A DNA stretch of 64,000 bases from Pseudomonadota bacterium. GTDB taxonomy: Bacteria; Desulfobacterota; Desulfobacteria; Desulfobacterales; RPRI01. This document shows, in pieces, positions 1 through 64,000 of this stretch. Position 1 is the stretch's first letter. Each line of letters opens with the position of its first letter. The stretch is from the NCBI GenBank assembly GCA_018817425.1, contig JAHITX010000007.1:1-64000 (forward strand), given 5' to 3'. The position numbers were made by a program, and so were the translations under genes. Below the pieces are notes generated by a model. It saw only the letters and a program-made list of their open reading frames with translations, searched no databases and had not been told where the DNA came from.

Positions 1-198
1 CACAAACTGGCCCGGCTTGTTTATAGCATGCTTAAGAATGGGACTGAATACGTAGATAAAGGAGTAGAACATTATGAGATGCAATATAAACAGAGAATAA
101 TAAAAAACATGAAAAACCGAGCTAAACAATTTGGCCTGAAACTGGTGGAAGCAGCTGATGTGGCTGGGGCTGATATTGCTGTGCCATCAACAATTTAA
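1..198 (+). CDS. C-terminal fragment of a transposase-like protein
   Basis: The window opens inside a reading frame that runs 65 codons to a TAA stop at 196-198; the start lies outside. The visible residues (KLARLVYSML, then EYVDKGVEHYE, then NRAKQFGLKLV) resemble the conserved tail of an insertion-sequence transposase family, with a tyrosine- and arginine-rich helical end. I recognise the style of this tail but cannot name the IS family with certainty. No terminal inverted repeat can be placed because only one side is visible. Its position beside a gene of foreign composition (544-1827) fits a mobile context. Alternative: the tail of an unrelated helical protein. Confidence 0.4.
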   Translation, partial: HKLARLVYSMLKNGTEYVDKGVEHYEMQYKQRIIKNMKNRAKQFGLKLVEAADVAGADIAVPSTI

Positions 199-224
199 TT
201 TAAAGTTTATTGGGAGAATATATA

Positions 225-527
225 ATGGCAGCGAATTTTAAAATCCAGGTTTTTAGAAACAGTGATAATGTTCATCTGAAATTATTCGGCGATTTCGATG
301 GAAATTCAGCACATGAATTAATAAATTTCATTAGTAAGTTATGCTATACTAATAAGCTATTCGTACATACCAGTGCTTTAAAGCAGATCAACAATTTCGG
401 GCTCGAGGTTTTCCGCAAAAGTCTTAATAGCCTGGATATACGTCCTGCTTCATGTTGGTTTACAGGAGATAAAGCAAACGATTTAATCCCCGAGAAAAAT
501 CCTTACTTCTTAATAGCATATCAATAG
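225..527 (+). CDS. STAS-like small protein
   Basis: A 100-residue protein of alternating strands and helices (FKIQVFR, VHLKLFGDFDG, AHELINFI, LFVHTSALKQINNFGLEVF). This is the pattern of a STAS / anti-sigma-factor antagonist domain, in which the segment before NNFGLEVF would form the phosphoacceptor loop; the usual Ser/Thr of an SpoIIAA-type protein is not clearly placed, so regulation by phosphorylation is doubtful. I chose ATG at 225 because GGGAG lies 8 bases upstream; an in-frame TTG at 210 overlaps that ribosome binding site and is less likely. It lies 16 bases before the sigma-54 activator, so the two may be cotranscribed. The fold call rests on pattern only. Confidence 0.55.
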   Translation: MAANFKIQVFRNSDNVHLKLFGDFDGNSAHELINFISKLCYTNKLFVHTSALKQINNFGLEVFRKSLNSLDIRPASCWFTGDKANDLIPEKNPYFLIAYQ

Positions 528-543
528 AAAGGAATTTCACACT

Positions 544-1827
544 ATGAATTCGGCTTTACCGGCAAGAAAAAGAGAAAAGGAGAACAGTAAGATGAAACTT
601 GCCTTTCAGTCCGGAGATAAAAATTCCATACCTGTCTTACTTTCCACAAATACCCCTCAGCGCACGGATATACACGGTTCGGTGTGCATGGTCACTGATC
701 TTACGGAACAAAAGCGCAGGAAGATGGATAAGACACTGCAAAAAAAACATAACGAACTAAAACACCGAAAAGAGACGTGTACATTCGGGCTCAGGACAGC
801 ACTCTCTGAAATTAAAATGACGAAAGACCAACTTAAAACCAAGAATGTTTACTCCCGTCAAGAGAACAAAATGAAACATCGATTTGAGCATATTATCGGC
901 CAAAGCGACGGCTTAAGTTATGTCCTCTATCGAGCGGAGCAGGTCGCCCCTGCGAACACAACGATCCTCATTCTCGGGGAAACAGGTACAGGAAAAGAGT
1001 TGATCGCTTCCGCCATCCATGACATGAGTTCCCGTAAGGAAAGGCCATTGATCACGGTCAACTGTGCCGCCCTGCCTTACAATTTAATAGAGAGCGAATT
1101 GTTTGGCAGGGAGAAGGGGGCATTTACCGGAGCCGATAACCGGCAGATAGGCCGGTTCGAGATCGCCGATGGCTCCACCCTTTGTCTCGATGAGATCGGG
1201 GAACTACCGTTGGAGATGCAGGCCAAGCTGCTCCGGGCGTTACAACATAACGAGTTTGAGCGCCTGGGCTCGTCTCATACTATCAAAGTCGATGTGCGCA
1301 TCGTGGCAACGACCAATCGAAACCTTGAGGAAGATGTCTGCAAGGGCCGGTTTCGGAAGGACCTTTACTATCGGCTCAATGTCTTCCCTATCACTGTCCC
1401 TCCGTTACGGCAGCGAGCAGAAGACATCCCGCTTTTGGCCCATGCCTTCACAAAGCGATACTCAAGGAAACTGGGGAAACAGATCACGTCAATCCGGAAG
1501 AAGACGATGAAGGCGCTGCAGGATTACCCATGGCCCGGGAACGTCCGGGAACTGGAAAGTATCATTGAACGGGCCGTGATCCTGTGCCCAGGTCCGACGT
1601 TGCAACTGGCGGATAAACTGGAGATTTCATCCCACCCATTGTCATCTACCATGAGAACCCTGGAAGAGACGGTGCGAACCCAAATTCTTAAAATACTTTC
1701 CGAAACCAGATGGCGCATCAATGGAAAGGGCGGGGCCGCGATGATTTTGGGCCTCCACCCAAGCACTTTAAGAGCAAAGATGCATAAACTTGGCATACTG
1801 CGGCCTGAGATAAACGGACTTCATTAA
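544..1827 (+). CDS. Sigma-54-dependent transcriptional activator
   Basis: A 427-residue NtrC-family activator. Residues about 1-60 look like the end of a truncated PAS domain ([10 protein letters not shown]), followed by a basic coiled coil to about 110. The AAA+ domain follows, with Walker A GETGTGKE near 150, an intact GAFTGA loop that contacts sigma-54, a Walker B ending LDEIGE, and the sensor segment ATTNRNLEE. The C-terminus carries a Fis-type helix-turn-helix ([18 protein letters not shown]). There is no receiver domain. The AAA+ half (about 860-1800) is visibly GC-richer than its 5' end and both neighbours, which suggests transfer. Its first codons and Shine-Dalgarno region nearly repeat those of the next gene. 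Start ATG 544 has AAAGGA at 528-533. Confidence 0.88.
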
Positions 1828-1859
1828 GAGGCAATAAGAAATGAAAAGGAATTTTTATT

Positions 1860-3284
1860 ATGAATTCGGCATTACCTGCAAGAAGAGATGAAGTATTTTT
1901 ATTCAAAGATAATACTGACTATATCGAATATTGTCTTAATCTGGCTAAATACAATCTTTGTCAATTTGGATCGATATCTGAAATCAAGCAAAATGAAAAT
2001 GATATCAACGTATATGAAAACCTGTATGCCCTTGAAGAATTGAAAGACGTCTGTATTCTGGATAAAAATTGCTTGACAGATGCCGACAGGGATAGAGCAC
2101 TTAAATGTATTTTTGAAGGAAAATTATTTTCAGAACACGCTTTTGCCGGAGAAGCAACCAGACTTGGCCTTGGCACTAAATATCTGATCAATATTTCAAG
2201 AGATCTGTCTATTGATAAAATCGCAAAATTAATTTCCAGGGAAAAAGGCGTGACTATTTCTAAAGAAGAAGTCTTACTCCAATCAGGCTGCTATCCTGAA
2301 GGACTTCTGCCACTTTCCCTCGGGACAAGACATATGCTTCAATTTTCATTCGATATTGTCAAACTTGCAAAAAAGTATAATCATAACCCCAAAAAAGTAC
2401 TTTCAAATCAAAAAATGCTTATAGTGCTTAACGAACTCAGCAGTAATCAAATCATTAATGAATTTATGGAAAACAAATTTTTTGGTTTTGATCAAGATAA
2501 TATATTCTTTATGGTTCAGGAAGCATATCACGGCATCAATATTGTAAATGGCCGGTTTATATATGACGAAACTTCACCCAAACGGCTTCATAACCATGGC
2601 CAGCTGGCCATGCAGCAAACTATGGATTATCAGATCTTTATCATTAATAACAAAGGACAAAGGAGCTATCTTACAAGTGATGAAGTTGGAGAAACGCTAA
2701 AGCAAATGGATGATAAAATATCTTATAATGTAGAAGATTTAGGATACCTTATTGAATCAGCTGATCATGAAGCTTTGGCTCTGGCACTGAAAAAAGGGAA
2801 AGACGGATATAGAATGCTAATGGAAATTGTTAATAACAACTCCCATAATCCTCAAAAAGGAGGCATGGCAGCATTTGATAATAAACTCGGAAGAAATGTT
2901 ATCATTGAGGGATTCCGTTTAAAAAGCATAAAAAATCATGAAATTAAATTTCTTAACAAGAACTTTAATCATTACCCAAAGCCTTATGAATCGTGGTTAC
3001 TGCTTAAAGAATATGGCTTGAACATGCCTGTATCAATAAAAAACGGCTATATATATTATCAGCCTGTGCAAGGTGATATTAATTTTCTTGTCAAAACCGA
3101 ATTTTTCAGAAGAAAAAAAATAAAGCCGATTAATGCCTGGAAATCTCCTTCATCAACTCCACTGGCAATAAAATTTATGCGCTTGCAGGACCTGCAAACA
3201 GGGTTCAAAAAATATTCCTCTTCACTGATAGGATCGTCAGAAAGATCTATGATTTCATCGTTTAAGTTAAAAGCTCATACTTAA
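1860..3284 (+). CDS. UDP-sugar pyrophosphorylase-like protein (atypical)
   Basis: A 474-residue protein. Around residues 97-112 the string AGEATRLGLGTKYLI resembles the nucleotide-binding signature of the UTP-glucose-1-phosphate / UDP-N-acetylhexosamine pyrophosphorylase superfamily (usual form GGxGTRLGxxxPK). Two of the glycines are replaced (GG to GE, G to A). About 90 residues on, the order 'nucleotide-like LNELSSNQIINEF ... FFGFDQDNIFFMVQEA ... HNHGQLAMQQT' follows the same family's layout of a second strand, an acceptor loop and a GHG-like turn. Catalytic function is therefore plausible but not certain; it may act on an unusual sugar or be regulatory. Codon use is AT-rich like the general background. 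ATG 1860 follows AAAAGGA; the first nine residues repeat those of the preceding gene. Confidence 0.5.
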   Translation: MNSALPARRDEVFLFKDNTDYIEYCLNLAKYNLCQFGSISEIKQNENDINVYENLYALEELKDVCILDKNCLTDADRDRALKCIFEGKLFSEHAFAGEATRLGLGTKYLINISRDLSIDKIAKLISREKGVTISKEEVLLQSGCYPEGLLPLSLGTRHMLQFSFDIVKLAKKYNHNPKKVLSNQKMLIVLNELSSNQIINEFMENKFFGFDQDNIFFMVQEAYHGINIVNGRFIYDETSPKRLHNHGQLAMQQTMDYQIFIINNKGQRSYLTSDEVGETLKQMDDKISYNVEDLGYLIESADHEALALALKKGKDGYRMLMEIVNNNSHNPQKGGMAAFDNKLGRNVIIEGFRLKSIKNHEIKFLNKNFNHYPKPYESWLLLKEYGLNMPVSIKNGYIYYQPVQGDINFLVKTEFFRRKKIKPINAWKSPSSTPLAIKFMRLQDLQTGFKKYSSSLIGSSERSMISSFKLKAHT

Positions 3285-3336
3285 ATGTTCGAGCGGTTAC
3301 ATCTCACCAGTATAGGATTTATAGCCATAGTTTTCT

Positions 3337-3366
3337 TTGATGGATTTTATTTACTAAATCCATCAA
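3337..3366 (+). terminator. Hairpin after the nucleotidyltransferase-like gene
   Basis: An 11-bp perfect stem (3337-3347 with 3356-3366) and an 8-base loop, followed by an AT-rich stretch rather than a clean T tract. It lies 53 bases after the stop at 3284 and before the OmpA gene, so it may end transcription of the upstream genes. Confidence 0.5.
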
Positions 3367-3486
3367 TATTCTATTTGCATTAATTTACTTATCTCTTATA
3401 ATAAATTTATTAAGTAACAATTTGCGTTAATCTTTTAATTATACTTTAGTTAGTTACTTATAATATTGCTAAAAAGGAGGAACATA

Positions 3487-4833
3487 ATGAAGAAAAGGGG
3501 TTTCACTCTGTGTATTACTATTTTTGCCGTGCTAAGTCTATTTACATCTTTAAGTATTGCCGCTGAACGACAAGGTGCATTTACACTTACACCAAATATC
3601 GGCGGTTATTTTTTTGAAGGAGATCAGAATCTAGAAGAAGGAATTACAACCGGTATAAATCTTGGTTACAGCATTAGCAAAAATGTGGCTGTGGAAGGAT
3701 CATTTAATTATATTGATTCTGAGCTTAAAAACGATAATGGTACTGAAGTAAGTGGTTATCTTTATAAATTGGATGGTCTGTATAATATAACAAGCTTTGG
3801 CAAACTCGTTCCTTATCTTGCAGCTGGCGTTGGAGCAATTACAATTGATCCAACAAACGGAACGACAGACACCGATTTTTTAGCTAATTACGGAGCAGGT
3901 TTAAAATATTATCTTACAGATGATATAGCACTACGTGGAGATGTAAGGCACGTTCTTCCTTTCGGCAATTCACAAAATAATCTATTATGCACAGCAGGTT
4001 TATCGTTTTTATTTGGTGGAGAAAAAGAAACGCCTAAAGCAGATAGTGACGGTGATGGAGTATATGATTATCTGGATAAATGCCCTGATACTCCCAAAGG
4101 TGTAAGAGTTGATAAAGATGGCTGCCCGCCCGATAGCGATGGCGATGGAGTATATGATTATCTTGATAAATGCCCCGATACGCCTAAAGGTGTTGAAGTT
4201 GATGAAAACGGCTGCCCATTAGATACTGACGGTGACGGAGTATATGACTATCTGGATAAATGCCCCGATACCCCCAAAGATGTAAAAGTTGATGAAGATG
4301 GCTGCCCATTGGATACTGATGGTGACGGAGTATATGATTATCTTGACAAATGCCCCGATACCCCCAAAGGCGTAAAAGTTGATGAAAACGGTTGCCCACC
4401 TGAAGTATGCCCGCAGGATACGGATGGTGATGGCGTATTTGATCCTTCGGATAAATGCCCCAACACACCAAAAGCCGCTAAAGTAGATTCCAGAGGATGC
4501 TGGGTACTTGAAGGAGTATATTTTGATACGGCGAAATCGAACATATTGCCCCAATCTTTTCCGATTTTAGATAATGTAGTAGCCATTATTATAAATAATC
4601 CTGGTATGAAGTTTGAGATCCAGGGACATACCGATAATCGTGGATCTAAAACATTTAATCAGAAACTATCGAAAAACAGGGCTAAAGCAGTTTTAGAATA
4701 TCTTGTAAAGAAAGGGGTAAATCGTTCAAAACTCACAGCCAAAGGATTTGGGTCTTTAGTTCCTGCTTCACCCAATGATACTGTAGAAGGAATGACAAAA
4801 AACCGCCGGGTTGAACTTAAACCTATTTTTTAA
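3487..4833 (+). CDS. OmpA-family outer-membrane protein with thrombospondin type 3 repeats
   Basis: A 448-residue exported protein. Residues 1-24 form a signal peptide with probable cleavage after SLSIA. Residues about 28-180 alternate aromatic and hydrophobic positions and end in SFLFG, as in an eight-stranded OmpA-like beta-barrel. Next come five repeats of the DxDGDGVYDYLDKCPDTPKG type (thrombospondin type 3, calcium-binding). The C-terminal OmpA domain has the peptidoglycan-binding signature GHTDNRGSKTFNQKLSKNRA and ends KNRRVEL. It should anchor the outer membrane to peptidoglycan, with a stiff calcium-bound linker between. ATG 3487 was chosen because AAAAGGAGG ends 7 bases upstream; an upstream in-frame start at 3466 would precede that site. 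Confidence 0.93.
   Translation: MKKRGFTLCITIFAVLSLFTSLSIAAERQGAFTLTPNIGGYFFEGDQNLEEGITTGINLGYSISKNVAVEGSFNYIDSELKNDNGTEVSGYLYKLDGLYNITSFGKLVPYLAAGVGAITIDPTNGTTDTDFLANYGAGLKYYLTDDIALRGDVRHVLPFGNSQNNLLCTAGLSFLFGGEKETPKADSDGDGVYDYLDKCPDTPKGVRVDKDGCPPDSDGDGVYDYLDKCPDTPKGVEVDENGCPLDTDGDGVYDYLDKCPDTPKDVKVDEDGCPLDTDGDGVYDYLDKCPDTPKGVKVDENGCPPEVCPQDTDGDGVFDPSDKCPNTPKAAKVDSRGCWVLEGVYFDTAKSNILPQSFPILDNVVAIIINNPGMKFEIQGHTDNRGSKTFNQKLSKNRAKAVLEYLVKKGVNRSKLTAKGFGSLVPASPNDTVEGMTKNRRVELKPIF
4042..4503 (+). repeat. Five tandem 90-bp coding repeats (thrombospondin type 3)
   Basis: Repeat units start at 4042, 4132, 4222, 4312 and, after a 15-base insertion coding for EVCPQ, at 4417. The first four are nearly identical at the DNA level; the fifth has diverged. 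Each codes for 29-30 residues with the calcium ligands D-D-D-G-D-G and two cysteines. DNA-level similarity suggests recent copy-number change. Confidence 0.93.
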
Positions 4834-4885
4834 CAAAAAAACAAAACAACCTTATTTAACCACAATAAAATAAGGTCAAATATTG

Positions 4886-4912
4886 AGGCCGGGCAGAAAT
4901 ACTGTCCGGCCT
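4886..4912 (+). terminator. Rho-independent terminator of the OmpA gene
   Basis: An 11-bp GC-rich stem (4886-4896 with 4902-4912, one G-T pair) closing a 5-base loop, followed by TTATTATTT. It lies 52 bases past the OmpA stop. Confidence 0.85.
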
Positions 4913-5042
4913 TATTATTTGACCACCACTATTTTTTGAGAAATGATATAAATACCGTTGTGGACAATTTGTTGAAAAACATTTATGATGCCTTGGCCGT
5001 GCTGGCATATAAATCCAAATTTATTTAAGGAGTTAATTTTAA

Positions 5043-5510
5043 ATGCGTATTGGTATTGGTTATGACATTCATAAGCTGGCTCACCACCGAAAACTTATTC
5101 TCGGCGGAATATTAATCCCATTTGAAAAAGGACTGCTTGGTCATTCGGATGCTGATGTTGTGGTACATGCGGTTTGTGATGCTTTGTTAGGAGCTGCCGG
5201 TCTCGGTGATATTGGAATGCATTTTCCTGATTCAGATCCTGAGTATAAAGATATATGCAGTTTGAAACTTCTTGCAAAAACTTGTGCTATGTTAAAAAGT
5301 AAAGGGTATATTATAATAAATATTGATTTAACAGTTTTTGCCGAAAAGCCTAAACTATCTCCTTATAAAGCCGATATGGAAGCCGGCATAGCACTTACTG
5401 CAGGTATTGACAAAAAGCTTGTTAATGTCAAGGCAACAACTACGGAAGGACTCGGAGTCATTGGAAATGGAGAAGGTATTGCGGCTATGTGTACTGCTTT
5501 GATTGACTAA
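5043..5510 (+). CDS. ispF: 2-C-methyl-D-erythritol 2,4-cyclodiphosphate synthase
   Basis: A 155-residue protein of normal IspF length. It opens RIGIGYDIHKL, which provides the metal-binding Asp and His, continues with LGHSDADVVVHAVCDALLGAAGLGDIG and LHFPDSDPEYK-like text, and ends EGLGVIGNGEGIAA. The enzyme closes the cyclodiphosphate ring in the MEP pathway to isoprenoids; it is a cytosolic trimer. A Shine-Dalgarno AAGGAG precedes ATG 5043. There is no ispD fused or adjacent; the next gene is cysS, an arrangement common in many bacteria. Confidence 0.96.
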   Translation: MRIGIGYDIHKLAHHRKLILGGILIPFEKGLLGHSDADVVVHAVCDALLGAAGLGDIGMHFPDSDPEYKDICSLKLLAKTCAMLKSKGYIIINIDLTVFAEKPKLSPYKADMEAGIALTAGIDKKLVNVKATTTEGLGVIGNGEGIAAMCTALID

Positions 5511-5616
5511 TAATAATATTTTATCTATATGAAATGTTGATTAATGAAGGTAGAATCGTAATAAGTCGTTTTTAAGTTTTTATAAAGTTATAAATTATTT
5601 GTTTGATTGGAGAAAA

Positions 5617-7059
5617 ATGTCCCTTCGTATATATAATACAATAGAAAAAAAGAAAATGCCCTTTGTGCCTGTTAAGCCGGGCAAGGTAACCATGTATGTA
5701 TGCGGCCCTACAGTATATGATTCGTGTCATATAGGTCATGCAAGATCCGTAATAGTTTTTGATGTTATTTCAAAATATCTGAAGGTAGCAGGATTTGAGG
5801 TAACTTATGTAAGAAACTTTACCGATGTTGATGACAAGATCATAAACCGCGCTGTTCAGCTTGGTATTGATTCTCATGAAGTTGCCGAAAGATATATCAA
5901 GGAATTTTATGAAGACATGGATGCCTTAAATATTGAAAGGGCAACAATAGAACCTAAAGCAACTGAACATATAGACCATATAATAGCATTAATTGAAATA
6001 TTGCTGAAAAAAGAGATAGCATACAGGATAAATGGGGATATATATTATTCAGTTGATAAGTTTAAAGATTACGGAAAACTTTCCGGTCGCAAGCTTGAAG
6101 ATATGGAAGCAGGCGCAAGAGTAGAAATTGATGAAAGAAAGATAAATCCATTTGATTTTGCACTTTGGAAATCTCAAAAACCGGGAGAACCTTACTGGGA
6201 AAGCCCGTGGGGCAATGGAAGACCCGGCTGGCATATTGAATGTTCTGCAATGAGCAGCGCTTATCTTGGAGAAACCTTTGATATTCACGGAGGAGGTAAG
6301 GATCTTATTTTCCCCCATCATGAAAATGAAATCGCCCAGTCGGAAGGCGCTTATGATAAGCCCTTTGCGAAGTACTGGGTTCACAATGGTTTTGTAAATA
6401 TAAACCATGAAAAGATGTCAAAATCTCTTGGCAACTTTCTTTTGATTAAAGATATGCTTAAATCATTTCATCCTGATTCCATCCGCCTCTTTCTTCTATC
6501 AAATCACTACAGAAGCCCGATAGATTTTAACGATAAAGCTATGGAAGAATCTGAAGCAGCGCTTGATAAAATCTACTCCACGATAAAGCGTGTTGGAGAA
6601 CTTAAAGATATAAAAGAAAAAGATGCCGCCCATTATTTGGAAAATTACTGGGTAAAGTTTTGTGATGCAATGGATGACGATTTTAATACTGCAAAGGGCA
6701 TAGGATACATGTTTGATGCCATTCGTCATGTAAACCGCCTGCTTGATGAAAACAGCAAGATTATACCTGATGAAATAAAGACGATAATCTCTTCAATTTA
6801 TACTGACACCCGCAAAATGGCTGAAGTAATAGGCATACTTTCCGAACCTGCTGATATTTATTTTGATAAGAAAAAAAGCAAGCTACTAGAAAAAAAAGCT
6901 GTTGATCCGTCTTTAATCGATGCCCTGGTAAAAGAACGCTTTGAAGCAAGAAAAGCAAAAGACTGGCAAAAAGCAGACCAGATAAGGGATAAACTGGCCG
7001 GTATGGATATTACAGTTGAAGACAGGCCGGAAGGAAGCATATGGAAGTTTAACACCTAA
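5617..7059 (+). CDS. cysS: Cysteinyl-tRNA synthetase
   Basis: A 480-residue class I synthetase. Near the N-terminus [18 protein letters not shown] holds the zinc-binding Cys and the HIGH signature. WHIECSAMS supplies the second zinc Cys, [14 protein letters not shown] the zinc His/Glu region, and KMSKSLGN the KMSKS loop. The C-terminal DALV-type helical domain ([15 protein letters not shown]) is present. It charges tRNA-Cys in the cytosol. ATG 5617 with GGAGA upstream gives the normal N-terminus MSLRIYNT; the frame extends further up without a better site. Its stop at 7059 is 4 bases before uvrB. Confidence 0.97.
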
Positions 7060-7063
7060 ACTT

Positions 7064-9058
7064 ATGAACAGTTTCAAATTAATATCGGAATACACTCCCA
7101 AGGGTGATCAGCCCGAAGCAATAAAATTATTGAGTGCAGGCGTAGAATCAGAGGAAAAGCACCAGGTGCTTCTCGGTGTAACAGGTTCCGGTAAAACATT
7201 TACAATGGCAAATGTTATTGCAAACACCGGCAAACCAACTCTTGTGATTGCGCCTAACAAAACTCTTGCAGCCCAGTTATACAGCGAGTTTAAATTACTT
7301 TTTCCGGAAAACGCTGTTGAATATTTTGTAAGCTATTACGACTACTACCAGCCTGAGGCATATATTCCTTCCAGTGATACCTTCATCCAGAAAGACTCGT
7401 CCATTAATGACATGATAGATAAATTAAGGCATTCCGCAACTCGCTCGGTTCTCTCCAGAAGAGATGTGATAATTGTTGCGAGTGTATCATGCATATTCGG
7501 ACTCGGCGCTCCCGAAGATTATCTTTCAATGAGAGTTTATATTGAAAAAAATATGGAACTCGACAGGGATAAATTTTTAAAAAATCTTATAGAAATGCAC
7601 TATGAAAGAAATGATATAGATTTTTTCAGGGGAAGCTTCAGGGTAAGAGGCGACAGAGTGGAAATATTTCCTGCATACGAAGAAGACAAGGCAATCCGTA
7701 TAAATTTCTTCGGTGATGATGTTGAAGATATATCAGAAATTGATCCACTTAAAGGATCAATTACAAAAAGTTTGAATAGTACTGCCATATTTCCGGCCAG
7801 TCATTATGTCACACAGAAAATGACTCTTCAAAGAGCTGTTGATACTATATTGTTTGAACTCAAAGAAAGAATAGAGTTTTTTAGAAATGAAAATAAATAT
7901 ATTGAAACACAAAGAATAGAAGAAAGAACCCATTTTGATATAGAAATGATGCAGGAAATCGGATACTGCAATGGAATAGAAAACTACTCACGGCATCTTA
8001 CAGGAAGATCAGCCGGAGAAGCCCCCCCTACCCTTCTGGATTATTTCCCCAAAGATTACCTCTTGTTTATTGATGAAAGCCATATAACTGTTCCACAGCT
8101 GCATGGAATGTATAAAGGCGACAGATCCAGAAAAGAAACTCTTGTTAACTTCGGATTCAGGCTTCCATCCGCCCTTGATAACCGGCCTTTACGGTTTGAT
8201 GAATTTGAATCGAGAATTTCTCAGGTAATATATGTTTCGGCAACACCGGCTGATTTTGAGTTTGAAAAGGCAAAAGGATCGGTTGCAGAGCTTATTGTAA
8301 GACCTACAGGGCTTTTAGATCCTCCTATACAAGTAAAAAGCGCAAAAAACCAGGTGGACGATCTATTTGAAGAAATCCTTGCAAGAATACAAAAAAATGA
8401 AAGAGTGCTGATAACCACTTTAACCAAGCGAATGGCTGAAGATTTAACCGAATACTATTCGGATCTGGGTATAAAAGTAAGCTACCTTCATTCTGATATC
8501 GGAACGCTTGAAAGAATGGAAATAATTCAGGATCTAAGAAAAGGCATATTCGATGTCCTTATCGGTATAAACCTGTTAAGAGAAGGACTCGATATTCCGG
8601 AAGTTTCTCTTGTAGCCATACTGGATGCGGATAAGGAAGGTTTTCTTCGTTCGGCAAGATCACTTATACAGACAAGCGGACGTGCGGCAAGAAATATAAA
8701 CGGCAGTATAATAATGTATAGCGAAGTCATAACCAATTCAATGAAACAGGCCATTGGCGAGACAAAAAGGCGCAGAAAAATCCAGAAAGCATATAACAAA
8801 AAACACGGCATAACACCTTTAAGCATTGAAAAAGCAATTACACCATTGTTTCAATATTCATCCGAATCCGATAAATATGGTGCAGATAAAGTATCGGAAG
8901 TAATTTCAAAATATGAATCCACAAATAATATCGATGATATTATTTTCAGCCTTGAAAAAGAAATGAAAAAAGCGGCTTTCGAACTGGATTTTGAAAAGGC
9001 TGCCGAACTAAGAGATAATATCATGGCGATAAAGAAAAAGATGGTTTTTGAGTATTGA
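7064..9058 (+). CDS. uvrB: Excinuclease ABC subunit B
   Basis: A 664-residue UvrB. The Walker A motif [12 protein letters not shown] lies near residue 40, followed by the beta-hairpin region [12 protein letters not shown] that clamps DNA. FIDESH is the helicase DEAD-box equivalent. The C-terminal helicase part carries [13 protein letters not shown] and QTSGRAARN. The last 35 residues form the UVR domain ([19 protein letters not shown]) that binds UvrC. It verifies DNA damage in nucleotide excision repair. It starts 4 bases after cysS and ends 6 bases before uvrC, so cysS-uvrB-uvrC is one operon. Confidence 0.98.
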
Positions 9059-9064
9059 TAAGTC

Positions 9065-10900
9065 ATGCCAAATGTTTTATCGGAAAAATTATCAGAAGTT
9101 ACAACAAGCCCCGGCGTTTATCTTATGAAAGATGCCGGTGGAGAAATAATTTATGTAGGAAAAGCCCTGAATTTAAAAAAACGGCTTGCTTCATATTTTG
9201 TTTCTTCCGATTCAAGCCGCCATCAGCAAATGGATTTAAAAACCGGAGTTCTGATAAAAAAAATCGCATCTTTTGATACAATAATCACAGGAACCGAAAA
9301 AGAAGCGCTGATTCTTGAATCAAACCTTATTAAAAAATATAAACCGCGCTACAATGTGATTTTAAAGGATGACAAACGCTATCCGTCTCTTCGGCTTGAT
9401 ATAAAAAGTAAATATCCGCATCTTACCGTTATCAGAAAACCCAAAACCGACAATGCTATATATTTCGGCCCTTTTTCTTCGGCTGGCGCGGTTCGACGGA
9501 CATTAAAGCTTATCCACAAGACTTTTAAACTTAGAAAATGCACAACAAGCGCTTTTAAAAAAAGAGCCCGTCCATGCTTGAATTTCCAGATAGGAATGTG
9601 TTTTGGTCCATGCTGTAATGAAATAGATCAGTCAATGTATCAGGAAGCTGTAAAAGAAGTAATTCTTTTTTTAAAAGGAAGAACTCCTGCTCTTATTAAA
9701 GATATAAAAGATAAAATGCAAAAAGCTTCACAGGTACAGGATTATGAACTTGCGGCAGCATACCGGGATAAAATGTTTTCCATTCAAAAAACTCTTGAAA
9801 AACAGATAGCAGTAACAAACGATTTTATGGACAAAGATGTCTTTGCAACGGTAAGAGACAACGATCTTTCTGTAATTACCCTTTTGCCTGTCAGAAGCGG
9901 CTATTTACAGGATGCAAGGCACTTTAACTTTAAAGAAACCGTTATTTCCGATTCGGAAATGCTGGGTGGATTTATCAGACAGTATTACGAAAAGATAAAT
10001 ACTATTCCTGAAGAAGTAATAGTATCATCAGAAATGGATGATGCTACCTTGATTGAAGAATGGTTAAGCGAGCTTAAAGGAAATAGAGTCAGAATCTATG
10101 CACCCAAAAGAGGAGAGCGTTTTGAAATTGTAAAAATGGCGCTTTACAATGCACAAAATGAGCTTCAAAAAATAATATCTTCAATCACATCATCAACCGA
10201 TCTTCTTGAACGGCTTCAAAAGCGGCTTGGAATGGAAAAAATACCAACAAGAATTGAGTGCTTTGACAACTCAAATATTTCGGGCACTAATCCTGTTTCA
10301 GCCATGGTTGCATTTGAAAATGCAAAACCGGCAAAGTCATTTTATAGAAAGTATTCCATAAAAACAGTAAAAGAACACAATGATTATGCCTATATGGCTG
10401 AAGCACTTAAAAGAAGATTCCGTATAAATAATGAAATAATCTATCCCGATCTTCTTATGATAGATGGCGGAAAAGGACATATTAGTATAGTGTCAAAAAT
10501 ATTAAGCGATATGAACTTGACCGGAAAATTTAAACTTATAGGAATTGCAAAAAAAGATGAAAGCAAAGGCGAAGCAGAAGATAAAATATATCTGCCCGGC
10601 AGATCCAATCCTGTTAACTTTGGAAGAGAAAGAGATCTTCTTTTTTTCTTGCAGAGGATAAGAGATGAGGCGCATCGTTTTGCAATATCGTTTCATAGAA
10701 AGCAAATCCGCAAAAAATTAATTCACTCCGCTCTTGATGACATAAATGGAATCGGTAAAAAGAAAAAAGAAATGCTTTTAAAACATTTCGGAAGCATAAA
10801 AAAAATCCGGGCAGCAGCAATAGAAGAATTAAGCGCTCTGCCCGGCATAACTGTTGAAATCGCAAAATGTATAAAAGAAGTTCTCAATACCGAAAAATGA
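9065..10900 (+). CDS. uvrC: Excinuclease ABC subunit C
   Basis: A 611-residue UvrC. The N-terminal GIY-YIG nuclease is read as SPGVYLMKDAGGEIIYVGKA. Four cysteines of the following cluster region are visible (KCTTS, RPCLNFQIGMCFGPCC). A UVR domain follows (DYELAAAYRDKM), then the RNase H-like 5' nuclease (ECFDNSNISGT, LLMIDGGKGH) and the C-terminal helix-hairpin-helix pair (INGIGKKKKEMLLKHFGS, ALPGITVEIAK). It makes both incisions in nucleotide excision repair after loading by UvrB. Last gene of the housekeeping run. Confidence 0.98.
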   Translation: MPNVLSEKLSEVTTSPGVYLMKDAGGEIIYVGKALNLKKRLASYFVSSDSSRHQQMDLKTGVLIKKIASFDTIITGTEKEALILESNLIKKYKPRYNVILKDDKRYPSLRLDIKSKYPHLTVIRKPKTDNAIYFGPFSSAGAVRRTLKLIHKTFKLRKCTTSAFKKRARPCLNFQIGMCFGPCCNEIDQSMYQEAVKEVILFLKGRTPALIKDIKDKMQKASQVQDYELAAAYRDKMFSIQKTLEKQIAVTNDFMDKDVFATVRDNDLSVITLLPVRSGYLQDARHFNFKETVISDSEMLGGFIRQYYEKINTIPEEVIVSSEMDDATLIEEWLSELKGNRVRIYAPKRGERFEIVKMALYNAQNELQKIISSITSSTDLLERLQKRLGMEKIPTRIECFDNSNISGTNPVSAMVAFENAKPAKSFYRKYSIKTVKEHNDYAYMAEALKRRFRINNEIIYPDLLMIDGGKGHISIVSKILSDMNLTGKFKLIGIAKKDESKGEAEDKIYLPGRSNPVNFGRERDLLFFLQRIRDEAHRFAISFHRKQIRKKLIHSALDDINGIGKKKKEMLLKHFGSIKKIRAAAIEELSALPGITVEIAKCIKEVLNTEK

Positions 10901-11273
10901 TATATAGAAATCTTTTATAGCATTGGCTTTATATCCCACATACTCCAGATACCATTAGGGCTTTGGCTACCTATCAGCCGATCGGGTGATTACTGTAACG
11001 ATAACCCTGATATGATAGATACCATTGCTGATTTGCAATTCATCCTTTCCCTTATTTGCAATATTGCAATTATATCAAAATTTCTATCCCGATCCATATA
11101 TAATATCTATTTAATTTTACTTCATATTTAAATTATTAATATTTCTTACGCTCCGGCATGGTTTATGCTAACCATTATAAAGAACTATAAGAATGGATTG
11201 TACATTATCAAATTATAATTATCGCTGATTTTGTATAGATACTCATAAAAGAGCGGAACAGGAGGAGGAATCG
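10901..11273. other. Intergenic leader of the lone hdrCB gene
   Basis: 373 bases without a gene. It is AT-rich and holds the candidate sigma-54 promoter listed separately and a strong Shine-Dalgarno GGAGGAGG at 11261-11268. I see no clean terminator for uvrC and no tRNA. Confidence 0.6.
11153..11169 (+). promoter_or_regulatory. Candidate sigma-54 (-24/-12) promoter for hdrCB
   Basis: The string CCGGCATGGTTTATGCT has GG at 11155-11156 and GC at 11167-11168 with exactly 10 bases between, the invariant sigma-54 spacing. The -24 box is CGGCA instead of TGGCA, and the -12 box is ATGC instead of TTGC. It would give a leader of about 95 bases before ATG 11274. Confidence 0.45.
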
Positions 11274-12593
11274 ATGGCAGATGATGTCGTAAAGTTAGGC
11301 AGGAAAAAAGAATCCATATTTATTGACAAGGTTAAGGAAATTTTACCTGAAGGCGGTAATTTAAACCTTTGCCTAACCTGTGGCGCATGTTCTTCAGGAT
11401 GTCCGGCTACAAGCTTAGATGGCATGGACCCACGTAAATTTTTGCGCATGGCCGCATTTGGTATGGATGAGGAAATTGGAAAATCAAATTGGCCATGGAT
11501 GTGCACCATGTGTCAGCGTTGTGTCTATGTATGCCCCATGAAAATAGATATTCCTCAATTAATATATAATGCAAGAAAACTTCGGCCAAGAGAAGACCGG
11601 CCAAAAGGCATTATCGGCTCATGCGATATGGCATTAAGAAATGAAAGCACCAGCGCCATGGGTACATCCCCGGAAGACTTTATATTTGTTGTAGGAGATG
11701 TGCTGGAAGAATACCGGGAAGCCCAACCCGAGTTTGCTGATATGCAAGCTCCTATCGATAAAGAAGGGGCAGAATTCTTTTTGAATCAAAATTCGAGAGA
11801 ACCGGTCACAGAACCGGATGAAATGGTCCCCTTATGGAAAATACTACATCTGGCAGGTGTAGACTGGACATACGGCAGCCATGGCTGGGCCGGTGAAAAC
11901 TACTGTATGTTTCTTTCAGATGACGAGGCTTGGGAACATATTACACGTACCACTGTCAATCAGGCCAATAAATTGGGGTGTAAAACCTTTCTTAATACAG
12001 AGTGAGGCCACGTTACTTTCTCAGTCCGGGCCGGACTGAATAAATTCAATCTCGAACATAATTTTGTTGTCAAAAATATCTATGAATACTATGCAAAATG
12101 GATCAGAGAAGGAAAATTGAAGGTTAATTCCGACTGGAACAAAGACTTAAAAATAAAATTTACTGTACAAGATCCATGTCAGATTGTAAGAAAGAGCTAT
12201 GGCGATCCCATTGCTGAGGATCTGAGGTTTGTGGTAAGATCCGTTGTAGGTGAGGAAAATTTTATTGATATGCAGCCTAACAGATCAAACAACTACTGCT
12301 GTGGCGGCGGCGGCGGATTCCTGCAATCGGGGTTTAAGGAGCAGCGTCTTCAGTACGGAAAGCTAAAAGATGACCAGATTAAGGCCACAGGAGCGGACTA
12401 TTGTATAGCGGGATGCCATAACTGCCATGCCCAGATTCATGAACTAAGTGAACATTACGGCGGCAACTATCCTGTTGTACATTTGTGGACTCTAATTTGT
12501 CTTTCTTTGGGAATACTTGGGCCAAACGAGAGGGAATACCTGGGAGATGATCTGAAAGAAGTTAATGTATTCCATCCGGAAACAGCCATGTAG
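11274..12593 (+). CDS. HdrC/HdrB-fusion heterodisulfide-reductase-like selenoprotein
   Basis: Read through the in-frame TGA at 12003-12005 (residue 244) this is one 439-residue protein, HdrD-like in build. The N-terminal HdrC-type part has two [4Fe-4S] motifs, CLTCGACSSGCP and CTMCQRCVYVCP. The C-terminal HdrB-type CCG part has DPCQIVRK, NNYCCGGGGGF and CHNCHAQ, the ligands of a noncubane cluster. The Sec lies in the string NTE-U-GH, where related CCG-domain proteins carry Cys (NTECGH type). A hairpin follows the TGA. It is 70-80% alike to the copy at 62437 and continues in frame across the stop, which rules out simple decay. It would pass electrons from an HdrA/MvhD module, but no hdrA lies beside it. 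Good Shine-Dalgarno. Confidence 0.9.
12021..12039 (+). promoter_or_regulatory. Bacterial SECIS-type hairpin in hdrCB (11274)
   Basis: An 8-bp perfect stem (12021-12028 with 12032-12039) and the loop GGC at +24 to +26 after the TGA. Distance and G-bearing loop fit SelB recruitment. Confidence 0.8.
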
Positions 12594-12629
12594 ATAATAG
12601 GAAATTTAACACCTGACCAATACTTTACC

Positions 12630-12995
12630 ATGGAAGATAATCTCACAATTAATGAATTGGAAAAACGCTGGGAAAATGTATTAATGGCAACCCAAAATGC
12701 CATTAATAATAATCCCGGCGTTTACCATAAACTAAAATCTCTGGCAAAAGAAATTGTCCTAAACACCTTAGATATCAGGGATTATTTAACAACCGCTAAA
12801 ACACTTGCCGAGTTACTGAAGGCAATGGATCAAAATGGGCAAGAAAGTATTTTTGATCTGTTTAGTGATCGCGTTGTACCATCTAACATCTGGAAAGTCA
12901 CTTTACTAAGGGTGGAGTGCCAGGATCTTTTGGATCACCTTAAGGCATTTGATAACTGGCGGATCAAAAAGCATCGCTTGCAAATTATTAAATAG
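12630..12995 (+). CDS. Hypothetical helical protein
   Basis: A 121-residue protein that I do not recognise. It is mostly charged amphipathic helix (NELEKRWENVLMATQNAINN, LRVECQDLLDHLKAFDNWRIKKHR), has a single Cys, no signal peptide and no membrane segment. It starts 36 bases after hdrCB on the same strand, so it is probably cotranscribed and may be an accessory of that protein; this is inference from position only. No clear ribosome binding site precedes ATG 12630. Confidence 0.5.
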   Translation: MEDNLTINELEKRWENVLMATQNAINNNPGVYHKLKSLAKEIVLNTLDIRDYLTTAKTLAELLKAMDQNGQESIFDLFSDRVVPSNIWKVTLLRVECQDLLDHLKAFDNWRIKKHRLQIIK

Positions 12996-13203
12996 CCCAG
13001 GTTTTGCTATTATTTTATGTTTTGCTTTCTGAACTTTTTATCAAACCTACTCTGTTTTTACCACATATCGTAATTCTCAAAATCATAGACCTCCATTCTT
13101 CAAGTTTTAGTGATATATACCGATATAAACATAATGATAGGTATAATATTGTATTTAGCCCCTGCAACATAAAGATTTTCTTAGGAGTTGGTGGAGTTAT
13201 AGT

Positions 13204-15294
13204 GTGATTTATAACACTAACAAAAATAATTATTTTCTTAATAAATGTCTCCGACACACTTTTTTGGCAACCATGCCGGTTGCGGCAATATTGTTTTGGA
13301 TCTTGCTCCATATAATCATAACTCCTGATTGCTGGGCAAGCGACAGCAAATATACCCAAAAACCAGGTTTTGATCTTACTGAATTGACTCTTGAAGAACT
13401 CATGAATGTGGAAATCACAGTAACTTCAGTAGCAAAAAAGCCTCAAAAACTATTCGAAGCTCCTTCCGCAGTATTTACCATTACAACAGAAGATATAAGA
13501 CGCTCCGGGGCTACAAATATCCCTGAAATCCTGCGAATGGTTCCTGGGCTTCAAGTTTCAAGAATCAATACGAATAAATGGGCTATTACAGCCAGAGGCT
13601 TTAATGGCCGCTTTGCCACCAAGCTTCTTGTTCTCATCGACGGTCGTACAGTATATTCCCCCTTATTTTCAGGAGTCTATTGGGATATACAAGATACCTT
13701 AATAGAAGACATTGACCGGATCGAAGTAATACGTGGCCCTGGAGGAAGCCTTTGGGGAGCTAATGCGGTAAACGGTGTTATCAACATCATAACCAAAAAG
13801 GCAAAAGATACCCAGGGGAAATTATTGACAGCCGGGATCGGAACAGAGGAGAGTGCATTTACAGGAATTCGATACGGTGGAAATCTTTCCGATAAAAGCT
13901 ATTACAGGGCCTATGCTAAATACTTTAATAAAGACGATGCCATTGATTCTGCGGGTGATCCTTCCAATGACGGCTGGTATGCCTATCGGGCAGGATTTCG
14001 CATAGATTCCAATTTATCGAATTCTAACACGCTGACATTTCTTGGAGATATGTATGACGCAAAAGCGGGAGAGCTTCTCAAAGTACCTCAATTAAATCCC
14101 CCTTTCACCCAAACTGTAGAAGATGATTCCAATATGACAGGAGCTAATATTCTTGCGCGCTGGCAACACTCTTTTGCCAATGATTCCGATTTGCAAATGC
14201 AGATATACTATGACCGTACAGACCGTAATAATTTAAGATTAAAAGAAAAAAGAGATACGTTTGATTTCGACTTTCAGAACCGGTTGGTTTTAAATCAAAT
14301 GCATGAAATCGTTTGGGGATTGGGATATCGGTTAACCTATGATGAACTTAGTGATACCTTCTTTTTTTCATTTGATCCGGAAAAATCGACTAATCAATTA
14401 TACAGCGGCTTTTTACAAGATTCTATCACACTTTTAAAAGATTGCCTTATACTTACTTTGGGAACTAAATTTGAGCACAATGACTATACAGGCTTTGAGC
14501 TTCAGCCCAGCGCCAAAATAGCATGGACAGCTTATGCGAAGCATTCACTGTGGGCATCAATATCAAGAGCAGTAAGAACTCCTGATCGCATAGAACATGA
14601 CAGCCGTCACAATCCTGTTGTTATACCCGGCAGTACTCCTATCTTATTGAGCGTCTTCGGTAATGACGATCTCAAACATGAAGAAGTAATTGCCTATGAA
14701 CTTGGATATCGCACTCAACCAAAAAACAACTTAAGTTTTGATATTGCTTTATTTTATAATGATTACAAAAATCTTAGAACTTTTGAAACAGACACGCCCT
14801 ATTTTGAGAGTTCCCCCGCACCGGCACACCTTGTACTTCCTAATACAATAGATAATTTGATGCATGGCAAAACCTATGGAGTAGAAATTGCTTCAGATTA
14901 CAGAATCCTGGATTGGTGGCGCCTTCAGGGAGCTTATACGTATCTAAGTATGGATTTAACTCCGAATGCCAAAAGTAATGATACACGATCTGAAGGAGCA
15001 GAGGATCAAAGTCCCATACACCAATTTTCCTTAAGATCAACAATGGACATTTCAAACAATGTAGAGCTTGATTTTTGGACACGTTACGTCGATGATCTTT
15101 CAGGCCTTAATGTCGGCAGCTATTTAACTTTAGATCTGCGTATTGGATGGAAGATATTAAATAACTTAGAACTGTCGATTGTTGGCCAGAATCTGTTTGA
15201 TTACAGCCATAGTGAATGGGGAACCGACCGTGATAATCACTCTCCATCCGAGGTTGAGCGCGGAGTTTACACAAAAATAACCTGGCAATTTTAA
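13204..15294 (+). CDS. TonB-dependent outer-membrane receptor
   Basis: A 696-residue receptor. A long N-terminal hydrophobic segment (residues about 20-45, ending CWAS) is the signal peptide. The plug domain follows: APSAVFTITTEDIRRSGATNIPEILRMVPG, then the IDGRTVYSP and RIEVIRGPGGSLWGANAVNGVINIITKKA blocks typical of siderophore and cobalamin receptors. The beta-barrel fills the rest and ends KITWQF with the terminal Phe needed for Bam insertion. ELTLEELMNVEITVTSVAKK is a common leader in this family and may hold the TonB box. Substrate unknown. GTG 13204 is chosen because GGAG at 13193-13196 sits 7 bases before it. No riboswitch is apparent upstream. Confidence 0.92.
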   Translation: MIYNTNKNNYFLNKCLRHTFLATMPVAAILFWILLHIIITPDCWASDSKYTQKPGFDLTELTLEELMNVEITVTSVAKKPQKLFEAPSAVFTITTEDIRRSGATNIPEILRMVPGLQVSRINTNKWAITARGFNGRFATKLLVLIDGRTVYSPLFSGVYWDIQDTLIEDIDRIEVIRGPGGSLWGANAVNGVINIITKKAKDTQGKLLTAGIGTEESAFTGIRYGGNLSDKSYYRAYAKYFNKDDAIDSAGDPSNDGWYAYRAGFRIDSNLSNSNTLTFLGDMYDAKAGELLKVPQLNPPFTQTVEDDSNMTGANILARWQHSFANDSDLQMQIYYDRTDRNNLRLKEKRDTFDFDFQNRLVLNQMHEIVWGLGYRLTYDELSDTFFFSFDPEKSTNQLYSGFLQDSITLLKDCLILTLGTKFEHNDYTGFELQPSAKIAWTAYAKHSLWASISRAVRTPDRIEHDSRHNPVVIPGSTPILLSVFGNDDLKHEEVIAYELGYRTQPKNNLSFDIALFYNDYKNLRTFETDTPYFESSPAPAHLVLPNTIDNLMHGKTYGVEIASDYRILDWWRLQGAYTYLSMDLTPNAKSNDTRSEGAEDQSPIHQFSLRSTMDISNNVELDFWTRYVDDLSGLNVGSYLTLDLRIGWKILNNLELSIVGQNLFDYSHSEWGTDRDNHSPSEVERGVYTKITWQF

Positions 15295-15307
15295 GAATAA
15301 TCAGGCG

Positions 15308-15796
15308 TTACATTCCAAGTAATACTATTTGCCCATAGGAATATTTAATTTTCTCTCCATCATTTGAATTAATTGTAATTCTTGCATGTTTTGTTACCAA
15401 AATATAGATAGAGCCGTATACCTTTTTAGCAAAGTAACTAACTTTTATTCCTGGCGTAGCACCCATTTTCGCATGATTTTTATCCTTATATGGCTTTAAT
15501 TCACCATTCGGCCATTTGCGGAAACCTTTCTTTTGGTACTCATATATTTCAAATCCTTGTTCATCAAGATCCTTCAGGGCATCAGACAATTTCATACCTG
15601 GTGGAAAATACCTCTGCACAACTTCGGTCACATTATCTCTTTCTTTTGAATCTATCCGCTCAGGCATCATAAATAAAGCATCCATATCTTTGATAAGCGG
15701 GATTTCAGAGTTACAAGCCTGAAGCAAGCATATAAATATTATGAGCCCAATTGTTCGGAGAAGTACTTTATTTCTAATTTTATACTTTCGCTTCAT
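15308..15796 (-). CDS. Lipoprotein of unknown function
   Basis: A 162-residue protein with a basic start, a hydrophobic stretch (TIGLIIFICLLQ) and the lipobox LLQAC, so Cys 28 is the lipidated residue. The mature part is small and mixed (MKLSDALKDLDEQGFEIYEYQKKGFRKWPN), ending in a beta-rich half. No family recognised. It is convergent with the TonB receptor gene, whose stop lies 13 bases away. Confidence 0.75.
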   Translation of the reverse strand: MKRKYKIRNKVLLRTIGLIIFICLLQACNSEIPLIKDMDALFMMPERIDSKERDNVTEVVQRYFPPGMKLSDALKDLDEQGFEIYEYQKKGFRKWPNGELKPYKDKNHAKMGATPGIKVSYFAKKVYGSIYILVTKHARITINSNDGEKIKYSYGQIVLLGM

Positions 15797-16140
15797 ATGT
15801 TGTTACCCTTATTGTTCATACTTTACTCACAAGTTTTTTAACTATTCACAGTATCAGACAGTAAATTCTACCCGCCCCTGTGGATAATTACAATATATTT
15901 TCAGATATGTTGATACGGCAAATGAACAATTGCTGATCCCTGCATTTCAACCACATTAGATATAATCTCGTATACTCTATTTACTATTCTCCCAACACCT
16001 ATATCATTTTGGAGTTTATCCTTTGATAACTTACATAGATGCTTATAGTATTTGACAAGTTTTCCATAATACTCTATAGCTGCTTGAAATATCTGCAATA
16101 TCACTTAGGATTTAAATAACCAACTCTATAGGAATTAATT
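15797..16140. other. Intergenic region without a convincing gene
   Basis: 344 AT-rich bases between the divergently transcribed lipoprotein and secreted-protein genes. One 67-codon frame on the minus strand (15901-16104) begins with GTG and lacks a ribosome binding site; I do not call it. AGGAATT just before 16141 is the start site of the next gene. Confidence 0.6.
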
Positions 16141-18438
16141 ATGAAATTTTGTAAAAATGTAAACTATAGCTTTTGTTTATTACTTATCTTGCTTGCTGTT
16201 TTCCTGATTAATGAAAATGTCCAGGCTCGTTCACTTCCAAGCAATGTTACTGCTGCTATCAATGAGTTTTCATCCAGGCAAAAAGCCATTATTGAAAGAT
16301 GGCTTTGGGATCTAAATAGAAATGGTATCGGAAATTTTAAAGATGATGCCGGAACTAAATCTTTTCGCAGAATAGCTGCCGGTTTAATAGCTCTAAAAGA
16401 AAATGATTCAAATCAAATTACATCTCCAGGCGCTGCACCATTATACAGATACATGCCTCCTGCAAATTTCCCTCAAATCGTTGAAACCTGGACAACCACA
16501 ATTAAAAAAATTGGAATTGCCGGAACTGCAACTCATGGTGATGGTAATTATGATATGAAAATGAAAGAAATGATTTCCTTATTATACTTATTTAAAAATG
16601 ATTCCAAGTATTTAACGAATCAAGCCTGTTTTAATATTGTTGATAAAGGATTGAGCCATTACATGGGGCAATCAACTGATAAAAAGAAAGTTATACATCA
16701 TGGAATCACTTACCCGGAAACGGAAAACCATATTTTAATGATTTTTTCTTCCCAGTATTTAACTAACCAATGGGTATCAGATAATCCCAGAAATGATAAT
16801 AGATTAAGAACCGGAAAATACGGCAATAGAAATAATTTTATTAACCAGGATAAAGAAGTAGAAGATCTTTTGCTTCAAGCCACGGGAAGAATTGTTCATA
16901 ATGGATTTTTTGAAACTAATGGCAGACCATACCAGGCACTTTCCATGCATGCTTTATTAAACATATTTTCTTTTGCAAACAATTCTAATCTGAAAAAAGG
17001 AGCCGGAAATGCTTTAGACTATTTGTCTACTAAATTTGCTTTTCAATCTTTTCAAGGCAAAAGATTTGGACCTCATCGCAGAAACAGTGATTACGCCAAA
17101 AAATTAGGCTTGTATGAAAATGATGGAGTAATTTTTATGATGGGGATTTTGAGTGGAGCCTATAATTGGGAAAACTCATTTTTTAATAATTTTTCCAATT
17201 CATCAGGACATGCTTTATGGGCTTCTTTATTAGATTATCGTATTCCGGATATTATTCACGATTTCATGTTGAATAAACACAATGGCTATTGGGCCAGAAT
17301 GCAGGCCCGTTATTCAACCGACCATTACAAAGCACACCAGGGTCCAAGATATTTTGATGAACATTGCTATAATTATATTCGCGGTAAAAATGTAGAATCT
17401 GCTCCGGAATTTTATTTTGCTACGAATGACTTTATGAATATTTCCGGCGGAAAATATAATCGTTTTAAAGTTACATATGATATTTTTCAAAGCTCGGATA
17501 ATTCTAAATACCTAAAGCATTATGATTTTGCTTCCAGACCACATATGCTGATGACTAAAAACAACCTCCCTCAATGGGAAAATGATAATGATATGAAAGA
17601 ACATGTAATGTTTATGAAAGGAAGAAAAAGACATTGGCTAAGTGATAATGCAGGAACTTATAAAAGTTTTTCCTATGGATATTATAAATATTTTGGAGAT
17701 GCTTTTTCCGGAAGTATAGATAAAGATCGTGACAATACTGATCGGCATTTGGAATATCCGATGCGCTATCCATCTTTCTGGGATAATATTCCTTATAGAT
17801 TAATTGATGGCAATAAGAAAGAATTCTCTACTTCTGATAAATCAAGAGTGAGATTTTCATTTTTTGACTTAACGTCTTTACAAAATTATGGCTATTATGT
17901 TGTTATTGGCAGAGTAAGTAAGAACGAAAACAAGAAGAAGTTCAGAACTTATGCCAGAGGTTTTTGGGAAATAGTGCCCAGACATAAATTTGCCAATTTG
18001 ACTGAATTAAAAAACAGTGTTTTAGAAAACAATCCTGATTCTAATTTTAATAATAAAACAGGAGGAAATTCCAAGTGGTATTTATACAAAATGACCACAG
18101 GAGAAACAGTAGAATTAAATATTCTTTTAGGTTATGATGATAATGACTGCCTTAATCCCATTAGAAAAATCTGGCCCAAAGGCTCTAATGCTCGTTCGGG
18201 CAGGCAATCATCAATTAGCAATCTTGTATGCAATCGTTGCAGTAAAAATGATATTAATAACTTTCCTTTAATTGAAGTGCGGGAAGTTGATAGAGATTTC
18301 AATTTCACCGGACTAAAATATGCATATTCAAGTGGGAATGGCAGAATTAATATAAAGAATCCGTTTTTAAAAAAGGAATTAATTATAGATTCATCTTTTT
18401 ATAAAAGGCCTGTCAGAACTATTCAGACTTTAAGATGA
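16141..18438 (+). CDS. Large secreted protein of unknown function
   Basis: A 765-residue protein with a clear signal peptide (basic start, LLLILLAVFLIN, probable cut after NVQA). I do not recognise a named family. The middle (about 90-420) is alpha-helical with repeated Trp/Tyr/His-rich segments (HGDGNYDMKMKEMISLLYLF, ENDGVIFMMGILSGAYNW), and the last 350 residues are beta-rich. An alpha/alpha barrel followed by beta sandwiches is the layout of many polysaccharide lyases, but no catalytic signature can be assigned. Asn, Lys and Tyr are strikingly frequent and GC is lower than its neighbours. It stands alone, without carbohydrate-active neighbours. Confidence 0.7.
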   Translation: MKFCKNVNYSFCLLLILLAVFLINENVQARSLPSNVTAAINEFSSRQKAIIERWLWDLNRNGIGNFKDDAGTKSFRRIAAGLIALKENDSNQITSPGAAPLYRYMPPANFPQIVETWTTTIKKIGIAGTATHGDGNYDMKMKEMISLLYLFKNDSKYLTNQACFNIVDKGLSHYMGQSTDKKKVIHHGITYPETENHILMIFSSQYLTNQWVSDNPRNDNRLRTGKYGNRNNFINQDKEVEDLLLQATGRIVHNGFFETNGRPYQALSMHALLNIFSFANNSNLKKGAGNALDYLSTKFAFQSFQGKRFGPHRRNSDYAKKLGLYENDGVIFMMGILSGAYNWENSFFNNFSNSSGHALWASLLDYRIPDIIHDFMLNKHNGYWARMQARYSTDHYKAHQGPRYFDEHCYNYIRGKNVESAPEFYFATNDFMNISGGKYNRFKVTYDIFQSSDNSKYLKHYDFASRPHMLMTKNNLPQWENDNDMKEHVMFMKGRKRHWLSDNAGTYKSFSYGYYKYFGDAFSGSIDKDRDNTDRHLEYPMRYPSFWDNIPYRLIDGNKKEFSTSDKSRVRFSFFDLTSLQNYGYYVVIGRVSKNENKKKFRTYARGFWEIVPRHKFANLTELKNSVLENNPDSNFNNKTGGNSKWYLYKMTTGETVELNILLGYDDNDCLNPIRKIWPKGSNARSGRQSSISNLVCNRCSKNDINNFPLIEVREVDRDFNFTGLKYAYSSGNGRINIKNPFLKKELIIDSSFYKRPVRTIQTLR

Positions 18439-18479
18439 CAAATCAAAAAAGTAATAAGTATAGTAATGGGGAACTCTGA

Positions 18480-20360
18480 TTATTCTTCAGGAAGTTCTAT
18501 CTGTTTCAGCTTTTCTTCAAACACAGCGCTCTTTTCTTCCAATTCATCGGTTAGCGCTGCAAGTTCATTGAAAAGCCTGTCTATGGATGTCTGGCAAGTA
18601 TGAATGGATTTTGACAGTTCGGCAATTTTTTTGCCTGTTTTGTCTTCAGAAGCTTTTTGCATGGCTTCCATCAAGCTGTTTAACTTTTTTTCGAGAGCTT
18701 CGATTTCATTTTCTGTTTTTGAAATCTTTCGTTCTATGGGATTTAAGGTTTTTGATTTTTCAGTGACTATTTCGGAGCGAAGACGGCGGAGTTCTTTCTT
18801 GTTTATCTTCATACCTTGATTTGATATGGGCTCAGCGATATCAGAAGATATAAAAGTACTTTGACCTGATATTTTTTCTTCTTTCCATCCTTCTGTTTCC
18901 AAAAACCGCTGGTAACTTCCTTCAAAAACATGCACATTTTCATCCTGGAATACAATAAGGCGCTCTGCAAGGGCATGCAGAAACATTTCATTATGCGTTA
19001 CCATAATTATTGCACCTTCAAAAGAATCGATAGCGGCAAGTAATGCATCGCAGGATTCCATGTCAAAATGGTTTGTCGGCTCGTCTAAAAGAAGAAGATT
19101 AACCGGAGTTGCAAGCAGCTTTCCTACAAGCACTCTGCTCTTTTCTCCGCCTGATAAAACACCTATTTTCTTTAAAGCGGAATCTCCCTGAAACATCATT
19201 ACTCCGCAAATATTTCTTGCAACCTGCCTATCTATATCAGCATGAGAATAAAGGATTTCTTCTTCTACTGTACGGCTGTCTATTAGATGGCTCACATTTG
19301 TCTGTTCAAAAAAACCTTTTATGGCAGCCGGATTGTAATCTACCAGCCCTTTTTGAGGAACAAGCACCCCGGCAAGAATTTTAAGAAGTGTTGTTTTACC
19401 CTTGCCGTTTTTTCCTATAATACATACCCTGTCCCGCGCTCCCATGGTTATCGAAAAATCCCTGATAAGCGGGGTTTGCGGATCATGCGAAAAACATATA
19501 TCACTTGCTTCAAGAATGCGCTTTCCCCGATATGGGGCACTTCGGAAGGCAAAGTCGAGTGTTTTTATGTTTGCAAGTTTATCCTTTTTCTCCATCTTGT
19601 TAAGGGTTTTAACTCTTGATTGCACCATATTGGCAAGCCTTGCCTTTGCCCTGAAGCGGCTTATAAACAGCTCGATTTCTTTTTTGCGCTTATCATCATT
19701 GACTCGCGTTTTTTCGTATATCTCCTCGTCCTGAGCTATTTGAGTATAATATTTTTCCGTGTTACCCGGTATTTTCCTTATCTTGTTCCTGTGTATTCCT
19801 ACGACATGGGTTACAACTTTATCCATAAACCCTCTGTCATGGGTTATAAGCATTAGTTCACGGGGCCAGTTAACAAGAAAGCGCTCAACCCAACGTATGG
19901 AAGTAATATCAAGATAGTTTGTGGGCTCATCTAAAAGAAGAAGATCCGGTTCGGATACAATTAACTTGGCAAGATTAAGTCGAACCTGGAATCCGCCTGA
20001 AAGCTCAAGAGGATTGATTTCTAAATCATCTGAAGAAAAGCCAAGTCCGGCCAAAATTTTCTCAACCTTCCAGAAATGATCTTTTTCATCTTCCAAAAGA
20101 CCTTTCATGCCCTCTTTGAGCACTGTATCTTCCGTAAATTCGATGTGCTGTTCAACACATCCTATACGATAAGACTTTGGTATAATAATATTTCCGGAAT
20201 CAGGTTGTTCTTCTTTTTTTATCAGTCTGAATAATGTCGTTTTTCCATGGCCGTTTCTACCCACCAGCCCGACTCTTTCTTTTGGGTTTATCTTGAACCC
20301 AGCCCCATCGAAAAGAATATAACCGCCATAACTTTTTGAAATATTTTCTACGCTTATCAT
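18480..20360 (-). CDS. ABC-F family ATPase
   Basis: A 626-residue protein with two ABC ATPase domains and no membrane segments. Domain 1 has GRNGHGKTTLFRL (Walker A), LSGGFQVRLNLA (signature) and LLLLDEPTNYLD (Walker B). Domain 2 has GKNGKGKTTLLKI, LSGGEKSRVLVG and LLLLDEPTNHFD. An arm-like linker lies between, and the C-terminus is a coiled coil of about 90 residues as in Uup/YheS-type members. ABC-F proteins act on the ribosome, resolving stalls or protecting against antibiotics. Which subfamily this is cannot be settled by eye. Confidence 0.92.
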   Translation of the reverse strand: MISVENISKSYGGYILFDGAGFKINPKERVGLVGRNGHGKTTLFRLIKKEEQPDSGNIIIPKSYRIGCVEQHIEFTEDTVLKEGMKGLLEDEKDHFWKVEKILAGLGFSSDDLEINPLELSGGFQVRLNLAKLIVSEPDLLLLDEPTNYLDITSIRWVERFLVNWPRELMLITHDRGFMDKVVTHVVGIHRNKIRKIPGNTEKYYTQIAQDEEIYEKTRVNDDKRKKEIELFISRFRAKARLANMVQSRVKTLNKMEKKDKLANIKTLDFAFRSAPYRGKRILEASDICFSHDPQTPLIRDFSITMGARDRVCIIGKNGKGKTTLLKILAGVLVPQKGLVDYNPAAIKGFFEQTNVSHLIDSRTVEEEILYSHADIDRQVARNICGVMMFQGDSALKKIGVLSGGEKSRVLVGKLLATPVNLLLLDEPTNHFDMESCDALLAAIDSFEGAIIMVTHNEMFLHALAERLIVFQDENVHVFEGSYQRFLETEGWKEEKISGQSTFISSDIAEPISNQGMKINKKELRRLRSEIVTEKSKTLNPIERKISKTENEIEALEKKLNSLMEAMQKASEDKTGKKIAELSKSIHTCQTSIDRLFNELAALTDELEEKSAVFEEKLKQIELPEE

Positions 20361-20432
20361 ACCAACACCTCTAAAATTAATGGCAGTTTAAAGCTTTTTT
20401 ATACATAAAAAGCAACAAAAAAGATGGCTTTT

Positions 20433-22007
20433 TTATAAATGCAGGTGTGTTTCGACAGCCTTTATGGCATCAGCGGCAGAACTTGTTATCCCACCCGTAT
20501 ACCCTGAACCTTCACCTATAGGATACAAATTTTGTATATTTACCGATTCAAACTTTTCATTACGTTTAATCCGAACAGGAGATGAAGTTCTTGTTTCCGC
20601 ACCTAACAATATCGCATGCTCTGACACAAACAACGGATATTCTTCCTTCCATTTATTGAATGCGGCCAAAAGCTCCTTGGTCACAAATTCTGGAAAAATC
20701 TCTTTCATATCAGCAGAAACAGCCCCCATTTTATACGAGTTTTTATTTAAGCAGGAAGAGTTTTGATCACCCAGAAAATCCATCAGGTTTTGTGCCGGCA
20801 CTTCCCACCTTGGGCCTCCTGCATTAAAGGCTTTTTGCTCAATATCTTTTTGAAACTTGATACCGGCCAATGGATTCGCTGATTTATAATCATCTAAATG
20901 ACAGGTCACAACAAGTGCTGCATTTGAAAATGCCGATGACCTGACTGAGTAACTCATTCCGTTTAAAACCAACATACCTTGATTGGATGAAGCATTAATT
21001 ACTTCACCTCCAGGACACATGCAGAAAGTATAAACTCCCCTTTTAATTTTTCGATTAGTATAATTCAAAGAATATGTAGCAGCTCCTAAGGCATTATAAT
21101 TCTTATATTTATCACCATAGCGCATAAGATTTATTGTTTCAACAGGATGCTCGATTCTCACTCCAACTGAAATCGGCTTTTGCTCAAGAGCAACACCTTT
21201 ATTATGCATCATCTCAAATGTATCGCGCGCGGAATGTCCCAAAGCAATATAGATACTTGAAGAAAGATATTCCTTCTCACCATTTATTATAATGCCCGAT
21301 GCCTTACCCTCTGATATCAGGATGTCCGTCATTTTCGAGCCATAATATATCTCACCACCTCTTTCAAGGATATAGAGCCTTATGTTACGCACTATTTTAC
21401 ACAATACGTCAGTACCCAAATGAGGCTTGCTGATATATCCAATTTCTTCAGGAGCACCAAATTTAATAAAAGTCTTTAGCACCCGATTTACATAGCTAGT
21501 ATTATTATTTCTTCTGGAAAAAAGCTTTCCGTCCGAGTATGACCCAGCCCCACCTTCGCCAAACTGGATATTTGATTCAGGATTTATCTCTCTTTCTTTT
21601 ATAAACCTTTGAATATCAATGGAACGCTCTTTAATTTTTTTACCTCTTTCAAATATTAAAGGTTTAATCCCATGATCTATAAGTTCAAGAGCAGCAAAAA
21701 TGCCGGCAGGCCCAAAACCTACTATTATAGGCCTGTCTTTAATATTATTTATTTTACTTTTTGCTTTTATTATTTTTGTGTATACAGAAAAGTTTTGCTC
21801 GTTTTTAAAGCTGATATCAGTACTTACAACAAATGATATTATATAATAGAATTGTTCTTTACTTCTTATATCAAGCGATTTACTAAGAATTTTTACGATG
21901 GATATATTGTTTTTGTCTGTTTCAAGCTTTTTGGAAACAGCATTTATATATTCATCAATCCCGTCCTTTTCAATGGGAATTTGCAAATCATTGATTATCA
22001 GTTCCAA
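20433..22007 (-). CDS. FAD-dependent dehydrogenase (COG2509 type)
   Basis: A 524-residue flavoprotein. The dinucleotide-binding site VGFGPAGIFAALELIDHG lies near residue 100 after an N-terminal ferredoxin-like domain. The stretch FGEGGAGSYSDGKLFSRR and the C-terminal GEGSGYTGGITSSAADAIKA mark the family of uncharacterised FAD-dependent dehydrogenases seen in many anaerobes. Substrate unknown. The start is TTG 22007, supported by AGGAGTG just upstream; no ATG gives the same N-terminus. It is on the same strand as, and 72 bases upstream of, the ABC-F gene. Confidence 0.88.
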   Translation of the reverse strand: MELIINDLQIPIEKDGIDEYINAVSKKLETDKNNISIVKILSKSLDIRSKEQFYYIISFVVSTDISFKNEQNFSVYTKIIKAKSKINNIKDRPIIVGFGPAGIFAALELIDHGIKPLIFERGKKIKERSIDIQRFIKEREINPESNIQFGEGGAGSYSDGKLFSRRNNNTSYVNRVLKTFIKFGAPEEIGYISKPHLGTDVLCKIVRNIRLYILERGGEIYYGSKMTDILISEGKASGIIINGEKEYLSSSIYIALGHSARDTFEMMHNKGVALEQKPISVGVRIEHPVETINLMRYGDKYKNYNALGAATYSLNYTNRKIKRGVYTFCMCPGGEVINASSNQGMLVLNGMSYSVRSSAFSNAALVVTCHLDDYKSANPLAGIKFQKDIEQKAFNAGGPRWEVPAQNLMDFLGDQNSSCLNKNSYKMGAVSADMKEIFPEFVTKELLAAFNKWKEEYPLFVSEHAILLGAETRTSSPVRIKRNEKFESVNIQNLYPIGEGSGYTGGITSSAADAIKAVETHLHL

Positions 22008-22226
22008 AACAACACTCCTGTCTTTTTATTAGCCAGCAAAGTACATACGAAATTTATGGCAAAGGATATAACAGATTATTAATACAATATTCAAGGCAGG
22101 TCTTATATTTGTGAGAACTACTATGGTTGCTTATAAAGATATAATATGCAGCGATAAAAACTAATCTAAACCCCAGACTCAAAAACTGATTAAATCGTTT
22201 AACAATTTAGAGTGATTCAAAATAAC

Positions 22227-22712
22227 TTATTCGGGGAAGTCTTCATTGTTTTCTTTTTTACTTTCTTCGACTTCGACAGCTTTATTAAAATTGCTTGCAT
22301 GAATCAAGCTTGCGATAAAATCAACATCCTTTTGATCAGGATCTACAAATTCCAAACCTCCCGTTGAACCTGATTCATAATTATTTACCCATATGACAAT
22401 TCCTTTTACAGTAATCTTACGAGAATTGATAATAAATCCCAGCTTAACAGCCTCACCTTTTTCAATGAAATTAGGTACTGAAAACCGGATGCCGCTTTGG
22501 CTCAGATTTTCTATATTACCATCGTAAACGCCGTTTAATGTGGCTATCCTTATAGGAAGAAAAGATATATTTTCGAGCAGCAAGCCCTTCAATACATTAG
22601 AATCAATCCTGCCATGGCGACGATTATCTCTGTTTTTTTCTTCTTTAGAAGAATCTTCCATCTCCAATTCTAAAGAAGGAATATCATCCCAACTGGCTCC
22701 TGACTTTTCCAT
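22227..22712 (-). CDS. PilZ-domain protein
   Basis: A 161-residue protein. After an acidic N-terminal tail comes the basic block RRHGRIDSNVLKG, then NLSQSGIRFSVP, and later GGLEFVDPDQKD. The order 'basic RxxxR, then D/NxSxxG' is the cyclic-di-GMP-binding signature of PilZ domains, here with N for D and spacing slightly altered. It would act as a c-di-GMP effector. The Shine-Dalgarno AGGAGGTGA precedes the start at 22712. It has no functional neighbours. Confidence 0.72.
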   Translation of the reverse strand: MEKSGASWDDIPSLELEMEDSSKEEKNRDNRRHGRIDSNVLKGLLLENISFLPIRIATLNGVYDGNIENLSQSGIRFSVPNFIEKGEAVKLGFIINSRKITVKGIVIWVNNYESGSTGGLEFVDPDQKDVDFIASLIHASNFNKAVEVEESKKENNEDFPE

Positions 22713-23027
22713 AATTCACCTCCTGTTAACCTTAACCGGATGGTTATTTAATATGATCAGATATGAGATGTAGTAATATTAACAATTGAGATGAGTAGTA
22801 TTATCCGGCTATAAATACATTTGTTATTCGTTTTAAAATTTCTATACAGCAATATTTATTTAAAATCAAGTAATTTGTATTGAAGAAGCAAAAGATATCA
22901 TTGGTATCAATTGGCCAATACTACCAGGTTTATTATATATTTTCTGCACAATTCCCGATTCAAGATGTAACACTATTACGCCAGTAAAAGAGAAATAGCA
23001 AATCTGAGTTAATTTGATTTTGTTTTT

Positions 23028-23197
23028 AGACAGGATTAACAGGATGTACAGGATTGTTGTCTTCCGGCCGGAAGCCGGACAGACAATAAGTCATAGCCAG
23101 CGGCGAGGAAAAGTATTATTTCACCCTCCGCAAAGAGGATGCATGCTTCAGTCCGCTCTTCCGGAGCGAACTGAAAATAATCATGTTAATCCTGTCT
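23028..23197. repeat. Small element bounded by inverted repeats
   Basis: The left end AGACAGGATTAACA (23028-23041) is matched in reverse complement at the right end (TGTTAATCCTGTCT, 23184-23197). The left end continues with ACAGGAT-type short direct repeats. It is 170 bp long and has no coding capacity that I trust. The ends resemble the dispersed 'acaggattaacagg' intergenic repeats seen in many deltaproteobacterial genomes; a REP or MITE-like origin is inferred. Confidence 0.6.
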
Positions 23198-23346
23198 GAT
23201 AAGAAGAAGATTAGGGGTAGTAAATCGCTTGAACCCTTGAAGCCTCTAATCCTTGAACCCTTATTAAGGAGACAATATAAAAAAATGCGCTTTAATAATA
23301 AACTGCCTGTATTTATTCTACTCTGCAAGGACTTCCTGCAATACAA

Positions 23347-23484
23347 ATGTTAAATATTCACGGTCATATTGTAAAAGAAGGATATCGGCTGCACATGGAT
23401 ATATCAAAGGTGCTGCATGATAATAATGAAGACAGAAGCGGATTTGATAATTTAATAGAATCGATCTTTCTTGAAGAAAAATAA
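23347..23484 (+). CDS. Possible 45-residue protein
   Basis: A short frame from ATG 23347 to TAA at 23482-23484 with a charged, acidic C-terminal half (DISKVLHDNNEDRSGFDNLI). No ribosome binding site is evident, so it may be the tail of a decayed gene. Confidence 0.2.
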   Translation: MLNIHGHIVKEGYRLHMDISKVLHDNNEDRSGFDNLIESIFLEEK

Positions 23485-23724
23485 AACCGGTATTACTTTA
23501 ATTAAATAAAATGCTTCTTATGTATTGTGTATTTCACCTGCTACTGCTCAGTTGTCATGAGTTGTCAGAATTGAGGGTTACGGGTGCAAAGAGTGTAACT
23601 CTTGAGTTCGCCTGTCTCGATTAATCAGAATCAGCTGGAACTATTCATTATATGGAAAATTTTGATTTCTTTTCAAAATAATGTTGCGAATCTTTTCTTA
23701 CTATTTTCCGGAAACACCCTAAGA

Positions 23725-24576
23725 TTAAAGCTTTACTAATTCCACACGTCTGTTTTTTGTTCTTCCTGCCTCGGTTGTATTGGGCATCATCGGTTTGGAT
23801 TCCCCATATCCCTTGGGTGTGAGACGAGTGATATCGATTCCAAAAAGTCCAAGATAGTTGACTACGGTTTCAGCCCGGTCTTGCGAGAGATTTAGATTAT
23901 ACTCTTCCGAACCCTGATCGTCTGTGTGACCCTGGACTTCTATCCTAAGGTCAGGATTTTCCTTTAATAAAGTTACAATATGTTCCAGCTGCTTATTGGA
24001 CTTAGGCTGAAGACTGGATTTATCAAGTTCGAATAGGATGTCATGCAACTGGACACGGCCATCAGCGTCCAGAGCAGCTTTCATCTCAACCGGACCAAAA
24101 GCCAGGCTTTTCTTGAATCCAGCTTGTTCGATAATACGCAGATCCTGCATCGATTTATTCCAGATGTGGACTTCGCACCAGGTTACACTGCCGTCGTCTC
24201 CAGGAAGGGTGAAGGTCAGGTATCCCTGATTCTCATACAGAATCATGCCGCCATTTTCCAGTGCAGCCTGTTTGTAGTTTTCCCTGAACTCCAGAATTGA
24301 ATGGCTGGCGTCCCATTTTCCCTTGGAGTCCAGAATGATATAGGTGAGCTTCCAGTACTTACCTTGAACTGTCTTCTTACTTTTCTTTCCTGTCTGTGGA
24401 TCTTTAACAAGGAAGTTGTATTCTCCAAAATTCTGGTAGATGTGTTTACCATTGTGGATAAGGGCGGATCCGGGAAAGGGCCTGATCAGAGGGTGCTCTT
24501 TCACATCTTGTGCATATACGGAGACAGTGAAAATGGAAAAGAGAATAAATAAGTAAAAAATCTTAAATCGATTCAT
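23725..24576 (-). CDS. OmpA-domain envelope protein
   Basis: A 283-residue exported protein. Residues 1-22 are a signal peptide ending VYA. Residues about 25-165 form a domain with the theme HPLIRPFPGSAL, YWKLTYIILD and VTWCEVHIWN, as in OmpA proteins of the DUF4892-like sort. The C-terminal OmpA domain begins DILFELDKSSLQPKSNKQL and holds GHTDDQGSEEYNLNLSQDRA and ends RTKNRRVELVKL. It should bind peptidoglycan in the periplasm. The start at 24576 has TAGGAGGAA upstream. It is unrelated in its N-terminal half to the OmpA protein at 3487. Confidence 0.9.
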   Translation of the reverse strand: MNRFKIFYLFILFSIFTVSVYAQDVKEHPLIRPFPGSALIHNGKHIYQNFGEYNFLVKDPQTGKKSKKTVQGKYWKLTYIILDSKGKWDASHSILEFRENYKQAALENGGMILYENQGYLTFTLPGDDGSVTWCEVHIWNKSMQDLRIIEQAGFKKSLAFGPVEMKAALDADGRVQLHDILFELDKSSLQPKSNKQLEHIVTLLKENPDLRIEVQGHTDDQGSEEYNLNLSQDRAETVVNYLGLFGIDITRLTPKGYGESKPMMPNTTEAGRTKNRRVELVKL

Positions 24577-24933
24577 AGATCTTCCTCCTAATTTATTAAT
24601 CTAATACCTCGAAACTTCATATGCTGAGTACTCCAATTCCCATTTTGACGCAATTTTCGAAAAACGAGCCTTTGTGTAATAGGTTTCTTGCTGGCCGGCC
24701 CATTTTCCAATTCAGCATGGTTATAAGGTATAGGGTTTATTAACCAATCTTTTAGATTAGATGCAACAATTTATTATCATGATTTGCGATATAAATCTAT
24801 TATATAAACGAAAAAAATTAACCTATCACTTTCAGGAAAAAATTAAAGCCACACGCAGCAGTAAAAGCTAATGCAAACTATGCTAAAATCAACCGGAAGT
24901 ACTTACGGCAGATTTTTCATAAAAATCAGATGA
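24577..24933. other. Intergenic region, nothing recognised
   Basis: 357 AT-rich bases between two minus-strand genes. No gene, clear hairpin or repeat seen apart from the ribosome binding site of the 23725-24576 gene. Confidence 0.6.
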
Positions 24934-25812
24934 TCAATCACCAAAAAGCACTTTCATCTTTTCTGCCGCAGAGTCAGTAATGGATTTTTTCGCTTTAGCT
25001 ATCTCAATTGTATTTAGACCTAGTATTTTATAAAGAGGAAGAAGGGTTGGCATTTTAGAAGCAATTTCGGAAAGGTGGTTTTCTATTGTTTGGATATCGC
25101 CTCTTGCAATAGGCCCGGTTAAGGCATCTGCTATGCCCATTTTTTCAATATTAGAAAGAGTGCCTTGTATCAGCGGTTTTAAACCCATAAATGCTTCTTT
25201 TGCAGGCACACCAGCTTGAGCTATCAAGTTTAAAGAAAGGTCAAGTAATGTTACAAGGTAATTTGATGCAACTACCGCTGAAGCATGATAGAGAACTTTC
25301 GCATCCGTTTTTATGGAAATGCATACTGAACCCAAATTTTTGACAATTAATTTTGCTGCGTCAACTGCTTTTTGATCTCCTTCAACCGATGTTACAACGC
25401 CTGAAAAAGGATTAATGTCATATTCTGTTGTTGATGCAAAGCTCTGTAATGGATGCACTGATCCTATACTTGCACCACAGCAGGTTTTGGCTGAAGAAAG
25501 TATATTTGAAGTAAGAGCCCCGCTGCAATGAAGTACGATAGAATCGGTATTAAAGCCTTTATTATCAGCAATATTTTTGCAAACATCTTCAATAACACCA
25601 TCCGGTGTAGTAATAAATACTATATCTGCTTTATTTGTTACTTCCCAGAGAATATCTGTGAAATTATCACTGCCGATCAATACCGCTGTTCTTTTGGCTG
25701 ATGAGAGACTTTTACTGGCAAAACCGGTTGGGACATATCCGGCTTTTGCAAGAAATTTAGCAAGTGCAGTGCCTACCCTTCCGCATCCAACTATTGAAAA
25801 TGAAGGTTTCAT
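24934..25812 (-). CDS. Rossmann-fold dehydrogenase with DUF2520-type C-terminus
   Basis: A 292-residue protein. The N-terminal nucleotide-binding turn is IVGCGRVGTALAKFLAKAG, followed by ADIVFITTPDGVIEDVC and VLHCSGAL. SVHPLQSFA and YHASAVVASNYLVTLLDLS are the conserved second-domain segments that define the F420/NADP-reductase-like plus DUF2520 arrangement, in which the helical C-terminal domain resembles 6-phosphogluconate dehydrogenase. Substrate unknown; such genes often lie beside pantothenate genes, but here none does. No N-terminal signal. Confidence 0.85.
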   Translation of the reverse strand: MKPSFSIVGCGRVGTALAKFLAKAGYVPTGFASKSLSSAKRTAVLIGSDNFTDILWEVTNKADIVFITTPDGVIEDVCKNIADNKGFNTDSIVLHCSGALTSNILSSAKTCCGASIGSVHPLQSFASTTEYDINPFSGVVTSVEGDQKAVDAAKLIVKNLGSVCISIKTDAKVLYHASAVVASNYLVTLLDLSLNLIAQAGVPAKEAFMGLKPLIQGTLSNIEKMGIADALTGPIARGDIQTIENHLSEIASKMPTLLPLYKILGLNTIEIAKAKKSITDSAAEKMKVLFGD

Positions 25813-25950
25813 AGATTCTTACCTTTATTGCTGCTCAGTTTCTCTTAATATACAAAGGGGAATAATAATCATTACAAGACCATTAGCATGAGTTACGCAT
25901 ATTGTTCAAGAAATAATCCGTAGTTAATACCAGAGCATAGATATAAAAAA

Positions 25951-25978
25951 AGCACTCATGCGTATTTGCATGAATGCT
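25951..25978 (-). terminator. Terminator of the cold-shock gene
   Basis: A strong stem with one mismatch (25951-25961 with 25967-25978) flanked on both sides by A and T tracts, so it could end transcription in either direction. It lies 24 bases beyond the cold-shock stop. Confidence 0.8.
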
Positions 25979-26001
25979 TTTTTATTAAAAATATAAACTA
26001 A

Positions 26002-26202
26002 TTATATCTTGGTCACATTTGATGCGCCCGGTCCTTTAGGTCCGTTTACGACATCGAATGTTACACGGTCGCCTTCAGAAAGCGATTTAAATCCGCTTGC
26101 ATTGATAGCTGAATGATGAACAAATACATCATTACCATCTTCTTGTTCAATAAAACCAAAACCTTTGCGGTCATTGAACCATTTTACAGTTCCATTTGCC
26201 AT
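26002..26202 (-). CDS. Cold-shock domain protein
   Basis: A 66-residue single-domain CSD protein. RNP1 is KGFGFIEQ and RNP2 is VFVHHSAI, in an otherwise canonical CspA fold beginning [10 protein letters not shown] and ending NVTKI. It binds single-stranded RNA and DNA and acts as an RNA chaperone. AGGAGGAAA precedes the start. The 184 bases upstream may be the long leader typical of these genes. It is monocistronic, closed by the terminator at 25951-25978. Confidence 0.96.
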
Positions 26203-26386
26203 AGTGTTTTCCTCCTTTCAAAAAATATAATCAAGGTCCCCACTACAGGCTGTCACTTTGACAATATGGAACAACCCTTTCGTTTGAAACCGATTTGCAA
26301 TACTGTGCAAATCTTTACTGATTTCGCACAAAATACTGTATCTGCATCAAGCTGTCAAGATAAATCTTCGTTATTTCTAAAATATA

Positions 26387-26776
26387 TTAAAGATTAAGAA
26401 GTCTTTTCACGCTTTCCGTAATCTGCTCCGCCGATGCCGGTTTCGGCATATAATCATCTGCTTCCATGCTCATTCCGTCATAATGCGAATAACGTGTTGA
26501 GGTAACATGCGATGCAACTGCAGTTAAAAGAACGATAGGAATATCGGAATACTTCTTGTCACTTTTTAATTCCGAACATACCTGATAACCATCAACCTCG
26601 GGCATCATAACATCAAGAACAATTGCATCGGGAGGATTTTCTTTGACCTTGGCAAGACCTTCAGCGCCATCGTAAGCAAGCTCAACATCAAAACCCTCTT
26701 TTTCCAGATTCTTTTTTACAATCATGGAAAAATCAGGCTCATCATCTACCAAAAGAATTCTCTTCTTACCGTTCAT
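26387..26776 (-). CDS. Single-domain response regulator
   Basis: A 129-residue CheY-like receiver. It opens RILLVDDEPDFSMIVKKN with the acidic pair, has the phosphoacceptor in AIVLDVMMPEVDG, Thr in VLLTAVASH and Lys in YMPKPASAEQ. There is no output domain, so it must act on a partner. ATG 26776 is preferred over GTG 26782 because AGGGGG lies 6 bases before the ATG. A 20-residue insertion after the Thr (VTSTRYSHYDGMSMEADD) is longer than in CheY. It lies downstream of nothing obvious; metF, upstream on the same strand, ends about 100 bases away. Confidence 0.9.
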   Translation of the reverse strand: MNGKKRILLVDDEPDFSMIVKKNLEKEGFDVELAYDGAEGLAKVKENPPDAIVLDVMMPEVDGYQVCSELKSDKKYSDIPIVLLTAVASHVTSTRYSHYDGMSMEADDYMPKPASAEQITESVKRLLNL

Positions 26777-26885
26777 AGACACCCCCTTTTGTAGGTTACA
26801 GTAAATATACCATGTTGCCGCTCAATATTATAGCAAAAACTTATTTTTTTAATTGGCTTAATTATAATATATTAATAAGTGATAA

Positions 26886-27818
26886 TCAACTAATTACAGG
26901 TCTTGGATAAAGACCTGCACCTTCCACTATTCCCGGGACCTTTTCTTCCCATTCAATAGCCATTACATGAAAACCTTTTACACCTTCAACCTCCTTTAAC
27001 CGCTGGATCGATTCGATACATATCTTTATTCCTTCTTCCGGCTGTCTTTCTTTCGGAGTATCGGACATTCTTTTTACAACCTCATCAGGCACATCCATAC
27101 CTGGAACCCGGTTCTTCATATATTTTGCCATTCCAGCGGACTTTAAAGGTGTAACACCTGCCAAAATATAGACTTTTTCATGCAGTCCTTTTTCACGAAC
27201 CATCTTCATCCACAGCTCAAATTTATCAAGATTGTAAATGCACTGCGTCTGGATAAATTCAACGCCTGCGGCAATCTTTTTGGCAAGGCGCGGAACTCTT
27301 ATCTCAAAAGGATCAGCGAAAGGATTGGCAGCAGCCCCCACAAACATGCTTGGCGGACGCTCTATGTTATCACCTCCTAAAAATTTTCCTTCATCACGCA
27401 TATGTCTTACCGTTTGAATAAGCTGTATTGAATCAAGATCATGCACATTTTGTCCCTGGGCACAATCCCCGAAACTCTGGTGATCTCCTGAAAGGCAAAG
27501 CATATTAACAATATCAAAGGCAGCGGCTCCCAGTATATCGCTTTGCATTGCAATCCTGTTTCTGTCGCGGGTTACCATCTGTAAAATTGGTTCAAGCCCC
27601 ATTAGTTTCAATTTTATGCATGCAGCAAGGCTGCAAAGCCTTGTAACCGATGTTTGATTATCTGTTATGTTGATTGCATCCACATGGTCTTTTATAAGAT
27701 TCGCTTTATTTTCAATATGTGTTATATTGCTGCCGCGCGGAGGGCCACACTCCGAAGTAACGGCAAGATGACCTGCTGCAAGGATTTTTTCCAGTTTGCT
27801 GGGTGTTTTGCAATTCAT
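26886..27818 (-). CDS. metF: Methylenetetrahydrofolate reductase-family protein (MetF)
   Basis: A 310-residue MTHFR TIM-barrel protein. Visible family segments are LAVTSECGPPRG, DAINITDNQTSVTRL, LQMVTRDRNRIAMQSDILGA, CLSGDHQSFGD and EFIQTQCIYNLDKFELWM. In acetogens and sulfate reducers such proteins reduce methylene-THF to methyl-THF in the Wood-Ljungdahl methyl branch, with MetV as a partner. The start ATG at 27818 overlaps the metV stop (ATGA). It is the last gene of the hdrA-mvhD-metV-metF unit, which suggests that its flavin is fed by an HdrA/MvhD bifurcating module rather than directly by NADH. Confidence 0.94.
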   Translation of the reverse strand: MNCKTPSKLEKILAAGHLAVTSECGPPRGSNITHIENKANLIKDHVDAINITDNQTSVTRLCSLAACIKLKLMGLEPILQMVTRDRNRIAMQSDILGAAAFDIVNMLCLSGDHQSFGDCAQGQNVHDLDSIQLIQTVRHMRDEGKFLGGDNIERPPSMFVGAAANPFADPFEIRVPRLAKKIAAGVEFIQTQCIYNLDKFELWMKMVREKGLHEKVYILAGVTPLKSAGMAKYMKNRVPGMDVPDEVVKRMSDTPKERQPEEGIKICIESIQRLKEVEGVKGFHVMAIEWEEKVPGIVEGAGLYPRPVIS

Positions 27819-28483
27819 AACTGCACGTCCTCCCTTGCCACTTTACGGGGTCCTCCGGCTCTATCGGTAGACCAGTCTTTCAAAGGAATAATAGTTTCAA
27901 AATCATCAAGTTTGCCGAGCACCTTTAAACGGTCAACTATCAACTGCCATGCACAGTCAAGCTCCTTGCTTATTTCGCACTTGCCCTTTGTGGAACCGCC
28001 GCAGGGACCGTTTAACAGCCTTTTTGCGCATCTTGAAACAGGACAGATACCCGCTGTTTTTGAAAGAATGCATTTTCCGCAAGCCTGACATCTTTCAGTC
28101 CATAAACCGCGTTTGTCAGTAACGCCTAAAAAGCAGGTATTAACTCCGGGATATACCGGTATGCTCTGATACTTTTCTGCTGTAAACTGAACACCAACCC
28201 CGCAAGCAAGAGATAAAACGGCTTCATATTTATCAACGTTGTCACGTATTTCTTCGAGGTACTCATGATCGCATTGACGCTCTAAAGTAATTTCATCAAT
28301 CTTTACTTCTTTACCTTTATTGAGAAAGTACATTCGAAGAGCTGATGCCAGAATTCCTACTTCTTTTTTGCCGCCGGCCTCACAAACCGTTACGCATTCG
28401 TTGCAGCCCAGTATCAATATTTTATTGTAATTTTTCAGATCCTCGATGATCTCTTCTATCGGCTTTTTATCAGCTACAATCAT
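27815..28483 (-). CDS. metV: MetV, Fe-S/zinc partner of MetF
   Basis: A 222-residue Cys-rich protein of the MTHFR C-terminal-domain family. It starts MIVADKKPIEEI, has GCNECVTVCEAGGKKEV, ERQCDHEY, ACGVGVQF, RCQACGKCILSKTAGICPVSRCAK and NGPCGGSTKGKC. The C-terminal cysteines should hold Fe-S clusters; the N-terminal domain is the MetV fold seen in acetogen MetVF complexes. It passes electrons to the MetF flavin. Its stop overlaps the metF start, and a REP-like repeat separates it from mvhD. A related gene begins at 63788. Confidence 0.92.
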   Translation of the reverse strand: MIVADKKPIEEIIEDLKNYNKILILGCNECVTVCEAGGKKEVGILASALRMYFLNKGKEVKIDEITLERQCDHEYLEEIRDNVDKYEAVLSLACGVGVQFTAEKYQSIPVYPGVNTCFLGVTDKRGLWTERCQACGKCILSKTAGICPVSRCAKRLLNGPCGGSTKGKCEISKELDCAWQLIVDRLKVLGKLDDFETIIPLKDWSTDRAGGPRKVAREDVQL

Positions 28484-28531
28484 ATTTAGTGCCCTCTCCT
28501 TTCTTCTTTTGTTATACCGGTAGGCAAATAA

Positions 28532-28591
28532 GGCGGGGTTTAAAACCCCGCCCTACATCATCTTCCGTAGGGCAGCATTTTATATGCCGCC
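28532..28591. repeat. Dispersed palindromic repeat, copy 1
   Basis: Two palindromes: GGCGGGGTTTAAAACCCCGCC (28532-28552, with mispairing at the centre) and a GGCAGCATTTTATATGCCGCC-type block ending at 28591, joined by CCTACATCATCTTCCGTAGG. The same layout recurs at 38525-38625. It sits inside the hdrA operon between mvhD and metV. Confidence 0.8.
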
Positions 28592-28676
28592 AACGATATT
28601 CTTCCTCTCTCCTTAAGGAGAAAAACGTGGTGATGGGTATGTACACTTATCTTCGACATCTACTATAGTTCATAAC

Positions 28677-29111
28677 TTAAGCTGCTTTGTTTTTGGCGGC
28701 AACTTTAATAGGATTCGGACCAAGTTTTCTTATAAGCTCATCTATTTCAATAGCGTACTGTGCAAACCTCGGCCCTTCTGCTGAAGAAAGATTTCTCATC
28801 TGAACCCTTTCTCCTCCTATCCCAATTTTATCAAGGATTTGTTGGGCCTGTTCAATTCTCTTTCTTGCCCTTAGGTTTCCACTGTTGTAATGGCATTCAC
28901 CTTCCATGCAACCTACGGCATATACTCCATCAGCTCCTTTTTCAAAGGCACGCATAATATGAAGTATATCAACTTTTCCGGTACATGGAACACGTATGAT
29001 TTTAATATTGGTAGGATAAGTTAACCTCATGGAACCTGCCAGGTCCGCAGCAGTATAGCCTCAGTAATTACAGCAAAAAGCAATGATAACCGGTTCAAAA
29101 TCCTGATTCAT
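28677..29111 (-). CDS. mvhD: MvhD/FrhD-type [2Fe-2S] selenoprotein
   Basis: Read through the TGA at 29061-29063 (residue 17) this is a 144-residue MvhD-family protein: MNQDFEPVIIAFCCNY-U-GYTAADLAG. Relatives have Cys at that position. The other ligands are VPCTGKVD, VGCMEGECHYNSGN. MvhD carries a [2Fe-2S] cluster and passes electrons from a hydrogenase or dehydrogenase to HdrA. The start at 29111 overlaps the hdrA stop (ATGA). With metV and metF downstream, the likely sink or source is the methylene-THF reductase. Without read-through the start codon region would be lost and translation would restart at an internal Met without a site. Confidence 0.93.
29032..29046 (-). promoter_or_regulatory. 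Bacterial SECIS-type hairpin in mvhD (28677)
   Basis: A 6-bp stem (one G-U pair) closing the loop GGC at +21 to +23 after the TGA. Same sequence core as in the mvhD at 61999. Confidence 0.75.
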
Positions 29112-32100
29112 AGAACTCCTTCCAGCAAGGCTTCAACCTTGCTTAATATCTGATCATCCTCATACCAGTTCAATTCTATGGCCTTTGCCGGACATTCGGC
29201 TGCACACACACCACAACCATGACAAAGAGCAACATCTATTTCGCTCACTCCATCAGCATTGATTTTTGGAACACCATAAGGACAAGACCTTACACATATC
29301 AGACATGATGCGCATTTTTCACCTTCCACATAGGCAGTAACAGCAGAAAGTGTTAGTTGATCCTGAGAAAGGAATGTAGTTGCTCTGGAAGCAGCGGCCA
29401 AAGCCTGAGCAATTGATTCCGAAAGCAATTTAGGACTGTGTGCCGTTCCGCACACAAAAACTCCTTCGGTTGCCATATCTACGGGTTTTAGCTTTACATG
29501 GGCTTCTAACAGATAACCTTCTGCATTTAATGCAAGCTTTACAATGGAAGATAATTCAGTGATATCTGTGGGCCTCATGCCGGAGCTAAGTGCAAGAATA
29601 TCTGCTGAAACCATAAGACGTTTTCCTAAAATATGGTCCTTAAATGTTACCATCAAACCTTCTTCAGTTGACTCTACTTCCGGCATTTCATCAAGAGTAT
29701 AACGGAAGAAGAAAACACCTTTTCTTCTTGCTTCAGTATAATAATCTTCCAGAAGTCCATATGTCCTCATGTCTCTGTACAAAACATAGACATTGACATC
29801 AGGGTCAAGCTCTTTAATGTGGATTGCATTTTTTATAGCGCTCTGGCAACATATTCTGGAGCAATTCGGATTCTCATCATTTCTTGACCCAACACACTGA
29901 ATCATAACAACACTTTCAACTCCTTCGACAGCATTTTCTTCTTCAAGTTTCTGCGCCAGTTCTACCTGAGTAATTACTTTTGGATCTTGTCCGTACAAAT
30001 ATTCTTTTGGGATATACTCATTTGCTCCGGTTGCAAGAATTACAACCCCATGATCGATTTTTCTTTCATACATACCGGGGCCCACAATAACTTCTGTAGT
30101 AAAATTCCCTTTAAACCCGGAGAACCCGACTATAAGAGACTGGGTTAAGACTTGTATTTTAGAATGATCTGATACTTTTTTTATAAGCTCAGAAAGATAA
30201 ACTCCTATCTTTTCTCCCTCAATGGTTGAAGTAAGCCGGTTTGCCATGCCACCAAGCTTAGGTTCTTTTTCAATAATGACCGTTTCAAAGCCCTGGTCCG
30301 CAAGACCAAGCGCTGCATTCATTCCAGATACTCCTCCGCCTATAACAAGTGCCCTTTTATTGACGGGAATTTTCTTTTCATGAAGAGGGTTAAGTGTTGC
30401 AGCCCTTGCAACCGCCATTTTAACAAGTTTTTTTGCCTTTTCGGTTGCCTTAACAGGGTCATTGGAATGAGCCCATGAATCCTGATTGCGTATATTTGCC
30501 ATTTCAAATAGATATTTATTCAAACCACAAGCTTCAAGGGTATCCATGAATATTCCTTCATGGGTTTTAGGCGTACAAGCCGCAACAACAACTCTGTTAA
30601 GCTCTTTCTCTTTTATAATCTCTTTCATCCTGTCTTGAGAATCCTGGGAACAGGTAAAAAGATTATTTCCCGTAAAAACCACATAAGGAAGGGTAGAAGC
30701 AAATTCAGCCAAATTATTTATATCTACCACACCGGAAATATTTACACCGCAATTGCAAACAAATACTCCTACTCTGGGGTCTTTTCCGGTTAAATCAATT
30801 TCATCAGGTATAAGGACTGTTTTTGTTCTTGTGCCTCTTGCCGCATCAAGCCTGCCTCCAGCAGCACATGCAGCAGCGCTTGCTTCTGTCACTGAACTTG
30901 GAATATCCTTTGGGCCCTGAAAAATTCCGCAGGCATATACTCCCTGTCTTGATGTTTCAACAGGTGTGAAAGGTTTATTTTTGGCAAAACCGTACTTATC
31001 TACATCTATATTTAGCCGTTTTGCAAGATCAAGCGTGGATTGCGGGATTTTAAGGCCTACAGAAAGCACAACCATGTCAAATTCTTCTTCCTGCATCATG
31101 CCCGATTCATCCGCATATTTTATTTTAAGATTTTGACTTTCTTTAACCTCCTCCAAAGTGTGAACGCGCGCTTTTATAAAACGGACTCCGTCTTTGTCTT
31201 TTGCTTTGTTGTAATACTTCTCGTAATCTTTACCAAATGTGCGCATATCCATATTAAATACAGCACAATCAAGGTTGCCGTGTGAATGCTCTTTTGCAAT
31301 CATTGCTTCTTTGACTGCATACATGCAACATACGGAAGAACAATAACCGTTTCCGCATTTATTGTTATCTCTTGAACCTATGCATTGAAGCCATGCGATT
31401 TTTTTAGGCTCTTTATTATCACTCAGCCTTACAAGATGCCCCATTGTTGGGCCCGATGCGCTTAATATTCTTTCAAATTCAAGGCTGGTCATCACATTCG
31501 GACTTGTCTTATAATGATAATGTTCATCAAGAGATGATGGATCAAAAGTATCGGTTCCCGGGCAAAGTATTACAGAACCTACCTCTATTTGTTTTTCAAC
31601 AACACTCTGGCTGTGATCGACAGCTTCTGCAAGACAGGCATCTACGCACTGGAAGCATTCACAGCAGTAACCGCAGTTAAGACACCTTTGGGCTTCAGCT
31701 TTTCCTGCTTCTTCACAAAAGCCAAGCTCAACTTCCATAAAATTACCGGCCCTTTTTTCAATGGAAAGCTCCGGCATTTCAGCTCTTGTTTTTATGGGTT
31801 CGTTCTCAGGAACCGGCCTGTATATTGGATTTTCGTTTGTAATTGGTTCCCGGCCTTCGGACATATCTTTTCCATCAAGATATCTTACAATCGACTCGGC
31901 TGCTTCTTTTCCTGCTGCAATTGCTTTAATAGCCGTAGCAGCACCTGAAACAGCATCACCTCCTGCAAATATATTCGGAAAATTTGTCTGAAAGGTAACC
32001 GCATCAACTGCTATTGTTCCTTTTTTGCCGATTTCAAGTTTTATCGGCAGTTTTGATTTATCAACATTTTGACCAATAGCTATTATTACTTGATCAGCAT

Positions 32101-33538
32101 CTAAAATAAATTCTGACCCCTCAATCGGTATGGGACTGCGTCTGCCGCTGCTGTCCGGTTCTCCAAGTTCCATGCGGATACAGCGTAATCCTGTAGCCCT
32201 TCCTTCCGAAGTCAAAACCTTATCAGGTGCGGCAAGATAGGTTATTTCAGCACCTTCGGTTTCAGCAGCATGAATCTCTTCTTCCCATGCAGGCATTTCG
32301 GCGCGGGTTCTTCTGTATATTATATTGACCTTTTCGGCTCCAAGCCTTGCGGCGCATCTTGCAACATCTATGGCGACATTGCCGCCGCCTATGATAGCAA
32401 TATTTTTGCCTACTTCCGATTTTCCGGTAAGGTTTACTTCCCTTAAGAAATCGACACCCTGTCGCACTCCTTTTGCTTTTTCTCCGGAAACGCCAAGATC
32501 AAAACCTTTGTGCGCGCCGATCGCTATATAAACGGATTTATAACCTTCAGAAAACAGGTCTTCTACAGTCAGATCAGGGCCAAGAGGAGTATTGGTTTTA
32601 ATTTCAACGCCAAGATTTGTTATTACCTCTATTTCATTGTCAAGAACATCTCTGGGAAGCCTGTGCTCCGGTATGCCGACCCTTAACATACCTCCGGCCC
32701 TGGGAAGTGCTTCGAATATGGTGGAAAGCACACCTTTACGGGCAAGGTGATATGCAGCAGAAAGTCCCGCCGGACCTGACCCTATAATAGCGACTTTTTC
32801 ATCTCTTTTGGAAAGAGTTTTGATCTTGATTTGCCTCGGATCGAATTTATCCGCGGCAAGCCTTTTGAGATTGCGTATTGCAACAGGATGATCCACTTCA
32901 CACCTGCGGCAGGAGTCCTCGCATCCGTGAGGACATATTCTTCCAAGAACACCCGGTAAAGGCAAATCCTCCATAATTATCTGAAGGGCTTCTTTATATT
33001 TACCCTGACCAACCATCTGGACATAGCCCTGAACATTAAGTCCTGCCGGACATTCAAGCCGGCAAGGGGCTTTATCGCTTTTCCGGATAGCATAAGCTCC
33101 TGGAATAGCCTGCGCGTATTGCTTATAAGCGGCTTTATTCACTGAGAGGTTTTCATCATATTCATTGGATAAGACTACAGGACAGACCTTTGTGCATTCG
33201 CCGCAACTTGTACATTTTGAAAGATCTATAAAACGAGGATTTTGTTTTACTGTCGCCTGAAAGCTTCCCTGTTCTCCTTTAAGTTCAAGGAGTTCGGAAT
33301 TCATCAGAAGTTCAATGTTCAAATGCCGGCCGACCTCGACCAGTTTAGGAGAAATTACTCACATCGCACAATCATTTGTAGGAAATGTCTTGTCAAGCTG
33401 CGACATGAGACCGCCGATGGCGGATGTTTTTTCAAGCAGATATACATAATATCCGGAATTAGCAAGATCGAGAGCGGACTGCATTCCTGCGATTCCACCT
33501 CCCACAACCATAACAGATCCAACGATTCGTTCAGCCAT
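29108..33538 (-). CDS. hdrA: HdrA selenoprotein with inserted GltD/NfnB-like module
   Basis: Read through the TGA at 33359-33361 (residue 60) this is 1,476 residues. N-terminal FAD turn [14 protein letters not shown], then [18 protein letters not shown], where other HdrA have Cys. A [4Fe-4S] motif CTSCGECTKVCP follows. At about 150-540 sits a GltD/NfnB-like unit: [32 protein letters not shown] (FAD), [16 protein letters not shown] (NAD(P)H). HdrA core: [38 protein letters not shown] second HdrA half follows (VFVCNCGVNISG, VIGGGVSGMNAALGLA) and C-terminal ferredoxin sites CASCLICVRSCP and CHGCGVCAAECP. Likely the flavin-bifurcating core for MetVF, with NAD(P)H as one partner. AGGAG precedes the ATG at 33538. 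Confidence 0.94.
33326..33343 (-). promoter_or_regulatory. Bacterial SECIS-type hairpin in hdrA (29108)
   Basis: A 7-bp stem CTGGTCG/CGGCCGG with two G-U pairs and loop AGGT at +23 to +26 after the TGA. The 18 bases are identical in all three hdrA genes of the window. Confidence 0.8.
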
Positions 33539-33761
33539 GCGGTGCTCCTTATCTAAATCTAAGAATAAAGGTATAAAACTCCGGTACCAGCTGATTACTA
33601 TCTATTGATATTGTATAATTTGGAATACATTAAATGAATCTGATTGTTTTTTTGAGCGGTTTTATAAAAATATATAAGATACCCCGTAACCAGTCAAGCA
33701 AAATTAACAATAATAATCACTTCGATAACGGATTGTTTTATCTTGAATCCTATATTGCATC

Positions 33762-35342
33762 ATGCTAAAAAAGTATAAAAATAAAACAAAAAGGATTATC
33801 TTCAAGATGCCGTATTCATCTCATCCCATTATCAATATCGCTCTTGTAGGCGGAAGTGAATTATGCAAGCAAATTCTTGAAAAGACCACTTTCTATTTTA
33901 AACAGCAAGGTGACCAAAACACTCCCATTATTGCCGTTGCCGATCCGGACCCCCAAAGCCCCGGCATGTTGTTTGCGAATAATAAAGGTCTTATTACACT
34001 TGTCGACTATCATGAGCTTTATGATATCTCATACAACATACAACTGATAATAATTTTAAACCCTGATCCGAAAATCCTTGAAGATATTTTAAAAACAAGA
34101 CCTCCCAGAATACGCATACTTTCGAATCAAGTGTTCGAAATTTTCTGGAAGGTAATAAATCATGAAGGACGAAAACTCAGGGAACAGAATAAAGCCATGG
34201 AAACCATTTTAAACGGTATCCAGGATTTCATATCTGTAATTACGCCTGATATGACTATAGTCGATGCCAACGAATCCCTGCTTAAAGGCATAGGTTGTTC
34301 AGGAAAAGAAGTTATTGGACGCAAATGTTACGAAGTTCTTCAAAAAAACCCTTCAGCATGCACAAGCAATGGGATGATATGCCCGCTGAATGAAGTTATA
34401 CGTACCAAAAGACCGGTTCAACAGATAAGAAAACATATAGACCTTAAAAATAAAGTCCGGCATATTGAGGTTAATATATATCCTGTCTGGGAAAAAAACG
34501 GAAAGATCGTAAAATTTATCCAAATAAGCAGAGATATAACAAAGCATATGGAAGAGCAGGAAGAGATTACAAAGCGCCTTGAAAAAATGGTCGAGGAACG
34601 TACAAGCCAACTCAAGGAAACTCATGAAAAGTTAATCCATAAAGATAAAATGGCTTCTTTAGGCAAGCTCTCAGCATCGGTAGTTCACGAAATCAACAAT
34701 CCCATAGCCGGTGTTCTTAATCTTACTATACTTATAAAACGCATGATTCAGGAAAACCCCTCCGAAATTAAAGATATGGATGAGATTGTACGTTATCTTA
34801 ACCTTATGGAAAAAGAGACAAGACGGACAAGCAGAATTGTATCTTATCTTCTTGCATTTTCAAGACAGAACAAGATGGAGTTAAAGCCATTAAATTTTGA
34901 TAAACTTATCGAGCAAACTCTTTTTTTAAATTCAAACCTTATTAAGATAAACAATGTAAAAATCAAAAACAAGCTTGATCCAAACTTACCGGATATTATC
35001 GGTTCGGAAGATCAGCTCCAACAAGTTGTGATGAATTTGATATCGAACGCTGTCGAATCTATGGAATCTTATGGTGAGGGTGTTTTAACGATTGAAACAA
35101 AACATTTTCCGAAAAAAGGTAGTATTTTAGTTACATTTAAAGATACGGGGATAGGCATTACAAAAGAAAATCTGACTAAAATATTCGAACCTTTTTTTAC
35201 TACAAAAAAACAGGGTAAAGGCGTTGGGCTTGGTCTTTCCCTTGCTTATGGAATTATTCAGGATCATGGGGGTTCAATAAATGTTGTTTCCAAAGAAGGT
35301 AAAGGAACCACTTTTAAAATTGATCTTCCAATAAAACGTTAA
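33762..35342 (+). CDS. PAS histidine kinase with Rossmann-like N-terminal domain
   Basis: A 526-residue cytosolic kinase. Residues about 17-135 form a Rossmann-like domain (NIALVGGSELCKQIL, IIAVADPDPQSPG, IQLIIILNPDPKIL) of a sort found in sulfate-reducer kinases, perhaps a nucleotide sensor. A PAS domain follows with cysteines GRKCYEVLQKNPSAC and GMICPLNE, then a coiled coil. HisKA is ASLGKLSASVVHEINNP with the phospho-His; HATPase has NLISNAVESM, DTGIGI and GVGLGLSLA. The start may be ATG 33762 or, with AAGGA upstream, ATG 33807. It is divergent from hdrA and 97 bases before its likely partner regulator. Confidence 0.9.
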   Translation: MLKKYKNKTKRIIFKMPYSSHPIINIALVGGSELCKQILEKTTFYFKQQGDQNTPIIAVADPDPQSPGMLFANNKGLITLVDYHELYDISYNIQLIIILNPDPKILEDILKTRPPRIRILSNQVFEIFWKVINHEGRKLREQNKAMETILNGIQDFISVITPDMTIVDANESLLKGIGCSGKEVIGRKCYEVLQKNPSACTSNGMICPLNEVIRTKRPVQQIRKHIDLKNKVRHIEVNIYPVWEKNGKIVKFIQISRDITKHMEEQEEITKRLEKMVEERTSQLKETHEKLIHKDKMASLGKLSASVVHEINNPIAGVLNLTILIKRMIQENPSEIKDMDEIVRYLNLMEKETRRTSRIVSYLLAFSRQNKMELKPLNFDKLIEQTLFLNSNLIKINNVKIKNKLDPNLPDIIGSEDQLQQVVMNLISNAVESMESYGEGVLTIETKHFPKKGSILVTFKDTGIGITKENLTKIFEPFFTTKKQGKGVGLGLSLAYGIIQDHGGSINVVSKEGKGTTFKIDLPIKR

Positions 35343-35439
35343 TTTAAAAGTTCTAATGACTAACGTTCTTATCGGCTGAGCATGTTCTTTCAAGCCCAGC
35401 CACTGATATCCTGCTTCCTTAAACTGCGGAGGTTTATTG

Positions 35440-36780
35440 ATGAACAGAGCAAAGCTTCTTATAGTTGATGACGAGCTGATAATGAGAGAATCATTGGCCG
35501 GATGGCTTCAAAGAGACGGCCACGAGGTCCAAACAGCGGAAAGCGGGGAAGAAGCTCTTGATAAAATCAAAGACACCCGATTTGATATACTGCTTGTAGA
35601 TATAAAGATGGAAGGAATAAGCGGCCTTGAAGTATTAAAAGCAGTTAAAGAAAGCGACCCTGATGTTTCCGTTGTTATGATTACGGCATATGGCTCCATA
35701 CAAACCGCAATTGAAGCTATGAAAAAAGGAGCATATGATTATCTTCTCAAACCTTTTGACCCGCATGAGCTTGGTGTTCTTATAGAAAAAATACTGGAAA
35801 ATCAGGCTCAGGCAAGGGAAAATCTTTATCTTAGAGAACAATTCAAGGAAACAACAAGATTTGAAAGCCTGATAGGTCAATCCGGTGTAATGCAGGAAGT
35901 ATTTGAGCTTATACAAAATGTTGCTCCTTTAAATACTACGGTGCTTATCACTGGTGAAACCGGCACGGGAAAAGGTCTTGCAGCAAAGGCCGTACATACA
36001 CACAGCACAAGATGCCAGGGTCCTTTTGTAGTGGTTAATTGCGGCGCCATACCTGAGAATCTGATGGAAAGTGAACTATTCGGATACCAGAAAGGAGCTT
36101 TTACCGATGCTAAAACTACAAAAAAAGGCCGTCTTGAGATGGCTCATGGAGGAACACTCTTTCTGGATGAAATCGGAGAGATCGGCATGCGAATGCAGAT
36201 CGATCTGTTGCGGGTGCTTGAAGATCGTATATTTTACAGGGTTGGCGGCACTCAGCCTATAGAAGCGGATTTCAGGATTATTGCCGCCACAAACAGAAAC
36301 CTTCAGGAAGCTATCGCAAAAGGTATATTCAGAGAAGATTTATATTACCGGTTGAATGTCGTTTCATTTAAAATGCCTTCATTAAGAGAAAGAAAGGAAG
36401 ACATTCCGCTTTTGGCCGATCACTTTCTCCATCGTTTTACACAGGAAACAAACAAGCAAATTGACCGTATAAGTCGTGATGCAATGGATGAAATGATGCT
36501 TTATGAATGGCCGGGTAATGTAAGAGAGCTTGAAAATGCAATAGAGCGGTCGGTTGTTATCGCAAAAAAAAGAAACATTATCCCTCAGGATTTGCCTATT
36601 TTCCGGCCTGATGGAATTTATATTCCATCCAAGAACACCCTTGAAGGAATTGAAAAAAACCATATTAACAGAATACTTTCTGAAAACGATTGGAATATAT
36701 CCGCTACAGCCAAAGTATTAGGGATTGACAGGTCAACACTTTACAGCAAGATTAAACGATACAACATAATAAAACCTTAG
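35440..36780 (+). CDS. NtrC-family response regulator, GAFTDA variant
   Basis: A 446-residue regulator. Receiver 1-120 with D10/D11, phosphoacceptor D54 (LLVDIKMEG) and Lys in LLKPFD. AAA+ domain from about 140 with GETGTGKGLAAKAV, FLDEIGEI and AATNRNLQEAI. The sigma-54 contact loop reads GAFTDA, not GAFTGA. The Fis-type helix-turn-helix (AKVLGIDRSTLYSKIKRY) ends the protein. It should activate sigma-54 promoters, and one lies at 39717-39733 before the GcvH-like gene. ATG 35440 is chosen on GGAGG at 35428-35432. It forms a two-gene operon with the kinase at 33762. Confidence 0.94.
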   Translation: MNRAKLLIVDDELIMRESLAGWLQRDGHEVQTAESGEEALDKIKDTRFDILLVDIKMEGISGLEVLKAVKESDPDVSVVMITAYGSIQTAIEAMKKGAYDYLLKPFDPHELGVLIEKILENQAQARENLYLREQFKETTRFESLIGQSGVMQEVFELIQNVAPLNTTVLITGETGTGKGLAAKAVHTHSTRCQGPFVVVNCGAIPENLMESELFGYQKGAFTDAKTTKKGRLEMAHGGTLFLDEIGEIGMRMQIDLLRVLEDRIFYRVGGTQPIEADFRIIAATNRNLQEAIAKGIFREDLYYRLNVVSFKMPSLRERKEDIPLLADHFLHRFTQETNKQIDRISRDAMDEMMLYEWPGNVRELENAIERSVVIAKKRNIIPQDLPIFRPDGIYIPSKNTLEGIEKNHINRILSENDWNISATAKVLGIDRSTLYSKIKRYNIIKP

Positions 36781-36789
36781 TCTATAAGC

Positions 36790-37347
36790 TTGAATATAGA
36801 TTCCAAACATAAAATCATCATTTCTCCTATCGGAAATATTGATGCAAAAATAATCGGGTCTGTTAAAAAGGTGATAAGCCATAGATTCGGTTTTCAGGCT
36901 ATGGTTAAACCATTGCTTGAAAATATCGGTTTTGCTTTTGATCCGGGCCGGAATCAGCATAATTCTACATCGATTTTAGGAAAGCTGGAAAGCTGTGCAC
37001 CTGAGTATGCACTCAAAGTTCTTGCCGTAACCGATGTAGATCTATTCATTCCTATACTGACACATGTATACGGAGAAGCCCAGCTCGGGGGAAGAACCTC
37101 TATAGTATCGATATACAGGCTTAAAGATTGCCTCTCAGGAATCAGAGAAAGTATTTCATTACCGGAAAGAATTGTCAAAGAAGCAATCCATGAACTTGGT
37201 CATACATTCAATCTTCTGCATTGCAAAGATCATTCATGTATAATGCATTATTGCCGGACAGAGAAAGATGTTGACCGGAAATCGGATCAGTTGTGCAGGT
37301 ACTGCAAAATACTTTTAGATGATGAGATTAAAAGATTAAGACCGTAA
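36790..37347 (+). CDS. Archaemetzincin-like zinc protease
   Basis: A 185-residue protein with the zinc site HELGHTFNLLHC, the following CKDHSCIM and, 16 residues on, CRYC: the archaemetzincin order HEXXHXXGXXHCX4CXM...CXXC. The Gly of the metzincin turn is replaced by Asn, and the second half has four Cys for a structural zinc. The N-terminus IIISPIGNIDAKIIGSV fits the family. Start: TTG 36790, 10 bases after the regulator stop; no ATG upstream of residue 38 gives the N-terminal strand. Substrate unknown. Its 3' end overlaps the convergent GcvH-like gene by 12 bases. Confidence 0.82.
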   Translation: MNIDSKHKIIISPIGNIDAKIIGSVKKVISHRFGFQAMVKPLLENIGFAFDPGRNQHNSTSILGKLESCAPEYALKVLAVTDVDLFIPILTHVYGEAQLGGRTSIVSIYRLKDCLSGIRESISLPERIVKEAIHELGHTFNLLHCKDHSCIMHYCRTEKDVDRKSDQLCRYCKILLDDEIKRLRP

Positions 37348-38259
37348 AAATAGCTGCGTTAGTTTCTCCCAGCCAAGTTGCGGTATATTACCGTAAATAT
37401 TTTCGGCAAGAAAGCCTCCGTCGGTATTTAAAAGCTGACCGGAATTTTCGATAGCTTTGTAAAGAACATCTACTTCTTTTTTCATGAATTCCTTTGATTG
37501 ATCGGCAATGTAAAGGTTCTTTATGTCATCTTTTAATTTTTCAGAGTGAACTCTTAAAATCCAGCCGTCAGTATAAGGATTTTTTCCGGCCGGCATTGCA
37601 TCCTCTCTTAATTTAGGATTGATGTCTGTTACCACTCCACTAACAGGTGAAAGCAAAGTTGCACAGCGATTGCCGCGTTTTATGGTAATCTGCGATTTGT
37701 TCTGTATCAGCTGTTTTCCAATAAGTGGAGCTTCAATTTGTTCAAGCGGACCGAATACTTTAAGTGCAAAATCATCAAGTCCTATTCTTACGGTTTTTCC
37801 TTCTTCAATCTTGACCCATGCATGTCCTTTATGAAGATAATAGCCCTGAGGAATTTTGAATCCCTGAACATTTAATACTTCAACCGGGTTAACAGTTGCA
37901 TGAACAGTATATTGATCAGAAAAATACTGGTCGAACTCACAATTTACGCACATATAATCATGCCCGCAGGGCTTGAAATCTATCCGGCCTTTCATATGGT
38001 GTATGCATGGTCTTTTTGATACAGGTAAATCTTTCAGCTTTTCCATCCAGTGTACAATGTTTTTATGCTTTTTACCTTTGGCAGTACTTTTTCCGGCAAT
38101 ATTTTTGTTTGTATCTGCCATATCAGTCATGGTTATATCATATTGGCAGGTCGCACAGTTATATAAAGCATTACAATTCTTTGAGCGAACAACTCCGGCC
38201 TGCATCCATACACAGGGGGAGCTTTTTTTGTTTTCTTTATTTAATCGGAGAGATTCCAT
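37336..38259 (-). CDS. Cys-rich protein with GcvH-like lipoyl domain, paralogue 1
   Basis: A 307-residue protein. Residues about 15-125 hold two Cys clusters, CVWMQAGVVRSKNC...YNCATCQYD and CIHHMKGR...CGHDYMCVNCEFDQYF, likely metal sites. Residues about 145-265 resemble glycine-cleavage H protein (GYYLHKGHAWVKIEEGKTVRIGLDDFALKVFG; later LLSPVSGVVTDINPKL; NPYTDGWILRV). The lysine that carries lipoate (VKAAS in GcvH) is not in place; the aligned residue is Asn. So it probably is not a lipoyl carrier of glycine cleavage. Function unknown. A paralogue lies upstream at 38661 on the same strand. Confidence 0.8.
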   Translation of the reverse strand: MESLRLNKENKKSSPCVWMQAGVVRSKNCNALYNCATCQYDITMTDMADTNKNIAGKSTAKGKKHKNIVHWMEKLKDLPVSKRPCIHHMKGRIDFKPCGHDYMCVNCEFDQYFSDQYTVHATVNPVEVLNVQGFKIPQGYYLHKGHAWVKIEEGKTVRIGLDDFALKVFGPLEQIEAPLIGKQLIQNKSQITIKRGNRCATLLSPVSGVVTDINPKLREDAMPAGKNPYTDGWILRVHSEKLKDDIKNLYIADQSKEFMKKEVDVLYKAIENSGQLLNTDGGFLAENIYGNIPQLGWEKLTQLFLRS

Positions 38260-38348
38260 TTATACCCTCGCTATACAAGGTTCTCTGATTCATATAAACG
38301 CTGACTTATTTTATCAGGTTTGTTAAAAAAAACTGAATGTAGAATATC

Positions 38349-38490
38349 GAGCCAGTTTCAAAACGCCCCATTTTGGCCGATCTCTGCGTTGGGCTCAAAT
38401 TTCAATCCTCGAAATACTAAATGTATTCCTATGGTTGAAATTTTCTCCCGCCTTGAGCTTGACCAAACTGAAACGTTTTGAAAGTGGCTC
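38349..38490. repeat. Inverted-repeat element with 17-bp ends
   Basis: The left end GAGCCAGTTTCAAAACG (38349-38365) pairs with the right end (reverse complement of 38474-38490) with one mismatch, over 142 bp. No coding capacity. This looks like a small non-autonomous element or a hairpin-forming spacer. Confidence 0.75.
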
Positions 38491-38524
38491 TATCGAATAA
38501 ATAATTTCGAATTATGAAATATTT

Positions 38525-38625
38525 GGCGGGGTGTAAAACCCCGCCCTACATCATCTACCGTATGGCGCCAATCGCAATATCTCTTACAATCTCACATTCC
38601 GTAGGGCGGCATTTCATATGCCGCC
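38525..38625. repeat. Dispersed palindromic repeat, copy 2
   Basis: Same ends as the copy at 28532-28591 (GGCGGGG ... CCCCGCCC, CCTACATCATC, GTAGGGCGGCATTT, ATATGCCGCC) but with about 40 extra bases in the middle. Confidence 0.8.
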
Positions 38626-38660
38626 ATGTGCTCTGCCCCCTACATCTATTCATTGCAAAA

Positions 38661-39650
38661 TCATGTTTTAAGAAAAGTTTTTGTAAGATTACTCCAGTCA
38701 AGACCCGGAAGATTTCCGTAAATATCTTCCATAAAATAGCCGCCATCAGCTGCAAGAGGTCCGGCGACATCTTCCACCATTCTTTCAAGCGCAACTACTT
38801 CTTCACTTATCCATCCGAGACTATTCGTATCATCCATAAGCTGTTTAACCGTTTTCTTGATGTCCGGTGAACGCACCATAAAGAGCCAGCCGTCTCCATA
38901 AGGTTCACGGTTTGCAAGTTCGGGTTTTTCCCTTACATCGGCATTTACTTCAACTATTACACCATCAACCGGAGAAAGAACATCCGCCTTGTTATCTTTG
39001 CGTCTTAATCCCCAACCGGCTGCTCCCTGATCAAGTTCTTTTCCCATTAGCGGAAGGTCAAACGCATCGGCTTTGCCTAATAATTTTAAAGAAAAATCGT
39101 CAAGCCCGATTCTGATAAATCCTCCGCTTTCAATTCTTGCCCATGTATGGCCGTTATGGAAATAATAACCCACGGGAACATCAAAGCCTTTTACCTGTTG
39201 GATTTCGCCGGGCATTGCCTTGTTTTTGGTTGTCCAGACATCTTCAAAAAACTGGTCAAAATCGCATGTTGCACATTTATAATCATAGGCGCAGGCTCTC
39301 TTTTCAATCCTGTTTGTAAGGCTGTGCCTGCAAATCCTGTTTAAATAAGGCTTTGTTCTCATTGCATCCTGCCAGCTGATGCTGTTTCCTTTTTCTACTT
39401 TTTTACTCATGCCAAGATCATATTTGCATGTGGTACAATCATAAAAATTATTACAATCTTTAAAATTCACAAGGCCGGCCTGCATCCATATACAGGGATT
39501 GGTTGTATGCGCGCTTTTGTCAGGTTTTACCATCCAGGTCTGTCCTCCCAAAACGGTTTTTATTTCGGTTGGATTAGTTTCTTTAGTATTACCTTTTCTG
39601 TAAGTAGATCCATATCCCACTTTGCTTCTTTGCTCTTTTTGACTTGCCAT
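38661..39650 (-). CDS. Cys-rich protein with GcvH-like lipoyl domain, paralogue 2
   Basis: A 329-residue paralogue of the 37336 gene with the same build. Cys clusters are CIWMQAGLVNFKDCNNFYDCTTCKYD and CRHSLTNRIEKRACAYDYKCATCDFDQFF. The GcvH-like part is VPVGYYFHNGHTWARIESGGFIRIGLDDFSLKLLG, then DVLSPVDGVIVEVNADV and EPYGDGWLFMV. The lipoyl-lysine position again lacks Lys (aligned residue Asp, with lysines two and five positions off). Both end in a shared tail (DGGYFMEDIYGNLPGLDW). A good sigma-54 promoter lies 67 bases upstream, so the NtrC-type regulator at 35440 is the likely activator. Function unknown. Confidence 0.82.
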   Translation of the reverse strand: MASQKEQRSKVGYGSTYRKGNTKETNPTEIKTVLGGQTWMVKPDKSAHTTNPCIWMQAGLVNFKDCNNFYDCTTCKYDLGMSKKVEKGNSISWQDAMRTKPYLNRICRHSLTNRIEKRACAYDYKCATCDFDQFFEDVWTTKNKAMPGEIQQVKGFDVPVGYYFHNGHTWARIESGGFIRIGLDDFSLKLLGKADAFDLPLMGKELDQGAAGWGLRRKDNKADVLSPVDGVIVEVNADVREKPELANREPYGDGWLFMVRSPDIKKTVKQLMDDTNSLGWISEEVVALERMVEDVAGPLAADGGYFMEDIYGNLPGLDWSNLTKTFLKT

Positions 39651-39716
39651 TTTTTTCTCCTTTGGTTTTTATATATATTTAATTAATTTTTTATTTTCTT
39701 TTAGGTTTATATATAG

Positions 39717-39733
39717 AGCAAAGCATATGCCAA
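39717..39733 (-). promoter_or_regulatory. Sigma-54 (-24/-12) promoter for the GcvH-like gene
   Basis: On the minus strand the string TTGGCATATGCTTTGCT matches the sigma-54 consensus (TGGCA, then TTTGC) with the exact 10-base GG-to-GC spacing. It predicts a start about 55 bases before the ATG at 39650. The NtrC regulator 4 kb away is a plausible activator. Confidence 0.8.
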
Positions 39734-39945
39734 CTCACCACATAAGGCATAATTATTTCACAACAATTTGATAATATTATAATAATAGCAGATAAGCCCG
39801 GCTAATTAATTCCAAAACATAAAATTTATGAACTGATGGAATTTACGGCACTATAGGTAAGTAACGATAAATTATAAAAACAATAACGAAATATTAATCA
39901 GATTTTATAGATAGTTATATCAATGTTGAGTTTTACGGCACAAAT

Positions 39946-39982
39946 AAAGCCATACTGTTGCAAATTACCACAGCATGGCTTT
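39946..39982. repeat. Hairpin in the noncoding stretch
   Basis: A 12-bp stem with one bulged mismatch (AAAGCCATACTG with CAGCATGGCTTT) around a 13-base loop. It may be a terminator or a spacer; no adjacent T tract decides it. Confidence 0.45.
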
Positions 39983-40040
39983 ACAAAAAACCTAAAGTAA
40001 ACATGCTGTAATATCAATCTTTAAGGGTGTCTCCAATATC

Positions 40041-40191
40041 CTCTGAGTGTTGCTTTTGATGCGGTAACAGTATAATATGAGATCCACCAATAAAGTGTGC
40101 CCGACTTGGGGAAAGGGAAGTAGAGAAAATGGGGTTGCCTTGATCTGTAAATATGAGTATCCAATCACAAAGCAAGATTTGACACTGATCT
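40041..40191. repeat. 151-bp direct repeat, copy A
   Basis: It begins CTCTGAGTGTTGCTTTTGA and ends GACACTGATCT. Roughly 85-90% of positions match copy B at 43049-43199, including a 40-base core around AAAGGGAAGTAGAG that is identical. Same orientation, 3,008 bases apart. Confidence 0.9.
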
Positions 40192-40242
40192 TCCCCTATC
40201 CTGATTGATTATTAAATGAATTCGCCAGTGAAAGGATTTACA

Positions 40243-42342
40243 ATGATCATTAAAAAGTATCTTCTTGCCATATTCAGCCCCCGCGCCATGCGAGAGCTAT
40301 CACTGAATCAATCTATATTCACCGCTGTAGCAATTAATGCTATCAATGGCGCCCTGATGATGACATTCCTGTTTCTTCGAACTTCATTTGTCTCTGTTCC
40401 GTTTGCTTTACTGTTAGGTGCTTTATTTGGTCCATTAATGGGCATAATAATCACGTTGATTTATCCACGAATTGAGTTGTGGGTAGGTCAAAAGCTGGGA
40501 GGCAAAGCATCATTTGATGATCTTTATCGTATTTTTGCGTGGTCATTTCTTCCGGCAGCCTTGGCAAAAGTTCTTACTGATCTTGTTATTAAACTATATC
40601 TTCCTACAACTATAACTATGAATAAAAATGTAAGTATAGATGTTTTTATTTATACCCCATTATGCATTTTTCTTTTAAAGTTATGCTTCCTGATTATCTT
40701 GTGCTTTGCAATCAGAAACTATTGTTCCAATGTAATATCAGCCCATCAATTATCGAAAACAAAAGGCATAATGAGCGTACTTATTACATTTATTCTATTT
40801 GTAATTATACCCAGTTGGTTGATAGTTGTTTTTTCGATCTTTCTTAAATTTATCAAAAAGTGCTGTTCAGGATATTCCCGCAGTGGATACAAGGATGACA
40901 ACGATATTGCAAGAACAGGAGTAAAGAGGTTCGGAATAGCAATAGTTCTATTCTATGTAGCACTGTTTTCCTGGATTATACTATATGATGAAAAGCCTGA
41001 CTCTCTTATGATGGAGGATTTAAACGCCCCCGTTCCTGAAGTTTTACAGGTTGATAATGCATGGATAGCATTACTTGGTTTCACATCACCATCCGGAGGA
41101 CCGCCTTTCGTTAAAGAAGAAGAGATACTCCGTAATCTTAAGACAGCTGCTATTAAAGGGGATATAAACACCTGTAAAAAACTTGCATCCGCAAACAAGA
41201 ATAAAGTATTCTTCACCCCTCCTTCGGAGCGACCAAAGCGCAGGAGGAGTAGCACTATCTCCCGAACAAGTTCAGTGCCGGCTCCAAATTCCCGACCAAC
41301 AAACAGATTGAGCAATCGCAAAAAAACGCGCTCCTCGCGGGTGAGAATGCCTGAGTTTTATGTACGAAAAGACAATGGGATATTGGATTACGTTTTAGCA
41401 AACCATAACGAAGTTGACAGTCTTTTGCAAAATAACAAGGAACTGCTTGGGAGGTACGATAAGTTATACAATTTTCATAAGTATGTAGAGCCATTGGAAT
41501 ACAGTTTTTGTACTCCGGCACTTGATTTTTCAACAATTCGAAATATTCATAAAGTAAAACTCATGCAAATAGCGCTCTTTGCTCAACATGGTGATTTGAG
41601 CAGCGCATTAAATTCAATTCAAAATGATGCTGAATTTTGGCGTTTTATTGCTATAAACACAAAAACCCTGCTACCAAAACTTTATTCTTATTCAATTTTA
41701 AGCACAGATATCAGATTTGTTGCAGAGCTTTGCTCACGTCATAGTTTAAATTTTAAGCAACAGAAAACTGTTGAGATGATACTAAGGCCATTTGATCAAA
41801 ATGCTACATCACTGACAAAAGCATTACATGGTGAAACTTATTTCTGGATTTTTGGGATGGATTTGCTTCATCGGTCTAAAACAAAATGGCCTCCAACCAA
41901 CCTTTTAAAACAAAATGCTACAAGGAACAGATATTTTTCTTTATACCAAAAAGAGATTGAACTGTCAGAAATGACACCGCAAAAATTTGCTGCTGAGGTT
42001 GCAAGGAATGGTTTTGCCAATACTGATAAGCAAGTCAAATTTTCTTTCCTGTATAACCCTGTTGGAGAGATCTTAGCTTCGATAACTGAACCAGACATTT
42101 CGAAATTTATAGGGTATATAGATAAAGGATATAACCTTGAGGGATTAAGAAGACTTGCAACACTGAAAGTCTTATCAAGTACGGAAAACATAGCTCCGGA
42201 GAATATGCAGCAATTTCTTGATACTCATAAAGGAGAATTTGGAAATCCTTACACAGGAGAGCCCATGATCTGGGACTCGAAAGTTAAGCGCATATATTTT
42301 AAACCTGTACAACAAAATAAGCCCGTGGAAATTTTTATGTAA
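40243..42342 (+). CDS. Yip1-like multi-pass membrane protein with long C-terminal domain
   Basis: A 699-residue protein from ATG 40243, chosen because GAAAGGA lies 7 bases upstream; an in-frame ATG at 40216 has no site. Residues about 15-270 carry five or six membrane segments (FTAVAINAINGALMMTFLFL, FALLLGALFGPLMGIIITLIY, CIFLLKLCFLIILCFAI, GIMSVLITFILFVII, FGIAIVLFYVALFSWII) in a Yip1-type arrangement. A basic linker rich in Ser/Arg follows, then about 330 residues of helix with Trp-rich motifs (DAEFWRFIAINTK, GETYFWIFGMDLLHR). The C-terminal part is not recognised. Its flanks are the two 151-bp direct repeats. Confidence 0.7.
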   Translation: MIIKKYLLAIFSPRAMRELSLNQSIFTAVAINAINGALMMTFLFLRTSFVSVPFALLLGALFGPLMGIIITLIYPRIELWVGQKLGGKASFDDLYRIFAWSFLPAALAKVLTDLVIKLYLPTTITMNKNVSIDVFIYTPLCIFLLKLCFLIILCFAIRNYCSNVISAHQLSKTKGIMSVLITFILFVIIPSWLIVVFSIFLKFIKKCCSGYSRSGYKDDNDIARTGVKRFGIAIVLFYVALFSWIILYDEKPDSLMMEDLNAPVPEVLQVDNAWIALLGFTSPSGGPPFVKEEEILRNLKTAAIKGDINTCKKLASANKNKVFFTPPSERPKRRRSSTISRTSSVPAPNSRPTNRLSNRKKTRSSRVRMPEFYVRKDNGILDYVLANHNEVDSLLQNNKELLGRYDKLYNFHKYVEPLEYSFCTPALDFSTIRNIHKVKLMQIALFAQHGDLSSALNSIQNDAEFWRFIAINTKTLLPKLYSYSILSTDIRFVAELCSRHSLNFKQQKTVEMILRPFDQNATSLTKALHGETYFWIFGMDLLHRSKTKWPPTNLLKQNATRNRYFSLYQKEIELSEMTPQKFAAEVARNGFANTDKQVKFSFLYNPVGEILASITEPDISKFIGYIDKGYNLEGLRRLATLKVLSSTENIAPENMQQFLDTHKGEFGNPYTGEPMIWDSKVKRIYFKPVQQNKPVEIFM

Positions 42343-42375
42343 CTTAAATAAAGTTCACCAATATTATTTGTTTTT

Positions 42376-42945
42376 TTATTTCTTTTTTGGATTATATATA
42401 GCTATTGCAATATTAATCAGTGTTTCAGCCTTAAGATCATCAATAGTGTAGTAATTTGCACCAAGCAGCGCAGCCATGGATGCAGCACGATCCATTGTCG
42501 TAAAGCGCCCTTTTTCTTCGGTATCCACGACAATAATATCAACTCCCGGCTGCCCGTTCAACAATGCAGCCATGCGTGCGATTTCCTCATCGGGCGCCAT
42601 TGAGGTTATCGACTGATTTGAACGCCCGTCCGTAATAAGCATAATGAGAAAGCGCATCTCAGGACGTTTCCTGCCAACCCGTTCCAAAAGACGGTATGCC
42701 TCAAGGATACCGGCGCCAAGCGGTGTTTTACCGCCTACAGGAATTTCTTTTAAGCGTCGTGCAGCAAGTTCCACACTGGCTGTGGGTTCAAGAACTATTT
42801 CTGCATGATCTTTTCAGAAAACTATCATAGAAACCATGTCCCGCTTTTGATAGCAATCATTTAAAAACGATTGAACAGCTCCTTTTGCCGCAACCATTCT
42901 CTTTTTTGCTCCCATCCCATCGACCCCGAACCGTCTACAATGCGG
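42376..42945 (-). pseudogene. Decayed VWA-domain gene of the magnesium/cobalt-chelatase D type
   Basis: The C-terminal half reads ELAARRLKEIPVGGKTPLGAGILEAYRL and LIMLITDGRSN, the VWA signature of BchD/ChlD-type chelatase subunits. Reading upstream, the frame is broken twice. A TGA at 42814-42816 stands where the family has Arg (VF-stop-KDHAEIVLEPT), consistent with CGA to TGA. A tandem 5-bp duplication at 42911-42920 (CCCATCCCAT) shifts the frame just after the metal site VDGSGSM. The AAA+ domain and the rest of the N-terminus are missing. No hairpin follows the TGA, so I do not read it as Sec. Confidence 0.8.
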
Positions 42946-43048
42946 TTGACGGCAAGACATTGCGGCGGTCTCATGACAGGAGCAACGGAAAATCCGAATA
43001 CAATTTGTATGGTTGAGCGTGAAAGGCGATTTGACGAAAAGGCAGAAT

Positions 43049-43199
43049 CTCTGAGTGTTGCTTTTGAAGCAGTAACAGTATAATGTGAGGCCCACTAATT
43101 GTGTACGTCCGACTTGAGGAAAGGGAAGTAGAGAAAATGGGGTTGCCTTGATCTGTAAATATGAGTACCCAATCACAAATCAAGGTTTGACACTGATCT
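43049..43199. repeat. 151-bp direct repeat, copy B
   Basis: Second copy of the repeat at 40041-40191. It lies just upstream (in pseudogene orientation) of the decayed chelatase gene. Together the copies bracket about 2.9 kb with the membrane-protein gene and the pseudogene. Confidence 0.9.
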
Positions 43200-43438
43200 C
43201 TTCCAAGTCGAGAATTTAATTTGAATATCAAAATCATGATAAAAAATGTGAAAATTATTGTCTCCATAATGCTTGAGGGCTCTATCAGCCACTGACCAAA
43301 TTACCAATGATTTCAACCAAGACGGATTAATGCGAGGGACACCGTCCCTATACAATCATGTGGAAGTATGTCGGGTTCTGGAAGATTAGAGAATCCGTGA
43401 ACGAAGAATAAGATTTGCTTAAGAATACATACGCAACA
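43200..43438. other. Noncoding stretch after repeat B
   Basis: 239 bases without a gene or a clear hairpin. Confidence 0.5.
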
Positions 43439-46186
43439 TTATGATCGCCAATCTCCAATTCGGCCCCATTTCATATTCAAGGCGGAATCACAGCTTTTTT
43501 GATGTTTTTCTATGATTACTTTTTCTACTTGCTGATATACGTTTCTCATTAATGCAAGACCGCCTTCTTTGTGCAGTTTTTCACCGATGGGGCGAACGAT
43601 ATTGTTTTCGCGGCGTTTAAATTCCTCTTTCTTGGTTTCATATTGGTTTGCATTCATAATGTGCCATTCACATTCTTTTATTAAATCCTTAATCGCTTTT
43701 TCAACGATTGAATCTGTTTTCTGAGCCTTCTGATTTATTTTACCGGCATTAACCAGTTTTTTTACACGCCTTGCTTCGTCAGGAGAGAAGGATTGATTGG
43801 ATTTCTTCATGGTCATCGTTGCAAGACCCTCCAATTTTAAGACTTCAGATTCACGTCCCAGCTCTTTGTATATTAAAAATAAATACTGGGCTGCAAGTTG
43901 GGCACTTTCATACAGAACTCGGTCATCTTTGAGCACTGAAGCAAACAGTTGAATTCCATCTATTAAATTGTTTTCTTTTAAAGCGATCCTGGCAAGTTCA
44001 GCCTTTGCATAGTTTTCACAAAGATCATTCACCCCGTTCTGTATAGCACTACGAAATAAAACGGCTGCCTGGTTATAATTCGATTCATTTAATTTGGAAA
44101 TAGCAGATTGGAAATCGTTGATACCGGCTCCAGTCATTGAAAGCTCCTTTGAATCAACCAATTCAAAGTCAAAATAGTCTTCCGTCAATTCAGGATACGC
44201 TGGCGGGTGGATAGAAGAACCTGCTGCACTTACCCCACTCTTCTTTTGCTCTTTAATTTTAACTGTTTGTATTGATTCCCATGCGTCTTTTCCAAAAACC
44301 TGGATAAAATGTTTCGAACATTTTTCCAGATCATGGTAATAAACCTCTTGAATCTTACCCTCTGAATTCAAAAAACTGGTAAATATCGAGAGATCCTTTT
44401 GATCGATTAAAAAGGTGATAATTTTATTTGCCACCGGATCAGATGCTGATTTTATCAAATCAAGCAAACCTTTTAAATTCGCTTCAGGTTGAAAACCGTT
44501 TTTTGTCCACATCTCTATTAACATCAAGACAATTGGAAGTTTTTTGCCTTTAGCAGATTTTGCAATTTTCAATAACTTTCCAACAAGGTAGTTTAAATTC
44601 TCTTTTGACACACCCCCATTTTCTGACCATGCATCCAAAATTATTGATATGATAGACAGTTCTTCATCATCAGCGGATTTGACAAGTTTTATGAGTCTTT
44701 CATTGTACTCTGGAATATCTAAGTACGCGATTCGTTTGAAATCATCATCATTTCCCTGAATAACTTCCAAGAGTTTTGATTCCATTCTGAACGTTTTCGC
44801 AACTTTTACCATCGACCCACGCATGGCAGCTTTAATATTAAACAAACCATCTATTATCCTGGGTTCAAATAATAGTCTTAATGCATCCCGAAGTTCTTCT
44901 GATACGGGAATTTGTTTTGATTCATACTCTTTTACAGGTAGGCTGACGTTATCCATTTCACCAAGAATCTTTAACAGTGGCACGGGAATCACATTTTCTT
45001 CCACTTGTGTGGCAAAAGCATGAATTGAATTCAAGGCGCGGCTTTCAGAACTATTTGAGGTTGCATTAAGTATGAGCTGCTTTAAAAAAGGCGGATATCC
45101 CAATTTCACAAGATAAGAAAAATCCGAAAGGTCTCCAACAATACCCTCTAAAATCATAGCTTCATCAATGAGATTCATACAGGTGGTTGCGGCAAGTTTT
45201 CTTGTTGAAGAGTTGCTGCCGCATATATCTATTGCAATCAGTTTACTGAATTTATTCCATAAAATACGCCCACTCCCTTGCCAGGCATTACGATTAAGCT
45301 GGTTTGCCTTTAATAGCGCCCAGAAAGTTTCAGCAACTTTTTCACTGCCATCTTTTTCTGATGCGTTCAATAACAAAGAGCAAAGTTTGTCTCCATTTTC
45401 ATCAAGCTTAAATATCTTTTTAAGAATAACCTTTCTATCATTGTAATCACATTCTTTAAAAATATTGACTATGTATTCAGCGGTTGTTTTTTCTATATTC
45501 GAGACATTGAAACAAGTAATGGCATCTACAATTAAACTCGTTCTATTTCCCCCTTTTTTTTCTTTGGCACATTTCAAAAAATGTTCCGCTCGTTTTATTA
45601 GATGGGGTACTACCCTCTTGTCCTTTGAATCCGACAATCTTTTAAAGTCTTTGGGTTTACCCTGAATGCAGGAAATCAAAGGTTCATCGATTTTTAATTG
45701 CTTTGCAACAGTTGCAGTGGCCATTCGAACTTCAGGGCGATCATCACAAAGAGATTGCACAATAACTTCATCGTTGATTTCCTCACATTTTGGTAACAGC
45801 TTCAAAAGCGAGTCAATCTCCGTCAAATTTTCTCCATCCAATTTTAACTTAAGATCATTGCAAACCAATTTCCCGTTAAGAGAGAAGTTTTTATTCTTTT
45901 GAATCATTGCAAGAACTAAGGTTAATAAAGGATAAATAAATAATAAAAATAAATAGACATAGAAAATTACAATCTCAAGGGTATGACTTATATCCACAAT
46001 CAGCAAAGTAATGAACATGCAGATCAACAAAATAATAACGATTTCTGTACGGGACCATTTTATAAAAGACTGGTAACGCGAATAGCTCAACAATGATTCA
46101 GCGTATTCAAGAACTACCAATCCAAAAATAGTTATAACTAACAATCCATACCACGATGTCAATAATGTCATTTCATGGGGCCACAT
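43439..46186 (-). CDS. Membrane-anchored protein with HEAT/TPR-like helical repeats
   Basis: A 915-residue protein. Residues 1-100 hold three membrane segments (WYGLLVITIFGLVVL, IVIILLICMFITLLIV, IFYVYLFLLFIYPLLTLVLAM). The rest is almost wholly helical with loose about 40-residue repeats, e.g. RPEVRMATATVAKQL and NEKLIKLVKSADDEEL, as in HEAT-type solenoids; the 700-800 region (AVLFRSAIQNG, AKAELARIALKENN) looks TPR-like. No catalytic motif. I cannot name a family. It lies next to the RloAB pair and may belong to the same accessory island, but there is no direct link. Confidence 0.65.
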   Translation of the reverse strand: MWPHEMTLLTSWYGLLVITIFGLVVLEYAESLLSYSRYQSFIKWSRTEIVIILLICMFITLLIVDISHTLEIVIFYVYLFLLFIYPLLTLVLAMIQKNKNFSLNGKLVCNDLKLKLDGENLTEIDSLLKLLPKCEEINDEVIVQSLCDDRPEVRMATATVAKQLKIDEPLISCIQGKPKDFKRLSDSKDKRVVPHLIKRAEHFLKCAKEKKGGNRTSLIVDAITCFNVSNIEKTTAEYIVNIFKECDYNDRKVILKKIFKLDENGDKLCSLLLNASEKDGSEKVAETFWALLKANQLNRNAWQGSGRILWNKFSKLIAIDICGSNSSTRKLAATTCMNLIDEAMILEGIVGDLSDFSYLVKLGYPPFLKQLILNATSNSSESRALNSIHAFATQVEENVIPVPLLKILGEMDNVSLPVKEYESKQIPVSEELRDALRLLFEPRIIDGLFNIKAAMRGSMVKVAKTFRMESKLLEVIQGNDDDFKRIAYLDIPEYNERLIKLVKSADDEELSIISIILDAWSENGGVSKENLNYLVGKLLKIAKSAKGKKLPIVLMLIEMWTKNGFQPEANLKGLLDLIKSASDPVANKIITFLIDQKDLSIFTSFLNSEGKIQEVYYHDLEKCSKHFIQVFGKDAWESIQTVKIKEQKKSGVSAAGSSIHPPAYPELTEDYFDFELVDSKELSMTGAGINDFQSAISKLNESNYNQAAVLFRSAIQNGVNDLCENYAKAELARIALKENNLIDGIQLFASVLKDDRVLYESAQLAAQYLFLIYKELGRESEVLKLEGLATMTMKKSNQSFSPDEARRVKKLVNAGKINQKAQKTDSIVEKAIKDLIKECEWHIMNANQYETKKEEFKRRENNIVRPIGEKLHKEGGLALMRNVYQQVEKVIIEKHQKSCDSALNMKWGRIGDWRS

Positions 46187-46340
46187 TTTTTTTCTCCAAA
46201 ATATAAACAGTTACTGTTCGTTCCGCTTTCTGAGACCTTTGATCAATGATCCTCTCCCTATGCTTCTGTTCGTTTTTTCTTTAATTGTATTCCTGTGCAT
46301 GTCGACCAGCTGTCAATCAAATGGATCTGGGATTAACGTG

Positions 46341-46370
46341 CAGTTCTGCCGTCTTTATCGGCAGAAACTG
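46341..46370. terminator. Hairpin between rloB and the 43439-46186 gene
   Basis: A stem CAGTTCTGCCG / CGGCAGAAACTG with one bulged base and a 7-base loop. It could end the rloAB transcript or lie in the leader of the downstream gene; no T tract is visible. Confidence 0.4.
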
Positions 46371-46412
46371 ATTGTTGGCTCTGTATGGTGATTTTCAATA
46401 TTGCTCCAATTC

Positions 46413-46432
46413 AAGGTTCGTCCCCGAACCTT
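46413..46432 (-). terminator. Likely terminator hairpin of rloAB
   Basis: A perfect 8-bp stem (AAGGTTCG with CGAACCTT) around loop TCCC, 26 bases past the rloB stop. The T tract is short. Confidence 0.5.
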
Positions 46433-46457
46433 TCCCCATTTTGATTGGAATAAAGGT

Positions 46458-47129
46458 TTAAGGTGGAACTAGTGCAATCAAATATTGGATGAGTTCATGC
46501 ATGTTGGTAGCAGGATTGTTTGTGCCAGTGGTTTGGTTATAACGCTGCAATTGTTTGGCATTTTTGATGGCCTGAGGAAGCAGATGTTTTGTCAAGGAGA
46601 AGATATCCCGAGCTTCCTTGCTGTAAGAGGGTATTAGCCCGTTTTTGGTCAGTTCGGAGATTACCAATGCACAATCTGATGATCCGACCGGACTAGAGAA
46701 TTGATGGGTTGTATAGTAGAAATGGAGCAGTAGCCAGAACTCGAAACAGGGGACGGAAATAATTGGGGAGAAAATGATGCCCTTTCTTCGACTGTTTTGG
46801 AGTAATTTGTCTATGGCGTCATCAAAGTTAGCATGTCTGTCACGATCAATCACACAATAAACACGGTCATAATCTGGATCTTGCTTAAATCTGCTTATGG
46901 CGTATTTGATAACACTTAAGGGATCTGAGCCGCATTCTTCACCGCAAATCTCGATGTTGGTGGAATGGAGACGGTAGGCATCCCGTATCTCTTTAAAGTA
47001 GTTTGGCTCTGTCTTGGAGCCCTCACAAACTATCAACACGCGATCATAGGGGGCTCTACTAGCCTTTTTTCTTTTTAAGGATGCAATGCCCCGTTGCTTG
47101 CGTTTGTGAAATAGATTGTCTGAACCCAT
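46458..47129 (-). CDS. RloB-family Toprim-like protein (AbiLii-like)
   Basis: A 223-residue protein. The N-terminal VLIVCEGSKTEPNYFKEI has the Toprim-like glutamate, VYCVIDRDRH the DxD acidic pair, and CFEFWLLLHF the family's next block. RloB proteins pair with an RloA ATPase and appear in phage-defence islands; AbiLi/AbiLii of lactococci are relatives. The protein probably acts as a nuclease when released by the ATPase. The ATG start at 47129 shares its A with the rloA stop (TGATG), so the two are translationally coupled. An in-frame TTG at 47132 lies inside the rloA stop region and is less likely. Confidence 0.88.
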   Translation of the reverse strand: MGSDNLFHKRKQRGIASLKRKKASRAPYDRVLIVCEGSKTEPNYFKEIRDAYRLHSTNIEICGEECGSDPLSVIKYAISRFKQDPDYDRVYCVIDRDRHANFDDAIDKLLQNSRRKGIIFSPIISVPCFEFWLLLHFYYTTHQFSSPVGSSDCALVISELTKNGLIPSYSKEARDIFSLTKHLLPQAIKNAKQLQRYNQTTGTNNPATNMHELIQYLIALVPP

Positions 47130-48400
47130 CAAAACCTCATCTCGCCGATATAAGGCAACGCCCCATACCTCCCCTTTAGGTAGCCTTTTTCCAAAGCCTC
47201 CCCTTTTCTAGGAGTGAAATCGGACAATGGATACAACTTAGTGGAATTGGCGCTGTCCTTTTCCGTGAACCAAATTTGGTCTCTACGGAACAGATCATTG
47301 TCGAGCACAGATGTATCGTGGGTCGAAAAAATCACCTGTGCATTATGCTTGTTACTCTCGGGATTGTTGATCAACCCGATGAGAAAGCGCACCATCAGGG
47401 GGTGCATGCTATTATTCATTTCGTCTACAATCAGAACATGTCCATTGTCGAGTATATCAAGCCAGGGGCCGGAAATGGCAAACAATTTTCTAGTCCCAAC
47501 GGATTCGTCATCGTCATCAAGAGGAACTAATTCCGCTGTATTTTTTACACTGTGCAAGAATTTAAGATCGGGAATTTCTGTGCCATCCAGGTCTTTCCTG
47601 ATTAAATCCTTTATTGGCTCTGGCATGTCGGAAGGCAAAGCGGTTGAGTCGAATTTTTTCATCTCAACTTTGATGTCTGCAATGCTCAGATCAGCAGCAT
47701 TCAGAAATTTAAGAATTCTCCGCCTGCCTTCATCAGTCCTGCACATAGCGGTTGAATATGTCGGTGGGAGACCAGCTACGCTAGTGATTACGTGGAGCTC
47801 TTGATAGAACCAATTATAAATGGGCTTCAACTGGTCATTATTAAGTTGAACAGATGTAGAAAGAAAAAGGGCATTGGTGCGCGTTGCCTCCTGCAACACG
47901 ATTTTGTGTCCCTTAAACTTGCTTCCAAAATACCAGCTGTAACTTTTTTCATCAATGTTAAACTCCCTTTCAAACCAGCGCTGGGGGCGTCCTTCTGGAT
48001 ATGCAATTAGCCACTCATGTGTGACATGGGTGCGGTTAACAGCAAAACCATATTGGTATCGAATTCCATCCTGCATGAACAATATCTCAAATTCGCTTGG
48101 CTTGTTTCGATTGTGGTAATCAAATAGAAAAGGCTTGACGTCGACAGGCTTCCCTTCTTGTCCCTCCTTGGATGACTCAACGACAAAATCCTTGATGAAT
48201 TCAATCGCTTCTATGAAGTTGGTTTTACCGGAAGCATTTGGTCCATAAATGGCGGCAGAACGAAGTAAGCGTGGCGTGTCCTGTTCAAAAATGGGAAAGG
48301 TGTTTTGATTCCGCAGCTCAGAAGCAGTACTTGCCATCAAACTGAGGGTTTGCTTTGTTTGAATAGACTTGAAATTTGTGACACTAATTTCAATAAGCAT
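47129..48400 (-). CDS. RloA-family AAA ATPase (AbiLi-like)
   Basis: A 423-residue ATPase of the OLD/AAA_15-21 kind. It starts MLIEISVTNFKSI, Walker A is YGPNASGKTNFIEAI near residue 50, the Walker B is VLIVDEMNNSMHP with the H-loop STHDTSVLD near 360. The intermediate region holds the coiled insertion of this family. The nuclease partner is RloB, downstream and overlapping by one base. The pair is an abortive-infection type defence module. Its GC is a little higher than the surrounding genes. Start at 48400 with AGGAAAT upstream. Confidence 0.9.
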   Translation of the reverse strand: MLIEISVTNFKSIQTKQTLSLMASTASELRNQNTFPIFEQDTPRLLRSAAIYGPNASGKTNFIEAIEFIKDFVVESSKEGQEGKPVDVKPFLFDYHNRNKPSEFEILFMQDGIRYQYGFAVNRTHVTHEWLIAYPEGRPQRWFEREFNIDEKSYSWYFGSKFKGHKIVLQEATRTNALFLSTSVQLNNDQLKPIYNWFYQELHVITSVAGLPPTYSTAMCRTDEGRRRILKFLNAADLSIADIKVEMKKFDSTALPSDMPEPIKDLIRKDLDGTEIPDLKFLHSVKNTAELVPLDDDDESVGTRKLFAISGPWLDILDNGHVLIVDEMNNSMHPLMVRFLIGLINNPESNKHNAQVIFSTHDTSVLDNDLFRRDQIWFTEKDSANSTKLYPLSDFTPRKGEALEKGYLKGRYGALPYIGEMRF

Positions 48401-49102
48401 AGCTAATTTCCTTTTGAATAGAATTTAGCCTTAAATATTACACAATTTATGTAAAAATCAAATATTATTTTATTTGAGGTTTCAATAGAATTCCATTGTG
48501 CAAGCGAATTTGCAGCGTATTTGAAAAATGGAGTGCTTCCGCAATTTATGAATAAAGAGTAAAGTATGAAAATGGAACCATAAAGGTTGCATGTGCATAA
48601 TTATAACAAATATCCATAAATATCAGCCATCTTTCAGCCTAATTCAGCATACAATCGAATTGGACGTTGCCACGTCTTCTTTTCTATGGGAATTTAATAT
48701 ACCCCTCTGATATTACACATCATTTCGAACTTCGAGAAACTTTCAACCCAATCGTGTTTTGAAAAAGACAATACTTTCAATATGTTTACTGTCATCTTGG
48801 GGACCAGAGGGCCGGTCAACAAGTGATTATAAAGTTTTGGATAGCTTCACCATTGCAAGAAACTCTGGAAAGATTAAAAAATAAAATATTCTAAAACCAA
48901 AAGTTAGTTACACAAAACTTATAATTTGTTTATTTTATTATATTCAACAATTATATAGCTTATTAACAGATTTTTTATGGTAATATTTTTCTACCTTTAT
49001 GTATATCATTCTATTTTTCGGCTCATAAAAAAGGAGGATTCTTTTGAAGGTACTGTTCTAACCGCTTGAACGGTTAGAACAGTAAGATAAAGATTTCCTG
49101 CT
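48401..49102. other. 700-bp noncoding stretch
   Basis: No gene, RNA or promoter that I can support. Only the hairpin at 49051-49084 stands out. It separates the RloAB island from the metF-like gene. Confidence 0.55.
49051..49084 (-). terminator. Strong hairpin after the metF-like gene
   Basis: A perfect 14-bp stem (TACTGTTCTAACCG, 49051-49064, with 49071-49084) and a 6-base loop, 18 bases past the stop of the metF-like gene. A T tract follows only 25 bases later, so it may be a terminator or an RNA-stabilising hairpin. Confidence 0.6.
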
Positions 49103-49966
49103 TTATTCCAATATTTCGGAAAGTTTATTTTCCCATCCCAGAGTTGAAATAAAAGCTCCGGCAAATCCTTCATTTTTGAGCATTGAAACGGTTTCAGAAG
49201 CAATTTTCACACATTCGCGCACTCTGTCGGGAGCATTTTGTATGCGTTCTACTACAGAATCAGGAATCATTATATTGTCCATGTGCTGTTTTATGTATTT
49301 AGCCATTCCGGCAGATTTTAGTAAAAGTACAGTAGGAATTATTTTTACTTTTGAAAGGTCTACTCTTTCCAAAAAAGGTTGAATTCCTTTTACTTCAAAC
49401 AAAGCAGGAGTAATAAAAAAATTGGCCCCTGCTTCTATCTTTTTTTTCATTATCTTAAGTTCAAGCGTTAAAGCCTGACCGCTTGCTCCTGCATTAACAG
49501 TGGACCCGATAAGAAATTCGGGAGACCCGGCCAGCTCAACACCCGCCATATCTTTGCCATTGTTAAGGCAATTGATTGTGCGTATCAGCTCAATCAAATC
49601 CAGATCATAAACAGCTTTTGCTTCATGATGATCACCAAAACGTGTTTCTTCACCAGTTACAGCCATAACGTTGGAAATCCCTGAAGCACCTGCCGCAAGA
49701 AGATCAGCTTGTATTGCAAGTCTGTTTCGGTCTCTGCAATTTACCTGAAAAATGGTTTCCAACCCTTTTCCTTTCAGTAATAATGCACCTCCAAGAGAAC
49801 TCATACGCATCACGGCATTGCTCATTTCTGGTACTACAAAAGCATCAACAATTCCTTTAACTCTTTTAGCGTTTGCCAGCATCGAAGAGACATCAATTCC
49901 CTTGGGTGGTTCAAGTTCGGCCAAAATTACAAAATTCCCCTTTTCCAGCTTGCTTTTAAGACTCAT
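49103..49966 (-). CDS. MetF-family methylenetetrahydrofolate reductase paralogue
   Basis: A 287-residue MTHFR barrel protein, shorter than the metF at 26886. Segments: VILAELEPPKGIDVSS, DAFVVPEMSNAVMRMSS, FQVNCRDRNRLAIQADLLAAGASG, VTGEETRFGDHHEAKAVYDLD and FFITPALFEV. AGGAGG precedes the start. No metV is beside it. It is 115 bases downstream of the two-component pair and may be under its control. Whether it is a true MTHFR or an associated paralogue cannot be told; residues that bind folate are not all conserved to the eye. Confidence 0.82.
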   Translation of the reverse strand: MSLKSKLEKGNFVILAELEPPKGIDVSSMLANAKRVKGIVDAFVVPEMSNAVMRMSSLGGALLLKGKGLETIFQVNCRDRNRLAIQADLLAAGASGISNVMAVTGEETRFGDHHEAKAVYDLDLIELIRTINCLNNGKDMAGVELAGSPEFLIGSTVNAGASGQALTLELKIMKKKIEAGANFFITPALFEVKGIQPFLERVDLSKVKIIPTVLLLKSAGMAKYIKQHMDNIMIPDSVVERIQNAPDRVRECVKIASETVSMLKNEGFAGAFISTLGWENKLSEILE

Positions 49967-50081
49967 AGAATTCCTCCTGGATCAGACTGTTCAAAGAATA
50001 GAAAATATTAAAACCAATATCAGCCATATGGCAAATATCTATACTGGCCGGTTTGCAAAAGATCGAATATAGATTTAACGC

Positions 50082-51608
50082 TTATCCCCCTGATTCTCGA
50101 TCACCATACTCGCCCACGGGAAGCGACACTGTAAAAATACTTCCTTTGTCCAAAACGCTTTTAACGCAAATCGATCCGCCAAGATCGGTCAAAAGACCTT
50201 TTACTATAGGAAGCCCTAAGCCGGTTCCTGTTATAAATCTTGTTTTTTCATTTTTTATCCTGAAGAATTTATCAAAAATTTTATCAATATACGTTGGATC
50301 GATACCAAAACCATTATCTTTTATTTCTATTACAAGATTTTTTCCATCAAAACAGGCATCAACTTTTATTTCCCCTCCTTCCTGAGTATAATTTATGGCA
50401 TTTGTAATAAGATTGCCAAAAATGCTTTCAAGAGCCAGCGGGTCTGATTTGATGGAAGGCAGGTCACTTTCAGGCAAACATAGCTCAAGCGACTGTTGTT
50501 TAGTTTTAGCTCTGGTACCAAGAAAATCCAATATACTCTTAAGCAGTGTTTTTATACACACCGGGTTAAGTTCTTTACTTACCATACCTGCTTCAATACG
50601 CGAAAGGTCGAGAAGATCACCTATAAGAGAAATAAGGCCGCTTGTTTTTTCCTTGGCGCGGGACAAAAGCTGTCTTTCATCATCAGATTCACCGCCTGCC
50701 ATATCATTTAAGACAGAAGCTAACTGCTCATGTATAGTCGAAAGAGGAGATCTTAATTCATGGGATACTTTTGCAACAAATTCGGATTTGAGTCTGTCTA
50801 ATACTTTCAATGCCGTAATATCTTCTACCGATATAACTGCTCCCAGACATTCATTTTCGTCCCCTAAAACGGGTCTTAACCTTGCCATTAGAAATTTGTC
50901 GTCACTTGTTGAAAACTCATATGGCAAAATGCTTCCCATATCACCATAACAGCCTTGTGAAATTTTCATAACCAGCGAACAAAAACCCTCGTCTTTAACA
51001 TAATGTTCTATATGCTCGTCAGTAGAATTATCAACCGGGTCTATATCCAAATGCCTTAAAAAAGCCGGGTTCATAAGCGCAACCTGCCCACTTGAATTGG
51101 TTACTACAATTCCGTTTGGAAGAGATTCAATTATGGTTCTTATGCGGCTTTTTTCCGTTCCCAGATCAGCTAAAGTTCTTTTTCTTTCAAGCTCAAGAAT
51201 TTCGGCTTCAAAAGTCAATCTGATCTTTTCTAAAGCCCGGTTTACTATTATTCTTAAATGCTCCGGCTCAAACGGTTTCGCGATAAAATCATATGCGCCA
51301 TGCTTCATAGCTTCTATAGCAGTTTCAACAGTAGCATAGCCGGTAATTACTATCACAAGAATGTCAGGATTCTTTTCCTTGATTCTTACCAAAACCTGCA
51401 TTCCGTCAAGTCCGGGCATTTTTAAATCCAGAAGAACTATAGAAACCTTTTGTTTATCCAGGATATCAAGCGCTTTATCTCCCCTTTCAGCTGTAATAAC
51501 CTTTAAACCCATCCGGACAAGGATTCTTTCAGCTCCAGTTCTTATGCCTTCTTCATCATCAACAACAAGAACATGTGTTGTGTCTTGGGTGATTTTCAAT
51601 TTTCGCAT
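50082..51608 (-). CDS. Receiver-PAS-histidine kinase hybrid
   Basis: A 508-residue protein. Receiver at residues 1-125 (VLVVDDEEGI, IVLLDLKMPG, IAKPFEPE), then a coiled coil, PAS at about 155-285 (IIESLPNGIVVTNSSG), HisKA with phospho-His in AKVSHELRSPLSTIHEQL and HATPase (NLITNAINYTQ, DNGFGIDP, GTGLGLPIVKG). The N-terminal receiver may accept phosphate from the upstream kinase, with which it overlaps by 13 bases (51596-51608). No DNA-binding domain. It faces away from the hdr operon at 53738 but is its nearest regulator. Confidence 0.93.
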   Translation of the reverse strand: MRKLKITQDTTHVLVVDDEEGIRTGAERILVRMGLKVITAERGDKALDILDKQKVSIVLLDLKMPGLDGMQVLVRIKEKNPDILVIVITGYATVETAIEAMKHGAYDFIAKPFEPEHLRIIVNRALEKIRLTFEAEILELERKRTLADLGTEKSRIRTIIESLPNGIVVTNSSGQVALMNPAFLRHLDIDPVDNSTDEHIEHYVKDEGFCSLVMKISQGCYGDMGSILPYEFSTSDDKFLMARLRPVLGDENECLGAVISVEDITALKVLDRLKSEFVAKVSHELRSPLSTIHEQLASVLNDMAGGESDDERQLLSRAKEKTSGLISLIGDLLDLSRIEAGMVSKELNPVCIKTLLKSILDFLGTRAKTKQQSLELCLPESDLPSIKSDPLALESIFGNLITNAINYTQEGGEIKVDACFDGKNLVIEIKDNGFGIDPTYIDKIFDKFFRIKNEKTRFITGTGLGLPIVKGLLTDLGGSICVKSVLDKGSIFTVSLPVGEYGDRESGG

Positions 51609-53074
51609 TCTCCCTTGTCAGGATTTACTGCCGGAAGCTCGATTATAATAGTAGTTCCTTTATCAACAACACTCTTTGCAATAATTTTTCCATGGTGGTT
51701 TTCCAAAATACTGTAAGCAAGGCTTAATCCCAGACCGGTACCTTTGCCTTCTTCTTTGGTTGTAAAGAAAGGTTCAAATATATGAGCCAGAATATTTTCA
51801 GGTATCCCATGCCCTGTATCCGATATTTCTATAACAACAACATCTTTTTCCGGAGGCTTATAGCTCTTTATTTTTAGCTTGCCGTTTCCTTCCATTGCAT
51901 CTGCGGCATTTAATATTATGTTCATAAAAACATGATTGAGCTGTTGTATATCCCCATATATTTCAGGAAGAGATGGAGAAAGATTTTTTTCAATTTCAAT
52001 ATTATGAAAAAGCGTTTGATTCTCCAGCAAAAACAATGTACGCGAAATAGCCGTGTTTACGTCATGCGAACGCATTTCATGACGGGTCTGACGGGCAAAT
52101 TCAAGCAGTTCTTTAACCGTATCCCGGCATCTTTGTGCTTCTTTGAATATACGCGTAATGTCACTTTTAGCTCCTTCTTCCAAAGTGTATTCTTCCAAAA
52201 CAAGCTGTGAAAAAAGAGTAATGCTGCTTAAAGGGTTATTTAACTGATGAGCCACACCTGCCGCCAGTTTTCCGAGAGATGCCATTTTTTCCGACTGAAG
52301 AATTTGTATCTGAGCTTTTTCCAGTTCTTTTCTCATCTTTATTGTATCACGCATATCGTGAAAAAACCCTATTGTGGCAACTTCGCGATCATCCTCATAA
52401 ATTATGGAGGCATTCAGACTTATGGGAATTCTGTCTCCGTTTTTCCCAACCACTTCGGTTTTATGGGATTTCAGCTTTCCCTTGCCTCCAAAATCATCGC
52501 TTCGAAGCTTTTGCATTACATCTCTTGCCCCATCACCGGGATATACGTCGCGTATATTGAGATTTTCCAGAGCATCTTTAACATTAAAACCGCCTATCTT
52601 GGCAGCGGCGTCATTAAATATAAGAATTTTACCTTTCATATCCGCAGCAATAACGCCATCTACAGAACTAAGTATTAAATTCCGCAAAAAAGCATTTGAT
52701 CTTTTAAGTTTTTCTTCAAGCCCTTCAAGAGCCGGAAAATCAAAATCCACAATAACAAGGGCATCGATTTCTTTTTCCGAGAGTATAGGATAGGAATACA
52801 GGCAAAACATTTTATCCTGTTCTATCAAAGCTTTCTGATCTATCATGGCCGGGCTTTTTGTATTCTTTACAATTACAGCCGGGCAATTATCACAGTGTGA
52901 ATCCAGGCCGTGAAAAGCCTCATAACAATGCTTACCCATAAGGCCATGTTTTAATGTTTTCAGTGAGTCGCTGTTTATCGCAAGAATTTTAAAGTCCGGG
53001 GAAATAACAAGAATTTTTCGTTTAACTGCATTTATAGCTTTCAAAAGATATTCATTTTCTCTTTCAGATAGCAT
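51596..53074 (-). CDS. PAS-PAS histidine kinase
   Basis: A 492-residue cytosolic kinase. First PAS at about 10-110 carries the Cys motif GKHCYEAFHGLDSHCDNCP, similar to the Cys-PAS in the kinase at 33762. The second PAS (VDGVIAADMKGKILIFND) and its C-terminal VATIGFFHDMRD follow. HisKA has ASLGKLAAGVAHQLNNP and HATPase has NIILNAADAM, DTGHGIPE and GTGLGLSLAYS. Clustered Cys suggest redox or Fe-S sensing. It overlaps the hybrid downstream and diverges from the hdr operon at 53738, which it may control. Confidence 0.92.
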   Translation of the reverse strand: MLSERENEYLLKAINAVKRKILVISPDFKILAINSDSLKTLKHGLMGKHCYEAFHGLDSHCDNCPAVIVKNTKSPAMIDQKALIEQDKMFCLYSYPILSEKEIDALVIVDFDFPALEGLEEKLKRSNAFLRNLILSSVDGVIAADMKGKILIFNDAAAKIGGFNVKDALENLNIRDVYPGDGARDVMQKLRSDDFGGKGKLKSHKTEVVGKNGDRIPISLNASIIYEDDREVATIGFFHDMRDTIKMRKELEKAQIQILQSEKMASLGKLAAGVAHQLNNPLSSITLFSQLVLEEYTLEEGAKSDITRIFKEAQRCRDTVKELLEFARQTRHEMRSHDVNTAISRTLFLLENQTLFHNIEIEKNLSPSLPEIYGDIQQLNHVFMNIILNAADAMEGNGKLKIKSYKPPEKDVVVIEISDTGHGIPENILAHIFEPFFTTKEEGKGTGLGLSLAYSILENHHGKIIAKSVVDKGTTIIIELPAVNPDKGECEN

Positions 53075-53737
53075 TTTTTTAGTTCCCTTATAATTAAACG
53101 AAAACTATAAATAGAATACAAAGCTGCTAACACATAAAATTCATTGTTAAATTTATTAACAAATTATAGAGTAAAGGAAGTTTATTATTGATGTTTTAAG
53201 AAAGCGTATTCACAAGTTTAGTGAAATTTGTTATTATTTAATTCCATGAGTGAAAAAAAAGCAAATAAAAGTTTATTTTTTTTGTATTTTTGTCGAAAAG
53301 CATATTCAAAATAGAAATAAGCAAAAAAAGTTTCATAGAGTTTATTAATTCCTTGACACCTAACTTTTTATTTGACAAAAAAGTTCTTTCTATATCTGTA
53401 TATATATAGATGGGTTTTTACGGAGCCCATCATAAGACCGGGGATAGAAAGGCTGGGCCTGAAGAAAGAATACAAGTGCTTGGATTTACTCCGAGCGTTG
53501 AAATAAGTTAAGCTTTTCCGCTTTTGGAAATAGTCGGTTTTTGACATTTTGCAAAAGCATCTTAAATTTTAAATTAAGTGGACTTTAAAAAAGTCTTGTT
53601 GGGACGGCAAAGCAAAATAATAGCATTAATATATATTTGCAAAGCCGCTATAATAATATGTATTTTGCATTGATTCCGCTAAGTTCAAGATTATTATGAT
53701 AACGGAATATCCAGATGGTTTATTTTAAGGAGAAATA
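53075..53737. other. Leader region of the hdrA-mvhD-hdrA operon
   Basis: 663 bases. Two TTGACA boxes lie at 53353 and 53372, the second with TGTATA at 53397 (19-bp spacing) as a possible -10; this is a weak sigma-70 candidate. A hairpin GATGGG...CCCATC covers about 53410-53433 and a small GACTTT-AAAGTC hairpin lies near 53582. I see no riboswitch match and no sigma-54 site. The Shine-Dalgarno is AAGGAG at 53727. Confidence 0.4.
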
Positions 53738-56700
53738 ATGGGGGCTGTTAAAGGAAACAAAAGCGGGTCGGTAATGATTGTCGGTGCAGGTATTACAGGT
53801 ATGCAGTCTGCGCTTGATCTTGCCGAGTCCGGTTATTACGTTTATCTTGTGGAAAAATCCGCTGCCATCGGCGGGCTAATGTCGCAGCTTGACAAGACCT
53901 TTCCGACAAATGACTGTGCGATGTGAGTAATCTCACCTAAACTGGTCGAGGTCGGCCGGCATCTTAACATCGAGCTTTTAACAAATACGGAACTTCTGGG
54001 ACTTGAAGGAGATCCTGGTAATTTTAAAGCAAAAATAAAACAAAATCCACGTTATATAGACCTTTCCAAATGTACGAGCTGCGGAGATTGTTCCAAAGTC
54101 TGTCCAGTTACACTACCTAATGAATATGATGAAAGCCTTTCTGTAAGAAAAGCCATTTATAAGCAATACGCACAGGCTATCCCCGGAGCATACTCCATAC
54201 AGAAAACCGATAAGGCCCCGTGCAGGCTTGCATGTCCGGCTGGTCTTAATGTTCAGGGTTATGTTCAGATGGTAGGCCAGAGCAAATATAAAGAGGCCCT
54301 TCAGATCATTATGGAGGATCTGCCTTTGCCCGGAGTTCTTGGAAGAATATGCCCTCATGGTTGCGAAGACGCCTGTCGCAGGTGTGATGTGGATCATCCT
54401 GTTGCAATACGCAACCTCAAACGACTTGCCGCGGATAAATTTGATCCAAGAAATGTTGAGATCAAAATGCTTCCCAAAAGGGAAGATAAGGTTGCTATTA
54501 TTGGATCAGGTCCGGCAGGTCTTTCCGCCGCATACCAACTTGCGCGAAACGGAGTGCTTTCTACCATCTTTGAAGCTCTTCCCAAGGCTGGTGGCATGTT
54601 AAGGGTTGGCATACCTGAACACAGACTTCCAAGAGACGTTCTTGATAATGAAATAGAAGTAATAACAAACCTTGGGGTTGAAATTAAAACAAATACCCCG
54701 CTTGGCTCTGATCTTACCATAGATGACCTTTTTGCCAAAGGTTATAAATCCGTATATATAGCAATCGGTGCACACAAGGGTTTTGATCTTGGTGTTCCAG
54801 GAGAAAAAGCCAAAGGAGTCCGTCAGGGTGTTGATTTCTTAAGAGAAGTAAACCTTACGGGAAAGGCACAAGTCGGTAAAAATGTTGCGATAATCGGCGG
54901 CGGTAATGTTGCCATAGATGTTGCAAGATGCGCCGTAAGGCTTGGAGCCGAAAAGGTCAATATAATTTACAGAAGAACCCGCAGTGAAATGCCTGCATGG
55001 GAAGAAGAAATTCATGCCGCTGAAACCGAAGGAACCGAAATAACATATCTTGCAGCACCTCAGGAAATATTGACTGCAGATGGCAATGTTATAGGTCTGC
55101 GATGTATTCGTATGGAGCTTGGAGAACCGGATTCATCAGGAAGAAGAAGACCTGTTCCTGTTCCCGGAAGTGAATATGACATTGAGATAGATCAACTTAT
55201 ACCTGCGATAGGCCAGAAGCCGGATTTGTCCGCACTTGAAAATGTGACCGGTTTAGACTTTTCTAAATGGGGAACAGTTGAGACTGATTCCGTGACTTAT
55301 GCTACCGGCCGGGCAGGTGTTTTTGCAGGTGGTGATGTTCAAACAGGTCCTTGGGTTGCCATAGGGGCAATTGCAGCCGGAAAAGAAGCAGCCGATTCTA
55401 TAATGAGGTATCTGGACGGAAAAGACATGGCCGAAGGCCGTGAGGCTGTGACAAATGAAAATCCTGTTTACAGACCTGTGCCTAAAGGCGAGCCCATTAA
55501 ATCGAGAGCTGTAATGCCTGAACTTTCTGCTGAAAAACGGGCAGGTAATTTTAAGGAAGTCGAACTTGGCTATAATGAAGAAGACGGAGCCGCTGAAGCA
55601 GGAAGATGTCTTAACTGCGGTTATTGCTGCGAGTGTAATCAGTGTGTTGACGCCTGTCTTGCAGGTGCTGTTGATCACAGCCAGAAAGTTGAAGAAAAAC
55701 AAATTGATGTTGGTTCCGTAATACTATGTCCCGGAGCCGATACTTACGATCCTTCATCTCTTGACGAATTCTATCATTATAAGACCAATCCTAATGTACT
55801 AACCAGTCTTGAATTTGAAAGATTACTTAGCGCATCAGGCCCCACAATGGGGCATTTACTCAAACCGTCCGATAAGAAAGAACCTCAAAAAATTGCATGG
55901 CTTCAATGTATAGGTTCAAGAGATAACAACAAATGTGGAAACGGTTACTGCTCGTCTGTATGCTGCATGTATGCCATAAAAGATGCGATGGTTTCAAAAG
56001 AACATGCCAATGGCGATCTGGATTGCGCAATATTTAATATTGATATCAGAACTTTTGGCAAAGATTACGAAAAATATTATGACCGTGCTAAAGACGAACA
56101 AGGTGTAAGATTTATTAATGCCCGTATTCACACGATTGATGAAGTTGGAGAAGAAAAAGCTTTAAAGCTTCGTTATGCTGATGATTCTGGCCAGATTCAG
56201 GAAGAAATATTTGACATGGTTGTTCTTTCGGTTGGTCTTCAGGTGTCTGAATCTACAGTGGAGCTTGCAAAAAAACTTGATGTGGATATTAACAAAAATA
56301 ATTTTGCCGTCACAAAACCTTTTGAGCCGGTCATGACATCAAGGCCCGGGGTTTATGCCTGCGGAATATTTCAGGGACCTAAGGATATCCCTCATTCGGT
56401 TATGGAAGCAAGTGCTGCGGCATGTGGTGCCGGGATTAGCCTTACATCTTCGCGGGGTACTTTAGTAAAAGACAAGATTTTCCCGGAAGAAATAGCATTA
56501 GCGGATCAACAACCGCGTGTAGGTGTTTTTGTATGCAATTGCGGAATCAACATCGGCGGAGTTGCAGATGTTCCTGCAATCGTCGAATATGCAAAATCAT
56601 TACCTGGAGTGGCGCATGTTGAGGATAACCTTTTTTCATGCAGCAATGACACCCAGGACAAAATAGTAGAAGTTATCAAGAAAAATAACTTAAACCGGAT

Positions 56701-58168
56701 TGTGGTTGCAGCATGTACTCCAAAAACACATGAACCATTGTTTCAGGAAACTATTCGCAACGCAGGGCTTAACCCTTATTTGTTTGAAATGGCCAATATC
56801 AGAAACCAGTGTACATGGGTTCATTCGAATGAAAAGGAAAAAGCTACTCAAAAAGCCAAAGACTTATTAAAAATGGCGGTTTCCAAGGCCGCACTCTTGG
56901 AATCTATACCTGATATATTGGTAGATGTTGAAAAATCAGGCTTGGTAATAGGCGGTGGTGTTGCCGGAATGACTGCAGCTTTATGTTTGGCCGATCAGGG
57001 TTTTTCTACAACTCTGGTTGAAAAATCAAACGTTTTAGGAGGTTCTGCACAAAATCTAACAAAAACATGGGATGGCCAGGATGTCAGGACATTTCTTTCC
57101 GAAAAAATACAAAAAGTGGAAAATCATCCGAACATCAATCTGTTGCTTGATGCAGAAGTAAAAGATGCTTCCGGCTTTGTCGGTAATTTTGAAACGAACG
57201 TAGTGGCGAATAACACGCAACATACAATTAAGCATGGTATCACTATTATTGCAACAGGCGGAAAAGCGGCGGTTACAGATGAATACCTTTACGGGGAGCA
57301 TCCATCCGTTACTACCTGGCATGACCTCGAACATCAGCCTGAAAAATTGAAAGATGCAAATAGCATAGTATTTATTCAATGTGTCGGATCACGTGATGAA
57401 AACAGACCTTATTGTTCTATGATCTGTTGTACTTCAGCTATTTCTCAGGCTGTTTCTATAAAGGAAGAAGATCCTGATAAGGATGTATTTGTCCTGTATA
57501 GAGATATAAGAACATATGGAGAAAAAGAAGAATTATATAAAAAGGCCAGAGAGAAAGGTATAATTTTTATTCGCTATAAATTAGACAAAAAACCTTTGGT
57601 TAAAGCGGCTGGCAAAGGTTTGGAAGTTACTGTATTTGACCCTGTCCTGCAAAGAAGCGTTCAGATACAGGCGGATTTAGTCAATCTCTCGACAGCTATT
57701 GAACCTATGGAAAATGATGCTTTGGCGTCCGTTTACAAATTGCCGCTTAATGCCGAGAAATTTTTCATGGAAGCACACGCAAAATTGAGGCCGGTTGATT
57801 TTGCGACAGAAGGTCTTTTTATCTGCGGATTAGCTCACTATCCCAAACCACTGGATGAATCCATTTCTCAGGCATATGCCGCAGCCGGTCGGGCTGTTAC
57901 CATTCTTTCAAGGAATACAATCACAATTTCTCCTCTGGTATCTCAGGTTGATGCCGAAAAGTGTATCGGATGCGGTCTTTGCGCTGAAATTTGTCCCTTT
58001 GGAGGAATTGTAATGGAAGACCCTGAAGGTAAAGGACAAAAGGCAAAAAATATACCTGCATCGTGCAAAGGATGTGGTTTGTGTTCGGCAAGCTGTCCGC
58101 AAAAAGCTATTGACATGTTGCATTTCAGAGACAAGCAAATAATGGCTGCGGTAAATGCTGCCGTATAA
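53738..58168 (+). CDS. hdrA: HdrA selenoprotein with inserted GltD/NfnB-like module
   Basis: Read through the TGA at 53924-53926 (residue 63) this is 1,476 residues, the same length and domain order as the minus-strand hdrA at 29108. Sec lies in [30 protein letters not shown] comes next. The inserted module has [15 protein letters not shown] (about 180), [17 protein letters not shown] (about 255), [16 protein letters not shown] (about 385). HdrA core Fe-S motifs: [17 protein letters not shown] and [20 protein letters not shown]. Second half: [28 protein letters not shown], and ferredoxin sites [12 protein letters not shown] and [12 protein letters not shown]. Followed after 30 bases by mvhD. 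First gene of a large plus-strand operon. Confidence 0.94.
53942..53959 (+). promoter_or_regulatory. Bacterial SECIS-type hairpin in hdrA (53738)
   Basis: Stem CTGGTCG/CGGCCGG with loop AGGT, +16 to +33 after the TGA; identical to the other two hdrA. Confidence 0.8.
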
Positions 58169-58198
58169 TAACGTTATACAATTTCTATGGTGATAATT

Positions 58199-58948
58199 AT
58201 GACAGATTTTGAACCTAAAATAGTTGCTTTTCTATGCAACTGGTGTGCTTATGCCGGAGCTGATCTGGCAGGGGTGTCACGAATACAACACCCTTCCAAC
58301 TTAAGAACGGTACGTGTAATGTGTTCCGGGCGTGTAGATCCGCTATTTATTGTTCAGGCATTAAAAAAAGGGTCTGACGGTATTTTGGTGGCCGGCTGAC
58401 ATTTCGGCGACTGCCATTACCTGGAAGGTAATATTCAAGCTGAAAAAAAGATTATTATGACCCAAAAACTTCTAAAGCTTTCCGGCATCGGGGAAAACAG
58501 GTTGCATCTGGCCTGGCTGTCCTCTGCTGAAGCTCAGAGATTTGTTGATATATCCACAGCAGCTATAAATAGCATTAAGGAACAGGGTAAATTTGAACCG
58601 GCTATGTATGAACTTGAGCTGGGTGCTGTGGAAGAAACTTTAAAATCCGAAACAATACGCTGGATGGTCGGCAAAGAAGTTAAATTGCTCACCAAGGGCG
58701 ATGTTTACGGCCGAAAATGGGAAAGAGAAAAATTTGAATCTGTTCTGGATTCCGTTCTGGATAGAGAATACAAAATTCGTCTGATTCATCAGGCGATAGC
58801 TGCCGGGTTTACATCTGTCAGAGGGATAAGCAGCAGAATCGGGATGGAGATGAAAGAAATTTCCTATCTTCTGGCAGACATGGAAAAAAGCAGCATGGTC
58901 GAATTTAAAGGCCATGAGGGCAGCATTCCGGTTTTCGGAGCATTATAA
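58199..58948 (+). CDS. mvhD: Extended MvhD-type selenoprotein
   Basis: Read through the TGA at 58397-58399 (residue 67) this gives 249 residues. It starts MTDFEPKIVAFLCNWCAYAGADLAG, where the first Cys pair is normal, and the Sec is in the second pair: ILVAG-U-HFGDCHYLEGN, where relatives have GCHPGDCHY. So a different cluster ligand is Sec from that in the 144-residue copies. The C-terminal 115 residues (VKLLTKGDVYG, AIAAGFTSVRGISSRIGMEMKEISYLLADMEKS) are an extra helical domain resembling a winged helix. ATG 58199 is chosen by homology with the two short copies; ATG 58187 is also in frame. Between two hdrA genes. Confidence 0.9.
58416..58432 (+). promoter_or_regulatory. Bacterial SECIS-type hairpin in extended mvhD
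   Basis: A perfect 7-bp stem (ATTACCT with AGGTAAT) and loop GGA at +24 to +26 after the TGA. Confidence 0.8.
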
Positions 58949-58975
58949 TTCAAAGTATTATAATAAGGAGATAAC

Positions 58976-61900
58976 GTGGCAACGGATAAAGGTAAAATCA
59001 GCGGGTCTGTTATGGTGGTTGGCGCCGGTATTGCTGGCATGCAGGCATCGCTGGATCTGGCAAATTCAGATTACTATGTGCATCTTGTAGATAAGTTGCC
59101 GACAGTCGGCGGCATGATGGCCCGGCTGGATAAGACATTCCCGACCAATGACTGTGCGATGTGAGTTATCTCACCTAAACTGGTCGAGGTCGGCCGGCAT
59201 CTTAATGTTAATAAAATTACAAACAGCGAAATAAAAACGGTTGAAGGTGAACCGGGTAATTTTACAGTTACTCTTGTTAATCATCCCCGATATATTGATC
59301 CTGTTAAATGTACGGGCTGCGGAGAATGCGCCCGTCATTGTCCTGTCACAGCAGTCAACCGCTACAACAAGGGGCTTGATGAACGCAGAGCAACCTATAT
59401 TGAATATCCCCAGGCAGTTCCGCTTGCATTTGGCATCGACACTGAAACTTGTATCGGCTGCGGCCTGTGTGAAAACATGTGCGTTGCAAAAGCTATCTGC
59501 TACGACGATGTTGAGCGTGAATCCACACTAACTGTTGGATCAATAATTCTTGCATCCGGTAGCCAGGGATATGACCCTTCCAAACTGGATTTTTTAGGTT
59601 ACGGTAAGTATCCCAATGTAGTTACCAGTGAAGAATTCGAGCGTATCTTGAGTGCATCAGGACCTTATCGTGGACATCTTTGCCGTCCGCTTGACCGTGA
59701 AGAACCGAAAAAAATCGCATGGCTGCAGTGTGTCGGCTCCCGTGATACCAATAAATGCGGAAACGGTTACTGCTCGTCCGTATGCTGCATGTATGCGATC
59801 AAGGAAGCCATGATAGCAAAAGAACATGTGCATGGCGAACTTGACTGTGTAGTATTCAATATGGATATCCGTTCTTTCGGCAAGGATTATGAAAAATACT
59901 ACCTAAGGGCCAAAGACAAAGATGGCGTAAGATTTGTTAAAGCAAGGATTCATACGATTACGGAAATTCCCGAAACAGGCGATCTTTCTGTACGATTCGT
60001 AAATGAAGCGGGAGAAATTCTTGAAGAAATATTCAACATGGTGGTTCTGTCCGTTGGCCTCCAGATTCCCGAAACATCAAAAGTACTGGCAAAACAACTG
60101 GGGATTGAGCTGAATAAATACAATTTTGTTACCACAGATCCATTTACACCGGTTATTACTTCACGTCCCGGTGTTTATACCTGTGGTGTATTTCAGGGCC
60201 CAAAGGATATTCCAAGTTCCGTTACTGAAGCAAGCGCAGCTGCCTGTATGGCAGGTGGTGATCTTGTGGAGGCCCGTGGCACTGAAACTAAAGCTATTGA
60301 AATCCCTGATCAACAGGATGTAGCTGAACAAACCCCTAGAATCGGAGTATTTGTCTGCAACTGCGGTATCAATATCGGCGGAGTTGTCAATGTTCCTAAA
60401 GTTACCGAATATGCAGGAACTCTTCCTTATGTGGTTTTCACAGATCACAACCTTTTCACCTGCTCTCAGGATACTCAGGATAAGATCAAGGAAAAGATCA
60501 TTGAGCATAAGCTTAACCGGGTGGTCGTAGCATCATGCAGTCCAAAAACTCATGAACAGATGTTTATGGAAACCTTAGAGGCATGTGGCCTGAATCGTTA
60601 TCTGTTTGAAATGGCAAATATACGAAACCATAATTCATGGATACATTCCAAGAGTCCTGAACTTGCTACACAGAAAGCAAAAGATCTGGTCAGGATGGCA
60701 ATCGCCAGGTCTGCTACTTTGAAGCAATTGAACGAAAAAGTCATTTCAGTCAATAAGCAGGCTCTTGTTATCGGTGGTGGTATTTCCGGAATGAATGCCG
60801 CGCTTGGTCTTGGGAAGCAAGGATTCAAGGTGTTTTTGCTGGAAAAAGAATCTGAGCTGGGCGGCTTTTCCCTCAAACTTCACCATACTATTGAAGGAAA
60901 AGATGTTAAAACATATATAAAAGAACTTATAGAACAGGTTCAGCAAAATCCAAATATTGAAGTTATTACTAAAGCGCGTGTAACCGATTTTGCAGGATAT
61001 AAGGGAAATTTCACAACTGAAGTAGCTGTCGGAGAAGAAAAGCAAAAGCTTGAACACGGCATTATTATTGTTGCAACCGGCGCCAAAGAATATATCCCAA
61101 TTGAATATTCATATAATGAAGATCCACGTGTAGTAACACAGGTTCAGCTTGGAGATATCCTGGAAGATAAAGGAGCCGCAGAACTTGATTCTGTTGTAAT
61201 GATCCAATGCGTTGGTTCCAGAAACAAAGAAAATGAAAACTGTTCCAGAATTTGCTGTCAGAATGCAGTTAAAAACTCCTTGGCGATAAAAAAATTGAAT
61301 CCCGAAACCAATGTTTATGTGCTTTACAGGGATATCCGCACATATGGACTTTTAGAAGAATATTATACTGAAGCAAGAAATCTGGGAGTTATCTTCATCA
61401 GGTTTGATGAGGATCATCCTCCTCAGGTGGAACCTTCTTCCGAAGGAATGATTGTAAAAGTAAAAGACCATATTCTTCAAAAAGATCTTGAAATACGTGC
61501 TGACCTTTTGGCGCTAAGCGCTGGAATGGTTGCAGAAGACACAACCGAGCTTTGCGGAATAATGAAGTTTAACCGCAATCCGGAAGGATTTTTTATTGAA
61601 GCGCATGTTAAGCTGAGACCTGTTGATATGCCGGGTGAAGGAATTTTCCTGTGCGGTACTGCTCACGGGCCAAAACTGATAACCGAAGCAATTGCTCAGG
61701 CCCAGGCTGCTGCATCCCGCGCAACAACATTTCTTTCCAAGTCTCATATTAAACTGTCGGCAATTACAGCACAGGTGGATACGGAACATTGCGTGAAATG
61801 CCTTACCTGTGTCCGGTCTTGTCCGTTTGAAGTACCGGTCTTTAATACTGAAAAACAGGTTATTGAAATAGATGACGCCATCTGCCATGGTTGCGGTGTG

Positions 61901-61999
61901 TGCGCAAGCGTATGCCCAAGGCAGACCATTCAGCTTAATTTTTATGAAGATGATCAAATTACTAGCAAAATTGATGCCTTGCTGGCAGGGGGAATGTAA
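58976..61999 (+). CDS. hdrA: HdrA selenoprotein without the inserted module
   Basis: Read through the TGA at 59162-59164 (residue 63) this is 1,007 residues. N-terminal VVGAGIAGMQASLDLA and [18 protein letters not shown] match the other HdrA. Instead of the GltD-like unit it has two ferredoxin motifs, CTGCGECARHCP and CIGCGLCENMCV. Core: [20 protein letters not shown]. Second half: [47 protein letters not shown], and C-terminal CVKCLTCVRSCP and CHGCGVCASVCP. It is therefore a more usual HdrA size. GTG start at 58976 with AAGGAG at 58965. Its stop overlaps the next mvhD. Confidence 0.94.
59180..59197 (+). promoter_or_regulatory. Bacterial SECIS-type hairpin in hdrA (58976)
   Basis: Same 18 bases as in the other two hdrA, at +16 to +33 after the TGA. 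Confidence 0.8.
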
Positions 62000-62433
62000 T
62001 GTCTGACTTTGAACCAACTATTATTGCGTTTTGTTGCGAGTACTGAGGATATTCTGCTGCGGACCTGGCAGGTTCGATGCGGCTGGATTATCCTGTAAAT
62101 ATTAAAATCATACGGGTTCCCTGTACCGGAAAAGTGGATGTCATGCACTTGATGAGATCTATACAGATGGGCGCTGACGGCGCTTATGCTGTCGGCTGTC
62201 TGGAAGGGGCATGCCATTATAAACAGGGAAATTTACGTGCCAGGGAACGGGTTATGCACGTACAGAAACTTTTGGAAGAGGTTGGACTTGAAGGGGACAG
62301 AGTAAGGATGTATAATCTTTCTTCAGGCGAGGGACCTACCTTTGCAGCATATGCAAAAGAGATGACTGAACATATAAAGAAGCTTGGGCCTAACCCATTA
62401 AAAAAATGGTCAACAGCCAAAAATAAGGAGTAA
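61999..62433 (+). CDS. mvhD: MvhD/FrhD-type [2Fe-2S] selenoprotein
   Basis: Read through the TGA at 62044-62046 (residue 16) this is 144 residues, equal in length to the minus-strand mvhD. MSDFEPTIIAFCCEY-U-GYSAADLAG carries Sec in place of Cys; VPCTGKVD and VGCLEGACHYKQGN give the remaining ligands. The ATG at 61999 overlaps the hdrA stop (TAATG), and hdrCB follows after 3 bases. It should link a dehydrogenase partner to HdrA. The residues after 120 (LGPNPLKK) match the other short copy, so the two are recent paralogues. Confidence 0.93.
62060..62076 (+). promoter_or_regulatory. Bacterial SECIS-type hairpin in mvhD (61999)
   Basis: A 7-bp stem (CGGACCT with AGGTTCG, one G-U pair) and loop GGC at +21 to +23 after the TGA. 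Confidence 0.75.
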
Positions 62434-62436
62434 ACT

Positions 62437-63735
62437 ATGGCGGAAGAAGCAATCAAACTTGGCGGTAAAAAGAAAAGTATGTTTATAGACAAAGTCAAGG
62501 AAATTCTCCCTAAAGGGGGTAATCTTAATCTTTGTCTTACCTGTGGAGCATGTTCATCAGGATGTCCTGCGACAGGGCTTGAGGGCATGGATCCAAGGAA
62601 ATTTTTGCGCATGGCGGCACTTGGCATGGATGAAGAGTTATTAAAGAGCGATTGGGCATGGATGTGTACTATGTGCATGCGTTGTATTTATGTATGTCCA
62701 ATGGAAATTAATATCCCACAGCTTGTTTTCAATGTCAGGAACAGCTGGCCCAGAGAGAGTAAGCCAAAAGGAATTCTTGGTTCATGTGACATGGCCTTAA
62801 GAAACGATACATGCAGCGCTATGGGTGCAACCGAAGAAGACTGGCGTTTTGTAGTTGAGGACGTTGCCGAAGAGGTAAGAGAAAGCCAGGAGGGTTTTGA
62901 AAATCTTCAGGCTCCTATGGATAAGGTGGGCGCTGAGTTCTTTTTAAATCAGAATTCCAGAGAGCCGGTAACGGAACCGGACGAGATGGTTCCTTTATGG
63001 AAAATACTTCACCTGGTTGGTGCGGACTGGACTTACGGTTCAAAAGGATGGGCTGCTGAAAACTATTGCATGTTTATGGCAGAAAATGAAAGCTGGAAAC
63101 ACATTGTCGAGGTTAAAGCCAAAGCTGTGGATGATTTAAAGTGCAAGGTCTGGCTCAATACGGAGTGAGGGCACGAACTATTTGCAGTCCGGTCCGGACT
63201 GGCAAAATTCAATATTCCTTATAATTTTGAGATAAAAAGCATCATTCAGTATTATGCACAGTGGATCAGGGAAGGAAAGCTTAAGGTTAATTCTGATTGG
63301 AACAAAGAGCTTCAAGTCAAATTTACTGTTCAGGATCCATGCCAGCTTGTTAGAAAAAGCTTTGGTGACCCAGTTGCCGAGGATTTAAGGTTTGTTGTAA
63401 AATCTGTTGTAGGAGAAGAAAACTTTATTGATATGACTCCTAACAAGTCGAACAATTACTGCTGTGGTGGTGGTGGTGGTTTTCTGCAATCAGGACGTCC
63501 CGATGCCAGACGTACTTATGGTAAACTAAAGGATGAGCAAATCAAGAAGACCGGAGCCACATATTGTATAACTCCATGTCATAATTGTCATGCTCAGGTT
63601 CATGATCTATCGGAGCATTTTGAGGGCGGATATCATACGGTTCATTTATGGACCATTATATGCCTTTCTCTTGGCATTCTTGGTGAAAATGAGCGCGAAT
63701 ACTTAGGACCGGATCTTGCTGAATTAGGGTTATAG
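62437..63735 (+). CDS. HdrC/HdrB-fusion selenoprotein
   Basis: Read through the TGA at 63166-63168 (residue 244, the same number as in the 11274 copy) this is 432 residues. HdrC part: CLTCGACSSGCP and CTMCMRCIYVCP. HdrB part: DPCQLVRK, NNYCCGGGGGF, CHNCHAQ. Sec lies in NTE-U-GH. It should be the terminal Fe-S subunit that links the HdrA/MvhD unit to a thiol or quinone-side acceptor; which one is unknown. AAGGAG precedes the ATG. Part of the plus-strand hdr operon, 52 bases before metV. Confidence 0.92.
63185..63201 (+). promoter_or_regulatory. Bacterial SECIS-type hairpin in hdrCB (62437)
   Basis: A perfect 7-bp stem (CAGTCCG with CGGACTG) and loop GTC at +24 to +26 after the TGA. Confidence 0.8.
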
Positions 63736-63787
63736 CATTATAGTTACCGGGAATGGATTGATTCTCCGGTATTAAGAGGTAATAATA

Positions 63788-64000
63788 ATGATAGTAGCAC
63801 AAAGAAAACCATTTGATGAAATAAAAAACTTTATAAAGGATTATAAAAAGGTTCTTAACGTTGGTTGCGGAACCTGCGTGGCCGTATGTCTTGCAGGCGG
63901 TGAAAAAGAAGTTTCCGTTCTTAATGCAGAGCTTGATATGGCACGAAAGCTTGAAGATAATCCGATAGAGATAGACGGATTTACGGTTGAAAGACAGTGT
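63788..64000 (+). CDS. metV: MetV-family protein, cut by the window end
   Basis: The first 71 residues of a MetV paralogue: MIVAQRKPFDEI, VLNVGCGTCVAVCLAGGEKEV and TVERQC match the start of the minus-strand metV residue by residue in spacing. AGAGGT precedes ATG 63788. It shows that the plus-strand hdr operon also leads into a methylene-THF reductase unit; metF is expected beyond the window. Confidence 0.88.
   Translation, partial: MIVAQRKPFDEIKNFIKDYKKVLNVGCGTCVAVCLAGGEKEVSVLNAELDMARKLEDNPIEIDGFTVERQC

Follow-up and report, generated by a model that had tools for sequence, protein, structure and literature searches.

Which electron partner serves Hdr-type methylenetetrahydrofolate reductases is unsettled in the literature covered, which spans acetogens, syntrophs and sulfate reducers. 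The gene at 29108 encodes an HdrA protein with a GltD-type unit spliced into it and is followed by mvhD, metV and metF genes. We analyzed a 64,000-nucleotide stretch of contig JAHITX010000007.1, called the window here, which holds two genes of this kind, HdrL1 and HdrL2.

29108..33538, minus strand: HdrL1, tandem HdrA with a GltD-type insert, 1,476 aa, predicted Sec at residue 60, stop TGA 29108-29110
33083..33538, minus strand: HdrL1 first HdrA half, N part (residues 1-152), with FAD turn, predicted Sec60 and first [4Fe-4S] motif C109/112/115/119
31685..33082, minus strand: HdrL1 GltD-type cassette (residues 153-618), with Fer4_20 clusters, FAD fold, NAD(P) fold and trailing NF.EV...EA.R segment
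32753..32797, minus strand: HdrL1 cassette FAD turn GSGPAG (residues 248-262)
32288..32389, minus strand: HdrL1 NAD(P) turn GGGNVA and end of beta-2 YRRTRAEMPA (residues 384-417; YRR = 408-410)
30824..31684, minus strand: HdrL1 remainder of first HdrA half (residues 619-905), with C619/C622, second [4Fe-4S] motif C625/628/631/635, E689 and K743
29111..30787, minus strand: HdrL1 second HdrA half (residues 918-1476), with N-terminal cluster domain, TrxR-like fold without inserted ferredoxin and C-terminal 2x[4Fe-4S]
53738..58168, plus strand: HdrL2, layout as HdrL1, 1,476 aa, predicted Sec63
54203..55606, plus strand: HdrL2 GltD-type cassette

The HdrL1 frame runs from ATG to TGA over 1,476 residues provided that the in-frame TGA at codon 60 is read as a residue, and HdrL2 likewise reaches 1,476 residues with its in-frame TGA at codon 63; without TGA read-through, the open reading frames are listed at 1,404 and 1,299 aa, respectively. 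The earlier note had claimed that both genes carry a GltD-type unit with FAD and NAD(P)H turns inside HdrA, and this is what the domain search finds. Pfam places Fer4_20 at residues 146-233 and Pyr_redox_2 at 248-543 of HdrL1 (149-236 and 251-548 in HdrL2), the GltD-like NCBIfam model PRK12771 scores 579 bits on HdrL1 and 571 bits on HdrL2 (cut-off 516), and both turns are seen, as GSGPAG and GGGNVA. The NCBIfam HdrA2 model gives fragmented matches flanking the insert (925 and 965 bits), which stay below its curated cut-off of 1,100. The insert does follow the first ferredoxin motif, as the note had said, and it splits the inserted ferredoxin domain of HdrA, leaving one [4Fe-4S] motif on either side (C109-C119 before, C625-C635 after). 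Its length is about 466 residues rather than 390, because the identity of same-genus proteins with differing inserts breaks near residues 153 and 618. A tandem second HdrA half (918-1476), which had been missed, comes after the first. The in-frame TGA with its selenocysteine, the MvhD-MetV-MetF operon and the prior publication of the fusion were also absent from the note.

A model of HdrL1 residues 1-1150 (pLDDT 89.3, pTM 0.80) matches 8rwn_A, a modelled 428-residue HdrA chain, with TMt 0.95 over 896 columns and the insert as a gap, and matches the full-length HdrA chain 5odc_A with TMt 0.62. The order N part, GltD unit, middle part is found in a single frame in 70 of the 80 best of 479 genome-scan loci, a selection that is enriched for close matches, and full-length HdrL copies are present in 12 of the 21 genomes searched, its own genome counted. 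These counts, along with the TGA/Cys conservation described below, led us to reject chance or an assembly artefact as the origin of the fusion. Throughout the 89 aligned rows, 16 Cys positions spread over the first half and the insert are kept (Sec counted as Cys), as are C928, C930 and C963; C988 is kept in 87. The bifurcation-type pair E689 and K743 of the first HdrA half is present in all 89 rows, and the corresponding pair in the second half is incomplete in both window copies (A1195/K1236 in HdrL1, Glu/Ser in HdrL2). Sequence and model support the presence of a predicted NAD(P)H-dehydrogenase unit and a bifurcation-type HdrA flavin on one chain, as the note had anticipated.

The inserted unit is modeled by AlphaFold with pLDDT 92, and its best structural and sequence match, trailing segment included, is StnC of Sporomusa StnABC or NfnA of NfnABC (8oh5, 9bov, 9n5u). 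Against four such chains, Z is 45.5-49.5 over 475-495 residues, and two whole-length matches, which include the trailing EA.RCL.C segment, give Z 49.5 over 475 residues and 47.8 over 494. Three NfnB/NfnL chains give Z 37.4-38.7 over 393-405 residues. The insert shares with NfnB/NfnL (4ylf, 5jca) a GltD fold that takes FAD, NADP(H) and a pair of [4Fe-4S] clusters; unlike them, it has its EA.RCL.C segment at the C-terminal end instead of the N-terminal end. NfnB/NfnL is published with a bifurcating FAD and a Glu cluster ligand, and at the equivalent residue 225 HdrL1 has the StnC-type Lys (K in 66 rows, H in 20, R in 3 and Glu in none of the 89). In the tree, the HdrL1 insert falls in a starred clade (99) with other HdrL and shorter HdrA inserts, StnC/NfnA fall in another and NfnB in a clade apart from the insert, with the deep forks unresolved. 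The description "NfnB-like" thus does not hold in detail, and neither the Z scores nor the phylogeny of the insert against NfnB supports derivation from NfnB.

The residue at the end of beta-2 is a general marker of cofactor class in Rossmann folds, calibrated here on one genus. At this position, 61 of the 89 rows have the Arg of HdrL1 (R410), 26 have Glu and 2 have Phe. Both window copies carry GGGNVA and YRR in the second dinucleotide fold, so that, by sequence, the residues expected to contact NAD(P) are there, and the basic YRR motif is as expected for NADP(H), by which the insert would prefer NADPH. The published rule that separates NAD from NADP by GXGXXG versus GXGXXA fails to split the classes: A389 is near-universal (invariant in alignment A1, at least 90% in A2, and found in Moorella stamsii as well), and it is the end-of-beta-2 residue that does split them. 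Both window copies lack the GXGXXG of type III HdrA and have GGGNVA (GXGXXA) in its place.

The in-frame TGA codon of HdrL1 and the RNA elements behind the two TGA codons lie as follows.

33359..33361, minus strand: HdrL1 in-frame TGA, codon 60, aligned to Cys197 of HdrA 5odc
33324..33343, minus strand: HdrL1 bacterial SECIS-type hairpin core CTGGTCGAGGTCGGCCGGCA
53942..53961, plus strand: HdrL2 SECIS-type core

Taken at face value, a frame broken by an in-frame TGA could mark a pseudogene, and the fused gene would then be a relic or an assembly chimera. We give this reading practically no credence, because the same codon is TGA in 35 of 89 homologues and a Cys codon in the remaining 54, a 20-nt element is shared without mismatch by 35 of 35 TGA homologues and reproduced exactly by 0 of 54 with Cys, selB and tRNA-Sec are each found in the genome above cut-off, and full-length copies recur across the genomes searched. 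TGA-60 very likely encodes selenocysteine at the position of HdrA Cys197, judging from these codons and the RNA element. The fold energy of the RNA element is not significant in HdrL1 (z -0.82) and modest in HdrL2 (z -2.14), its stem is invariant and therefore yields no covariation, and Rfam had no match over the window at gathering scores. The evidence for a SECIS-type element is third-codon-position conservation relative to the Cys rows.

Both genes lie in clusters with predicted redox partners.

28677..29111, minus strand: MvhD1 (FlpD), in-frame TGA (predicted Sec17) 29061-29063, start codon overlapping the HdrL1 stop
27815..28483, minus strand: MetV (MTHFR C-terminal family, DUF5981)
26886..27818, minus strand: MetF, methylenetetrahydrofolate reductase (Pfam MTHFR)
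58199..58948, plus strand: MvhD2 (FlpD domain plus extension), in-frame TGA 58397-58399
58976..61999, plus strand: tandem HdrA without GltD insert, in-frame TGA 59162-59164, SECIS-type core 59180-59199
61999..62433, plus strand: MvhD3, in-frame TGA 62044-62046
62437..63735, plus strand: HdrD-type (HdrC-HdrB fusion), in-frame TGA 63166-63168

The gene order at the 29108 locus is HdrL-MvhD-MetV-MetF, and in the 53738 cluster the HdrD-type gene is followed by MetV at 63788 and MetF just past the window. Among same-genus loci the order is complete in three (L049, L050, L052) and present in L066 with HdrL cut at the contig end. This order points to the 29108 gene as encoding the redox subunit of a methylenetetrahydrofolate reductase of the Hdr type. 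Downstream of HdrL in the 48 loci with at least 2.5 kb of flank, we find MvhD in 46, MetV in 20 and MetF in 19; 28 of the 48 have no MetV match within 6 kb, so HdrL is not bound to MTHFR alone. No hdrBC or hdrD adjoins the 29108 operon, the closest HdrD-type gene in the window being at 11274-12593, and HdrD follows MetF in relatives of the same genus (L050, L066) and of the same order (L055). The genome also has dsrA, CdhC (CODH/ACS) and formate-THF ligase above cut-off.

A GltD unit within HdrA is already in print, as HdrL of D. autotrophicum (2009), Moorella HdrA (2022) and archaeal "type III HdrA" (2025). HdrL1-HdrL3 of Desulfobacterium autotrophicum HRM2 are described as heterodisulfide reductase/glutamate synthase fusions and share with the window copies the GltD-type unit in HdrA, an adjoining mvhD and a sulfate-reducing host; HRM2 HdrL1 and HdrL3 have selenocysteine, which the window copies parallel with a Sec codon and RNA element known from sequence (PMC2702500). 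By that description, HRM2 HdrL1 is set apart in preceding mvhD and dsrABC, where the 29108 gene is linked to metV-metF instead, and formate dehydrogenase genes lie at other HRM2 Hdr loci (PMC2702500). HdrA of Moorella thermoacetica, about 1,487 aa, is described with Fd and TrxR-like domains interrupted by GltD and a second TrxR half without inserted ferredoxin, and its tandem layout, GltD in the first half and clustered mvhD and metVF resemble the window genes, of which both have metV and metF (at 53738 through the MetV at 63788 and the MetF beyond the window) (PMC9430772). The Moorella cluster has hdrB and hdrC, whereas the 29108 gene has neither beside it and the 53738 cluster has an HdrD-type gene; both E/K pairs are reported kept in Moorella, in contrast to the first half only here (PMC9430772). 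Type III HdrA of ANME-1 and Bathyarchaeota has a GltD/NfnB-like insertion in the inserted ferredoxin domain (PMC12054007, PMC9012536), between its two cluster motifs as in the window copies. It is described from nine sequences as a type I-like single HdrA plus insert, whereas the window copies are tandem, and is assigned to NADH by the GXGXXG rule (PMC12054007). The GltD domain of StnC binds NADPH and has a Lys at its proximal cluster, and it is fused to a NuoG/FdhF-like body rather than into HdrA (PMC10482914).

From the computed architecture, ligands, Sec codon with RNA element, operon and insert fold, we infer an electron path, its direction, an NADPH preference and partners, by which HdrL1 quite probably serves as redox hub for a methylenetetrahydrofolate reductase of the Hdr type (HdrL-MvhD-MetV-MetF), in a host that has the Wood-Ljungdahl pathway and dissimilatory sulfite reductase. 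In this scheme, a hydride would move between NADP(H) and the FAD that the GltD insert carries. The pair of [4Fe-4S] clusters in the GltD unit, together with the pair in the inserted ferredoxin domain of HdrA, would then relay electrons to the first HdrA flavin (E689/K743). One branch would leave by the [4Fe-4S] cluster in the N-terminal domain of the second half, a cluster whose fourth ligand is probably Sec60 of the first half, and the other would run over the second flavin and the C-terminal ferredoxin domain to MvhD, with MetVF interconverting methylene- and methyl-tetrahydrofolate. The role of the second flavin is less certain because Glu is missing in HdrL1 (A1195) and Lys in HdrL2, contrary to the statement for Moorella. 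We assigned no third, low-potential partner, since the domain published as the dock for ferredoxin is taken up by the insert. Also counted against the hub explanation are the HdrA profile below its cut-off, the lack of an adjoining hdrBC or hdrD and the 28 of 48 loci without MetV. In its favor there is a published parallel, Moorella HdrA, which has this layout, is clustered with mvhD and metVF, and reportedly oxidizes NADH with viologen (PMC9430772).

The GltD flavin might itself be a second bifurcating site as in NfnB, which would place two such sites on each chain, as was suggested for ANME-1 HdrA with NfnB-like insertions (PMC9012536). All 89 rows retain R293, which corresponds to R201 in NfnB and R239 in StnC and would fit this proposal, but StnC has the same Arg and its FAD is reported not to bifurcate (PMC10482914). 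With StnC/NfnABC as the best structural match and no NfnB-type Glu at residue 225 in any row, we regard two sites as unlikely; the GltD flavin most likely serves as a relay. A further alternative is that NADP(H) replaces ferredoxin as the low-potential partner, so that electrons from methyl-THF, entering by MetVF/MvhD, would be split, one share going to NADP+ by way of GltD and the inserted ferredoxin domain and the other to an acceptor of higher potential reached through HdrD (DsrC or menaquinone). If true, an acetate-oxidizing sulfate reducer could make NADPH from methyl-THF. Generally known redox potentials lie behind this proposal, and it is consistent with an insert in the very domain that is published as passing low-potential electrons to ferredoxin in HdrABC, with HdrD after MetF in some relatives, and with dsrA and CODH/ACS in the genome. 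In the acetogen Moorella, however, NADH is reported as the donor (PMC9430772), and we consider the alternative possible but doubtful next to the hub explanation set out above.

The insert and the HdrA shell around it have different histories, AU tests rejecting congruence in both directions. YRR/LE class changes number 13 on the shell tree and 3 on the insert's own tree, these being quick trees that have SH-aLRT as their only support measure, include long rows and carry a long-branch warning for the pairing of L112 with L133. The 13 changes compare with a shuffled mean of 22.8, and none of 500 shuffles was as low; thus, class is not independent of the shell. The insert-less tandem HdrAs require 4 changes on the point tree, only 1 of them enforced by starred branches, so that replacement and re-insertion into empty shells are equally possible, and a single origin of the insert fits as well as several. 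It looks as though HdrA proteins that otherwise differ have exchanged the GltD unit as a block, a swap that would alter their electron carrier. We lean toward a wider reading in which it is an exchangeable nicotinamide cassette in a fixed socket between HdrA's two ferredoxin-type clusters, replaced blockwise many times between shells and switching between NADPH (YRR) and NADH (LE) while the shell, and in MetVF-linked cases the operon, is kept. The socket being the former ferredoxin dock, NAD(P)H would then stand in for ferredoxin as partner. If the insert does set the carrier and moves blockwise, a single motif would reveal the choice of partner and a single domain exchange could test it, and a bifurcating hub could acquire a new carrier with its core unchanged. 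As far as the literature could be searched, we found no report of separate insert and shell histories or of YRR/LE switching. The homologue from Moorella stamsii carries Cys rather than Sec, and its motif is LE (NAD-type).

The two genes that the earlier note described as HdrA with a GltD-type unit spliced in are real, and both have the coordinates and the length it gave when an in-frame TGA is read as a residue.

33538..29108, minus strand: HdrL1, 1,476 residues, in-frame TGA at codon 60
53738..58168, plus strand: HdrL2, 1,476 residues, in-frame TGA at codon 63

In the domain search, profiles located within HdrA, in both proteins, a GltD-type unit made up of Fer4_20 clusters and a domain of two dinucleotide folds; the PRK12771 profile scored above its cut-off, and the HdrA2 and HdrA models matched piecewise, below theirs. 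Against solved HdrA chains, four blocks align, namely the N part of the first half, the rest of the first half past the insert, and the N-terminal and C-terminal parts of a second HdrA. Sixteen cysteine positions are invariant among 55 homologues: 60 (Sec or Cys), 109, 112, 115 and 119 in the N part, 159, 163, 202, 206, 210, 619 and 622 in the insert, and 625, 628, 631 and 635 past it; each is kept in all rows of the 89-row alignment if Sec is counted as Cys. These positions put the insert (about HdrL1 residues 153–618) inside HdrA's inserted ferredoxin domain, with one of that domain's two [4Fe-4S] motifs on either side. In a genome scan, 70 of the best 80 of 479 matches have this N-GltD-mid order in a single frame, and the record titles of these loci and other tree rows carry 13 different NCBI phylum labels, mostly MAG labels, taken as deposited. 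Full-length copies occur in 12 of the 21 genomes searched, including this one, which has four. At two loci (L134 and L071), which are probably one record since each contig has a length of 13,671 bases, the GltD unit matched as two overlapping pieces, which suggests a frameshift.

The observation is confirmed with corrections; the likeness of the unit to NfnB, drawn originally, is not supported in detail. The insert ends in the NF.EV...EA.RCL.C segment with which NfnB begins, so its order is permuted relative to NfnB. An AlphaFold model of residues 146–660 (mean pLDDT 92.2, pTM 0.90) has as its top structural match 9bov_A of NfnABC (Z 49.5, 475 residues, rmsd 2.0), followed by 8oh5_C, StnC (Z 47.8 over 494 residues), and by a pair of 9n5 chains at Z 46.1 and 45.5, whereas NfnL/NfnB chains score lower (37.4–38.7 over 393–405 residues). 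A model of residues 1–1150 (pLDDT 89.3, pTM 0.80) matches the modelled 428-residue HdrA chain 8rwn_A at TMt 0.95 with the insert as a gap, and 5odc_A at TMt 0.62. Elsewhere in the genome, two GltD modules that are 98% identical (G000:C7:67853-69310 and G000:C82:4-1449) belong to the NfnABC/StnC clade.

The proposal that NAD(P)H oxidation and bifurcation share one chain is supported in part. By sequence, the second dinucleotide fold has GGGNVA and YRR, the putative NAD(P)-contact residues, in both window copies; YRR, at the end of beta-2 (residues 408–410 in HdrL1), is found in StnC and NfnB as well in the alignments. Of the 89 rows, 61 have R at position 410, 26 have E and two have F, and we read R (YRR class) as the NADP(H) type and E (LE class) as the NAD(H) type. 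Moorella stamsii falls in the E class, and passages of PMC9430772 and PMC7325909 report NADH oxidation for M. thermoacetica HdrA or its complex; on this basis the window copies, with YRR, are predicted to prefer NADP(H). Two HdrLs (L098 and L123) have lost the NAD(P) signature, with MIDPFS where the others carry YRR or LE, and their insert may no longer bind nicotinamide. In the alignment, residue 225 falls at StnC K170, a proximal cluster ligand that is Glu in NfnB (PMC10482914); since residue 225 is K in 66 rows, H in 20, R in 3 and never E, the flavin in the insert would be expected to be a relay flavin. The pair E356 and K409, which publications use to recognize a bifurcating HdrA flavin, has its counterparts in E689 and K743 of HdrL1, kept in 89 of 89 rows; in the second half, HdrL1 has A1195/K1236 at this pair and HdrL2 has Glu/Ser.

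The insert and the HdrA shell around it have different histories. Compared with the same-genus proteins L029 and L017, HdrL1 is 69–84% identical before the insert (residues 1–152), 33–56% within it (153 to 618), and then 73% at 619–640 and 68–83% from 641 to 800. HdrL2 and L039, a paralogue of it located on contig 40, show 61–79% before the insert and 80–100% within it, and past it the identity drops gradually (95% at 619–640, 83% and 68% to 800, 50–62% beyond 801), so their shared block extends past the insert's end. The YRR/LE class changes three times on the insert tree versus 13 times on both the shell tree (residues 1–152 plus 622–900) and the second-half tree, and for the LE group starred branches force at least three changes on the insert tree versus at least six on the shell tree, on which the class nonetheless clusters more than shuffled labels do. 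Keeping the 15 rows of the LE insert clade together makes the fit to the shell data worse by 248 log units (p-AU 1e-173), and keeping the 26 rows of the shell clade together makes the fit to the insert data worse by 891 (p-AU 1e-59); each group is a starred clade at 100 in its own data. Such conflicting trees from adjacent parts of one gene mean recombination or repeated insertion. Because insert-less tandem HdrAs fall among the inserted ones (17 rows; four changes on the point tree, one forced), replacement of the insert and its loss followed by re-insertion are both compatible with the pattern and cannot be separated. Within HdrL1, residues 451–560 (window 31859–32188) form a mosaic piece, 60–61% identical to HdrL2, L014 and L039 versus 85–92% in 176–450, with DNA identity down to 55–60%.

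The GltD-in-HdrA arrangement is already published in kind. Strittmatter et al. 2009 named HdrL as a heterodisulfide reductase/glutamate synthase fusion, with selenocysteine in two of three published HdrLs and mvhD adjoining each (PMC2702500); a Moorella HdrA is described with the domain order of HdrL1 (PMC9430772); and archaeal HdrA with an insertion has NADPH or NADH proposed as partner (PMC9012536, PMC12054007). Insert exchange, or two cofactor classes in one socket, was not found described in the parts of the literature searched on HdrA, GltD, MvhD, MetF, NfnB and HdrL.

Of the 89 rows, 35 have TGA at codon 60 and the other 54 a Cys codon, TGC in 31 of them and TGT in 23. In an ungapped alignment codon 60 corresponds to Cys197 of HdrA 5odc, described in PMC9012536 as ligating the partner HdrA's N-terminal cluster. 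Here the partner of the first half is the second half, on one chain with it, so Sec60 is likely an intramolecular ligand of that half's N-terminal cluster. Beginning at the sixteenth base past the TGA, a 20-nt element is identical in all 35 TGA rows, every third codon position included; the exact element occurs in none of the 54 Cys rows, where third positions in the region are on average 46% conserved. It forms a 7-bp hairpin in the alignment, though the fold energy of the single sequences is little or no better than that of shuffled ones (z -0.82 for HdrL1 and -2.14 for HdrL2). The genome holds five exact copies and none of the reversed pattern, as well as selB and tRNA-Sec, both above cut-offs. 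Two of these five SECIS-type cores lie outside the window, at or near HdrA-like matches (G000:C47:7059 and G000:C123:40948). Other window genes with in-frame TGA are MvhD1, MvhD2, MvhD3, the insert-less HdrA and two HdrD-type genes.

HdrL1 overlaps MvhD1 by ATGA, and MetV and MetF follow, an order shared by the same-genus loci L049, L050 and L052 and by L066, whose HdrL gene runs off the end of its contig. Downstream of HdrL2 are MvhD2, the insert-less tandem HdrA, MvhD3, an HdrD-type gene and MetV, with MetF outside the window. Among the 48 of the 70 HdrL loci (from the best 80 of 479 matches) with at least 2.5 kb downstream, the next 6 kb contain MvhD in 46, MetV in 20 and MetF in 19, and 13 have an HdrD/HdrC-like match there; MetV is present after 10 of 14 LE loci versus 10 of 34 YRR loci, as raw counts that ignore kinship. 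From the gene order and from dsrA, CdhC and formate-THF ligase in the genome, the 29108 gene is best interpreted as belonging to an Hdr-type MTHFR. A precedent for this locus is hdrA with metFV and without hdrBC, reported in Thermacetogenium (PMC6895022). The HdrD-type gene at 11274–12593 (in-frame TGA at 12003–12005), which shares 72% identity with the HdrD-type gene at 62437, is a possible trans partner of the 29108 operon.

Elsewhere in the window, an RloB-like gene and an AAA_21 ATPase gene (46458–48400), matched by PADLOC to AbiLii and AbiLi, are likely a phage-defence pair, and the adjoining 915-aa ORF (43439–46186) has no Pfam or PADLOC match at E 0.001. Two adjacent glycine cleavage H-domain proteins (37336–38259 and 38661–39650) are long, at 307 and 329 aa.
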